This document shows, piece by piece, positions 1 to 64,000 of a stretch of 64,000 nt of DNA. The stretch's first letter is position 1, and every line of letters starts with the position of its first letter. Origin of the DNA: Malania oleifera (taxonomy: Eukaryota; Streptophyta; Magnoliopsida; Santalales; Ximeniaceae); contig NC_080423.1 in assembly GCF_029873635.1 (NCBI RefSeq), forward strand, positions 94,583,191 through 94,647,190, in the 5' to 3' direction. Below the pieces are notes generated by a model. It saw only the letters and a program-made list of their open reading frames with translations. It did no database searches and was not told where the DNA came from. The position numbers and the translations under genes are program-made.

Positions 1-1760
1 CTCCTCAGCTCACCTAACCGAACTAGAGCCAAACTGGTACACCTTATAAGACGACATTTTCCTTTTCAAGTCACGCCTGGAATACAAAGATATGAATTTT
101 TGTGTACAAATATGATTGTTTTTACAAAAGCAGAGATGTACAAATTGAAAAATAATGTACTCTCATATGATATGAAATATGTTCAGTAGAGTAATAGTAT
201 TTTTCTCAATAATATATTGCACTATTTAAAAAAGATGTGTATGATAAAAGTTTCAAAAATTTAACTCCAATAAATATTTCTCCAAAAAGTTTTCAATAAA
301 AGTGTAAGAGAACCTAGGGTTTTGCTTTCAAGTGGTTTTTGCCCAAATAATAGTATATGATCTTTGATGAAATATGAAATATGAGAATATATGTTTTTTC
401 AAAGATCTTGAAATCCCAAGTGTTTTCTTCAAAAATAATATTAAAAAATGTTGTTCAAGAAAGTTAGGGTTTTGGCTCAAAAGGATTTTTGCAAACACAC
501 ACAAATGAGCCTTTGGATCTTACAATAGATGCGCAAAAAGATCTACAAATATGAAGTTTCCCCAAAAGTATTGATAATGTGGGAGGAACTATATGCTTAC
601 TTTCAAAAATGATTTTCAAAATAAAGAATAAGTGAGAGTATGTGCTTTAGGATAAAATGATAAATGATCAAATAAATGATTCTTTAACAACCCTCAAATG
701 CAATAAATTTGCAAGTGAAAGGAAGTAAAAGAAAAATCAAAGCTCTCTTTCAAAATGATTTTTCAAAGGAATAAGAAAGAGAGTAAGAATTTCTTGCTTG
801 AAAGTGTAAGAATGAGAGTAAAAAATTTGAGAGAATTTTTTTGCTGATCTCATTACTAATTATGCTTATGAATAGGCTATATATAGATTTTTCAAAATTT
901 TGGATCGTTAGGGACACAGAGGGAATTTTCAAATTTGTTTAATTAAAAATTAATCTTGATTAGCGCTGAAAATTTGCCCAAACCCGAGAGGGTCGATTGA
1001 CTAATGATTTCGTCGGTCGACTTACCTAAGCATATTTTCAAAAAGTCAATGTGGTTCGGTCGACTGGGGAGATAGTTGGCCTGCTGGCCATAGGCGATTT
1101 TTCAACCCTTAGTAGGTTCGGTCAACTGGCTTTAAGAGCCGATCGATCGAGTAAACAATGTTGGTTGACTAAGGCTTTTTGAACAAAATTGGTCGGTCGT
1201 TCAGGCTTAGAAACTAAGCCATTTACAAGGGCTAGTCGACTGGGCTTCTCTCGTGTTAAAATGGTCAGTCGGCTGAGGCTTTAAAAAATAGACTAAGATG
1301 AAAGGTCGGTCAACTGAGGTGTTTTATACATGAGGAGGTCGATCGACCGAGGTCAGTTAAAATCAAAGGTTATAGCCTTATTTTGACCCAAAAGTATTTT
1401 AAAAACCTTTGTGAGTTTTTAGCCTTTCAGAAAAAGTTTTTCAATGAAAGGTCAGGTCCCCTAAGGTCTGTCTATAGTCATTTGAGTTTTTAATCAAATC
1501 ATGCAAGTCATGCATTATTACAAACATTTCTAAACTAAATGCAATTACAAATGAAATAACAAAGGTCTTCTTCTTCTTTGCTTTTCTAATTTCTTCATGG
1601 AATATGCCAAGTTATATATGCTTTAAGACTTATCTTGGCTTTAATTTTTCTGTCCCTTATGTGTGTTCTGAATTACAAACCTATTCATATGCTAAGTACA
1701 CACATAAGATATTTGTGTTTTGTTAGCTTCAAAACAGGGATTAGATTAAAAAAGTCAACA
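1..1760 (-). mobile_element. Family B LTR (copia-type), cut by window edge
   Basis: This is a long terminal repeat on the minus strand. Its inner end at 1751-1760 is the reverse complement of a TGTTGAC start, and just beyond it lies a purine-rich tract (1761-1775, minus strand) of the kind that primes plus-strand synthesis before a 3' LTR. The body matches the LTRs at 16173-18111, 42793-47397 and 55763-57765 in order: the GTCGAC-rich stretch (about 985-1365), a TATA region near 880, and the tract around 300-340. By comparison with the 16173 copy, roughly 490 bases lie outside the window. It is an old fossil, non-coding here. Confidence 0.75.
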
Positions 1761-4076
1761 ATCTCCCTATTTTTTATGATTACAAACACATGGAAGCAAA
1801 ATGGGTGCAACCTGAAAAGGCTCCCCCTAACAATAGGCATAATTAAAATATAGACAATATAGCTCAAACATATCAAAGACAGAAGACATTTTAAATAAGT
1901 GATGCATTTAGTTTTAGCAATAAAGTATAGATACATGATGCTTGCAGCTCAGATATTTACTCCTTTTAAAAAGATATTTGCCCTAAAAAAAATATTCGCC
2001 CTAAAAATTTTTCCCTTATAGTTATAAAGTCATTTATCATTTTGCTCATAAATTCTTTCCCTTTTGGCTTCAATAAAAGGGCTAAACTAAGTATAAAATC
2101 AATTTGAGCATTAAAAAAATAACTTAAAAGAGAACTCTCCCTTTTTGGTATAAAACTTGGGCATATTATTTTGCATATAAAAACATTATAATTGGTCATT
2201 AAAAGATTAAAAAGACATGTTAAACATGATTAGACTAGAGATATCTTCAAACCATTTCAATTTAAACACTACATAAGACCCGTAAAAGATTTGAGTTTAA
2301 AACAAATGACATATGATAGCAAGTGTAGGTTTGATCATAAGACCGGTCTAACCAGTTAGCATGCATTTTAAAATATGAATGAACTAGTCATGCAATTATA
2401 TATATATATATATACAAACAATAAGGCGAGATATAAAGAATTTTGGTTTTGAAAATAGTTCTTGCCCCAAAAGCAATTTTTAAAATATATTTCACCTTTT
2501 GATATTTTCAAAAAGTACTGAGGACGATGTTTGCTGAAAAAACAAACTTTAATACAAAGCTTAAGTAAGCAAACATTTTCCTAGTTAAGCATTGAAGAAC
2601 AACTCATAAAATGACAAGAAAAATAAAATCATATAGATCCAAAGACATCAGAAAATTTAAAACAGGGATCATATGACAAATTTTTTTTTAAAAAAAAAAT
2701 GTGGCAAACAATATTATTTCAATTTTAAGTATTCAACAAAGTCATCATACTTTAATGCACATGCCTCATTATGTTCAATAGATATCTAAGCATAAGAATG
2801 GGTGAGCACAACAAAATAGAAATTTTATTTCAAGAGCTCCCCCTATGAATTTGAACACTTGCTTAGATGCTATGAATTTAAAATTTACTGTGGGCAGAAA
2901 TAAGGTCACTATGCTTTGAGACATATTCGCTACAGCAAGCCTTAAGTCTAAGCTAAAATTAGGGTGAGAATAAGGAATAGGATTTTATTAATTCTCCCCC
3001 TTTAGATTTGAATACCAACTTAGATGAAAACAACTGCTTATAAGCCATATAAGCAATCACTATTAACATTTAGAATAACTATACTGGGTATTTATGAACC
3101 ACATTTTATCATTTGACCTGTATAGTCTCCCTATGGAACATAAATGCATCGGAGATAGATATTAAGATATGATATAATGCTCATAACCTAGAGCAATCCA
3201 TATCTGTCCGTAGAGCTTTAAGAGTTGGATATGCTGTTCAGAATTTTTCAGAAGAGCCTCAATATTCAAAAAGCTAAACATAATGCATATGAGTCTTTTA
3301 TGCTTTAGGGATGGAGCTTAGCTCCCCTATATGTAAGGATGAAGTTTAATATTCATTTAATTTTCACTCATCCTTTCAAAAATATTTTAGCATGCATTTT
3401 ATCATAATCATTTTAGTATATAGTTTATAGACTTTAATTATTTTGGGAAAAATCTAATAAAATTTCGGCAGCATGCCGTCTATAAATAGAACATTTTCCC
3501 ATCTAAACCTGGTTGTTTTTAGTAAGTAATTCATATAAAAAAATGCAACAACCTAGAGAATCTACCAACATGCAATTCACATCATTGCATCAGTCATGCA
3601 GGTGACATTCAATACAAGCATGCATTCCTAAATTCACTACTAGCATGCAATACACAAAATTGCATCAACCATGTAGTTGGCGTTCTAGATTTTAGCATGC
3701 AATCTAGTAGTTCAATTAACAGTTCATGCAAAAATATAAACTATCCAAAGAAAACCTAATCATTAAAAATATTATGGATAGTAATTTGCAAATGATGTTC
3801 TCATCAAGGCATACGTGCATAAAATATGATTATAAGAGCATTTAATAGATATAGCCATAAAAGAGAAATGCTCCCCCTTAGTTATGCACTATCATCGTCT
3901 AATACCTTTTTCTTCTTTTCATTTTTCATGTTCTTAGCCAAGTGTCCTAAGATTTTCAGTGATTCAAACTTGGCTCAAAAAGCTTTGGCTTAGAGAACCA
4001 AAAAGTCTCGAGCAATACTTCTTTAGGGTCATAAGCCTACATTTGCCACTTTTCTTATGAATTTCAATGTGTGAGA
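1761..4076 (-). mobile_element. 3' non-coding internal region of a copia-type element
   Basis: Read on the minus strand, this stretch holds the repeated purine-rich tracts (for example near 1765, 1830, 2140 and 2840) typical of the long untranslated region before the 3' LTR of SIRE/Maximus-type copia elements. It is similar over its length to 48660-49815, 51988-52438 and 55588-55762, which precede another family B LTR in the same order. No coding capacity was recognised. A TA microsatellite sits at about 2396-2416. The assignment to the SIRE group is inference from the tract pattern. Confidence 0.55.
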
Positions 4077-6484
4077 TGTAACGACCTGAAATTTCCATCC
4101 ATTTTTTTTCTTTTCTATATTAATACAAGATTTCTAATACCTTGCATGAGCATAGTTGCTGACATCATCACGACCTAAAGTGGGACCGTGGTATCTTGTG
4201 CATTTCATATAACACCTAAGCAACAAAAGAACATACATATCCAACATATTCCAAAATACAATACCAGAGTACTATATACCTAGCTGCACACATATACACA
4301 TATACATAACATTTCCCAAAACATTGTGGGCTCCACAGACCATCCCAAAACTCGCCCCAAAAACTACACCGACTCTACACCAACTCTACCTCTGAGCCGG
4401 CCCTGCTCGCCTCTTTGGATTACCTGAAATGTTTAATAATTTTGGAGTGAGACACCTCTCAATAAGGAGAAATATGTTATCACCAGTGTGTGACATATGA
4501 GTTAGTTGGCAACATATCATTTAATTAATACTGTAGACGATATACATCAAGAAAACATTTGTATAATAATACATGCTTATATCATATAGAATATGAAAAT
4601 TTCTGAGTTATCTATTCAAAAGTACTTCTATCTATAATACGTAATCTCTGCTTTCTGTGTGTACTATACATAACTATATATCTGTAAACTTCCCCCTAGA
4701 TGGCTATATGTAATGACTTACCCCCTCATAACTGGATTGTGCGGCTCGAAGGCGGGGCTAAACACTAGTTGGACTTCTAGTGCTAGCCTAACTGTATGCA
4801 TATCTGGATGCCTATAGCACAAAAGGCCCGCTCCACCTAGTCCGGACGCCAAAGAGCTCACAACTCTACTTGAGGGCACAATCGACTATACCATACTCTA
4901 TTTAAGACGTATGGTTGCACTGTCTACACTGTATCGCAATGGTATTGTACTCTATAAACTGCTATATTCCATCAGGGTCTAATACTGTATAATAATATTT
5001 CTATATAAATCTAATTGTTTTACCATAATTCTGTATTTTTGTATAACCATGATTTTGTATCAACTGTATGGCCATGACGCTATAATAACTGTATATCTGT
5101 ATATTCTGTAATACTGTAACTATAATTCTATATTCTGTATGTCATGACTCTATATTCTGTACAATTTGTATTTCTGTATATCAAGGTTCTATATTTTGTA
5201 AATCATGATTTTATAAAATTCTGTATAATCATGGTTCTATATTTTGTATATCATGGTAATAAAACACTGTATCATCAACTTTGTAAAATACTGTACAATC
5301 TTGTTCTGAAATATACTACATAATCATAATTCTGTAAAATACTGTATAAACATGATTATGTAAAATACTGTATATCATATAAACTATATTCCTATATAAT
5401 TCTGTATAGTCGTAGTTCTATATATAAAACTGTACAAGTTATATTTTATAACTCTCTAGGCTGTATAATCATGCTTATGTAAAACTGTATAACATATTCT
5501 ATAATATTCCAGTATTTCTCATGCCACACAATTCAATAAAACTCTATAAATATGTTCTATAATATAATTTCCATGCTCTAATCAAATACTATATTATACT
5601 GATAAAATGTCTAATAAGGCTGGCATAACATGTATTCCCCTTACCTGGCTATCTAGCTTTAAATACTACTCATAATTTCACGCATGCGACGTTCATAATT
5701 TTCAACTCCCTGAAACAAAATCCATATAATTCCCAGTTACACAACTGAATTTACCATAATAATTATCACATTCATATTTTCCCCAACTCCACATATCCAG
5801 CATTTCTAAACTATAATTTACTTGAACTCCTGGAAATATACCCGCTAGAGTCCTTAACCTATATCTGCAGGGTTCCAAAAATATCCTAATCCTAAAAACA
5901 TAATACCCCAGTTTTACTCCACAAAACATCAGTATATTCCCATACAATACAAAATCTAAACTCAGATAAGTTTAGTAATACTGAAAATACCCAAATAATC
6001 AACTTACCTTAGTTTTGGGATGGTGCCCAAGTAGGCCTAACCAACAATCTACTCCAACAGACTTGAAAAGAATCTTCCAAGAAGTAGCGTGGCGGCTTCT
6101 AATCGTCGAATGATGAAGAACGAAGCTGGAATCGTAGAGAGAAAGAGGAGGAGACAAATTTTGGAGAGATAGTGGAAATTTGCATGAAATTCTCACCAGA
6201 AAACCGAGTTAGGCCTATTTATAAAATGCGGATTCGTCGACGAGACACGTCACCTCGTTGACGAGTCCATGAAGGGAGTTCGTTGACGAACTTCAGGCTC
6301 TACTAAACCCCCTCTTGACAAGTCCTCATCAATGAGACATGTGTCCATGTCGACGAGCCCAAGAAGTATGCTCGTCGATGAGCGCCCTGCGTTCGTCGAC
6401 GAGACCCTGTGAGTTCCTTTTGAAATTTCCTTTTCCTCTCTTTTCTTTTATTATTTAATTACTATAATTCTTCAGGTCTCTACA
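4077..6484 (-). mobile_element. Solo LTR, family A (gypsy-type), with perfect TSD
   Basis: The unit starts TGTAACGACC and ends GGTCTCTACA, and is flanked on both sides by the 5-bp duplication TGAGA (4072-4076 and 6485-6489), so it is a complete solo LTR of 2408 bp. In element orientation (minus strand) it has an array of TCGTCGACGA-type palindromes (6230-6412), a TATA box (6217-6223), a pyrimidine/purine-rich leader, a minisatellite (about 4985-5535) and the family's conserved tract at 4449-4474. It is inserted in the copia-type internal region. The perfect TSD suggests a younger insertion than its host element. Confidence 0.85.
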
Positions 6485-7375
6485 TGAGAGGCTCAAGTTC
6501 AAATGACCTTAAATTTTGACTGCATGTGCATAGGTTTCCTTGAAATTTGTTTTTTCATTTAGATTGAAACCTAGCAATCATCTTAACCATTAACTTCATT
6601 ATAAAGATATGAAGCTCTAAAGGATTGATTTAAAGTTTGAGAGCTTGTGAAGCGAATTTGAATGAATACTCTTAGAGATTAAATTTATATTTGGTTTAAA
6701 AGAGTATTCAGGAGACGTCAGACATTTTCCAAAATATTTTTGTACTAGTAATCATGTCCAGGCTTGGGCAAAGAGCATATAAGAAAATATGAATCTTTCT
6801 TAAGCAAAGCTCTTTGGTGCTTTCTGTTTTATCACTATTGGATTGTATCCTTTAGATGTGATCACAATTTAGAACGAGGATACGAACCAGTGAAAGGATG
6901 AATCTTTACCAGATATTATCGTGGTTTGGTAGAGATTTCCTATGGAGTAGAGGGTGAACCAAGAATAGGGAATGCTTGCATTTTAAGAACAATAGGAATA
7001 TTTTAATATGACTTAGTGAAATACTTGAATTCCTTAGTGGATGCTCCCTAATTTGATTATAAAAGGATGTCCTATGATAAGCACTAGGAATATTAGGAAT
7101 TCATTATCATCATTAGTGCTTATGACTTGAGTGATGACTAATTTTTGATCAACCATTTAAGGCTCCAAGATGAGCTTAGGATAAGATGATACTTAATATA
7201 TGATGCATTTCCTAAAGCTTAGTCTTATGCGATGGACAGAGTATGCTTAACTTAAGGTAATCATATTTCGCAAGGGTTAAGCATTTAGAATTTTTTACCA
7301 AGTGAAATTACCTTTGTCCATTCAGAAGTGGATTTTACTTTAGGATGCTTTTGAGATTTTATTCAAAGCCTAACA
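6485..7375 (-). mobile_element. Retroelement internal non-coding region
   Basis: AT-rich sequence between the solo LTR and a primer-binding-site-like region. No open frame of note and no recognised protein domain. On the minus strand it lies directly downstream of the PBS-like tract, so part of it may be the leader of an antisense gypsy-type element; the rest probably continues the copia-type internal region. The boundary between the two was not found. Confidence 0.4.
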
Positions 7376-7490
7376 ACCTAGGCTCTGAGACCAAGCTGTG
7401 ACGCCCTATGAAATTTTACCATAAATATGCTCTGATACCAAACTGTGAAGTCTTATGAAATTATACCATAAATATGCTCTAATATCAAAA
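7376..7490 (-). repeat. Tandem LTR-end / primer-binding-site repeats
   Basis: On the minus strand three successive copies of a GGTATCAGAGC-like tract occur (near 7476-7486, 7425-7436 and 7384-7394), each preceded by a short LTR-end-like sequence. The tract is the usual initiator methionine tRNA primer-binding site of plant LTR elements, and the spacing of about 51 bases shows a local duplication of the LTR-end/PBS junction. Confidence 0.6.
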
Positions 7491-9510
7491 TATAACAACC
7501 TGGTACCCGATGTGGGCCCCAGGTACACCTGTCTATAACTCATCCCACACAACACAGCTGAACATAAATGTACAAACTCCAAATACAATACCAGAGTTCT
7601 ACTGTCATCCGATACACATACATATTTCCCCACAAGTCCATAAATACATCCCTCGAAAATACCAAGTATACCCATTTACATAACTATGTCTCACAAAAAC
7701 TTACCCTAAACAAACTCTAATCAGCCCTTCCCTGGAGCACTCTAGGTTTGATTTATGAGATTTCCTGAAATGTTAGAAATTATAGGAGTGAGACACATCT
7801 CAGTAAGATGGAATAGATTATTATTAGTGTGTGGCAACACGAGTTTTGGTATTCCAAAAAATACAAATATTAAATAATTAACTATAACTGATAAAACATG
7901 TAAATTTGTACTCACATTTATGTATATATTTGAAAACTCATATTTCCTTTTTCTAAACATACTATATCAAAATACATAGTTTTCTGCAATAATGAAACCA
8001 TCATATATATATATATACAAAAGGAATTTTCCCTAAATGGACGATCATATATCATAATGTAATAACCTCACATGATCGGGTTGTGCGGCCCAAATGTGAG
8101 ACTTAGTCGTGGCTGGCCTACCACCAGGTTAAGTCAAATTTAACGTGTTTGTAATACGATTTGCTTACCGCAGCCTGGTCTGGACCTAGGGGCGGTCAAC
8201 ATCTCTTCGCAAGCCAAATCGACTTTCGCTACCAACACTCTTTCTGAGTAGTGTAGTTGCACTGACTATCACTATAGCCATGGTACTATGCTCTCAATCT
8301 GAACCAGTCCATCAAGGTTCTACTATCATATAATACATTTCATATAATTTAACTGTAACATAATCTCATTTTCATCATATTATATAAAATCATTCATGTT
8401 CACAATTTATTCTGTGTAAAATCATACCATATCATATCTTGGTACACAACCATATATAATCGGCACACAACCATCTGTAATCGGCGCACAACCATCTGTA
8501 CTCATATCATAATTCCATAATTTTTACAACATTTTCTAAAATCAGTATATACTCATGCCACACCATTTGAGCGATAACTCATAATTTAATAACTACCTGG
8601 AATATATATTATACTGAAAATTGAATGAATCATCATCGATCTTCTAGGATTTAATCAACTAAATATACTCGTTTTCCCAAAAATATATACCTATAATAAT
8701 CATAATTCAAAATCCCCATTTCCATATACCAGAATATCTATATATATATATATATATATATTTTCTGTAATCTCAAATTACAATTTAATCGGTTAAATGT
8801 TTAAAATTCCTGACATAATCTATTCCTCTTACCTTTTCGCTAGAGTGGTGCCTAAGATCCCCAAATAACCAATCTACTCCAATTAGACTGCAAAGAATCG
8901 ATGCCAGGATCTCGAAATGATATTTATTGGTTGATTGGGGCTGAATTCGGGTAGAAAATGAGGAGAGAGAAAGTGGGAGTTCGCAGCCCTAGAGAGAGAG
9001 AGTGAGAGAGGAAAGAATTTTCAAAAGAAAATGAACTAAGATCCTTTATATAGGCTGTTGGCCTTGAGGGAACACGTTGACGGTTTGGTCTTTAACCAAA
9101 TCATTTTACTGCATTTTTACCCTTAACGACCCTCGGTAAATCGAAACCATTGACGATTTTCCTAAGCTTGCTAAAACCATCAACTGTTTGGCCTTTCCAA
9201 GCCATGCTCACACAAAGCCGTTGACATTTTTCCTAAGACTCCTTAAACCGTCGATGGTTTGGTTCTGCACCAAACCAAATTTCTCTTTTTATTGCTATTT
9301 TTATTATTACTATTTTTCGTGTACACAGATGCTTAAGCTGTAACCTCTTGCTAATAAAATAATTTTTTTTGGCCTCTCCAAGCCATGCTCACACAAAGCC
9401 GTTGACAGTTTTCCTAAGACTCCTTAAACCGTCGACGGTTTGGTCCTGCACCAAACCAAATTTCTCTTTTTATTGCTATTTTTATTATTACTATTTTTCG
9501 TGTCTTTACA
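7491..9510 (-). mobile_element. Family A LTR, divergent subfamily
   Basis: Same order of landmarks as the 4077-6484 LTR: TATAACAACC start, the GTGAGACACATCTCAGTAAG tract (7788-7807), the tract near 8085-8110, a CATGCCACACCA tract (8554-8565), and a U3 with palindromes. Here the palindromes are of an AACCGTCGACGGTTT type (about 9063-9265 and 9420-9440) rather than TCGTCGACGA, marking a separate subfamily. The adjoining PBS-like repeats make it a candidate 5' LTR on the minus strand. No clear TSD was found. The U3 end is part of a 181-bp tandem duplication. Confidence 0.65.
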
Positions 9511-9555
9511 CAGATGCTTAAGCTATAACCTCCTGCTAATAAAATAATTTTTTTT
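9190..9555. repeat. Tandem duplication of about 181 bp across an LTR junction
   Basis: Bases 9190-9370 and 9371-9555 are near-identical, both running from GGCCT(T/C)TCCAAGCC to a T-run. Each copy holds the last part of one LTR, a 13-base spacer and the first bases of the next LTR, so the duplication arose after both LTRs were in place. Confidence 0.85.
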
Positions 9556-11382
9556 ACCCCTATTTTAATACCAAACATTAACCTAGACAGCGGAAAGCCA
9601 CATACATAAACACAATCACATAAATTACAGTACCAAAGCGTCTAAATATCCCATAAATTAGACATATATCACTGTTCTCCTCAAAACTATTCCCTACTGA
9701 CGTCAAGGCATGCAAAAAAATACTACTCACCCTTAACAGAATAGACTAACAGCCCCTCTACTTGCGAGCCTGATCCGCTTGCCTAGTTGGTTCACCTGAA
9801 AAATAATTCAACACTGGGGTGAGACGACGTTTAGTAAGACGAAACATGCTATTATTAGTGTGTGGCTACTGAGTTATAATTCTATATAAATAAATATGAT
9901 TTAAAAAATAATATCATAGATAGCTGAAATTGTAAATGTTGGTATAAATAACATATATTAAAACTATATAAATTTACTTATCATAATACTACCACTATTT
10001 CTAGAAATCTACTTTTACTTGTAATATTTGAGAAAATTTCCCTAAATGGCTGTATATCATGATTTAACCCCTCATGACAGGGTTGTACCGCCCGAAGGCG
10101 AGACCTATCCTGGCTAGCCGACCAGGGTAAGTCAACTGAACTCCAACAGTCTAATCAGCCCCCTTAATCCATATCTAATGGAGAGCCTGTCCCAATATGG
10201 GCACGATTGACCTCATACCACTTATTATCTGAGTAAAGTGGTTGTATTCTGAACTGAATATCTGTAGCTACGGTAACGTGCTCTGTTGAATCTGATCCAT
10301 CAAGGTCTGATACTATATAGATAGCTGAGATCTTTAACATACTGTTTTACCATGATTTCTGAAATAACCATAACCCCATAGAATTTATTTGAATCTAAAT
10401 TAACTGACTAAAAATCTGATTTCTATATAATTGAATTGTTATCTGTATAACTGAATATTGGGGCATTATGGTATTGAAAAACTTATTATTCTCATATTAC
10501 TGAAAATATATTTTTCTAAGTATACTATATACTGAAAGTCCTTTATTCTATAAGCATGTAAATATCATGGTATTTCTGTTCATAAACTGTAAACATGGTA
10601 TTCATGGTTTGTATAGATATGGTAATGTACTCTAATCAACTCAAGCCACACTAATAAATATTATTATAATCAGGCTCTGAAAACCGTATACATAATTTGA
10701 ATAATAATTTGATAACAACCTATATTTTGTACCGAAATCATAATGAAGTTTCCTAACATAGCATGTTCCCCTTACCTGACTACTAGAAAGCCCCTACTGA
10801 ATATCGGTCCTACACCCGTAGGGTTTCCTACTCAACTCCTTGAAAACAACATTCACCAGAACAAAACATCATTATTTCTCTGACTACTTCATTTCCTACA
10901 ATTGCTGGAAAGCTTAATTTTGAATAAAAGACCTTACCCTGAACCTGGGGAGAAATTCAACTCGATCCCACCGACGATTCGCCCCTGTAAACTTGGAAAG
11001 AACTTTGTCAGGAGCGTTGTGGTGGCCTCAAATCATCGATCCGGTGATTGATAGGGTCAAAATCGAAGAGAGATGGAGGAGAGATCGTAGAGAGAGAAGA
11101 GAGAGAGTTTCTGTTGAAAATCCTGTGGAAAAATCCGAGGTTTACACTATTTATAATGCGACCTTCGTCGACAAGCCACGTCATCTTGTCGACGAGGTAC
11201 AGAAGGAGGTTCGTCGACGAATACCATCTCCTCGTTGATGAAATTTAGAACTCGAAAAAACAGTCACTCGGTATTTTCTCGTCGACGAAATGCTTCCTCA
11301 TCGATGAGGTCCTCATGTACCCTTGTCAATGAATCCCTTGTATTCGTCAATGAGGCCCTAGGAAAATTCTTGGGTTATTACA
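9524..11382 (-). mobile_element. Family A LTR (about 1.86 kb)
   Basis: Starts TATAACCTCC and ends TTATTACA. It carries the family landmarks: a GGGGTGAGACGACG tract (9816-9829), a tract near 10070-10110, a repeat-rich slot (about 10300-10640), a TATA box (11149-11155, minus strand) and a palindrome array (11162-11382). No matching TSD was seen, in keeping with the rearranged left edge. Confidence 0.65.
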
Positions 11383-12440
11383 TCCAAAGTGTAACGTCAT
11401 CGACGAATGCTTCGCATATAATAATACCCATACCTAATATCATATAAATATAATTACAATGTAGAAATAATCAAACCCTAATAACATGCAATAATCAAAA
11501 CCCTAAATAAAAGACAATAAACATGACATAAACAAAACCCTAAACAATACGGACTAATCACAACCCTAAAATATATGAACAATAATGGGATAATTCAAAC
11601 AATAAAATATGTAAATAGTGAAATAAACAAAGCTATAAACAAAATGGAATAATCACAACCCTAAAAAATGTTAACAATAATGGAATAGTCAAAGCCATAA
11701 AATATATGAATAATAATAACATGAAATAAACAAAACCCTAAACAATGTATAAACAATATTAACATACAATAATTAACACTCTAAAAATATGAAAATAATC
11801 AAAACCCTAAACATCCATAAAATAATCAACACTCTAAAAATGTGAAAATAATCAAAACCTTAAACATAATATTAACATCACATGAAAATAAATCATAAAA
11901 TATAGAACAAGGGAATAAAAAAACTTACCTTTGGAGGAGAGGAGGGGCTGCTGCAATGATGGTTATTGGAGAAGGAGAATGGGTTGCAGGAGTGGCCGTC
12001 GTGGGATGGAGGTTGTGTGTGCATAGGAGGACCTATTGTGGTGTGTGGAGCTGCTGCAAGGAGGCTGCCGGAGTGGAGGATGGTGGTGGCTGGGCTTCCT
12101 GGCCGTAAGGTTGTGCCTTCTTCTCTGCGTGTGTATGTGATGGAGTGGCTGGCTGGAGAGGAGTACAGGCAGTGGTGCGTGAGGGTGGCCGAAGATGGTG
12201 ACCTGGGCTGCTTGTGGCCGTACTTGTGGCAATTTTGGCTTCCTTGTATCCCCCTCCTTTTTTTTGTCTCACCCTACCAGCCGTGTGTGTGTTGGCTGCC
12301 CTTCTGCGGTTGTGCCTGTCTGTTCTGCTTTATGCGTGGCTGCTGCCTTTTCCTTTTCTCTTCTTTCTTTATCTTTTTTATTTCTCTCCTCTTTTTTTTT
12401 TCCTCAGTCATGTGGTTTCCCCTTGGCAGAATACTCGTCA
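11383..12440. repeat. Unclassified: degenerate CCCTAAA-rich array plus GC-rich/pyrimidine tract
   Basis: Bases about 11440-11905 are an irregular array with repeated AATCAAAACCCTAAA-like units interrupted by AT-rich filler. It is followed by a GC-rich stretch (about 11930-12240) and a pyrimidine-rich one (to about 12415). A 179-residue frame is open at 11966-12505, but it is low in complexity (W/C/L/F-rich) and overlaps frames open on the other strand, so it is not called a gene. Neither part matches the family A LTRs beside it. Confidence 0.5.
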
Positions 12441-14164
12441 TGGGGCACTCGCCTTTCTCAGCAAGCCCTCGGGTGAAGAGTATACCCCTCCCCAAATACA
12501 TGTAATAATACAATATATAATACATTTCTTTCTTTACTTTATATATGTTATCTCTGTATTATTCATTACATTCATATTCATATTCCATATTCTTATAATC
12601 TGTTTCCATATCATTCTTGTCCACATCATTTCCATTTGCCAATTTCCATATCCATTGTTCTTATATCTGCCATTTCCCATATTATCCATTGTTAAAATAA
12701 CAATTATGCGTTTAGAACTCTCTATACCAATTATATCATAGTCATGCTTCCGCCCCATGACGGGTTGTGTGGCCCGAAGGCTAGACTTAACTTTGGTCGA
12801 CCCACTAGAGCTAAATCAACCACATTTTATTGTCTGTAGGTCTGATTGGCTGCTCCCACACTAGTCTAGACTCTAGGGGGACACTACCCTTCCCAGCACA
12901 ATCAACCATCCCATCTCCACACTCTATCTAAGACATGTGGGTGCACTAGCTCCGCCAAATATATTCGCAACAGTACTGTGCCCATTTTCCAGTTTACCAG
13001 AGTTCTCAAACCATACATTATCATTTAACAATTCCAAACACATGCAAAATAAACCATATCACATTTTGATTCTCAATACATTTCCATTATTTCCTGTATC
13101 TCATACATATACCATACTTTAGCACAAAAATTTCCTTTTTCTTATGCCACACAATTTAATAACATATATTCATACGTTTACTGAAAAATAAACAAACCCA
13201 TTATCATTGTTAATATACTGAAAATATACATTTAATTTCTTACACATTTATCTAGAAAATTTGCTATTTTATCTTTCCTTTTTCGTAAATAATAACTAGT
13301 AACACAACCCTAGGCTTAGAAATTTACATTTTAAACGGTTGGTTTTTCAAAACTCACATGAAAATCATATACATATATATACAAATTTTCTATTATTACC
13401 GGTTAATTTCACAAAAATCCTGATTTAATATATTCCTTTTACCTACTTTCTTGAACTACGCCAAAAAGAACCTCAAAATGATGCCTGCGACGCTCACCCG
13501 AACCCTGAATCAAAAACCTTAGTTTTATCAGATAAACCCCAAATAACCTACTATTTCAGCATTTCCTCAACCTATAAACCTTAAATAAACATTTAAACCT
13601 CCAAAACTAAGAATCCTAACCCTTACCTCAACTTTGGAGCTATGCATGGAAAGCCCAATTTAGAAATTTGCTCCATCAGATGTGTAGAGAATCTCCCCTA
13701 AAACACCGTAGTGGTTTCCGTTTGTTGATTAGGGTTGAATTCGGGCCGGATTTGAAGAGAGAAGGCAGAGGAAATGTCTATAGAGAGAAAAAAATTGAGA
13801 AAATGAGTTTCTTCACGAAGAAGCAACTTTGGATCCTTTTATACACGATGTTGCCACGTGGCTTCGTCGATGAGAAGACAGGATTCGTCGACGAGCCACT
13901 GAAAGGACTCCATCGACGATAGGATGCGTTCGTCAACGAAACTTAAAATCTGAAATTCACTCACTCGGGATCTCTTCGTCAACGAGGGACTGAACTTCGT
14001 CGACGATTTCTAGAAGAACACTCGTCAACAAAGACAGAAGATTCGTCGACGAGGTCTACTGTTTTTTATCTTTTAAATCTTCCCTTTTTCCTTTTTATAT
14101 ACTTATCAATTCTATTTATTATCTTTCCTAATTTTTAATAATTATAATTTTTCAAGTCTTTACA
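12441..14164 (-). mobile_element. Family A LTR, 3' part replaced or lost
   Basis: From 12441 on, the sequence matches family A: a CTCAGCAAGCCCTC tract (12457-12470) that pairs with 46513-46526 on the other strand, the tract near 12757-12786, a TATGCCACACAATTT tract (13142-13156), a palindrome array (13861-14065) and the end CAAGTCTTTACA. The expected lower-coordinate end of the LTR is missing and is replaced by the unclassified block. Confidence 0.6.
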
Positions 14165-16080
14165 GTAATATTCAACGAAAATTCATTCCCACTGTCCAAA
14201 TCTCGACCCAAAACACATTCACTCCTAGACGACCTTCCTACCATTTTTTCCTTCCTCCATCTTAGGCCCATACCCAAGCACCTGTATATCAATCTCTCCC
14301 ATCAACCATGGCCTAACCTACTCTCCTTCTATATCCAGTCCAATACTCTCACAAACCCCATCTCCTTTATTTGATGCTTCTCCCGAATCCTCTCCCCCTA
14401 TTTCGAATATCCATAACCTTAGTCTTATCCCACCTCGTTCCCCTATCATCACTTGTTCCCACAAAAATTCCTCTCATCCCCGAAATTTCACTGATGGAAC
14501 CATGTTGTATCCTACTCGAAATTGTCTCGTTGTTTTTGCAGGTGTCCCGAATGATCCCTCAAGTTTCTTTGAGGCTGTTAAACACACAGAATGGAAGAGG
14601 GGCCATGACTAAGGAATGCAAAGCTCTCATTCAGAATCACACATGGACTTTGGTACCTCTTGTACCTCACATGAATGCGCTGAGACGTCGTTGGGTCTTT
14701 CGTACCAAAACCTTAGCCGATGGTTCTTTTGAGAGACGGAAGGCACGTCTCATTGCCAAAGGGTTTCATCAACAACCTGGTGTTGATTTCCATGACACCT
14801 TTAGCCGTGTAGTAAAACCCTCCACCATTCGGCTAATTCTGTCTATTGTTGTCTCTCGTGGCTAGTTTTTACATCAAATTAACATTGAAAATGCACTCTT
14901 ACATGGGGTGCTCACTGATGATGTCTATATGCAGCAATCACAAGGATTTGTGGATCCCTCTCGGCCTTCCTACGTCTACAAGCTTGAGAAAGCTATCTAT
15001 GGCTTAAGCAAGCACCACGAGCGTGGTTTGCTCAGTTAAGTTCCTAGCTTCTTGATTATGGTTGTATTGCTTCTATAGCAGACCCATCTTTGTTTATTCT
15101 CAATTGCAATGATTTTCATATGTATGTGCTCATATATGTGGATGATATAGTCGTCACATCCTCTTAACAGTCAGCCACCACTGATCTCATTCATGATTTA
15201 GGACTTGCCTTTCTAATAAAAGATCTTGGTTCTCTGTCTTTCTTTTTTTGTATTGAAGTTGATTACACCACTGCTGGCCTTGTCTTATCCCAAATAAAAT
15301 ACATCAAACATCTTCTCAGCCGAAGCAATATGCTTCATGCCAAACCAATTTCCTCACCAATGGATACCTCCCTAAAATTGTCCAAATCTGATACCCCAGA
15401 TTTTGAGGATGTTACTCTATATGGCAGCATTGTGGGAGGTTTGCAATATCTCTCAGTTACAAGACCATACATCTTTTACTTTGTCAATAAGGTTTGTCAA
15501 TTCATTCATTCCCCCAAAGCACCTCATTGGAGTGTTGTGAAGCGCATACTCAGATAGTTAAAAGCCACCATGAATGATGGTCTATTTTTTACATCTAAAT
15601 CAAGTCTCACTCTCCAAGCTTACTTGGATGCCGATACGGGGGGTTGTCCATATGATCGTCAGTCCATGGGAGGATTTTGCATCTACCTTGGAAAACACCT
15701 CATTTCTTGGAGCTCCAAAAAGCAACAAACTATTGCTAGATCTTCTACGGAGGCTGAGTACAAGTCAATAGCTTCCTCAGCAGCTGAACTAATTTGGTTA
15801 CAAACTGTGTTGTGTGAACTTGACATCAAGATTTCTCAAGCTCCTACTTTATGGTGTGACAACATAGGAGCGACGTACCTTTTCGCTAATCCTGTATATC
15901 ACTCAAGAACAAAACACATGGATATTGATTTTCATTTTGTTTGAGATAGGGTAGCTGTCAGCTCGCTCAAAGTTTTATTCATTAGCTCCAAAGATCAAAT
16001 TGCGGATGTCTTAACAAAATCACTGGTTGTTGTCAAATTTCTTCTATTCAAATCGAGTTTCAATGTTGTAGATACACCGT
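14165..16080 (+). mobile_element. Ty1/copia pol fragment (reverse transcriptase and RNase H)
   Basis: Translated pieces are typical copia pol. They include the RT start with the WVFRTK and KARLIAKGFHQQ motifs (about 14690-14780), an RT palm region with a YVDDI-type catalytic motif near 15140, the region before RNase H (15330-15557) and the RNase H/C-terminal part with ARSSTEAEY and SRTKHMDIDFHF (15570-15944). Gag, protease and integrase are absent. The copy is a broken fossil with several breaks, and its left edge abuts a family A LTR. No LTR of its own was identified with certainty. Confidence 0.85.
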
Positions 16081-16172
16081 TGGACTCAAATGGGTGTATT
16101 AAGTTATATACCTTTGGTTCAAACTCAGTTACACATAAGGAGGGATTATCATAAACACATGGTGTGCAAATT

Positions 16173-16414
16173 TGTTGGAATTGGTGTGATCCCAATAGGG
16201 GGGTGAATTGAGTTTTAAAATATTTTGGCTAATTTAAACATTTACACCGATTCACCACAGTTCACATCTTATTCATAATACAAAAGTGTATATAAATTAA
16301 TAACAAATGTAGACATACTCGTAGAACATATCTCATTTAAAATAGAGGTGTGCATGCAAATAATTATAAATATAAATGAAAGCATATACATGTGGAAATT
16401 TAAGTGCAAAAATA

Positions 16415-16451
<37 letters not shown>

Positions 16452-18111
16452 CACAAGATTTGTTATCGAGGTTCAGCCAAACCAACCTATGTCCCCGCCT
16501 TGAGCATATCCCCCAAGGGTTACACTCTCCCTGCTCACTTGAACGAGGGGAGTAGAAGCTGTTACAACCTATCTTTTCGGGGCGAGGTAAACCCCAACTC
16601 AATTACTAGACTGAGCCCAACTAGTCCCCCTTTTAAGGCAGAGACACTCTAGTTCAATTTTTGGGCTGAACCGAACAGGTCTCATTTATAGGGTTGAGAC
16701 TTTCCAGTTCAATTTATGGGTTGAACCCAACCAACACATGAAAACATTTTTGTACATATTAATATGATTTTAAATACAAGCATGGATGTACACATTAAAA
16801 GTTCAAATACATGCACTCTCTTATGATATGAGTTATGCTCAGTAGAGTAAGGGTGCTATCAAATAACATTTTCAATCTTTGAAAGATAATGTATATGATA
16901 AAATGCTCAAAGATCTGAACCTTATAAAATATTTCTCCATAAATATTTTCAATGAGAAGTAGGAGAACCTAGGGTTTTGGGTTTTCAAATAATTTTTGCA
17001 ACATAAAACTTTTTCAATGAAAGCATGGATGCAAAAATAAATGCCCTAAAATAAAAGTGTTCTCTTTCAAAATATTTTCCAAAGAATAATAAAGAGAGTT
17101 GGAGAGTGTAAAAATTTAACCCCGAAGTGAATTTTGAAATAAGAGTGTGTGTGGGGGAACTTTGATTAAGTGAAAAATTTGAGAGAAAATATTTGTTAAT
17201 TAAAGTTGCTAATCTAAGCAAATTGAGGGGTATTTATAGTTTTTTTTTTTTTTTTTGAAAAATATGATCGTTAGGGACATATTGGGGATTTTTGAAATTA
17301 TTTAATTAGAATTTAACCCGAATTACCGCAGTTAATTTTAGTGAACCCGAGAGGTTTGGTCGCCCGGTCCTTAGGGTCGGTCGCCCGAACAGAAACAAAG
17401 CCTGTATTGGGTTTTGGTGACTGTGGGTGAGTCCGGTTGGCTGAAGTCAATGCAATTTCCAAACCTTCATAGGTTTGGGCACTCAGTTCATTGGTTCGGC
17501 TGGTCGTGCCTCACAATTCAGTCGCTCGGAATGATTTTGAACTAAAAGTTCGGGTGGCCGAGGACAATGGAAAAGTCAATGAGCAGGGTTTGGTCAACTG
17601 TGGACGATACATTCATTTTTGTTTAGTTACCCAAGGCTTAGTCAATATTTTGACTTTTTGGCCAACAGAGTGACTAAGACTTAGTCAATATTTTGACTTT
17701 TTGGCCAACAAAGTGTTCGATCAATCGAGGGCTATAACACATATATCGGTCGGTCACCCAAGACTTTTAATTAAGCCTAAAATCCCAACGTCGGTCAACC
17801 AAAGTTTTCCCTAAGGTTTGTCTATGGCCTATCTGAGCATTAAATCATATCATGCAGAATGTATGCATTTATTACTGACCAAAATTTAAAAACCTAAATG
17901 CATATACAAATTAAATCAAATATGTTTTTTTCTTCGCTCTTCTAACATCATGAAATACGCCTGAATGTATAGTCTTTACGTTCTTCAAGGCTTCTATTGT
18001 CAGTCTCTTTATGTGTGTGTTGAATTATAACTTGTTCAATCACTAAATACACATATAAAAAACATGAGCTTTGTCAGCGTCAAAATAAGGATCGGACTAA
18101 AAAATTCAACA
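16173..18111 (-). mobile_element. Solo LTR, family B, 1939 bp
   Basis: Starts TGTTGGAATTGGTGTGATCC and ends, in reverse complement, with a TGTTGAATTT start, giving TGTTG/CAACA ends. Flanks AAATT (16168-16172) and AGATT (18112-18116) form a 5-bp TSD with one mismatch. Inside are a GA microsatellite (16420-16448), a run of CTGGGGTTTACC-type repeats on the minus strand (16480-16740) and a stretch rich in GGTCG(C/A)CC-type motifs (17350-17800). No internal region is present, so this is a solo LTR. Confidence 0.8.
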
Positions 18112-18176
18112 AGATTAGAAAGGAATCTCAAGCATTTTAAAATCTGTTATTTCTCTTCTATTATATATAACAAATA

Positions 18177-19735
18177 TTTTTTTTTTACTAAAAGAGGGCA
18201 GCACCTTCATTTATTTATTAATATACCCTCACTTCTGGCGGAGGAATACCATGATTACAAGACAAGAAAAAGGGAGATTACAGAAAAACTCTCCCAAAAA
18301 CAACACCAGCAACCAACCAAACCAGGACAAAAAAACTAAACATAACTAACTAAGAAAATAAAAACATAAACACAACCAAAAACAAATCAAAATTCACCAA
18401 AAAAACTCTAGAATTGAACTAACGATGAATGGAAACGAGACCCCACTTATCCATCTGAAGAATACCTTTCAGATAACGTAGTAGAATGTGTTGTTCTTTG
18501 TAGATTACATTGTTTCCAATTTCTCCTTCTTTAGCAAGAAAATCAGTTGTACTATTGCTTTCCCTATATTGATGCATCACCATGACGTTCACTCCTTCTA
18601 ACTCCACCACGAACTCCTCCCAAAAGTCCCAAAGATACCACAAAGTACATCTACCTTTCCAAAGACAATCAATTACAATTCGTGAGTCACTTTCAATAAT
18701 CACATTAAAATAATGCAAACGTTTGCACAAACAAATTCCTTCCCTGATTGCTTTTAATTTTGCATTATTATTCGTACAATTGCTAAAATAACTTGAAAAA
18801 GCTGCTTTTGCCATGCCATGGTAATCCCGAATAATTCCTCCTCCTCTTAAAGTACCCGGATTGCCCCTACAACTCCCATCACAATTAAGTTTTATCCACC
18901 CTGCAGGAGGTTTAACCCACAAAATAATTTTTCCAATCCTGTCGCAAACTCCATGATGCTTAAATTGAAACTCATTCAAAATCGTAATGTCTGACTTCTT
19001 CAATTTTTGAAAAGAATTTGTGCTCTCAGCTATAAAATTAACCTAGAATCGAACACTTCTCCACATCTGATCTGCACTTTGATAAACTCCTTCTATTCTC
19101 GCTTTACATCTTCGATTCCAGAGGCACCACGTAATCAAATACGGAATCAGCCAGATTAAAATACCTTTAATAGATGATTTCTGAGCATAGTGGAACCAAT
19201 TTGCCATTCTGTTTTTCCAAGGAAGGGATTGTTGGAAAGGAATCCCCAATACCACACTAGCCCGACGTCAAACCTCTGAAGCCACCTCGCCTAAAGAAAG
19301 AATATGATCAATGTTTTCTTGGATTCTCTGAACGCAGCAATCACAAGCCGAAACCATTGATATTCCTTTGGCCTGAATTCTATCATCTACAGCCAAGCAT
19401 CTAAATCAGACTCTCCATAAACACATTGAGATTCTTCTGGGCAATAAAGAATGACAAAACCAATCATTCCACACAAAATTATCACTTCTGCTCCTCATTG
19501 CCTCTCAAGCTGTTTGTGTAGAAAAATTACCATCAGGGGCAGGCTTCCAGACAAAAATATCCAACCCACTTTTACTAGCCGGCACCTGATACAAAATTTC
19601 CATTGATTTATCAGCACCAACCAATTCCAGTGATAAATCAGAGTTCCAATTATGATTCAGTGAACAAATACACAGTTTCTTATTCAAAATATTCTCAGTG
19701 CTCACAGAGAAGAATTCAACCATTCAATTTGTCCT
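18177..19735 (-). mobile_element. LINE (L1-type) ORF2 3' end with RNase H
   Basis: The T-run at 18177-18188 is the poly(A) tail of a minus-strand element. Going 5' to 3' on that strand come a zinc-binding reverse-transcriptase C-terminal region (19723 down to about 19043, with FVWKPAPDGNFS and an LWNRR tract) and an RNase H domain (19003-18419). The RNase H has WIKLNCDGS, GGIIRD and IESDSRIV motifs and ends SNSTTDFLAKEG. The RT catalytic core is missing, so the copy is 5'-truncated. The second acidic catalytic position reads K (NNAKLKAIREG) where an E is usual, and the frame is interrupted between domains. It is a dead copy. Confidence 0.8.
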
Positions 19736-20513
19736 AACATTTGGACTCCATCTCATTTTGTTGTGTTTCGAGACATTTTATCTCAGTTTCAATTAGCTTG
19801 TTTATAGTAATATTATAAAATGTTGAATTGAGATGTTTCGATAAGTTCTCCTCTTGTTGTGTATCGAGGCTTTATGACTAAGCCTCATTTTATTATGTTT
19901 TGACACTTTTTTATCTTACTCTTGACGAGTTTTCTTAAAGCTTAAGCATTTTGTATAGATGCTTGGACCATTTTAGAAAATATAGATGGTGCTCAAATTT
20001 AGTTATGTAATTTTATTATACATCCCTATATTGTGAATTATGGTCACTAGGTTGTGTATACTTTGACATGTATAACATTGATACCACTTTTAGATGTGAT
20101 TTATCGAAACCATATGTGTATTATGGTCATAAGGTGTATCAATGCCCTCCTTGAATATGATTAATTATTTGTTGCATTTACATGGTTTTATTTTAGATAT
20201 ATTGTGATTAAATGATACATGCTTCTGTTCGATATTCATTTAATTCAAAGAAGCAATTTTCTTAAGACCGTGCCTAACATTTTACATGTACAAATTGTAA
20301 TAATTTTGTGGATCATATAATATATTTTTATAAAATTCAAATTAAATTAAATATCATACAATTTCGAATTTTAAAATTAAAGGTGGTAATGAAAAGTGAT
20401 CACCATATTTTGTACTAGACCTTATGTATAAGGGGATTATATTATTGGTGTGTCTTCTGAGTAGGTAGCTTAGTACTGGTACGATTTTAACTAGAACTCC
20501 ATAAAAATATAAG
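19736..20513. other. AT-rich intergenic sequence
   Basis: Nothing recognisable: no long frame, no RNA gene and no clear repeat. Some short inner similarity occurs around TTTCGAGACATTTTATCTC and TTTGACACTTTTTTATCTTAC (19768-19915). Confidence 0.4.
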
Positions 20514-20518
20514 GAAAG

Positions 20519-22105
20519 TGTAACGACCTGCTTAATAAATTGATTTTTTTTTTAACAAATAACATATTCTGATACCTTAGTATTAACCTAAGCAGTAGGA
20601 AGCAGAATCATATAAACATAATCACAAACCATTATATACAATACAAAACCAATACCAGAGTACTACCATTTTCTCCAAAATATACACATATAACTGTTTT
20701 TCAAAAATTCCCTCAACTATACTGGGATATACAAAACACTCCCCAAAAATGTACTCACTTTCTGACAGGGCACTACAGACACCCCTCTATCTGCGAGCCT
20801 GGTCTACTCACCTACCTAGATCACCTGAAAAAATATTTCAACACTGGGATGAGCCAACGCTCAGTAAGAAAAAATATGCTATTACTAGTGTGTGGCAAAT
20901 GAGTTACTTTATATATATATATCATGAAATCTATTTCATATAAATATGAAAAACTGAGTACGAAAGTACAGTACAAATAATAAAGTACACCACCTCTTTT
21001 CTCAATTGCTTAACATATCAGTATTATGGTTATAATTCAAAATACTTCTAGTATACATAAGTAGGATCCCTGTTACTGTAAATCTGTACATATGTAATAG
21101 TAACTGAAACTGTTCCCTGTGGGTATCTATGTCATGAAATGCCCCTCATGACGAGGTTGTGTGGCCCGTAGGCTGGATTTATCTTGGCTGGCCAACGAGG
21201 AATAAATCACTGTACTCCGTCAGTCGACCTGCCCATCTCAACCCATATCTAGATGGGGAGCCTAACCTCTTCAAGGCCCTAGGTGGTCGACTTTACCACG
21301 TATTATCTGAATAGGTGGTTGCACTCATAAAGTAACATAGTATCTGTAGCAATGGTACTGTGCTCTGTAATTGTAAGTCCAACAGGGTCTGATATCATAT
21401 AATATATTTTTATACATATCTATCTGATTTACCATGATTTTGAAGTAATCATAATAACCATGATGCTGCATAACGTACTGAAATCTGAATAATCATAACA
21501 TGGAACTGCATATTCGTAATACTAGAATTCGTATAATCATGGTACTAAGATTCGTATAATCATGGTACTAAAATCTGTAAAATCATGGTACTGAAGTTCA
21601 CATAATCATAGCACTTGAATCCGTAAAATTATGGTACTGAAATTCATAAAAATCATGAAACTACAATTCGTAAAACATATCCCCGTACTACATACATATT
21701 CACAAGCCACACCCTACTTTGATACATAATTTTCGTAAATAAATACATTATATAATATTTAGAAATTTCCCAGTATAGCATATTTCCCTTACCTTAACTC
21801 TGAAAAGCCCCTATGGAATACTAGCCTAACTCCCGCAGGGCCTCCTACACAACATCTTGAAACCAACATATGCCAGAACATAATATCAGTATTATTTAGC
21901 CCACATCATTTCCTATAACTGTCAGGGAGTCAAAAACTGGATAAAAGTCCTTACCCTGATTTTGGGATGAAATCCAACTTCGTTTTCCTGACGATCTGCT
22001 CCGACAGTCTTACAGAGAACTCCGTCAGGAGCGTCGTGGTAGCTTCGGATTGTCGATCCGGCTACTGGTGGGGCAGGAAACGAAGAGAGAAGGGAGAGAG
22101 AGTTG

Positions 22106-22154
<49 letters not shown>

Positions 22155-22515
22155 GCGCAGTGAAAATGAGAAATATCCCGATTTTTAGCTATTTATAGGG
22201 TCAGATTCGTTGACGAGCCACGTCACTTCGTCGACGAATTCTTAGTAATTTCATTGACGAAGCCCTGTATTTGTCGATGAAATTCAGAGAAGCCTGAACC
22301 GTCTCTCGGTATTTTCTTGTCGACGAAGCTCTGTGTTCGTCGACAAAATTCTGAAGACTTTCGTCGACGAAACCCTATGTTCGTAGACAAAATTTTGAAG
22401 ACCTTCGTCAACGAAACCCTGTGTTCGTCGATGAAATCTACGGCCTCCTTCTGTTTTTATATCTATTTTCCCTCCCTTTTATTATTAAAATGCTATTATT
22501 CTTCGGGTCACTACA
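20519..22515 (-). mobile_element. Solo LTR, family A, 1997 bp, perfect TSD
   Basis: Starts TGTAACGACCTG and ends GGGTCACTACA. The perfect 5-bp TSD GAAAG lies at 20514-20518 and 22516-22520. Element landmarks are the tract at 20849-20870, the tract near 21145-21180, a minisatellite of about 26-bp units (21425-21690), a TATA box (22191-22197, minus strand), a long GA microsatellite (22110-22155) and a palindrome array (22203-22435). It is one of the best preserved copies of the family in the window. Confidence 0.88.
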
Positions 22516-22849
22516 GAAAGGTTCCTACCCTCATCCTAATGTCTTTGCGGTTCAATTAAAAGAAGAGGAAAGAGGTTAATCTGCTTGCTGCACACTCACA
22601 AGAACTACTCTTATGGATTTGATGGTGCAAGATACGCTTTGTTTAGTTGCGTAATTTCATGCTAATCATATGTCTACCGTTTGATTGAAATATTGATATT
22701 GATACTTATTACATATTATGAAAGTTAATCATCATTTTAATGTGCAAAAGATTATATAAATGTTGGTATTATTTTAAATATTATGGAATAAAATATGAGT
22801 AGACATTCTTATTTATTAGCTACGCTCTACGGCTTTTGAGTGATAATTA

Positions 22850-23245
22850 TAACAAAATAATTTTTAAAAATAATAATAAATATATTTTTAAAAAATATTA
22901 ATTTAAGAAATTTATGGGTGATTGAGGGTATTTTTGAAATATACATGAGTAGTTATAGGGTTTTTTTTTTTATAAATTTTTATGCATAGTTATAGGGACA
23001 ATTTAGGGGATATTAAAAACCAAACCAAGAAAGGGAAATTCCCTTTCTAATATTTAAAAAAAATATTATTTTACAAAAAGTGTGGGTAATTAGGGGTATT
23101 TTTTCAAATATTTATGGGTAATTATATGAATAAAATATACATGGATAATCATAGGGATTTTTTTTTTGAATTTTTTATAGGTAGTTATAGGGACATTTAG
23201 GGGATGTTAAAAACTAGACTAAGAAAGGGGAATCCCCTTTCTAAT
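22850..23245. repeat. Tandem pair of about 195-bp repeats, each ending in a perfect palindrome
   Basis: Units of about 22850-23052 and 23053-23245 share the succession ATTAGGGGTATTTTT, TAGTTATAGGG and TTTAGGGGATRTTAAAAAC. They close with palindromes at 23028-23048 (AGAAAGGGA, two bases, then TTCCCTTTCT with overlap) and 23222-23242 (AGAAAGGGGA, one base, then TCCCCTTTCT). No protein is encoded. It may be the end of an unknown DNA element. Confidence 0.6.
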
Positions 23246-26150
23246 TGATAATTGAAATAATTCCGACTTTCGTGTGATATTTGTCATGGAATAATATTAC
23301 AATTTTTTTTATACCATTTTATATTCCTATATCTTGAAAATTCAATTCCTACCTTATTCTATTCCACAATCCAAAGATAACATTAATAGTTTATCTATCT
23401 TGGTTTTGTTAGTATCGTAGGAATTTATGGGTGGACTTGATACACATGAGTGAATGCCAACTTGACCAAAAAATTTAAGCCTATTGGGCCTTGAGCCCAA
23501 CCATGTATATAAACACCCATCATCTACTCAAATTTTTCAATGTGAGACAAACTCACAAGTGAAATTATCAACAATCTCCCCCTCACGTGTGAGTTCTAAT
23601 CATTCACCCTTGAACGGAAACCATCTCCTTTATGAGAGTAAGCCCAATTCCCCAACAATTGCTCAAGTGAGCCTTACTCTCAACCCCAAAAGCTAGCTCA
23701 TGGGGTGAGACTTTCCCTCGCACTTAATAACTGATCGCCAACCCTTTCCACAACTGATGTGGGATAACTCAAATAGGTTTGTCTACAACCAATGTTACAA
23801 ATTTTATATCTAGGGTCTTTACATAATTTAACCATGTTAATGAAAGAAAATATTACCAAAATTGATTCCTTTAGTTTCATAAAAGTGAATAGGTTTCAAA
23901 ATTGTAGATTTTCCTCTTCTTTTTGTCTTTACTCCCTAGAGATTTGGTTATATCACACTTAAATTTCCAATCCTAATTCTATCACATTTGTAATAAGTCT
24001 TGGGCAATATTCATTTATGTTTTCATTAAAAAGGGGAAAAAATTAGTACTATTGAGACAATTTTCACACTTCTAGTTGATGAAGGTAAACATCTTCCACT
24101 CCATCTAGTTTGCAAAATAAAGTCAATATTTTAGAGTTAATATTGGGATGTGGCTACTTTATTTGCATACTCATCATGCACACTGACTATTTGAATTTCA
24201 ATTTAAATTCCCTTTTGATATTCTTAAATAGCAGTAATCAAATATTGAAAGTTAAGTCATTTTTCAAAAACACAAAATTATTTGTTCTGTGCTTTAATTT
24301 TAATTTTATTTTGAATCTCTTTTTAAAATTCTAATAACTTCTAAAAGGAATTCAATGTAATGATGGTGAGCTTTCTTTAGAAAAAGGATGGTGGTAGGCT
24401 ATCAATTTGTAATAGAGTGGAGGGAAGGGTGAGGATAATGGAGAAGATTGGGCATGAGAGTAACCAATGACTAATAGTCATGTATGGTAGCTAGGGTCGC
24501 AATTGATCATACAAAACAATGAAGACTTATGGAATAAATGGTTATGGAGAGAATGGAGGTGGGAGACAGAGAGAGAGAGAGAATCACAAGCGATGTGTAA
24601 TATTTTTATTGAGAGATTGTACACGGCCCTAGCAGCAACTTTGTTGTGGTTGTTAGGGTTTGGTTTGGGAGATATTCAATATAAAGGACCTATTTATTTT
24701 ATCTAGAACATGATATATTTGGAGTCATTTTATTTTGTGGAGGTAATTATAGCCTTTGTGAAAAAAAGATATGAATGGAATGGTTCACATGGGAGAGAAG
24801 TAGAATCTATACTCAATTAAACAGCAACTTAAGTATTTTTGCTATGATTTTGACTAGAAATCAATTGATAAGAAAGGAATTGAAGAAGAAGAAATAGAAG
24901 GTGCAGACCTACCTATTACAATGCTTAAGGTCATGTCTTATTTCCGTGAAAAAAAGATCGTAAATTATCTCATAATTTTATCTAGTGATTTTCCTCTCAA
25001 CAATTTAGTTCATACTTTATAATTTTAAATAGACATAATAGACAAATTTAGAGGCTAATTACTAAGAAATTGCAAATAATTTAATATTTAGGTTTTAAGT
25101 TAACTTTGCAGCGTTTTTAAGTTCATTGAACATTAACACCATCATATAAATTTTTATAATAACTCTTTAGCTAACAAAAGAGTTGTAGATATACTAAAGA
25201 AATAAAAATGTTAGTTTTTTTTTCTTTTGTCAATTTCCTTTTGTTCAAAGCAATGCTCAAGTGAGAAAAATATAAAAAAAAACTATCATCTCATCTTATT
25301 ATCTAATTTTTACTTTTAAATTTTGATCATATACTCAAAAAATGAGAAAAAGAAAAGATAAACTTCAAATCCAATAAACCAAAAAAAAAAAATGTTACAA
25401 TTAGATCTTCTAATAATTTACACAATATTGACAAAATTTAAACTTGTTAGAAAAGTAAATTGATTTTGATCAAGTTGTGGCATGCATTTTCTATTAACAC
25501 GAAAATTCTAACGACGGAAAATTACCACTTTTTGAGTACCTTTTCAGGTAATAAAATTAATAAAAAAAGTATTGTTTTAAATTTGATTCTAAAATTCAAT
25601 TAAAATTGTCACCATGCAAATGATTAATTTTACGAACAATCTAATGCTAAAATTAAAACAAACATAAAATATACAAAGCCTGAAAAATGAAGTTCGTCAT
25701 GGTTGATAGCCATGGCTTGGCACGAAACTGATCATTCAAAACACAAAAGTATTTTAATTTGTAATATATTTTCATTTTTATGCATTAATTTTTTATACCT
25801 TTTAAAGTAATAAAATTGAGAAAATGCATTGCTTCACGTTTTATATTAAAATTTAGTTAAAAATCTTACCATGAACAAGATAAAATTAAAATAATCGTGA
25901 AGTTAATAAAACCTAAAAAAATAAAAATTTTGTCGCAATTAGGAGGGAATAGTTCCCTCCCAATGATATAAAATTTAACCTCGATTCTAAGCTAAAATTT
26001 TTACGAAAAAGGAAAATAAATAAAGGAAAACATTACATAAACCTCCATTTTTATGGTGTTAATTTAACATATGATACCTTATAATTAGTAAGAAATTAGA
26101 AAAATAAATTTGTGTATATGTATAAATTGGGGGTATTAATAAAGCGTGTG
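23246..26150. other. AT-rich intergenic region with one possible dispersed repeat
   Basis: About 23400-23890 contains a GGGCC..GAGCCCAACC tract, a TATATAAACACCCATCA tract and CAACAATCTCCCCCTC, a combination seen in dispersed plant repeats, but no ends could be set. From 23900 to 26150 there is only AT-rich sequence with short spurious frames. Confidence 0.35.
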
Positions 26151-26786
26151 AGGGAGAGATCCTCAGATCCATAGTTTGAACTTTGAAATTGAAATTGGTC
26201 TCTGGCGAGCATCCGGCAAGTGGCAACAAATGGTTAATTTCCACTCTCAGGCAAGTATTTCCATCCTCCGTCCGACCTACTTCTCCTTCTGGCCCGACTT
26301 CCTTCATTCGTCACTCGCGAACTCGCCATCGCTATTTCTTCTCTCTCCCCATTGCCTGCTTTCTCTGTTTTCGGCTCTGTTATCTGGTATTCTCTGCAAT
26401 TTAGGGTTCGGGGGGTGGAGGGTGTAGGGGTGTCCCTAAAAGTACAGATCGTTGGCTAGAACTAGAAGCGGAGAAGCCCCTCCACTACTCTTCCTTCCGA
26501 GTTTTTTTTTTTTTTTTTGCTAGGGTTTAGTGTTTTCTGTTTCCTTCTGGGTTGTTCAGTTCAATTTGAGGGTTTTGGGTGTTGGGATCGGAGCTTGATA
26601 GGGATTGATCTCGTTCGTGGTCTGGGTTATGCTTGTATTCTATTGTCTTCGTTCTAAACTTCCGGTTTTTTGCTTTGCTTTGCTTTTTGATTTTCAATTT
26701 TGGTAAAAAAAAAGGGGTGTAGCAGCAAGAGACACGCATAATCGATAGGAGGGCGTGTTGGCTAGGGCTCGTGGTGTGGTGGTGAG
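26151..26786 (+). promoter_or_regulatory. Upstream and 5' UTR region of the WD40 gene
   Basis: Base composition rises sharply from about 26160, with CT-rich leader sequence (26330-26360), a T-run (26501-26518) and no upstream frame that continues the protein. TATA-like sequences at 26112-26125 would suit a start near 26150. The exact start and any leader intron cannot be read from sequence alone. Confidence 0.4.
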
Positions 26787-29700
26787 ATGGAAGGAAGGAG
26801 GATATCGGCGAGTCCTCGGCCAGGATGTGGCAGGCGGGTTTTGGCTAAGAAACGGCCTCGCGTGGACGGATTTGTCAACAGCGTCAAGAAGCTTCAGAGG
26901 CGAGAGATTTGTTCGAAGCGTGACCGCGCTTTCAGCATGAGCAATGCCCAAGAAAGATTCCGCAACATGCGCCTTATGGTTTGTGTCTTTTCCTTATTTT
27001 TCCTTTGGTTCTTTGCTTATTTTCTTCTCTTTTCTTTTCTTTTCTTTCTGAGCATGGCAGCAATTTCGAATTCTGGAATTAGGAATTAGGTTAGACGGGA
27101 ACTACTTAATAGACATAGTTGTGCCTACAGGTGAGAAGAGGATGGCTTTTGATTACCCCGTTGTTTTCCTGCCTAACATTTTTTTGTACTCTCTATGGTG
27201 TAGTTATGAATGCATATAGGTTTGCATATTTCTTGTTTACATAACAAATATGGAAATCAAGCTTTTCAGAGGGTAAGTTGGGTAACACATAACACATCAA
27301 GTATTTTGACCTGCAAAAATTAGCAACTGATAGAAGTATTAAGTAAGAAAGGACAATGCCTGAAATCACTTTAGCAAGATAAAAAAGAAAGAAAAAAGAT
27401 CTCCTCAGGGTGTTTTTTCATGGTCTAGTGAGTCCAAGCATTATTAGTTCTCTTGTTCTTTCTCAGGCCTGAATGTCACTTGAGGCTCAAGATCTCTCTG
27501 CAAAATTTACATGTATTCTTCTATTTGCCTTTAATTTTTATATGCTGTAAGTTGTGATTGCTGTTTCCTTTCAACAGTTGCACTGAAATTATGCATGTAA
27601 CGACTACATGGAAACATGGGGCTTTATATTACTAGAAGCAGCATAAAAAAGTTTTTGAATTCATTGAATATGTTTCGTAATATCCATAGACCATGAGGAT
27701 GGGATGCTATAATTCTAAAATGTTTCGTAGCCTGTGCTTGTGCATGTTTGCCTGCATTTAGGGTGCGTTTGTTTTGGCCATATGGTTAGGCTAAACATCC
27801 TTAGCCTATGTTTAATGCTACAAGGTGTGGGATAGGACTGACCAAGAGGGAAGATTTTGGTACATTTACTTGGTATAAGGTGGGGTAGCCCCTGCTCATG
27901 GGCTACCAGTGGCTAAGCAGTAAAAAGGAGTAGACTACCCTATTATTATTATTTTTTCTTTTTCTGTTATGTTTTTCTTTTCATTAGGGGTATTTTGGTC
28001 GTTTGAATGATTAGCTTATACTTTATACACAATAATCAAAACATAACACAGTATAACTGTCATAACGTGTCCAATCCACTGTCTAGTCCAGTTTAGTCCC
28101 ATAAATTTTAATCACCAAAATGAATGCACCTTATTTATTCAGCATTTAATTATTTATTTACTACTTTATTCATGCCAGGAGGAGTATGATACCCATGATC
28201 CCAAAGGACACTGTTCGCTTGTACTACCTTTTTTAATGAAGAGAACTAAAGTAATTGAGATTGTTGCTGCGCGTGACATTGTCTTTGCCCTTGCACATTC
28301 AGGAGTTTGTGCTGCATTTAGTAGAGGTAGCAGTGCAGATGATCTTTCTTACTAGAAACGAAATTTGGCATTATGCTTTTTGAAGATTCTGACCATATAC
28401 GAAGTCCATCTGCTAGAGTAGGAAAATTCTGATCAAACATGTTCAATTTTGTTTGTTCTAAATGCAGAGACAAATGAGAGGATATGTTTCTTGAATGTGA
28501 ATCATGATGAAGTAATTCGGAGTTTGTTTTATAACAAGAACAATGATTCACTTATCACTGTGTCAGTTTATGCTTCAGACAACTTCAGCTCTTTGAAATG
28601 CAGATCCACAAGGATTGAGTGCGTGGAAGTGCTTTGTTATTTATTTGTCTTTTTATTCTTCAATTCATGCAATTTCTTGGTGCTAATTTCCATTTAGCAT
28701 TGCCTTCTTTCTCCCGTTTTAATGTTTAGATACATACGGAGGGGCAAACCGGATGCTGGTTTTGCACTTTTTGAATCCGAGTCATTGAAATGGCCTGGCT
28801 TTGTGGAGTTTGACGACGTCAATGGAAAGGTTCTTACTTACTCAGCCCAAGATAGGTAATGTCTTGTTTTTTATGATGTTTTATTTTATTAATTTTTACT
28901 ACTATATTAGTTGTTGATTCTAACATTTTTAATGTTTTCTCTTTTTAGTATATACAAGGTTTTTGACTTGAAGAACTACACAATGTTGTACTCTATATCA
29001 GATAAAAATGTTCAAGAAATTAAGATAAGGTTACTCCCCCTCCCTCTTCACCCCTTTGGTGGCCTTTTTATGTTTCTGTTTTTATTGTTTCTTTGGTAGG
29101 CGAAAGGACACACATGCAAACCATCCCTACACGCGCGCGCACTCACACAAACTCTCATGTTGTAGTTTTAGAACTGCAATTCTTATTCATCATATTTTAG
29201 AAACTTTATTCTTTTTTTGCTTATGTTGTTCTCTACATAAACTATGTATTCTAGGCTATTAATCAGAATGATTGATTAGACATATTCGGATCTATCTATT
29301 GGTCTTTTCTGTGTTACTTATTACCATATATAGTTACAACTTATTAAGTTTGGTGGAATGTCCAATACTTGATTCCGTGAATGGAGTATGTGATCATGGG
29401 CTTCTTCCTAGTTATCTGGAACATGGTGCATTTTGGGCCATGGTATGGGTATGTGGAGGGGGTACGCTACTTAACAGGTATGCGATTCTTGTGATGGTAA
29501 GCTTAGGCAGTATGCGTTTTGGGTTGTTGCACACTTGAATAATTTATTTGGAACAATTAGTTGGTACACTGTTAGATTGTGGTATGTTTTGAATTATTTA
29601 CTTAGAATGGAGTATAGCATATAGGAGATCATCTCTATTATTCTTTCTCAATTAAATTATATACGTTATAAATTAACATAACAACAACAACAATAACCAA

Positions 29701-32700
29701 AGCTATAGGATAAATTATAAATGAGCCACAAAAATTAGTTAGTAAATTATATTTTAATGTAAATCAACGTGTTGATTTTTTTAAAGTGTTAATATCATAC
29801 TACGAAGTGAACAAAGTTGTTGGACTATTTAAATAAACAAACCAATAAAAAATGTAAAATTTATAATTATTAGCTATACTCAAATAATCATGTCAAAGAC
29901 TGTCGGTATTCCTTCTATCTGCACACACACAAAAAAGAGGGGTTGGAGGAATTCTTTCTGCACACACACAAAAAAAGAGGGGTTGGGGGGTTTAAATTCC
30001 TCAAACAGCTCTCTCTCTCTCTCTCTCTCTGTTTGAACCAATCACCATTGCAGCAGCAGGAAGTTGGAGCCCTCCTCTCTCACCCAGCAGCAGGAGGCCC
30101 TCTTCTCTCATCATCAAAGGCTTCACAGCAGCAGTTTTTTGGTGCAATTCCATGTCTACTATTTCTTTGTTCTACCATTGAAGAGATGAGTTCAAGATGT
30201 TGGCCATTTCCTTTTGTGATATTCATGGATATGTATATTATAGAAAAAAAAAGAGAGATTTTTTAAATGAGGAAGAATGTACATAAAAATCATAAAAAAT
30301 CCTCCTAAGAAAAAGGAAAGAAAAGGGGGAAAAAAAATTACAATCAAAACAACACAGCCTTCCAATCACGCTGTAAATCCAAAAACCGGCCCCTTTAAAA
30401 CACCCATTTGTTAAAGCCCAGAGTAAAGCCAAATATTGAATCCTATCCCAAAGCAAAGACAAAGACATCTTTTTCCCATGAAGATACTCATTCCTCTCCA
30501 ACCAAATACCCCATAAAATGGCAAAAAGCCCACACTTCCACAATTCCAAACCATTTCCACTCCTACCAAACTCCATAGAGGAAGTAGCCAACAATTCCGA
30601 CACTGAATGAGGACACAACCAACTCTTCCGCAACCAAGCTTATTCCAAATCCTCCAAGAAAAAGAATAGTGCAAAAAGAGATGAGAAATTGATTTTGAAC
30701 TATCAAAACAAAGAGAGGACACATCCAGAGATAAAGCCTTAGAACTTAGAAGGCCTCCTACTTTGCAACAAGTTGTTGGTGTTAACTCTGTTAAGAGCAA
30801 CCAACCAAATAAAAGCTAAATTTTTGAGGGAATATTCATGTTTATTATCGTGTGCAAGGATCAAGTTCAGCTTTGATTGATGTGTTGAATGCATGTATTT
30901 TTATTTTGTTTCTTGAATATATAAATATGCTGCAGAAGGAACTTGTTAGCAGCAATTGTTTCACAAAATGGAAAGAAAGGTTACTATTAGGGAAAAGATA
31001 TATATTCACTTAATATGGATCATAATGGTCAAAGGTGTATGGCATGCTTTATGTATTTCTCACTTATGCTTGGTTATCACTGGTTGAAGGCCCTGTAGCT
31101 TCTCATGAGTGATCTACCCAACATGGCCTCCCTTCTTAAAGGGCACTTTAGGTGCAATTTTACTTGAAGTGTGCACCTTACCTTGTGAGGTGTGCACCAT
31201 TTCCTCAGGCCTTGCATTCCAGGTACTCCGTGCTCCTTGCACCTTTGACTGATATGACAAGAAATAATTCTTTTAATAAGTTACTGAAAAGTAAAAATTA
31301 TCCTATATTGCGGTTTGAGGGAGTATGGACCATTATTGTGTAGTGGGTTAGTTGACTATTCACTGCTTCAAGTAAGAGCATTTGTGAGACTGATGTATGT
31401 CCAGTTAGGTGATTGGGCTATTAAAATTAGCATCTTTAAACACAATACACATTGCACGATTGACATGCAACAAAGCAAAGTTATTAATATTCCAAAAATG
31501 GATAGCAACTTTTATCTGCTGTTGAACCTAAGATGGAACCTAACCCATGTTTGCCACCTGTAGATACAGGGCTCCACAAAATAGCATCTTTGTCCATGCC
31601 TACAAGCCTTTCAACTCCTAGGTCCTCCAAGATACCATACTAGGCTGGTTATTACCTTTTAGACTTTTCATACTTATTCATATCTTCTCAATTTATCAAT
31701 TTATTCTATAGAAATAGCATACAAAAAATAAAATCGCATTATTAGAGTAATGTATATGCTATCATAATTGACTTGTTCCCACCAATAAAAAAAGAAAATA
31801 AAATAGAGGGAAAAAACAATTAGGATGTGCTATGGTGCTGGGCAAGATTAGGGGGGACTTTATGCTCTCTGTTCCTTTTTTTTTTTTTTTTGAAACCCTT
31901 TAGGCCTCCCACTTCCTTTGTACATTGTATTTTTGAATTTGATTCTTATACAGTGAAAAACATGGCAAGAGAAAGGAATTTGTTCATTGAAATTAAATAA
32001 TTTTGCTTTCTGCTAGATATTTATGCATATTTTTATCGTGCATTGCATATTGAAGTATGGAGCATTTGTTGTGGTGAAATTCTAACTTCTTGATGTGGCT
32101 CTTTGTTCTGTTTTAGGCTTGAGATGTATCACTTTATGAGGTTAAAAATGTTCTGCATGTTGACGAACATGTGCATATTTGTATTTCAAGTGCCTTGCAA
32201 ATTATATACTTGGTGTATTTTATTCAATTGGCTGGAGTTTATGGCTTGCCAAATTTTAGTGCCTTCATCTTGAGATAGTGTGTACTATGTGTAGCTTTTG
32301 TGACTTCTTTATAGGCCTTCTACATTTCCATGCTTTATACATGTCCATTATATCCGCTCATGTTTTCAATTTTTTTTTTTGGGGTAAACAGTCCAGGCAT
32401 CATGTTGCTGATTTTTGGTAGATCTACTAGTCATGTTCCTCTCAAGATCCTATCAATAGAAGATGGCACTGTTCTCAAAGCCTTCAACCATCTACTGCAT
32501 CGAAATAAGAAGGTGGACTTCATAGAACAATTCAATGAAAAGCTTCTTGTCAAGCAAGAAAATGAGAACCTTCAGATTCTTGATGTAAGGTCATATTTAC
32601 TCTTGGAGCTTCATTTTTGTTTATGCCTATAGGTGTAATCGCCATTGCCCTTTGTAGGTTCGAAACTCTGAGCTGACTGAAGTTTGTAGAACTGAATTCA

Positions 32701-35700
32701 TGACTCCATCTGCTTTTATATTTCTGTACGAGAACCAATTGTTTCTGACGTTCAGAAATCGAACTGTTGCTGTTTGGAATTTCCGTGGGGAGCTTGTAAC
32801 TTCTTTTGAGGATCACCTATTATGGCATCCGGATTGCAACACAAACAACATTTATATAACTAGTGATCAAGACCTTATTATCTCATACTGCAAGGCTGAT
32901 TCTGATGACCATTGGACAGAAGGAAATGGTAACTTTTGTACTTTTTAACTTTGAGTAACAAATACAGCTGAAATGCCTAAACACTTGGTGATTAGAGATG
33001 GCTATGGTAACTTTTGAGTAACAAATACTGCCAAAATGACCAAACACTGATGATTAGAGCTGGCAGTGGCTTTGGAATCTGGTGCTGTGATGTGAGCTTA
33101 ACAATATTCAAGCTAAAGATTTCTCTCTGCACTATATCTAGGACCACAAACAAATCAATCTGCTCACGGTGGCTTGGAAGCTTAGGCTCATGAGCGGCTC
33201 AATTATAGGCTTGATTTGGACTTGTTTAATAGGCTTGAAAATTAGAATCATTTATGAGCTAGTTTAATAAGGTTGAATTAGTCTTGATAGATTGTAGTTG
33301 GCTTAAGTGTAGGGATTATTTATGCATAAGATTATTTACCTCAAACTCCATAACCTGCTCAAGACTAATAGACTAGCTTGTTTGGGGCAAAAAAACCTCT
33401 AAGGCAGTATTAGTATGAGCTCATTTTCACCTTTTTGTATAACAAAACTTCTTGTTTCTCAAAATGAGAGATTCCAAAAGAATCAAATTGTTAGCGAACA
33501 TCTCTGTAGCTCAGTTCGGTAAGGGCCCATGAGCTCATTCGTTTGCATAATAAACAATCTTGAGCCGACATATTAAAGCTTGTTTAAAAATTTAATGAAC
33601 AAGCTTGAGCAAGGCAAAGCTCAGCTCGTTTGCTGCCTTAGCATATCTCCTGGCTGATTAATATAGTTTACTTTTGAGCAAAAATGATTATTAAACATGA
33701 TCAAAACCCAAAAGTTCTTGAAAATGAGCCTTCAATGATGCATTGTGTTTTGCTTTCGGTTTTATTCTTTATTTTCTATTATTATTATTTTTTTCAAACT
33801 GTTCACTGATGCATTTATGTTGGAAACCATAACCAATTCGTCAATATGGTAGTCACTGGGCTATTACAAACTAGTATTATCCATTGTGTATTAAGAAATC
33901 CTTTAGCAAATAATAGGTTTGTTGTGATTTATTGTTGAGAAACCTGAAAAGTGTGGTTCAAACTACATAACTACACACTTAACATAGGATCATTTGAGGA
34001 CAAGCATGTTTTGGTGGAGTTCCACATAAGGTCTTCCCTTTTGCCTTCCTCCTAATAACCTTTTTGATAAGACAATTTGTTGGACCTGTGACTTTCACTT
34101 ATGGCTTGGGATTGTGTAGCAGCATTGACTAACATGGCACAGAGCTGCAAAGTAATACCCAAAATTTAAAACATTCTAATCTCATTTCAGTTGGTTTAGT
34201 TTGGTAGGTACTGGAAGTGACAGCATAAACTGAGTTGCGTCACTAGTGGCCACTTGCATCTTAAGTTTTGTTTGGTCCCATTTTGGGAACAAAATGATGA
34301 AAACCTTGTACGGGCTCAATTTTTATTTGTGCTGCTGGTGGCTATTATTTTTAATTGCTTTTTTCTCTTTTGGTGAATATTTCTAGTATAGTTTGGGAAT
34401 AATTTGACTAGTATTTTGATAAAATACCTTGTTTAAAGAAATGAATGATACATTTTTTTTTTTGGTCTGAAGGAAGTGGCTATTCTAACTGAACCTGAAC
34501 TAAATTGGACAGCTAGTGGCCACTCTTAATGCCTTTTCTCACATATTCTGTTCAATTTTGCTGCTTGGGAATGATCTGACCATCATCTGCTAATCAGCCC
34601 AATCAAAATGGAGCAATTTGGGTTGGGGAAGTTGCCTGAGTCTGTAGTATGGATTAAGCATTGTTTGATTATTTATCATTTAATTTCCTTTTTTTTAGCA
34701 TTTTTAATTATTTATATTTTTTAAAGATATTACAGTCAGATTTGCAGGAACTGCTGCTTTAACCCTGTCATTATGTGGTCACTTTGGTTGATCATTCTAT
34801 TAGATTCTCTGGTATCTTTTTGTTACACTTAAGTAGTCAACTTATTATTTCATATGATATTGATCTGTTGCCCAGAGTCCTAATTCCTCATTGCATTTAT
34901 GTGTTGCGTTTCATGTTCCACCACTTATTTTAAATTTCCCTGTTCTGTATTATAATTGTATGCATTTACTGCCATGAATTCATCTTACTAATATGGTTAG
35001 CTTATGTTATGGCTTTCGAATTGTTACCTGTTGCTTTTGCTTGCTCTATATTTTATCAGGAACTTTTTTGGCAATGCGTAAATCTATTTTAAACGTTAAT
35101 CATTTTCACTTGTTGCTTTATCTATATCTTGTTGCAACTTCACCATATGTTGATCCTGTCTAATTGTTGATGAAGTGTTATTTCCCATTTCTGAAGCCTT
35201 TTTTTGCTTTTTTAAGAGTCAAAAGCATAAGTTTCAAAAATGTAACTTGCACGCTTTTATTTATCAAATAGAAAACAGCTTTCTATAAATTTCTTGCCAA
35301 ATGGCACCTTGATTTTGACTTACCAAAGTTATCAATGCATCATGTGTTCCAAAAAAAATTATTTTATGGTAATTATGTTTACAATGCTTTATCACTAATA
35401 GATTATCCCTTTAGAAGTTATACGAGTTATCGTAGACAGCATGTTTGTGGTAAATGGCATTATATTCCATGTATATTTTCTGTCTGGTTTGGGTTGAAGT
35501 AAACCAACCATGTCTATTCTACATTCCAGTTTCATGCATTGAAATAACTTCACTTGGGTGCATCTGCTTAATTTAATGGTTGTCTGGTCTGTAAACAACA
35601 AAATGCACTCTTTTAGTTTCCCCACCTGTCCTATTCTTTGAAGATCAACTCTTTCGTCTGTGTGTGCGTGTGTTTTAAGGCCACATTCCTATGCTTTCAT

Positions 35701-36849
35701 TATATATTTTTTTATTTATTTTTATTTTCAAAGTTCATATCCTCTATTTAAGTTTTTTCCTGATTCTATGTGGCAGTTTCTTCTTATAAACAAATTATTT
35801 TTGTATAATCTAGTAGTCAATATGTCTATTTACTCCTCTTTTCTTGTTAACGTTCCCGCATTCTGGGTTGCAAAGCAAAGTTTGCTTTCTTTGATTGCAT
35901 TCTTTACCTACACTCAATGCAAAGCCTTGCGGACAATGTGTTGCTTCAGGCTCAGGGATAGCCTAGTGGTTTGAGTTGCTATATCCATCTCTCTTTCTTC
36001 AGTATTGGTTCTAAAATCTGTTTCAGATAAAATTTAGTCGTGAAAGAACATTTTTAATATAGAAACCTGGGTGGTTCCAGTAAGAAAATGAGTTGGTTCT
36101 CTTCCCTGCCCTTTGCTTATTTGGGGTTTTTGGACTGACCAACTCTGACATCTGACATTAAGAAAAAAAAATTGTTGTCAAAACTGTTTGGGAAAAGCGT
36201 AAAATTCCCCAACATGATAGCCTGAAGTATGGCTCTCTATAGGAGAATTTTCTGATTGCACTCCTTTAATGGAGTAAGCCTTAGCTGTAAGGGGGTGAGC
36301 TCTAGGGGTGAGCCATCAACTAGAACGTTCTTTTGTTTGATTTCTTGCAGGGTAAAATCTGTATTCAGCAGGTTAGGCATCCAGGAGGTAGCCGGTCGAT
36401 TTATGGTTGGACCCCCATCATTATCCAATAAAAAAATTGATCGTTCTTATTTTGTTCTGAAGGCATGCCTTTTTGTGTAACGGCCTATTTACTGTTTTAG
36501 TTTATATATAGTTCTTTTTTGGCTTCTGTTAGGGATTAGGAATCAGGAATTTTTTCATTTAATGGAGTTATTTGTTCTGCTTTTGGTTGCAGCCGGGTCT
36601 ATCAACATCAGCAATATATTGACTGGGAAATGCCTGGCAAAAATAAACGCAACCAATGGCGGTCCCAAGGTTGATCCATGCAGCAGCAGCAACAGTGATG
36701 GCTGCTCAAAGAAGCAGTATCTTTCTCCCAGGATGAGAAACACAGTTGGGGAAGCTCTGGAAGACATAACTGCGCTTTTCTATGATGAAGAGCGCAATGA
36801 GATCTATACTGGCAACCGTCAAGGTCTGGTTCATGTGTGGTCTAACTGA
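26787..36849 (+). CDS. WD40/transducin-like protein, eight coding exons
   Basis: Exons are 26787-26978, 28179-28326, 28468-28618, 28730-28855, 28949-29029, 32392-32584, 32658-32928 and 36593-36849. Every intron is GT-AG and the 1419-nt CDS stays in frame, giving 472 aa. The protein has a basic N-terminus (residues 16-25, R/K-rich, nuclear-signal-like), then WD40-type beta-propeller strands with degenerate repeats: VFALAHSGVCAAFS, SLITVSVYASDNFSSLKCRS, KVLTYSAQDSIYKVFDLKNY and VAVWNFRGELVTSFEDH. It ends in a clear WD-type strand, EIYTGNRQGLVHVWSN. From memory this matches an uncharacterised single-copy family conserved across plants; partners and function are unknown to me. Propellers usually serve as protein-binding scaffolds. 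Introns 5 (3.4 kb) and 7 (3.7 kb) are large, and intron 5 holds a LINE piece. The start is set by the ATG at 26787 with a conserved N-terminus. Confidence 0.9.
27761..28131. mobile_element. Candidate MITE in intron 1 of the WD40 gene
   Basis: About 370 bp with imperfect terminal inverted repeats: GGGTGCGTTTGTTTTGG at the left and, reversed, AGGTGCATTCATTTTGG at the right (13 of 17 match). The left flank ends TTA and TTA also occurs at the right edge, so a 3-bp Tourist/PIF-type duplication is possible, but the exact right end is uncertain by one base. There is no coding capacity. Confidence 0.5.
29915..30030. repeat. Short tandem duplication and CT microsatellite in intron 5
   Basis: Two copies of a unit of about 40 bp (CTGCACACACACAAAAAA then GAGGGGTTGG) lie at about 29918-29996, followed by a CT repeat at 30008-30030. 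Confidence 0.7.
30255..30830 (-). mobile_element. LINE 3' fragment, antisense in intron 5
   Basis: Minus-strand frames carry the zinc-binding C-terminal region of plant LINE reverse transcriptase: residues SKALSLDVSSLCFDSSKSIS, HLFLHYSF and WRIWNKL (about 30760-30650). This is followed in another frame by GLFAILWGIWLERN and WDRIQYLALLWA (about 30530-30410). Only the last 0.6 kb survives, so it is strongly 5'-truncated. The short A-run at the minus-strand 3' end (30257-30262) may be a remnant tail. No target duplication was identified. Confidence 0.75.
32927..33075 (+). repeat. Imperfect tandem duplication beginning at the exon 7 splice donor
   Basis: The sequence TGGTAACTTTTG, which includes the exon 7 donor (GT at 32929-32930), recurs at 33005 with GT at 33007-33008. 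The similarity continues through GAGTAACAAATAC and GATTAGAG. The offset is 78 bases. Confidence 0.7.
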
Positions 36850-38021
36850 AGATCAGGTATTTTGCTGTTATTTTGTTCCAGTTCCTGTTGAGGTGCTGCT
36901 TGAAGATGTTGATTCCATAGGGCTCCTGCAGATGGGATAATTTCAGTTCATTGTACCATTATATGATTTTAAAGCCAAATCTCTCTGAAAATTATGTTGT
37001 TTCTTGTAGATGTACCATGTGGTTGGGTTAGTCTCATTGCCTGATTGTCAGCAGAGTAAATGTAACAAAGCTCTGGACCTCCTGTAGGGGTGTCCATAAA
37101 TCATCTTGTACACTAATTGAAAATTTTCTGATTATTTCTAATGGTTATTTTGTGCTGCTGTTGGAAGTTTAAAGGACTACGGGCTCCGAAGTTTTATTTA
37201 TAAAGCAATTTAGGCTTAAGTAATAGAATGTGAGACAAATATATTGTATTCTGGTTCTAAGATATTATGTGGACAACCAAAAAAAAAAAAAGAGAACCCT
37301 AAAAAGAAATCTTTGTAGGGAAACCATTCATTTTCTTTAACCTTATTGATCCTTTTGGAACTCCACCTTCACTGGACGAATATTTGGGAATGGCAGAGCC
37401 TGGGTGGGATGTAAACAGATCCTGCGAGCCATGTATTGGCAATCCAAAGGTGGCATAATGATTTGAACTTGAAGAAAGATATCCTCAGCTTCTATAGGCA
37501 CTTAAAATTACCAAGAGGAATGAGGGGCTTGGGAAAGAAAACGCTGCAAAATGGGCGTGGAGTGTGGAGTATAGCCTTCCAAGAAGTACCTTAGGATCTG
37601 GAAGTGAACGATGGTGTGCTCTACTATTCAACTCCGTTCTACCCGTTCAAAACTCTTTTGACTGTTGAAAGTTTTCACTGTCACAATCCAAGCTGTTAAA
37701 GCTATTCTGGCACAATTGCTACCACTCCTCTCAGCTTGTTATATTTTCCTATGAAAATACTTTCCAGTTCCTGTTATTTTATTTATTTTTAATTATTCGG
37801 AGTTTTTGAATGCTCTTTCTTCATGTGGTGCCACAAAATATGATGTGATTATAGACTGCAAATTCAATAATCCAGTACAAAACCTTTTGGCATAAACAGT
37901 TAAAATGGGACTTCTCTCAGTTGCCAGATTATCAATTCAATGCTAGGTCATTTCAGGCCTATTCCTAGTTCAATATAAGGTCTTTCTCAATGCAGGGGCC
38001 AGTGCATCACATGGTGATATC
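36850..38021. other. 3' UTR of the WD40 gene and intergenic sequence
   Basis: Sequence after the stop codon at 36847-36849 runs into a T-rich region without coding features. The mRNA end probably lies within a few hundred bases, since AT-rich possible polyadenylation sequence occurs at 36955-37200, but no exact site is claimed. Nothing else was recognised before the SINE copy. Confidence 0.4.
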
Positions 38022-38038
38022 AATAATGCCAGAGGAGA

Positions 38039-38181
38039 TCAAACCCTTTGGGTTCGTTTTCGTCCCTGAATTCCTGAAATTTACCTTCCTTTGGAGTTGC
38101 AGGGTCGGCTTCAAGGGGCGCGGGATTAGTCACGTGGACCGTACAATGGACACGTAGTAACTTGGTGTGTAATCCAAAAAA
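38039..38181 (+). mobile_element. 5'-truncated SINE copy with 17-bp TSD
   Basis: The body matches the SINE at 59239-59457: TCCTGAAATTTACC, then TCAAGGGGCGCGGGATTAGT, GTGGACCGTACAATGGACAC and GTGTAATCC plus an A-run. It is flanked by 17-bp duplications, at 38022-38038 and 38182-38198, which differ at one base (AATAATGCC followed by AGAGGAGA or AAAGGAGA). The tRNA-like head is missing. Confidence 0.85.
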
Positions 38182-38691
38182 AATAATGCCAAAGGAGAGA
38201 AGGGGAGGAGAAAAGGTTGCTTCATGTTCCAACCAGTGTAACATCCATATGCTCGTGTTGTGGGTGCACGCGCGCACACCAACTTTCTCTAACAGCAAGA
38301 TTTCATAAAAGCAACTATTTGGACAATTTTTATTACAATATTGAAATATATTTTTGCCCTCTGAGAATTGGAGACTCCAGGAAAAAAAAATGCATACTAA
38401 ATGCACACATCAATTAATCCATTTACATTTGAGTGATTCTCTCCTTAATTGTTTTAGGGGACTCTGCAACTCCTGTTATGAAATATGTACACGGTTTTGA
38501 GATGCCAGCTAATGCTGTCAAAAGGACAGTCTGTGACAGAAGGAAACTAATGGTGTCTGCTGCTGATTTTTCACAACCAATTCCGCCACTTGGTGATCAA
38601 GAGAGAGCATTTGATCATGGTAGGCAAATCATACTCGAGCAGAGTTCTTACTCCCTGGAAGTTTTGTTTTCCAGTTTTCCCTTGCCTGGAA

Positions 38692-40459
38692 CTATTCCAA
38701 CAGTGGCATCTTTCCTCTCCAGGGCTTGAGAATTTGGAATGAGCATAGCAAACTTGCATCCACACTCATCAGTGCCCCCGCATTGTTGAATTCTCCACAG
38801 TAATTTGGTGCCGAGAATATGGTAACCAGCTGCCTCTCTGCAAAGAACTCATACCCATCTTCTACAACCTGTTAGCATTTCAGTAGAAATAGAAATGGTT
38901 AGTCTAAAGAACCAATCCACAATTTTCTTCTTTTGTTTTAAGCCTAGTAGCAGCATAGTCAGACTTGAGAATAATGGAAAGAGATTTTGGAAGAATTAGC
39001 CAGACCAACCTGGTGAGCCCGGCATATGAGATCAAGATCTTGTTTCTTCAAGAACTCAGCCACCTTGTCCGCTCCAAAGGTGTAAGAAACACCCCTATCA
39101 TTCTCCCCCCACCCTTTTATATCTTTATCAGGATCGGACCAAAGGAGATCACACAGAAGGCCCTGGTCCGGCACATCAATTGGCCTTTCTATAGCTCTTA
39201 TCTGATCTAGGCTCTCCATCTCCGGAGACAACCCACCATGCATACAGAGTATTTTGTCATCAATCACAGCAGCCACTGGCAAACAGTTGAAGCAATCCGT
39301 AAATATTTTCCACAGGCGAACACTGAAACGACGCTTACACTCATCATAAAATCCATAGATTCTGTTGATGGAAGCGCATTCATGGTTCCCTCGGAGGAGG
39401 AAGAAGTTATCTGGAAACTTGATCTTGTAAGCAAGGAGAAGACATATTGTCTCTATACTCTGCTTCCCTCTGTCCACATAGTCACCGAGGAATAGGTAGT
39501 TGGAATCTGGTGGAAAACCACCATATTCAAACAGCCGTAGGAGATCTGAATATTGGCCATGTATGTCACCTGCGTACCCAAATTAACCAACACCCGTAAA
39601 TTCATAAACAAAAAACAAATGATCCCAAAATATGAACATCATCTTATCACCTTAAGACACGACAAGAATAAGGGGACTGATCCTATGAAGAGAATCAACT
39701 AAAATTTTCATGAAAACACAAAAGGCATCAAGTTTTAATAATTTACTGTTCTGCATTGTTTTTGGTTGGAAGGAAAAATGGAGGGATGGAAAAATTTCTG
39801 TAATTCAGCCAGCTGATGGATCAAAAAGCTTCCTATTGTTCCAAAATTTCCATATTTTCTTCCTAATAAACACAGCATCATTTCGGGTTCTATCCCTCTG
39901 TTTTGTCTGCTTAGCCCTTCTAGTTTCTGAGGTTAGTGCTGCAGGACCGTGTGGAGTCTTTTGAGCAACAATGACCGAAATAATTCTCGTAATACAATGA
40001 ATCCAAAACAGAAAGCACCGACAAATTTTCCTGCCATTGCACCACGAAAACATCGTTTTGCTCCCCAAATTTAATAATTTCAAACTTTTTCTTTGGATTT
40101 TGGATCAAACTCTTGAACCCCATAAAAAAGCTGAATTTGAATTAGCAACGCAAAACCTACCCAGATGAACAATTCTGCAAATGACTAAAATTGGCTTGGA
40201 TTATCTATTTCCAGTGCGATTCAACACCACAAAAGTTCAAAACAATGACAATAGTGTTGGGCAAACACAAAAGGAAAAGGAATTAATTACCACAAACGTT
40301 AATGGGGGCTTCTAGTTCCAAAAGATTAGGCTGGCTGAGGAACACATCCTTCGCGGTGATGCAGAGTTGACGGATCTCCGCCTCCATCAGCTGAATTTTC
40401 TTGCCTCTGTTCTTCCTCCCTTCTAGCAACCTCTCTATTAGAGCGTCCAATCCTTCCAT
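38692..40459 (-). CDS. Ser/Thr protein phosphatase PP1 catalytic subunit (TOPP type), three exons
   Basis: Exons on the minus strand are 40459-40291, 39569-39010 and 38868-38692 (906 nt, 301 aa); both introns are GT-AG and in phase. The product is a metal-dependent phosphoprotein phosphatase that removes phosphate from Ser/Thr, normally steered by regulatory subunits. All signature motifs are present: GDIHG (57-61), GDYVDRG (85-91), GNHE (117-120), HGG (167-169), [12 protein letters not shown] (240-251) and SAPNYCG (262-268). The metal ligands D58, H60, D86, N118, H167 and H242 line up with known PP1. The start chosen is the ATG giving [14 protein letters not shown]; the frame is open further upstream but that part is not PP1-like. 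The tail after FQILKP is short and unusual (nine residues). The gene converges with the WD40 gene. Confidence 0.93.
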
Positions 40460-40960
40460 CCCAACCCCACTGCTTCTCAGTTCTCTCTTTCTTCGGATTT
40501 TTTTCAACCTTTTTCTTGATCCCTTTGTTGAATTTTCCCACCAACAATGTCTGCAGCAACCTTTGAATTGATAATAAAGCTTGCCCAGAAACAAAGACCG
40601 GAGAGGGAAAGAGAAAAAGATAAAAGGGAAAGAAAAAGAGAACTCCGAAGTTCCGGTTTGGGAGGGAGAGAGAGAGACAGAGGTAGAGAGCTGCAGAAGA
40701 ATCGCGGGGATTGAGAAGAGATGAATGGCACTCCTCTTTTTTGACTTCGATTAATGGGTGTTTATTTTTTTTTTCAATAAAGAGAAAAAAATTATTGGGG
40801 TTGAGATGAGAAGAAAGATTTGCCAAGAAAATGGGGGGAGGAATGAGTGAGCATCCGAAGAAAATGGGAACTCCAATTCCATCAATGGATAAAACATGCT
40901 CATTATTTCTCATCCTTGAATCCAAAACCTATCCATGAAGGAGTATGTATTTGGGATTCT
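40460..40960 (-). promoter_or_regulatory. 5' UTR and promoter region of the PP1 gene
   Basis: Purine-rich on the plus strand, including a GA tract at about 40660-40685; pyrimidine-rich leaders on the sense strand are common in plant genes. No reliable TATA box or start site could be fixed. Confidence 0.35.
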
Positions 40961-41728
40961 CATGTTTGGTAAGAAATTTTCATTTCAAGGCAATGTGAAA
41001 TTGATGACTTGTTAGATTCCAACCCCAAAATAAACGTGAGAATGCACCCTCATTTTTTTAATTAAAAAAAAAAAACAAATTTCTTCATATTATAAAAGTA
41101 CAACTTAGGTGTAAAGTATTTTTATTTTTGATCTTTTTAAAAATTAATTTTAACATTTTTGGAAAATTTTAAAATGAATTTAGAGTTTTTAGAAATTTTT
41201 TTTATTTATTTTAGTGGGTGAATTATTCTATTCCATTTCAAGCATCCTTTACATCTACTAAAAAGATATTGATTTGATATTAGTTATCTTAAGCCTATCT
41301 TAGCCGCTTGAAGCTTTTATTATTATTATTTTTTTTTTATCAAACACTCAAAATTATTTCTTTTCAGCAACTTCTTTATTACAAAGTGACCGAAAAATCT
41401 ATTTCATTAGTTACAATAGAATAAATTAAGCCTTAATAAAAGAAATAAGCTCCTTTCCAACAACCAATCTTGGATTGCTCTTTTTCATCAAGTAAATGAG
41501 CCAAACAAAATCCTAGACTCCTAGTGGAGCCTAATTACAAGATCTTTATTATTAATGTTTTGTGCCTGTAATTGTTTTTTCTTTGAGCATTGTAGTTCTT
41601 ATATTGTCACCAACTATTTTAGTCTACTCCTTTAGGTAAATTAGACATCTTTTTTATGTAGACCGTCAATTATGCATATTCACATTCGCTCTAATTTACA
41701 TAAAAAGCAAATTGATTTTGATGCATCC

Positions 41729-41781
<53 letters not shown>

Positions 41782-42076
41782 AAAAGGATGCATCTTTTTC
41801 TTGTAGGGAAAAATTTTGAAAGCTAGATTTCACCCTGAATTTGTTTAATTTTAGACCATACCATCCAATCTTCAAATTGATTCAACATGTATGTTAAAAA
41901 AAAAAATATAAAGAGAAATATGATGGAAAAAATAATTATTTTTCGTTCGAAGAGTTCAAGCCTACACAATTAAACAAAAGAAACTTATTATCATATATTG
42001 AGACAATATGCTTATGTGCGACTCTCTTACATAGAAGGCTTCTCTTTTAAAGACACTATTATTTATGAAAATTCAT
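40961..42076. other. AT-rich intergenic sequence with a CT microsatellite
   Basis: No gene seen. A 44-base CT repeat lies at 41737-41780. The rest is AT-rich with A and T runs. Confidence 0.45.
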
Positions 42077-42516
42077 TGTTGTTGTTGATACCCATTTTGT
42101 CCTAGGTTGCTAATTGCCATTCAAAATTGATTTAGGCATAATCTTTTACTCTTTCTATTGCTTTGTGTTAGGGGGTGACATTGTAATGGGGATTTAACTG
42201 GGGAGTGAGATGGCTTTCCATGTATTCTCTAGGGATCTGTGAATGAATATCAAACTACTTGTGTTATGACTTGTTTAACGTTCTCTTATTTGAATAAAAT
42301 AAGTAGTCTCTATTTTATTGCTAAGCAAGAATGTCTCTTGTCTTCCTGATCCATCAATGTCTATATTAATATTTCATGATGGTGAGGGGTTGCTTGCACT
42401 TATGGGGTGCTCACGTTGTAGGGTTGAACGAGTGACTATTGACTGACTCTGTTGAGGAGAGCCTCAATGAGTGTTACACGACCCCTTAGTTGAGTCTAAT
42501 CTGGGGGTTCGTGACA
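42077..42516 (+). mobile_element. Probable 5' LTR of a gypsy-type element
   Basis: The right end TTCGTGACA is followed after two bases by TGGTATCAGAAC (42519-42530), a primer-binding site of the initiator-Met tRNA type, and then by gag-like sequence. The left end is inferred from a TG at 42077-42078, giving about 440 bp. No second copy in the window confirms the left edge. Confidence 0.5.
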
Positions 42517-42792
42517 GTTGGTATCAGAACACGGTGTGCGTGAGCACCATAAACGGAATAATGAAAACTTCAAAGTCCATAAAGATAGAGCACGTTGAGG
42601 CGCTGGAGGAAAGAGTGACAGACCTTGAAACCTTGGAGATAAAGTTCTTCAAACTCCAAGCGTTTGTGACAGAAATGTCAAAAGAGAGAGGTGTGCCAGT
42701 AGAGCTTGAGGCCGCCCGAGAGGACACTAGAGGAACCCTCTATAGTGTATCTGAGCTTGAGATGAGAATTGTGGAACTTGAGAAATTCATTT
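42517..42792 (+). mobile_element. Gypsy-type gag, first part (before nested insertion)
   Basis: Follows the primer-binding site. The translated region (about 42560-42790) is rich in heptad-like Leu/Val/Glu and matches the coiled-coil N-terminus common in plant Ty3/gypsy gag. It is interrupted at 42792 by a family B LTR. It is an old, broken copy. Confidence 0.65.
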
Positions 42793-45700
42793 TGTTGGCT
42801 TTTTGAGTCCGATTTTATTTTGATGCTGACAAAACACATGTATCTTATGTGTGTGCCTAGTGTTTTGAACATGTTTACAATTCAGAATGCACATACAGAA
42901 GAGCAACTGATGTTTTCCATGAAAGAAAAAAGAGTAAAGAAGAAGACATTTGTTTTGTAATTGTTTTGCATTTAATTTTTTATCTTTGGTCTGTAATAAT
43001 GCATGCATTTGCATGATATGTTTGAATGATCCGAACGACCGTAGATAGACCCTAGGGACTAGCACATTTCACCAAAAACCTTTTTTTTAAAAAAGACTAA
43101 AATCATACGAAGATTTTGGAATTGCTTTAGGGTCAAAATCGGGGCCAAAACAAAGCCTTCGACTGACGCCAGATTTTTTGGGAAAAATATTCATTGTTAA
43201 TGCCCTCGGTCGACTGAACCAAACTGGTAATAATTAGCTTGGTTGATCGAACCACTGTTTACCCAGAAGTCAAAGTTTGACTTGCCCGGTCGATCGAACC
43301 GGTAGCAATATAAAAGTCACGATCGACCGAATGGTCAAAAGTCAACATTTGACTTCGCTCAGTCGACCATTCCAGTTTGAACACACCACCCTTAGTCGAC
43401 CGAACCAACACGTGTCTGACACCCGACTACTTGGTCGACCCTTGTAGTTTATTTTTCCCATGGTCAACCGAACCCAGAGGAATGGTCAACCGAACCCAGA
43501 GGAATGGTCAACCGAACCTTGCCTTGGTTGACCGAACCTATGAAGGGTTCAAAATCGCCCTGATATGGTCGACCGAACTTGCAGTTCAAATTATCCACGG
43601 TCGACTGAACTCAATGATATGGTCAACCGAACTTCTCGGGTTAGAAATTTTTTAAGGACTAAAACGTCATTAATTTTTTAATTAATTTTTTTCAAAATAC
43701 CGAGCATGTCCAACGGTCATAATTTTTGAAAAATCTATAAATACCCCCTCCATAACTCAGATTAACAACTTTGATTAACTCCAAATTCTCTCTAAACCCT
43801 TTGTTAATCAAAGTTCCTCAAAACCAATTTTTATTGATAAAATCATTTCTTTGGGGCATATTTTTATCAAATCTCTTCTACTCTCTTTTCATTTATTTAT
43901 TTCAAAATTTATTTTGAAGGAGAGCATATTTATTTTGGGCATTTACATTTACTCTCATTTGTATCTTCATTTATTAAAATTATTTTTGATAGTAGCCTTA
44001 ATATTTCTTCCGGTTATTTTTCTTGATAAACATTTTTGAGAGAAATTATTTATTGCACAAATATTTTTCTTGAACTTAAACTCCAGATTCTCCAAATACT
44101 TTTATTTGCAAAAATATTTGTTGGAAAACATAATAATCATTTTATATCCATATATTTTGTTTGTGCAAATATTATTTGATAAACACCCTTTCTCTATGGA
44201 GCATAACTCATATCGTTAGAGAGTGCATTTTGAGCTTAAACGTGTACATCTTTGCTTGTATTTTTTTGGAAGCATTTCATATGTACGAAAATTTTTTTTA
44301 TTGTACCGATTGGATTCAGCCTGGAATTGAATTGGGGAGTTTCAGTCCCGTAAGTGAAACTGGTTTGACTCAACCTGAAAATTGAACTGGGGAGTCTCAG
44401 CCCCGTAAGTGAGACAAGTTGGGCTCAGTCTTATAATTAAGTTGGGGTTTACCTCACCCCATAAGGAGAGAACGACTTCTACTCCGCATGTTTAAGTGAG
44501 CAGATTTAGAGGAATCCTTGGGGGGTATGCCCAAGGCAGGGACGTAGGTTGGTTTGGCAATCTCGATAACAAATATTGTGTCGTTCTCTCTCTCTCTCTC
44601 ATTTAATTACTGTACTTTAACTTTCGCACGTGTATGCTTGTTTATTCATAGTTCTAATTATTTGTATGTACACATTTATTTAAATGAGATATGCTGCACG
44701 TGTATGTTCACACTTATAGCTTATACATTTTACATACACGACCATAATTAAAATGAGATATTATATGTGGTGAATCGGTGAAACTTTAAATTAGCCAAAA
44801 AGTTTTAAAACCCAATTCACCTCTATAATAACCCGAAAAAAAAAATTTTGTTAAAAAAAAATTAATAAATTAAAATTATTAATAAATTAACTAGTTAAAT
44901 ATTATTAAATTAATGTATTAAATAAACAAGTAGGAAAAAAAAGGACTAATTATTAATTAATTAATTATTATTGAACAAATTAATTAAATAAACAAATAAA
45001 ATAAATAGTGTGGAAAAAAAATACTAAAATAAAGATATGTATATTAAATTATATATGTACATATATATATATATATATAATATTAAAATAATAATAGTGG
45101 ATATGATTGCATTGCAATCTGAATCAGATTTCAAAATTGAAATCTGATCTTTCTGGACTTAATTCTCTCTCAGCCTCTGCGTGCCGCCACCTCGCCTCTC
45201 CGTCTTCTCTCCCTCTCTCCTTATTTCTTGATGAATATTCGCCTGATCGGGAAACGGAAGGTGCTGTTGGGTTATTAGCTCCGCCACCGACATTTCTACT
45301 GGAGCAGATTTTTCATAGGAACGACTTAGGCATTGCTCCTGGGGAAAAGTAATTTTTTCCCAATTTCTTAATTTTTGGTAAAATCTACTGTTGAAGCGAC
45401 GATTAGGTACCACCACCGGGTCCTAATCGTCGTTGTCGTCATTTTGGCATAGGTAATTTTTTAATTAGAGTTTTCTAGGCCTTACTCCAAAGCGAGAGTG
45501 GAATTTAGAAAATTTGGCAATTTGATTAAATTTAAGGATATATTTATTTATTTAGGAATTATGACCCTAAGAAATATTTAAATAATATTTTATTTAGAAA
45601 TAATTTATTGAAGTTAGGAATTTTTGATTCAGGGTCCGGGTGTGCGTCGCAGGTATTTTTCGGAGTCCCTGTTGGCGTAATTCAAGAAACCAGGTAAAGG

Positions 45701-47397
45701 GAAAAATATATATTAAATCAGAATTTTTATGAATTTAATAGAAAAAATAAATTGTGTTATATGTACGTGTATATGTTTTAGTATGGGTAAAATGCCAGCC
45801 ATTTAAATTATATTTCCTTCGAGTTTAAGGCTATTTATTAGATATGTATGTGTGAAAATGAACTGATGAAAGTGGAAAAATATTTTCAAAACATTTATGT
45901 AAGACATGAAAGGTATTTTTAGTATATAAACGTTAAATGTTAGTTGACTTATTTTATAGGCAGTGTATAAATTTTATTACTAAATTGTGTGGCATGAGAA
46001 TCTGTGCAAATATATGTTAAATATATGAGATGCAGACTAAGCAAGTAAAACAATGAGAATAAAATATGATATGGACAATGTTGCTTGTGTATGTTAAGTG
46101 CAACCATGTAAATGTAAGACAGCTGAAAGACAGCCATATTAGCAGATCTAGCACATTTCTGTGTAGACTAACTGATGACAGCTAAAAGGAGCTGTGTTAG
46201 CAGATTTAGTACGTTTCTACGTAGACTAATTGATGATGGCTAAAGACCAGCTGTAGTACGAAGTAATGAAATGAAATGTTATGCAATGAAATGACGATGA
46301 AATGGCAATGAAATGAAATAACAAATGTAAATGATGTAAATGGGAAAGATGGGAAAGAGCCACTTAAAGTGAAACAAAATGCAAAGTTAAGTTATGAACA
46401 TGAATGAATGTGCATGAATGTATAATGACAGAAAAGAATGATGTAGTATGATAATAGAAGTATGTATGTACGTAAAACATGTTATGATTGGGCGAGACGT
46501 ACCTTTCGCCTGAGGGCTTGCTGAGTAAGGCGAGTGCACTAATAGCTTTAGATGTGGCAGTAGCTACATAACGCACTAGGGTAGAGGGAACGTACTTGTA
46601 TGGGCATGTAGAATTCCCAATCCTTAGGGCCTTTGCCGGTAAACTATTGTTGAATGCGTGAGTACGAGATCAATCTAACACTTGAGGGCTTACTGAGTAA
46701 GGTGAGTGTCCTGATATGCTTAAATTGTGACCTTCGGGTTGCTAAATGTATTAGAGCATAAGGGTACTACTTGTATGAGCGAGTAATCACCCCTATCCTC
46801 GAGTAATCTCGTGGGTTAAACATTTGCATGTGTTTGTTTAGGATCAGAAAATGACTTTCAGTATTATGTTAATGATTTGCAAATATTATAAAATGATATG
46901 TATAATCTCATGATGGCCACACGTTGAGTTTAATATATTGTTTCTTCCCTTACTGAGATGTGTCTCACCCGAATATGAATTCAAAATATTTTTAGGATTT
47001 CTCAAGATCGAGCTTTGAGAGCTCGAGATTTTATAACATTTTTTGGAAAATATAAGAAAAAGGGTATATTTTTATGTTAATTCTGATATGTATATTTTAT
47101 GTTTTATATCTTTATGTTTTAACTTAGTTATGAAAGGATAGTTGTAAAGCATATTGATATTAGTGGATAATGTTTTGGAGACATGCATATATTTGATTAC
47201 TGATGGATGATTAATTTATTATGGTTGGTAGTTAGAATTATAAACTCTGGTATTATATTATGTGGAGACTATGGTTATGTATTCCGCTACTATGGATTAT
47301 GGATTATCAGGGATTTTATCAGGTATAACGCGCTGGACCCGGGTTTAAGGGTTCGGGGTGTTACAACCCCCCTTTTGGGATCACACCAATTCCAACA
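42793..47397 (+). mobile_element. Family B solo LTR, split by a nested family A LTR
   Basis: The LTR halves are 42793-44823 and 47366-47397. Ends are TGTTGG and CCAACA, a 6-bp inverted pair. Flanks CATTT (42788-42792) and CATTC (47398-47402) are a 5-bp TSD with one mismatch, and gag sequence resumes directly after it. U3 holds an array of about fourteen GGTCGACCGAAC-type motifs (43145-43640), including three head-to-tail 23-bp units (about 43459-43515), and a TATAAATA box at 43736-43742. A CT tract (44585-44602) corresponds to the GA tract of the 16173 copy. Confidence 0.83.
44824..47365 (+). mobile_element. Family A LTR nested in family B LTR
   Basis: Starts TATAATAACCCG and ends GGGGTGTTACA. 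Flanks ACCTC (44819-44823) and ACCCC (47366-47370) are a TSD with one mismatch. Sense-strand landmarks match the 52439 copy: CGGGAAACGGAAGG, TTGTGTGGCATGAG (45985-45998), GGGCTTGCTGAGTAAGGCGA and CTGAGATGTGTCTCACC (46952-46968). The length is 2542 bp and there is no coding region. It is a solo LTR and the youngest layer of a three-layer nest. Confidence 0.8.
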
Positions 47398-47402
47398 CAT
47401 TC

Positions 47403-48650
47403 CACGTATAAAATTTCTAGAGAAAAAACCAAGAGAGCTTGAGGTCTTCCAGCTGAACATGGAGCAATTGGAAGCCTTTGAGAATAGGCTGAAACAAATT
47501 GAGGGCATAATGCCATTTCTTATCCCAAAAGGGAGGGCTAATAGAGCTTGAGGGCTCCCTATGGGAATTAACTGATGATTTCTACGTGCTTGCAGAGAAT
47601 GTCAAAGAAACTATTAGCACCATGAAAGAGGATTTGAAGGAGGTGGGTAATCTTCGAAACATGACGGATCAATTTCAGAATGACTTACAAGAGGTAAGTT
47701 CTAAGCTAAGTGCAGTGGCTCAGATGTCACGAAGGCCCCTAACCGATACTTGTGGGGGAACCCAAATTAAAGTGCCAGAACCTAAATGTTTTGGAGGTGA
47801 TCAAGATGCAAAAGAGTTAGATAACTTCGTCTTTGATCTAGAACATTACTTTAAGTGCTTAAGAATTGACATAGAGGAGGACCGAGTAAATATTGCAACA
47901 GTATATCTTACTAAGGATGCTAAATTATTGGGGAGAACCAAATGTGAAGACATGCTAAACAACTGGTGTATCATCAATACTTGGGGAGAGTTGAAACTTG
48001 CCTTGAAAACAATTTTACCTAGGGAATACAAAGTATATGGCGCTTTACAAGGTGTTTGAATTACATCAAACAGACTTGATAGGGAAGTATGTATGGGAGT
48101 TTTAGGCCCTAATGCTCGACATCAAGGATTTGGCAGATTCTGACAGAGTCTTCCATTTTCTTCGAGGACTTAAATCATGGCCAAAGAATGAGCTGCGAAG
48201 ACAAGGAATTCGTGACCTTCCCTCAACTCTCGCAGCAACTGAAAGATTGGAGGATTTCTCAAGTCGGACCCTTACAACAAGAGGACGGTTAAATGACTAC
48301 TTAAATGGTTCTCAGAAAAGGAAATACCCAACACCTGACGATCATGAACAAATATCTTCTCGGGTGTATAAATATATAGGTAGGGAGAGCAACAAGGGAT
48401 CTAATAGATTTTTAAGCGATAGGGAACCCTGATTGATGAGAGAGTGGAATGACAAAGATGCAAGGAGTGGGATGCATCGACTGCCACTTGCTTGTTTTCT
48501 ATGCATGGGACCCCATCTTGTAGCAGAATGCCCTGAGCAAAAGGCCTTGAATGCCTTGAAAAAAATCCAAAAGGGAACAGAAATCTTGAACATCGATTTG
48601 GGAGAAAAGAAGAGTATGGTGGGTGCCCTAAGGCTTTTGGGGAGTCCTTA
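47403..48650 (+). mobile_element. Gypsy-type gag, second part, with zinc knuckle
   Basis: Resumes the gag sequence after the nested insertion. Recognisable parts are a Retrotrans_gag-like domain (about 47765-48040: FGGDQDAKELDNFVFDLEHY and VYLTKDAKLL), the LRRQGIRDLPSTLAATERL region (48190-48260) and a C-x2-C-x3-H-x4-C zinc knuckle (CFLCMGPHLVAEC, near 48490-48540). The copy is broken in a few places, and no protease or pol follows. Confidence 0.8.
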
Positions 48651-49815
48651 AAACCCTAATTAGCCTGTGAAATGGGGGAAAAATACATGCAACTTTTTGT
48701 TAACTGATGTTTCCTATCAGATGTATTACTTTTGCAGTAGTTTTTGTGAAATATGTTGCTACTAATCATGTCTTGTTGAGGTGGTGACAAATGAATAGCC
48801 TACATGACCATGACAATTTGAAGCTTTGCTGCATACTGAAATCCTTTGAAAATGATGAATATATGATGAGTGTCTTTAAATGACTATCATCCTTGAACTA
48901 TAATGCAAGTATGTGTACATGCAAATATACAAAGGGGAGGTTAAGCTCCACTTTTAAGAAAAATGAACTTAATGTCTATAATCTCTTGCATGCTAAGTTT
49001 TGTTATGAAGGACGAACATGTTATGGATGTGCTTAAATAAAATTTAACCTTGAACGTAAATACACTTATGTGTGCTTGAGAGTATATTGGGGAGTTTAAG
49101 CCCCATCCTTGAGAAAATGATTAAAAGTCATTGGCCCCATGGACTCGCATTATTATTGTTTCTACTTTTTGAGTCTGAAGTTTCTCTAGGCACCTTGAAC
49201 ATCATATCCTATATTTATTGAATCAATATTTGATATGAATTGTTCTTAGGGCATATGAACACCGTGCATGACTTAATGTTAATTTTTTAAAGCATGTATG
49301 TTCTATAGAAAAGACCCTACTGGTTGGTTAAAATGCTTGATCTATAACCAATAAAATCATTTTAATGATTACTTATACTGCTATTTTGAATTTTTCAAAA
49401 AATTGTATGAGTATAGGTAGCTAATTGCATCTAAGCATTTATTCAAATTGAAAGGGAGAGTATCTAAAAACAAATTCATATCTTGTTACACTCATCAATA
49501 TCTTTGGCTTAGATCCGGTTTATGTTCACAGTGGCATGTGCTTTAAAATATGATAATTTTATTGAAAATCTAAGATTGAGTTATGCTGTTTGCCACTGGT
49601 GTCTTAAGTTTTGCCATATGATCTAGGATTAAATTGTCTAAATCATTTTGAGATCTATATGGTTGGGTTTTCTAGGTATTTATTGAAATGTTATGTGCTT
49701 AAATGCTAAATCAGAAAAACATTGTTTGCATGATCTTCTAATTAAAGTTTCTTTTTCAACAAGCATTAGTATCATCCCTAGCATTTATCGAAAAATTATA
49801 AGGGGATATATATAT
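48651..49815 (+). mobile_element. Copia-type 3' non-coding region, second copy (part 1)
   Basis: Similar, on the opposite strand, to parts of 1761-4076. It contains repeated AGGGGAG- or GGGGAG-type purine tracts (48935, 49089, 49450), as in SIRE-type elements. No protein frame was recognised. It directly abuts the gypsy gag remains. Confidence 0.5.
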
Positions 49816-51987
49816 TGTAACGACCTACTTATTTAACCAATTTTTTTTATAATAAAAACCGATATAATAAACCTAACAAATCATAATCAACCAACCTGAA
49901 CCCGTGGTACTAGGGATACATCAGAATTACAACACGGAAGCCTAAGTAGTGAGAAACATAAAATCATATACATCTCATTTTATCATTCAACGCAATACCA
50001 GAGTTTACTACATTCATTGTATATATTGCAAAATAATCAAAACTAGTCCTAGGGTTGTCACCCAAAAATCCATCTGACCCTAGCAAAAGACTTACCCTTC
50101 AGACAGGGTAAAATGACTGAACTCTAACGCTGTGGAGCTTTATCCAATCTCCTATCTGGGGCTCCTGAAATGTTTGTATAATTTGGGGTGAGACACCTCT
50201 CAGTAAGGGAAAATAAACTAATACCATTGTGTGGCAACATGAGTATTTCCATGTTATACATATAACCATACATAAACATATACAACGAAACTGTCTGTAT
50301 CATATTTGGGAAAAACATATATAATCATAGCATGACAGAACATACTGGATTTCCGTAAGCATAATTCTTCTTATATAATAATAATATAAAAAACAACCCT
50401 AGAAGGCTAGCTGGCTGGTGTCATGTCTTACCCCCACATGACTGGGTTGTGTGGCGCGAAGGCGGAACTTGACAATGGCTGGTCGACCACTGCCAAGTCA
50501 AAAGCAAAGTCTATAAGTATGATGGGTCTGCCAAACCTGGTCCGTATACCAGGGGCGCTAACACTTCAATAAACCACATCAACTATCCATCCTCACGCTG
50601 CCTCGTACGACAACGATAACACTACCATCATAATGATCATGATCACATAGCTATGGTATCGTGCTCGTGTAAGCTTAAACCAAGCCAACCAGGTTCTGAT
50701 AACATATAACATATTTCAAATTGTGATACATTGCTATTCCATAATAATAATAATTGTCAAATCAATATTATCATATCACATTTCATAGCATAATATGAAA
50801 ATCTTCGGCCCTTATGCCGGCATTTTGTATTTTATTAATCACGGTTCGTACGCCGTATCACATATCACATAAAAGGCTCGGCCTGTACACCGACATATCA
50901 TATATAAGGCTCAGCCTGTACGCCAACATATCATGTAAAAGGCTTGGCCCGTACGCTGGCATATCATGTGAGAACATCTTCGGCCCGTACACCGGTATAT
51001 CATATAAAATTCTCGGTCCGTACGCCAGTATATTATATAAAAACTCTCGACTCATACGCCGGTATATCATATAAAAACTCTCGGCCCGTACGCCGGTATA
51101 TTATATAAAACTTTGTATCATTTAACATTTTCCTAGAAAATAGTAATTCATAATAAATTCTACTCATGCCACACAAAATGAGTATTACACAATTTAGAAC
51201 ATATCATTGTTTACAGCAGTATTTCCCAAACATAATGCTAATATATATTTATTTTCCTGAAATTAAATGCTGTAAGATTATACATATATTTTCATAAAAA
51301 CAATTAGTTTAGTTTATTCCCTTACTTGATTCCTAAAGAGCCCCTAAAGTATATTAGTCCTGCACTCGCAGGGTTCCTCGTTCAACACCCTGAAATCAAC
51401 ATCTCCTAGAACAAAAAATCAGTATTTCTTTGACCACTACATTTTCTACAACTGCAGGAAAGTCAAATACTAAATAGAAAGCCTTACCTCAAATCAGGGA
51501 TGGAATTCAAGCTGGCCCCACCAACGATCCACTCCAGTAGATTTGAAGAGAACTCTTCCAGGAGTGTCGTGGTGGTCTCAGACCGTCGAACATGCAAGAA
51601 TCCAGCCCAGAAACTTAGAGAGAAGGATTCGAAACCGAAGAGGAGTGAGAGAGGGAAGTTTTTTTTTGTGATTTTCTGCTGTAAAACCCGAGTTTAGGCT
51701 ATTAATACACCGACCTTCGTCAACGAGTCACATCACCTTGTTGACAAGGTCATGAAGGAAGTTTGTCGACGAACGTTTATTTCTCATCCACGAAATTCAG
51801 ATATGGGAAAATAGTTTCTCGATATTTTCTCGTCGACGAGACACATCCCCGTCGATGAGTCCCTCATGTGTATTCGTCGACGAACTCCTTGTATTCATCG
51901 ACGATACCCTATTTAAGTATTTCAAATACAATTTCCTTTTCTCCTTCTTCCATTATTTAAATACCATAATTTTCTTAGGCCACTACA
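49816..51987 (-). mobile_element. Solo LTR, family A, 2172 bp
   Basis: Starts TGTAACGACCTA and ends TAGGCCACTACA. TSD TATAT lies at 49811-49815 and 51988-51992; it is perfect, but in low-complexity sequence. Landmarks are GGGGTGAGACACCTCTCAG (50184-50202), the tract at 50445-50465, a minisatellite of about nine units of roughly 31 bp (50800-51115) with a GGCCCGTACGCCGG core, CATGCCACAC (51165-51174) and a palindrome array (51712-51905). Confidence 0.82.
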
Positions 51988-52438
51988 TATATATAGATAT
52001 ATTCGCAAGAGTTAATTTTATATAGAATATATTTTATCTCTTACTTATGTGTTTAAATGCTTTCATGACTTGTGTTTCTTTGTATTAAATCTTTATGTTA
52101 TGAAATTTATTTTTTAAGGGTGTTGCATAACTGGTTCATGGATTTTAACTAACCAGTTATACTATTTTATATGCTTAATGACTATATCTCTCAAATAGTC
52201 ATAAAATTCTTATGCCCATAATCTATACTAAAAAGGGGAGAGTTTTTTGAAGAAAAATCATTTTTTTTTTTAAAGGAGGAGTTCTATTTTCCTAAGTTTG
52301 TTTTTAATACTTAAAATGTTTTCTACTTAGCTTAGCCATTTTTGTTGATACCAAAGGGGGGAGAATTTTATGAGCAAAATGTTAATGACCAAAAAGGGAA
52401 GTTTTTTTTAGGGCAAATAACATAGGGGCAAATATCTG
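51988..52438 (+). mobile_element. Copia-type 3' non-coding region, second copy (part 2)
   Basis: Contains TTGTTGATACC then AAAGGGGGGAGAATTTTATG (52343-52374) and AGGGCAAATA. It aligns with the reverse complement of about 1970-2170. It ends ...AAATATCTG, after which the mosaic insertion begins. Confidence 0.6.
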
Positions 52439-52657
52439 TGTAAAGACCCGAAAAATTAAAATGATTAAATAATTAGAAAATAATAATAATAATAAATAAA
52501 ATAATAAATGAACATATAAAAGAAATAGTATGAAAAAAAAATAAAAATATATATGAAATAAAATGAAATTAGACTAATTATTAATTAGTTAATTAATTGA
52601 ATTAATAAATTAATTAACGTTATTTAAATAAATTAATTAAGTAAATTATATAATGGG

Positions 52658-52688
<31 letters not shown>

Positions 52689-55587
52689 ATTTAAGATAGA
52701 ATGAAGTGAATTGGATTTCAATTTGAAATCCAATTCAATGTCCTGATCCACGGCCCCCCTTCTCTGCAATTGTTCCTGCCTCCTGCGCAGCACGCTCACC
52801 TCCATCTTCCGTCTCTTTTTTTCTCTCAATTTTTTGATGAATTTGCAGCGGATCGGGAAACGGAAGGTATCGTTGGATTAATAGTTCCGCTGCCGACATT
52901 TCTGCTTGAGCAGATTGGTCGTGGGAACGACTTAGGCACTGCTCCTTAGAAAGATAATTTTTTCCTATTTTCTCAATTTTGCTTTAAATCTACTATTAAA
53001 TCGGCGAACGGATACCACCATGTGGTCCTAATCGTAGTCGTCGTCATTTTGACGTAGGTAATTTTTCAATTGGGATTTTTTAGGCCCTACTCCAAAGCGA
53101 GAGTGGGATTTGAGAAATTTGACAAATTAGTTAAATTTGCGGGTATAATTGTAAATTAAAAATTATGACCCTAGAAAATATTTAAATAGTATGTTATTTA
53201 GGAATAATTTAAGTGGAATTAGGGTTTTTGATTCAAAATTTGGGTGAGCGCCACATGTATTTTTCCGGAGACCCTGTCGGTGTAGTTCAAGAAACAAGAT
53301 AAGGGGAAAAATATATATTAAATCAGAAGTTTTATGAATTAAATGAAAAATAAATTGTGTTATATGTACGTGTAATTTTTCAGTATGAGTAAAATGTCAA
53401 TCATTTTAATTATATTTTTTTTTTCGAGTTTAGGGCTGTTTATTGTATATGTATATGTGAAAATGAACTAATGAAAGTGGAAACATATTTTCAGAGTATT
53501 TATGTAAGAAATAAAAAGTATTTTTAGTATATAAACATTAAATGTTGGTTGACTTATTTTACAGGCAGTGTATGAGTTTTATTACTAAATTGTGTGGCAT
53601 GAGTAAAATAGAATTTTATATGGAATTATGTTATATATACGAGGTGCAAGATATACAGAAAATGAAATGAGCATGAAAATGATATATGAAATATGCTGCA
53701 TGTGAGTGTTAATACAATCATGGAAACAACCACGGTTGAAAAGATGCCGACCACGGCTGAAAGGATGCTGAAGCTAACCAATCACGGCTGAAAAGATGCC
53801 GACCACGGCTGAAAGGATGCCGAAACTAATCAATCACGGCTAAAAAGATGCCGACCATGGCTGAAAGGATGCCGAAACTAACCAACCACGGCTGGAAAGA
53901 TGCCAAGTATTTATGAATTAAAATAAAAATGAGTATGAAATGAAAATAAAATGAAAAGGGAAATGAATGGAATGGAAATAAAATATGAAATGTGAACAGA
54001 TGTGTATGATTGAATAATGATAAAAAGAATGATGTATTATGATATTAAAAGTATTTATGTATGTAGAACATGTTACGTTTAGGCGGGGCGCACTCTTCGC
54101 CTGAGGGCTTGCTGAGTAAGGCGAGTGCACTAGTAGCTTCAGATGTGGCAGTAGCTGCATAACGCACTAGGGCAGAGGGAACCTACTTGTATGAGCGGGT
54201 TGGATTCCCTATCCTTAGGGCCTTTGCCGGTAAACTATTATTGAACTGTGTGGGTACGAGATTAATCTACCACTTGAGGGCTTACTGAGTAAAGTGAGTG
54301 CTCTGATATGTTTTAATTGTGACCTTAGGGTTACCTAAGTATCAGAGCAGATGGGTGCTACTTGTATGGGCGGGTAATCACCCCTATCCTTGGATAATCT
54401 CGTGGGTTAAATATTTGCATGTGATTGTTTAGGTTCAGAAAATGATTTCAATGTTATATGATGATTTGCAAATGAAATAAAAATGATATCTATTTATCTC
54501 ATGTTGGTCACATGCTATTTTAATATGTATTGTTTCTTCCTTTACTGAGATGTGTCTCACCCAAATATGAACTAATCTTTTTCAGGACTTCCACGAGATC
54601 GAGCTTAGAGAGCTCGAGCTGTTATAGCACCTTTAAGGAAAAGGGTATAATTTTGATGTTTTGGGAATATAAATATTTTATGTATTATGTTTAAGTCTTC
54701 TGAGTGATAGATGGTTGTGAAACATACTGAAATTTGGGGATTTTGTTTTTTTATATATGTATTTATGTGAATACAAGTGGATGTATGTTGTATGTTAGAA
54801 TGTAGATGGATGTAGAAAACTCTAATGTTGTATTTGTTGAAAGATTTTAGTTATGTTTTAGAATGTGTATTATTAAGTAAATGAATTGATTAGTAGCACT
54901 CTGGGCGGTGAATTTGCAGCGGATCGGGAAACGGAAGGTGTCGTTGGATTCCTGGTTTCACTGCCAACATTTCTACTGGAGCAGATTGGTCGTAGGAATG
55001 ACTTAGGCACTGCTCCTGGGAAAAGGTAGTTTTTCCCTATTTTCTCAATTTTGCTTTAAATCTACTGTTAAATCGGCGAACGGGTACAATCACGTGGTCC
55101 TAATTGTTGTCATTGTCATTTTAACGTAGGTAATTTTTCAATTGGGATTTTTTAGGCCCTACTCAAAAGTGAGAGTGGGTTTTGAAAAATCTGGCAAATT
55201 AGTTAAATTTGCGGGTATAATTGTAAATTAACAATTATGATCCTAGAAAATATTTAAATAGTATGTTATTAATGTGATACCCCATAGATGAAAGACTTAA
55301 AAGATTAGTGTTACTACCCTTATCAATAAGGTGCACCTTTCTTTTCGTGAGCCTTCTCATAAGAACTCCATAGTTAAGCGTGCTTGGCTTTGAGCAATAT
55401 TGGGATAGGTGACCTCCTGGGAAGTTTTCTCACGAAGTGTGTGAGTGAGGACAAAACACACTTAAAAGGACATGTATTGATTTGTGGGGCCAGTCATTAG
55501 TTTGATAAGGCCCGCCCCCTGTTGTCTGGTCCAGGTGGAGGAGGAGAGACGCAGTGCTCCCTAGCAGACCCAGGTTGGGGCGTTACA
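52439..55587 (+). mobile_element. Mosaic LTR insertion: family A LTR plus Cassandra-like end
   Basis: A perfect 5-bp TSD ATCTG (52434-52438 and 55588-55592) bounds the whole 3149-bp unit. The related copy on the other strand near 1950-1960 has the uninterrupted ATATCTGAGC empty site. Inside lie a near-complete family A LTR (52439 to about 54908), a second copy of part of it (54909-55270 repeats 52838-53198) and a Cassandra-like LTR (55273-55587). A minisatellite with an ACCACGGCTGAAAGGATGCC core lies at 53720-53910 and a TA microsatellite at 52659-52684. Confidence 0.8.
55273..55587 (+). mobile_element. Cassandra-like (TRIM) LTR with 5S rRNA-derived segment
   Basis: Starts TGTGATACCCC and ends GGGGCGTTACA, 315 bp. 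Bases about 55360-55425 match the 3' half of plant 5S rRNA: AGAACTCCATAGTTAAGCGT, then GCTTGG, GGGATAGGTGACCTCCTGGG and AAG. This covers the A-box, intermediate element and C-box of the internal Pol III promoter. Carrying 5S sequence in the LTR is the defining trait of the Cassandra family. It is a single LTR here. Confidence 0.88.
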
Positions 55588-55762
55588 ATCTGAGTTTGTG
55601 CTATAATGTTAAAATTAAATGCATGATCATTTGTAGTCTCTTCCTTTGTGTATATGCTTGAGTTTTACTATTTATATTTTTTATGCATATTATTAGGGGG
55701 AGCCTTTTCTTGTTGTACCCATTTTATTCTTATGTGTTTGTAATCATCAAAAAGGGGGAGAT
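55588..55762 (+). mobile_element. Copia-type 3' region end with polypurine tract
   Basis: Continues the internal region after the mosaic insertion. It includes TTAGGGGGAGCC (55694-55705) and, just before the LTR, AAAAAGGGGGAGAT (55749-55762), a polypurine tract. It matches the reverse complement of 1761-1955. Confidence 0.7.
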
Positions 55763-57765
55763 TATTGGTTTTTTTAATTTGGTTTCTGTTTTGATGTTGA
55801 CAAACATAAGTGTCTCATGTGTGTGCCTAATACTTTGAATAGGTTCATAATTCGGAATGTAGACACAAAAGAGGAAGATAGAAGCCAGAAAGTACTTAAA
55901 CTCATATCATCCGGGCATGTTCCATGAAGACTTGAAGAGTAAAGGAAAAGAAGATATTTGATTTAATTTGTATATGCATTTTAGTTCTTATATTTTGGTC
56001 TGTAATTTTGCATACATCCTGCATGATATGACTTAATACTCAGAACGACCGCAGATTGACCTTAGGACCCAAAACCTTTCATAAAAAATCTCATAACTTA
56101 AAAACCACACTCATACATATAAGAGGGATTTTTTTGAAGGTCAAATTTAGGGGCAAAATTGGAAATATACTTGCCTCGGTCGATCGACCATTGCAAGGTC
56201 AAAAGACCTCAATCGACAGACACTCGACCGTCTAACCGGCTTTGAACGAATCTTCACTAGTCGATCGATGCGTGTATGCTTGCTTTCCAATGCCCATGGC
56301 CGACCAACGCCTTCAGTTCAAAATCCTTATGGTTGACCGAACCATATGAACAGCCGACCGGCCAAGTGCCTTGGTCGACCGAACCTATAAAGGGCTCTGG
56401 ATCGCCTTTTTTTAGGTTGACTGGCTAGCTCCTTGGTCAATCGAGCCAAGCCTGAAAATATTAATCTTGCCTTGGATGGTCTACTGACCCATGCTTAGGT
56501 TGATCGTACCTCTCGGGTTGCCGAGTTTTTACCACACCAATTAGGGTTAAGTTTTTAATTAAACAAATTCAAAATGATGAGCGTGTCCCCAAATAGTCAT
56601 AATTTTCCAAACTCTATAAATACCACCTTATAACCTCATATTAGTAACTTTGATTAACTCTAAAATTCTCTCTAAACTTTTGTTAATCAAAGTTCCCCCA
56701 AATCAATTTTTATAGCTAAAATTATTCTTTTGGGGCAAAATCCTTTTAATAAATCTCTCTCAACTATTTTTTACTTGTTTATTTCAAAATCATTTTTGAA
56801 GAGAGTATTTTATTTTGGGCATTTCATTTGTATTCACATGCCTATACTCTCACTTAATATTTATCTTCTGAAAATCATTTTTGAGAGTATTGCTTGGATT
56901 TATCCCGATTAATTCATGATAAATATTATTGGGAGAAATTATTTATAGCACAAATATTTTCTTGAACTTAAACTCCAGATTCTCCAAATACTCTTATTTA
57001 CAAAAATATTTGTTGGAGAACATAATAATCATTTTATATCCATATATTTTACTTGTGCATGAATCATTTGATAAGCACCCTTACTCTACTGAGTATAATG
57101 CATATCATAATAGAGTGCATACATTTGAGTTTTAATGTGTACATCTTTATTTGTATTTAGAAGCATTATTTTGTACAAAAATATCTTTAATGTATCGGTT
57201 GAGTTCATCCCATTAATTGAACTAAGGAGTCTCTGCCTTGTAAGGGAGACCGGTTGGGTTCAGCTCGTAATTGAACTGGGGAGTCTCCGCCCCGTAAGGG
57301 AAACCAATTCGGCTCAACCTGATAATTGAGTTAGGATTTTTTTCACTTCGTAAGGAGAGGTTTGTAAGGTTGGGGTCAGCCCTCTAATCTGACCTGGGGT
57401 TTACCTTGCCCCGTAAGGAAAGGTTGTAAGTGGCGTCGCTCTGCCCAGTTAAAGTGAGCACTAAGTAGAATCTTTGGGGGGTATGTCCAAGGAGGGGATG
57501 TAGACTGGTTTGGCCGAACCTCAATAACAAATTTTATGTTACCCTCTCTCTATCTCATTTATATTTCTGCACTTAAATTTCTGCATGTGTACGCTTTCAT
57601 TTATCGTTATTATTATTATTAGCATGCACACCTCTATTTTAAATAAGATATGTTTCACGTGCATGCCTGCATTTATCTTTTTATTAATTTACATACACAT
57701 TTAACCAAAATGTTCTTAAAACCCAATTCACCCGCCCTCTTCTTGGGATCACACCAATTCCAACA
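55763..57765 (+). mobile_element. Family B 3' LTR (copia-type)
   Basis: Begins right after the polypurine tract and ends CCAATTCCAACA, about 2.0 kb. Landmarks match the other family B copies: GTGTCTCATGTGTGTGCC (55809-55826), a U3 stretch rich in GGTCGACCGAAC-like motifs (56170-56515), TATAAATA (56615-56622), three GGGGAGTCTC/CCCCGTAAGG-type repeats (57220-57420) and TTCACCC..TTGGGATCACACC near the end. The position after a PPT makes it a 3' LTR rather than a solo LTR; the corresponding 5' part of the element is not recognised. Confidence 0.78.
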
Positions 57766-59238
57766 CCCTTGGAGTTGCATTAATGTTTTAAACAAATATA
57801 AGTGGTCAAAAAGGTTTACGGTGTCATCATATTGATCAAGACTTGGCATTTTGAACTTAATTTGTTGGCAGGGCTGCTCCATCATCTCCACAAGTGAATG
57901 AGGTTCCAAAGAATTGAAGGATCGCTCTATCTATGTTGATTGCTCCTAAACCACCTTCATGTTTTGCTCCAATTGATGGTCGTTATTCTTGAATTTTTTT
58001 TTTTCATATAGCTTCAAAAGAATGGCATTGAAATCTTTATGCTAACAATGTTTCCCTCTTTCCCGATATCGTTTTCAAGCATTTGTGGCATTCCTAGGCT
58101 ATGTTCCTACTCCACTTCTTCCTTTCCCTTTCTCGACAAGGTCAAAGGACGTTTTTGGTTTTGTGTCTACTTTCTATTGCAGGACCTCTCCAAGCATGGC
58201 CTCAATTCTCCCTTGGAAAGCCATAAATTGCTTATGGGCACACCATCTTCCCCTAATCTAGTATGTTGGTTTAAGGTGATCATACCAATAAAGGAGAATA
58301 TGTCCCATCATATTGGTCATGATGGGCAGTTTTGTGGGAAGTTGACACGGTATAATATGGTTTTTCTCTCTTGCCCTTAATTGGTGCACCAATATATTAG
58401 CTCCAAGTTATAGGACCAAACTTCTTCAAATTTGCAAAAGGGGAAAATGAGTTTTGGTGAGCCTCGAGTATACTTTGAGGGGTCACTCTAGTGCTATAGT
58501 CAAAAAGAGAAAAATTGCAAGCAGGCAACGGTAATAGTAGTTATGAGTCCTTACCATGTCCCTAACCGCCTCATATATAAGTGAGTCACCCTTTTAACTT
58601 AAATGCCCCTCATTGGTTTAGGGTTTATAACCTTTATATAGGGTATAACAACCCTCCATAACTCCCCTTTGAATTACACATATATTTTATTAACTCTAAG
58701 GCAATCAACCATCTTCCTATAAATACTTTCCATCTTGTGCGATGCTTGGATATTTTTGCCCCTAAAAAACATATATGAGAAGTTACTCCCACCACATCAC
58801 TGCGTACACGTTTACTCCTCTTTTGGTTTTAATGGGACATTAATATGCACACATAACTAAACGTAAAAAGTAATATGTTAAATATGTGTGCTTTAAGTTC
58901 CTAAATAGCTACTCCTTAGTTCCACAAAATTGATCATGTTAATCAATATCTCAAATGTTAATCATCGAGATATTTTATTTTAATTATATTTTAAATTCAT
59001 ACGATCATTTATTTCAATTTTAACTAAAATTAAGTATAATGATTTTATTCATAAAAAGTGAATTTTGAATCTTAAAATACTCCCATTAGTACCAAATAAT
59101 TGAAAATCATAAAAATTGATTTTTTTATTAAAAAAAATAACTAAAACCAACGACAAAAATAAAAAATTGACAATGTAAATAAATACAAATTTCATAATCA
59201 TTTTCTTCATTATATAGAAACAAAGAGAGAAAATTTTA
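57766..59238. other. Unassigned sequence after the LTR stack
   Basis: A 113-residue frame is open at 58039-58380, but I recognise no family, it lacks supporting exons, and its neighbours are repeats. The rest is AT-rich. No RNA gene was seen. Confidence 0.35.
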
Positions 59239-59457
59239 CCCCTAAGGTGTGGTTCAAGTGGTAGTACGGGCTGCGGGAGTGTCTCTCATGAGATCAGGTA
59301 TTCAAACTCTCCCAAACTCGTTTCCGCCCTTGGACTCCTGAATTTACCTTCCCTTTTGGAGTTATGGGGTCAACTTCAAGGGGCGCAAGATTAGTCACAT
59401 GGACCGTAAAACGGACACGTGGATACTCGGTGCGTAATCCAAAAAAAAAAAAAAAAA
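59239..59457 (+). mobile_element. Full-length tRNA-derived SINE
   Basis: The head contains a Pol III A-box-like TGGTTCAAGTGG (59250-59261) and a B-box-like GGTATTCAAACTC (59297-59309), as in tRNA-derived SINEs. The body carries TCAAGGGGCGCAAGATTAGT and TAAAACGGACACGTGG, and the tail is an A-run (59441-59457). A possible target duplication is AAAATTTT on each side. The body is shared with the truncated copy at 38039. Confidence 0.85.
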
Positions 59458-59879
59458 TTTTTTAAAAATGATACCAAACACACCATGTATAAACAATGAA
59501 ATTAAAATATACTCTATATCAATAGGCCACATTATCACATTACACTTCACTATACTCTTCCATTTTGGGTATCTTCCTTATAAAATGGGAACTTGAATCT
59601 AATAAAATCTTTGGACCTGTTCATGTTCCTTCGCTTAATTCCAAAATCCGTTTATTTTGCCTTAAAATTGGAGATGGAAAACTTTTCAAAGTAAAACCAT
59701 GATTTCAGCACATTTATTTGTTTTTTATAGGCATTGCTTGGAGTAGAAGGATTTGCAAATCATTTTATTAGTATATCTAGGAAAAGTAAAGGGAGTTAAG
59801 TTAGCTACAACCACAATTCTAAAAAGGAACATTTTGTGAGATCACAAATATAACAAAAAGGAATGGTCAAGCACTCTCT

Positions 59880-60245
59880 TTCCGAACTTCAATATCATGT
59901 TTTGGATTTGAATTTATGTAGATTTGGACAAAAGGTAATACAAAATTGTATTGAGTTTCCTCCAATCTACATAAATCCAAATCCACGGCCTAAAATCCAT
60001 GCTCCCAAACACTACATAAGATAGGTAGTGTTTGAGAGCATGGATATTAAAATCTTGAATTTGGATTTATGTAAATCTGGAGGAAAACACTACTTAAGAT
60101 AATAGGTAGTGTATGGGAGCATGGATTTCGAATCTTAAATTTGGATTTGCAATGATTTGAATAAATTTTAATGCAAATTTGTATTTTATCTTATCTAAAT
60201 CCAATAAAAGTCCAAATCAAAACCCTATCCAAATACAGGATAAAT
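59880..60245. repeat. Cluster of inverted and direct MITE-like repeats
   Basis: The left arm (59895-60008) holds TCTACATAAATCCAAATCC and AAATCCATGCTCCCAAACAC. The right arm repeats these in inverse orientation twice: GTGTTTGAGAGCATGGAT at 60030-60047 and GTGTATGGGAGCATGGAT at 60109-60126, each followed by a TTGGATTT(A/G) tract. A TAGTGTTT...AAACACTA pair bounds a 67-bp inner unit. The layout is that of a hAT- or foldback-type MITE with later duplication. Confidence 0.6.
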
Positions 60246-60976
60246 GTTTTTTGAAATTTATTTTCAATGTTCACACACCAAGATGAAGATATCAAGACAT
60301 GATGCCTAGCGATTTACAATAGATGCTTCTGCCTTTGTCAGCTTACCATGATGTACACAACAGAAGATATGCTGCTGGGCATAAAATAGAACCTTCTCAT
60401 TCAATTAACTGCAAATGAGATAGCATATTCATCATTTAAGCACAATGGCTGGTTTAAGAGCACCAAGCAACTAGACAAAATTATAAGGTTATGTTTAGCT
60501 TAATAGTGATAATAGATTTGACATCACATGCGTGACCTTTTTTTATAATCTAATTCATATATAATTTTTATTACATTCTCATTTTTATTCCGTTCATCGT
60601 TAGGAGTAAGCAATTTGCAAACTTGACAACCAAATATGCTTCTAATTTCTTAAATTGTAACTGCTCCTCAGTTGACAAACACCAGCAAATTGAAAAAAAA
60701 ATAGCCAATTGAATCAGTTCAAGGCTGAGATTTAGCTTTGCATCACTATATATGTAGTAAGAAGAAAGGCACAAAAGTGGGGAAAACGAAGTTGGAAAGA
60801 TACAAGTACATAAAATGAGCATGACATATAAGCCAAATCAACAAGATGATGACCTATTTCATGATAACAACTGACTTCACCAGGCATCAAATGAAAATAG
60901 GAACTTGGGTCAGCCCTTCATGCTGACAATGAAGAAGCAAGCTCCCAGAGACCATAGTCACAACAGAGTAAGAACT
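60246..60976 (-). other. 3' flank of the CDKB1 gene
   Basis: Contains the probable 3' UTR of the kinase gene next to 60976. No other gene recognised; the 83-residue frame at 60571-60822 is AT-rich and unsupported. Confidence 0.35.
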
Positions 60977-63629
60977 TCAGAATTGAGACTTGTCAAGGCC
61001 GTCAAAGTAGGGATGATCCATTGCAACTTTTGCTGAGATTCTATCAGCTGGGTCATATTTAAGCATCTTCTGCAATATCCAAACACACAAAATGTCTCAA
61101 ATTTCAACAAAACGGAGAATGGAGGAAGCCCATGTGAATGTTGAATCATAAGCAAATAAATTTTGAGTTTCGAAACCAAACGCAAGGTCATTGCCCTTCA
61201 GCTTGAGCATCATTTTGAACCTCACAATCTCATATTGCAATTACAAATAAATAAAAACAACAAATTCCATTCCATACATGTAAAAGTAATAATTTCAACC
61301 TCTAGCAAATTGATTCCAATTAGTAAAGATAATTAATAAGAGATCAATGAACAAAATTGAAATGGCTTTGAGCTTCCAATAATTGTAAACATTTCCTTTG
61401 AAAACAAACAAAATTGAGAATAATGTGAGCGAAAAGGAAATTCAAAATAGAAAAATATCTATTTTAAAAATGAAGAAAAAAGAATGTTTTGCAGTGAACA
61501 ATTATCAGCTGAAAATCATTGTTGAGGCAAGTTTTTCCCAACCCAATATTATGTCATTCAAATGATCATATGACAAGAAAATAAAAAGACATTGTATTTT
61601 CTGTTTTAACACTTGAAGTAATGATTTGTTCTGTTCCACTTCTACAGACGCTAAATTCATAGTCATCATCAATAAAAAATTTTGGTATTAAATGTTGGAA
61701 TAGTAATGGAAAAGAAATTTACCTTCCAAAGACATTATCAACCAAACACTTCGCATGACAACCAAGGTTTCTGACTTCATTAAATATTGAATTCTTGAAA
61801 AAAAATTTCACCAGAATCTTACAAGCATGATGTGTAGTTTAAGCTCAAGTAATTACCGTTAGAAGGTCAACGCCATCAGGTCCCAGTGATGGAACAGCAC
61901 GCGCCAAGTTTTGAGGTTCCCACTGTGGATAAACATGCCAGTCCCGCAGAGAACTAACACCAGGCCACTGTTTCTCAGTGGGCGTCCCCAACAACCTTCA
62001 ATGGCAAGCATAATTAGTGTAAAGAACTGGAGTCATACATGTTTGAAGATAAGATACAAAAAATAGTACATCATGCTTTATAACTGACATAATCACAGAA
62101 ATCATTTAACAAAAAAAAAAAAGTAAAAAAAAAAAAAAAAAAAAAAATAAAAGTGTACCTTGATGCATGTGTGCACATGAGAGAGAGTAATTTTGCAATT
62201 CATCAATTTTCTTTTATAGTAATTTCTTGCAAATAAGTTATAGTTCAAAGGCAATATAGCATGCCCAACAAAACCTTCTCATCTTCTTATGGCTGTGTAT
62301 GAGCTCTGCATCACTCTTTTCAGCTGTACAATTAGAATTGAAAGGGAAGTATACGAACAAAGCTATTGCCATCCAAAACAGATGTGCTAATTGGACAGTC
62401 ATAATCATACTACCATACCACTTGCTCCAAATTGGTAGCAATTTCCGCAGCTATCCATCAACGGCCATTGCCCATAACAAATGTGCTTTACAAGCTACAT
62501 CATTCCAATGCAATTTAGTATACATAACCAGTGTTTGTTTTTATTTAGTATGTGTAGCTTGATGGAGCAAATGAATTACAAAATCCTAAAAAAATCTTAC
62601 ACATCCAGTTGAATCATATTTCTGACAAGTGGGAAATGTAAATTTAAGCAGGCACAGCTTCAGCAAAAGCAAGGGGTTAAAAAGAAAAATTAGAGGTAAA
62701 ATGCATAAGTCAGATCTACACTACTTCAAGATGTTGATTATGTTAATGCCTATACAAGTATACAACCAGTACTTATTCCTCCTAGTAATCAATTAAAGAG
62801 AATACCTGAATATATGCAGCAGTTGTTGAAACTCAGAATCCCCAGGAAATAGAGCTTGCCTCCTAGTCATTTCAGCTGCCAAAAGCGCATGTGTATATGA
62901 AAACAAAAAATGACAATTTGCGGAGAAAATTGAAAATGACAGTCGCAAACACGAAATTAAGTGAAAAAATGGATGAATTGAGTGAATCAAAGCTGATAAC
63001 GGTGAAGAGGAATTACCAAAAATACATCCGACAGACCACATATCTACGCCAGTGGAGTAATGGGTGGATCCCAACAAGACTTCAGGAGCTCTGTACCAGA
63101 GCGTGACAATCTCGTGAGTGTAGCTCTTGAGAGGGACGGTAAAGGCTCTGCCAAGGCCAAGATCGGCTATCTTGAGGAGGCCCTTGTCCTTGTCGACGAG
63201 GAGGTTCTGGGGCTTGAGATCGCGGTGGAGAACACCGTGGCTGTGACAGTGGGCGACGCCCTTGCAGAGCTGGTAGAGAAAGCTCTGGATCAGGGGAGGC
63301 GGGAGGGGCCTAGGGTTTGGACCTTTCCGGTGGGAATCCACAAATTTCTTGAGATCGGTGTCCAGATACTCGAAGACCAAGTAGAGAAGGGGCTTGCCGT
63401 GCTTGTTGTCGAGGTGTTCGACGGAGAGGAGGCGGACGACGTAGAGGGAGTGAGAGAGCATCTGGAGGAGGGAGACCTCGCGAAGGGCGGTGGGAGGGAC
63501 GCCCTCCTCGTCCATCTCCAGCCGCGTCTTCTTCAGCGCCACCAGTTGCCCCGTCGCCTTGTCCCTCGCCTTGTACACCTTCCCGTACGTCCCTTCCCCT
63601 ACCTTCTCTAATTTCTCGTATTTCTCCAT
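60977..63629 (-). CDS. CDKB1: B1-type cyclin-dependent kinase, four exons
   Basis: Exons on the minus strand are 63629-63017, 62875-62806, 61995-61857 and 61069-60977 (915 nt, 304 aa); all introns are GT-AG and in phase. It is a protein kinase that with cyclins drives the plant G2/M transition. Visible features are the glycine loop GEGTYG (11-16) with T14 and Y15, ATP-binding K33, and the cyclin-binding helix PPTALRE (45-51), which marks CDKB1 (CDKB2 has PPTTLRE and A-type has PSTAIRE). Also present are HRDLKPQN (135-142), DLG (156-158), the activation-loop threonine T171 in [15 protein letters not shown], and the C-terminus [12 protein letters not shown]. The length is normal for the family and no defects were seen. 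The exon 1 frame reads on into intron 1, which is not coding. Confidence 0.95.
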
Positions 63630-63774
63630 TTCTTTCGATACAGATGACGATTGTCTTCAACCGATCTAGAATGACGATGATTGTGTTCAAATCGGTCAGG
63701 AAAGATTTCGCGATCTCTGTGTGTGTGTGTGCGCGTGCGAGTATGATTAACAAGGAGTTTGAAAGAACAAACCC

Positions 63775-63814
<40 letters not shown>

Positions 63815-64000
63815 CAGAGGGTTCAAATCTTGGAAATTTGAAATTTAAGGGGAAAGGAGGGAGAAGGAGCGGCTACTGGCTACAAGTGCTACGGGCTGGA
63901 TCGGTTCCCCCTAACGGCTCACCGTTTTTTAAAATTTGAATTACGCTTACACGTGGCCGTTTCCGCTCTTGCTAATTTGAATTGTCATTAAAGAGTTGAA
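63630..64000 (-). promoter_or_regulatory. CDKB1 5' UTR and proximal promoter
   Basis: The leader contains a GA microsatellite (63775-63812; CT on the sense strand) and a CA/GT tract (63718-63735). Further up lies an MSA-like element. Confidence 0.55.
63910..63920 (+). promoter_or_regulatory. MSA-like element (MYB3R site)
   Basis: CCTAACGGCTC matches 10 of 11 positions of the mitosis-specific activator consensus YCYAACGGYYA (last base C, not A). It lies about 280 bases upstream of the CDKB1 start codon. A second AACGG core is present on the other strand at 63922-63926, within a near-palindrome. MSA sites bind three-repeat MYB proteins and give G2/M expression; use here is inferred. Confidence 0.5.

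Follow-up and report, generated by a model that had tools for sequence, protein, structure and literature searches.

Within a 64,000-nucleotide stretch of the Malania oleifera genome (NCBI RefSeq assembly GCF_029873635.1, contig NC_080423.1, positions 94,583,191 to 94,647,190; hereafter the window), LTRs of more than one family carry repeated boxes built around GTCGAC upstream of their TATA boxes. This raises the question of whether unrelated retrotransposons have acquired the same promoter architecture independently and, if so, what the boxes do.

GTCGAC is concentrated in ten LTR arrays

The window has a GC content of 35.2% and a CpG o/e of 0.55, and its content is host genes among nested LTR-retrotransposon debris. 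A protein kinase gene (Pfam Pkinase, E 2.7e-51) is present, as is a PP1-like phosphatase frame that was identified by eye. Separately, an RNase H-like frame at 18422-19042 on the minus strand (Pfam RVT_3) probably belongs to a non-LTR element, and three copies of primer-binding-site words resembling TGGTATCAGAGC (2, 0 and 1 mismatches) lie 47 bp apart at 7382-7487, also on the minus strand.

GTCGAC occurs 33 times in the window against 2.6 expected from a first-order model, ranks first in over-representation among the 64 palindromic hexamers, and was found 2.5 times on average and at most 9 times in 100 dinucleotide shuffles of the window. The clustering of this hexamer in LTR arrays, proposed in a preliminary description of the locus, is real: 28 of the 33 occurrences fall inside ten arrays that occupy 3,040 of the 64,000 bp (Table 1), and the CpG o/e of these arrays is 0.83-1.99. 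When each array was scanned with the box of its own family, with mononucleotide shuffles as the null, A1-A5 gave 6, 9, 9, 10 and 7 sites, C1 gave 7 and B1-B4 gave 13, 8, 8 and 7, the shuffle means for all ten being 0.07-0.72. Exact GTCGAC, counted against dinucleotide shuffles of each array's own sequence, is not in excess in C1, B2 and B3 (p 0.06, 0.08 and 1.0).

Table 1. Box arrays, the B1 TATA box and array-free U3 regions, in window coordinates
Feature	Coordinates	Strand	Contents and landmarks
A1 array	6225..6405	-	6 scanned YTCGTCGACGAR boxes and a decayed in-register box at 6330; TATA 6216-6223; LTR start 6484
A2 array	11160..11360	-	8 in-register boxes; TATA 11148-11155; LTR start 11382
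A3 array	13860..14055	-	8 boxes; TATAAAAG from 13843; LTR start 14164
A4 array	22203..22437	-	10 boxes, distal block partly duplicated; TATA 22190-22197; LTR start 22515
A5 array	51713..51907	-	8 boxes; TATTAATA from 51707; LTR start 51987
B1 array	43145..43640	+	13 scanned and 1 by-eye GGTCGACCGAACC-type boxes; LTR start 42793
B1 TATA box	43736..43743	+	TATAAATA
B2 array	56160..56515	+	8 scanned and 1 by-eye sites; TATA 56615; LTR from ~55763
B3 decayed array	17350..17805	-	8 sites, 0 intact GTCGAC; TATA 17231-17238
B4 array	985..1352	-	7 scanned sites and 1 by-eye out-of-register site; TATA-like box near 885
C1 array	9065..9445	-	7 AACCGTCGACGGTT-type boxes (at most 4 mismatches); LTR start 9510
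D1 U3	44824..45200	+	putative A/C LTR lineage, no array; hexamers at most 1 mismatch from GTCGAC: 0
D2 U3	52439..52780	+	putative A/C LTR lineage, no array; hexamers at most 1 mismatch from GTCGAC: 0

Box and spacing conservation in family A

All five arrays that had been named for family A are present (shuffle means 0.57-0.72, maxima 3-5), and each LTR has 7-10 TTCGTCGACGAA boxes. The LTRs of A and C lie on the minus strand, and the statement that their arrays precede the TATA box holds only when they are read in that direction. The further statement that arrays stand just before the TATA box is accurate for family A, where the nearest box centre is 15, 14, 25, 14 and 14 bp away in A1-A5, but not for B1, where 110 bp separate the last box from the TATA box at 43736.

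A box is found at every register position of A2-A5, and in A1 the fourth box is missing. The spacing in A2, A3 and A5 is 21, 25, 20-21, 46-47, 19-21, 25 and 21 bp; in A4 some intervals are 1-2 bp shorter and there are two additional boxes, and A1, when its decayed box at 6330 is counted, gives 21, 25, 46, 21, 25 and 21 bp. The five mismatches of box 6330 are all CpG transitions or at box edges. Identity and arm covariation were measured on 40 boxes, being the 41 scan matches without 11401, which precedes the LTR start, and 14012, which is off register, and with 51742 (five mismatches, in register), and the position and CpG counts on 41, being these 40 and the decayed 6330. Across the 41 boxes, 161 of the 164 non-CpG inner positions (2, 5, 8 and 11) agree with the consensus, and 79 of 123 CpGs are intact, with 42 of the 44 changed ones reading TG or CA, as in deamination. 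The edges of the box are variable, the first base being C, T or A and the last A or G. Between copies, boxes are 80% identical in the proximal and 77% in the distal part of the array (the rearranged distal block of A4 left out), against 47.5% (154 of 324 positions) for spacers of equal length.

Given that boxes and spacing are conserved over the spacers, what is kept resembles a protein site with a spacer fixed in length and free in sequence, and the pattern fits selected candidate binding sites that were later methylated. The boxes would have been kept while the family was active, and the type of mutation suggests that methylation and decay followed in silent copies. It counts against giving this decay much weight that loss of CpG is equally expected of any methylated CpG-rich repeat. 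It could also be argued that mutational turnover alone built the arrays, unequal exchange and slippage having amplified U3 units in which the box is unselected, and true local duplications do occur, as a 22-bp triplicate in B1 (43462-43520), in the distal block of A4 and in the U3 of C1, where 9187-9370 and 9368-9555 are 94.7% identical. Such an origin is improbable, and for A already disfavoured, since duplication would copy the spacers too, yet these have diverged to 47.5% identity while 161 of the 164 non-CpG positions of the boxes remain intact and the spacing is preserved.

Among other candidates for family A, a model with a single helical phase was rejected, as the spacing alternates between 21 and 25 bp, and so were the auxin-type TGTCTC, as-1 TGACG and G-box motifs, each at most in marginal excess and in single copies. 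No TTGACY W-boxes are found in the A and C arrays.

Family B and the Sirevirus RM

Family B is represented by four copies, B1-B4, of which only the first had been recognised before; the arrays of B2, B3 and B4 are likewise placed, the distance from last box to TATA box being 110, 112, 122 and 112 bp in B1-B4. When the four are aligned, their flanks align and their arrays do so only poorly. The earlier count of about 14 motifs in 43145-43640 proved correct, with 13 sites at most four mismatches from GGTCGACCGAACC (in 200 mononucleotide shuffles the mean was 0.44 and the maximum 3) and one more by eye at 43438; exact GTCGAC occurs six times in this copy. A logo of 39 sites, made up of 36 scan matches and the by-eye sites 43438, 56420 and 1239 (the last out of register), gives the unit (C/T)GGTCGACCGAACC, which starts with TGG in 19 of the 39 and with CGG in 16.

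Because the scan consensus itself included the right flank, the asymmetry of the unit was rechecked at sites picked by the 8-bp core GGTCGACC alone. There, the right-hand GAACC agrees at 58/80 positions in B1, 35/60 in B2, 21/45 in B3 and 30/65 in B4, and its left mirror at 29/80, 19/60, 18/45 and 23/65 respectively. The one-sidedness of the flank is clear in the first two copies and weak in the other two. The preliminary description was right to place arrays around GTCGAC upstream of the TATA box in two LTR lineages (A/C and B), but not in calling the whole B unit a palindrome, B1 being the clearest case against it; the middle of the unit is palindromic. Reverse-strand scans of B1-B4 gave 10, 3, 3 and 2 matches, among which the same palindromes may be counted.

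Spacings in family B are often near 20-22, 32-33 and 39-43 bp and tend to fall close to multiples of 10.5 bp (pooled R 0.55, 35 spacings). The B copies are related, so a pooled p value is not independent; B1 alone gives p ~0.04, and the period that fits this copy best is 9.1 rather than 10.5.

The B arrays are also rich in W-boxes (TTGACY on either strand), with 27 against ~2.5 in shuffles, or 10, 4, 8 and 5 in B1-B4 against 0.8, 0.4, 0.8 and 0.5. Thirteen of the 27 are inside boxes, where one CpG transition is enough to turn GGTCGACC into GGTTGACC or GGTCAACC. The other 14 are outside boxes, and several of them form inverted pairs, an example being AGTCAAAGTTTGACT at 43268. In B3, where no GTCGAC survives, there are still eight W-boxes, two within boxes and six elsewhere. 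Given this enrichment in all four arrays, WRKY proteins would be the first candidate factors for family B. The DRE (A/G)CCGAC was rejected as a rule for the family, being in excess in B2, B3 and B4 and not in B1. Inverted W-box pairs of the form AGTCAA...TTGACT stand between boxes at 43268-43282 and 43340-43354 in B1 and at 17640-17655 and 17683-17698 in B3.

An array of this kind has been described for the Sireviruses (Ty1/copia, SIRE/Maximus), whose repeated motif (RM) is palindromic, is present in 8-32 copies per element and forms CpG islands upstream of the TATA box (Bousios et al. 2010, PMC2829016). According to that account, a CGG-CCG signature is common to all Sirevirus RMs except that of Tnd-1, the RM of the Vitis Sirevirus is CGGTCGACCG, and the LTR junction is marked by the PPT octamer AGGGGGAG and a flanking inverted repeat; the RM is said not to occur in classic retrotransposons, a term that stands there for the other Ty1/copia elements, and is called Sirevirus-specific within that Ty1/copia comparison (PMC2829016). 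Family B resembles the RM so described in lying upstream of the TATA box, in its many boxes with a palindromic core and in its CpG richness (PMC2829016). The four copies have 14, 9, 8 and 8 sites (three of the 39 by eye), against at least 8 per element, and the CpG o/e of B1-B4 is 1.12, 1.05, 0.83 and 1.17 at 45-50% GC, values that are not formal CpG-island calls. The CGG of the core (C/T)GGTCGACCG is often TGG. The Vitis RM is one base away from the usual B core TGGTCGACCG; the exact 10-mer is absent from the window, and its first place is most often T in B boxes. Family B differs from the RM as described in the one-sided GAACC of B1 and B2 and in the W-boxes of its arrays.

At the junction of B2, the PPT octamer stands at 55753 and is followed by AT and then the LTR, with a second octamer at 55695, and the inverted repeat there matches in 20 of 24 columns, its score of 27 being reached by none of 1,000 shuffles. 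The junction octamer of B4 is decayed, others lying on the minus strand at 1828, 2844, 3001 and 3878, of which only 1828 is close, and the inverted repeat scores 15, which 212 of 1,000 shuffles reached and which is not distinguished from chance. No PPT octamer was found in the flank examined of B1 and B3, and three of the nine in the window are away from B copies (29041, 23583 and 14399 minus). The second of these, at 23583 on the minus strand, forms a Sirevirus-like junction word, AGGGGGAG-AT-TGTTGA. No coding region belonging to a B copy was noticed in the window. Taken as a whole, the features of family B fit the RM array already described in 2010 for Sirevirus LTRs, and the family appears to be of a known kind.

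Relations among families A, B, C and D

The motif of a third subfamily, family C, had been placed at 9063-9265; AACCGTCGACGGTTT is in fact at 9427-9441, and the quoted range has only decayed copies. In the regions after the TATA box, A aligns with C at z 7.3-13.7, and no relation of A/C to B is detectable (z at most 3.0). The view that the families differ everywhere else is supported, after the TATA box, for A/C against B and falls for A against C, which are relatives. The likeness of LTR heads within A, C and D is uneven, reaching z 8.7 for A1-A4 and 8.6 for A3-D2 at best. D heads resemble some A heads, of which A3-D2 is the best and other pairs are weak; C1 heads give only 0.0 to 3.2, and several head pairs of A2, A5 and D1 are near 0. 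A3 shares a stretch further down the LTR with D at 68-69% identity over 502 and 548 columns. Given the low head likeness of C1, the place of C in the lineage rests on the post-TATA block. The most plausible reading of these alignments is a single lineage with three subfamilies, of which A and C have arrays and D, whose U3 is AT-rich, has none. An array-free sister subfamily implies that the array is not required by the lineage.

Directly after the D1 LTR, at 47447-48648 on the plus strand, lies a broken frame that we take to be gag-like; three pieces of it matched no Pfam gag model. D2 is apparently inserted in a purine-rich, PPT-like stretch (52225-55770), possibly the linker of a Sirevirus with B2 as its 3' LTR. 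Broken pieces of a Ty1/copia reverse transcriptase adjoin the A3 LTR at 14317-15554 on the plus strand (Pfam RVT_2, with one piece scoring over the curated cut-off and one under it).

The relatedness of A and C leaves two independent cases of the array, not three. What stands of the proposed convergence is a fixed site upstream of the TATA box, CpG richness and the absence of detectable post-TATA common descent between A/C and B; what does not stand is A and C as unrelated cases. Nor is convergence on the same core statistically firm: with only two independent lineages, and GTCGAC being one of 64 palindromic hexamers, or of 16 with a central CG, a coincidence noticed after the fact would have a chance of ~1 in 64 to 1 in 16. 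The shared core may be chance, and a common host factor for both lineages is possible.

That the related families A and C differ in the flanks around one core is also what would be seen if the boxes were targets of an anti-silencing protein encoded by the element, the motif diverging with the protein of each family. In VANDAL DNA transposons, VANC proteins bind motif arrays, and the pattern described there is one of family-specific short motifs, noncoding tandem repeats and rapid divergence (PMC10398659). This reading is very unlikely indeed. Neither an extra gene nor an internal region of family A was recognised in the window, which is a weak test, and the paper deals with VANDAL elements, "LTR" having 0 occurrences in its main text (PMC10398659).

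Families A and C compared with known LTR systems

Families A and C do not show the Sirevirus signature: the A consensus YTCGTCGACGAR is without CGG, and C boxes have CCG...CGG, the reverse of the Sirevirus order. The LTR heads of A, C and D are likewise not of the Sirevirus kind (z at most 1.6 against the B1 and B4 heads), and family A is unlike the Sireviruses in that its arrays end 14-25 bp from the TATA box. GTCGAC is exact in one of the 13 published Sirevirus RMs, that of Vitis, most others being differently centred (PMC2829016).

The heads TGTAAAGACCCG (D2) and TGTAATAACCC (A2) resemble the U3 att TGTAACACCC of maize and sorghum Del elements (PMC4029996). Against this maize/sorghum consensus the eight A, C and D heads have raw scores, with no null, of 0.5 to 6.5 out of a possible 8.5, and B1 has -3.5. 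Del LTRs, which are Ty3/gypsy, are described as having variable 5' CpG islands, and CpG-rich regions upstream of the TATA box are known in monocot LTR elements; "no CpG island" predominates in the cluster that holds all eudicot Del elements (PMC4029996). The CpG-rich, variable U3 of some groups is a likeness to Del/Tekay, and a difference is that palindromic boxes are not named in the passages on Del CpG islands (PMC4029996). The A/C lineage is possibly Ty3/gypsy and Del/Tekay-like.

Folding of the arrays

In RNA folding against dinucleotide shuffles, the A arrays gave z of -3.2 to -5.9 (5/5), those of B -1.6 to -5.7 (seven segments) and that of C -2.6, where the U3 of D gave -0.3 and -0.5 and three non-array controls -1.0, -1.7 and -2.9. 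Folding of this strength may indicate a structural role, and it raises the possibility that the arrays are kept for self-complementarity, U3 transcripts forming hairpins from which miRNA-like small RNAs arise. Such a case was reportedly argued for maize Sireviruses by Bousios in 2016. The arrays of A, B and C do out-fold their shuffles where the D U3 does not, and in maize the palindrome-rich U3 is described as a small-RNA hotspot (PMC10760457, PMC5311732). Those maize regions are like the present ones in being palindrome-rich, foldable, fast-changing U3 sequence adjoining the promoter, and differ in their motif, CACCGGACNNNGTCCGGTG (PMC10760457, PMC5311732). However, selection for hairpins is unlikely: palindrome arrays of any sort fold well as a by-product, the non-array controls are negative as well, and the units of B1 and B2 are asymmetric. 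Moreover, the six mirrored pairs of the A box show no detectable compensation and are no more complementary than shuffled ones (p 0.26-1.0; 40 boxes), which is weak evidence, as one pair is invariant, one is nearly so and most of the change is CpG decay.

Proposed role and its significance

It is suggested, with a probability of roughly 0.6, that the arrays are cis-regulatory repeats of LTR promoters, bound by one or more host factors when unmethylated, those of B fitting the Sirevirus RM and those of A and C being its analogue in another lineage. The position, repetition, CpG richness and deamination-type decay of the boxes, and in A the conservation of box and spacing over spacers, can be read directly from the DNA. 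From these we infer a sequence of events in which many short CpG-dense boxes with dyad symmetry (complete in families A and C and partial in family B) upstream of the TATA box would, while unmethylated, be bound by one or more host transcription factors; the bound boxes would activate transcription of the LTR, and DNA methylation would silence the array promoter.

The observation itself is real and strong, and half of it is already accounted for in the literature. What is still of interest is A and C: an RM-like array, with constraint at the level of the box that is clear in A, in a lineage whose LTR head is not that of a Sirevirus and which may belong to Ty3/gypsy. Should A and C lie outside Ty1/copia, one promoter architecture would have evolved twice, which would point to a common host constraint, and the conservation of box against spacer would pinpoint the exact bases at which to probe it. 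The array-free D, beside the arrayed A and C with other LTR parts in common, offers a natural experiment. A more far-reaching scenario, in which palindromic CpG arrays of RM type arose again in a Ty3/gypsy-like lineage, one host factor family reads the GTC-GAC dyad in both, methylation is the off-switch and deamination of GGTCGACC to GGTTGACC mints W-boxes that turn silenced copies into stress-responsive enhancers, is held to be quite improbable.

Searches for related arrays

Tnt1 and Retrolyc are reported to resemble the present families in that their regulatory regions have short repeated motifs, which vary from one subfamily to another. In open-licence papers, none of the matches listed dealt, by title or start of abstract, with palindromic box arrays in Ty3/gypsy LTRs, and among the matches listed for the exact motifs none had an LTR subject by its title. 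Scans of IMG/VR for paired boxes returned 40 and 2 loci, of which 41 of the 42 are at 58-75% GC and one, L030, at 40%; no plant LTR was recognised in short stretches of L041, L042 and L030, and the other loci were set aside on GC and motif counts. The contig of L030 has a cluster of four GTCGAC palindromes at 1951-2140, some of them extended (TCGTCGACGA, TTGTCGACAA).
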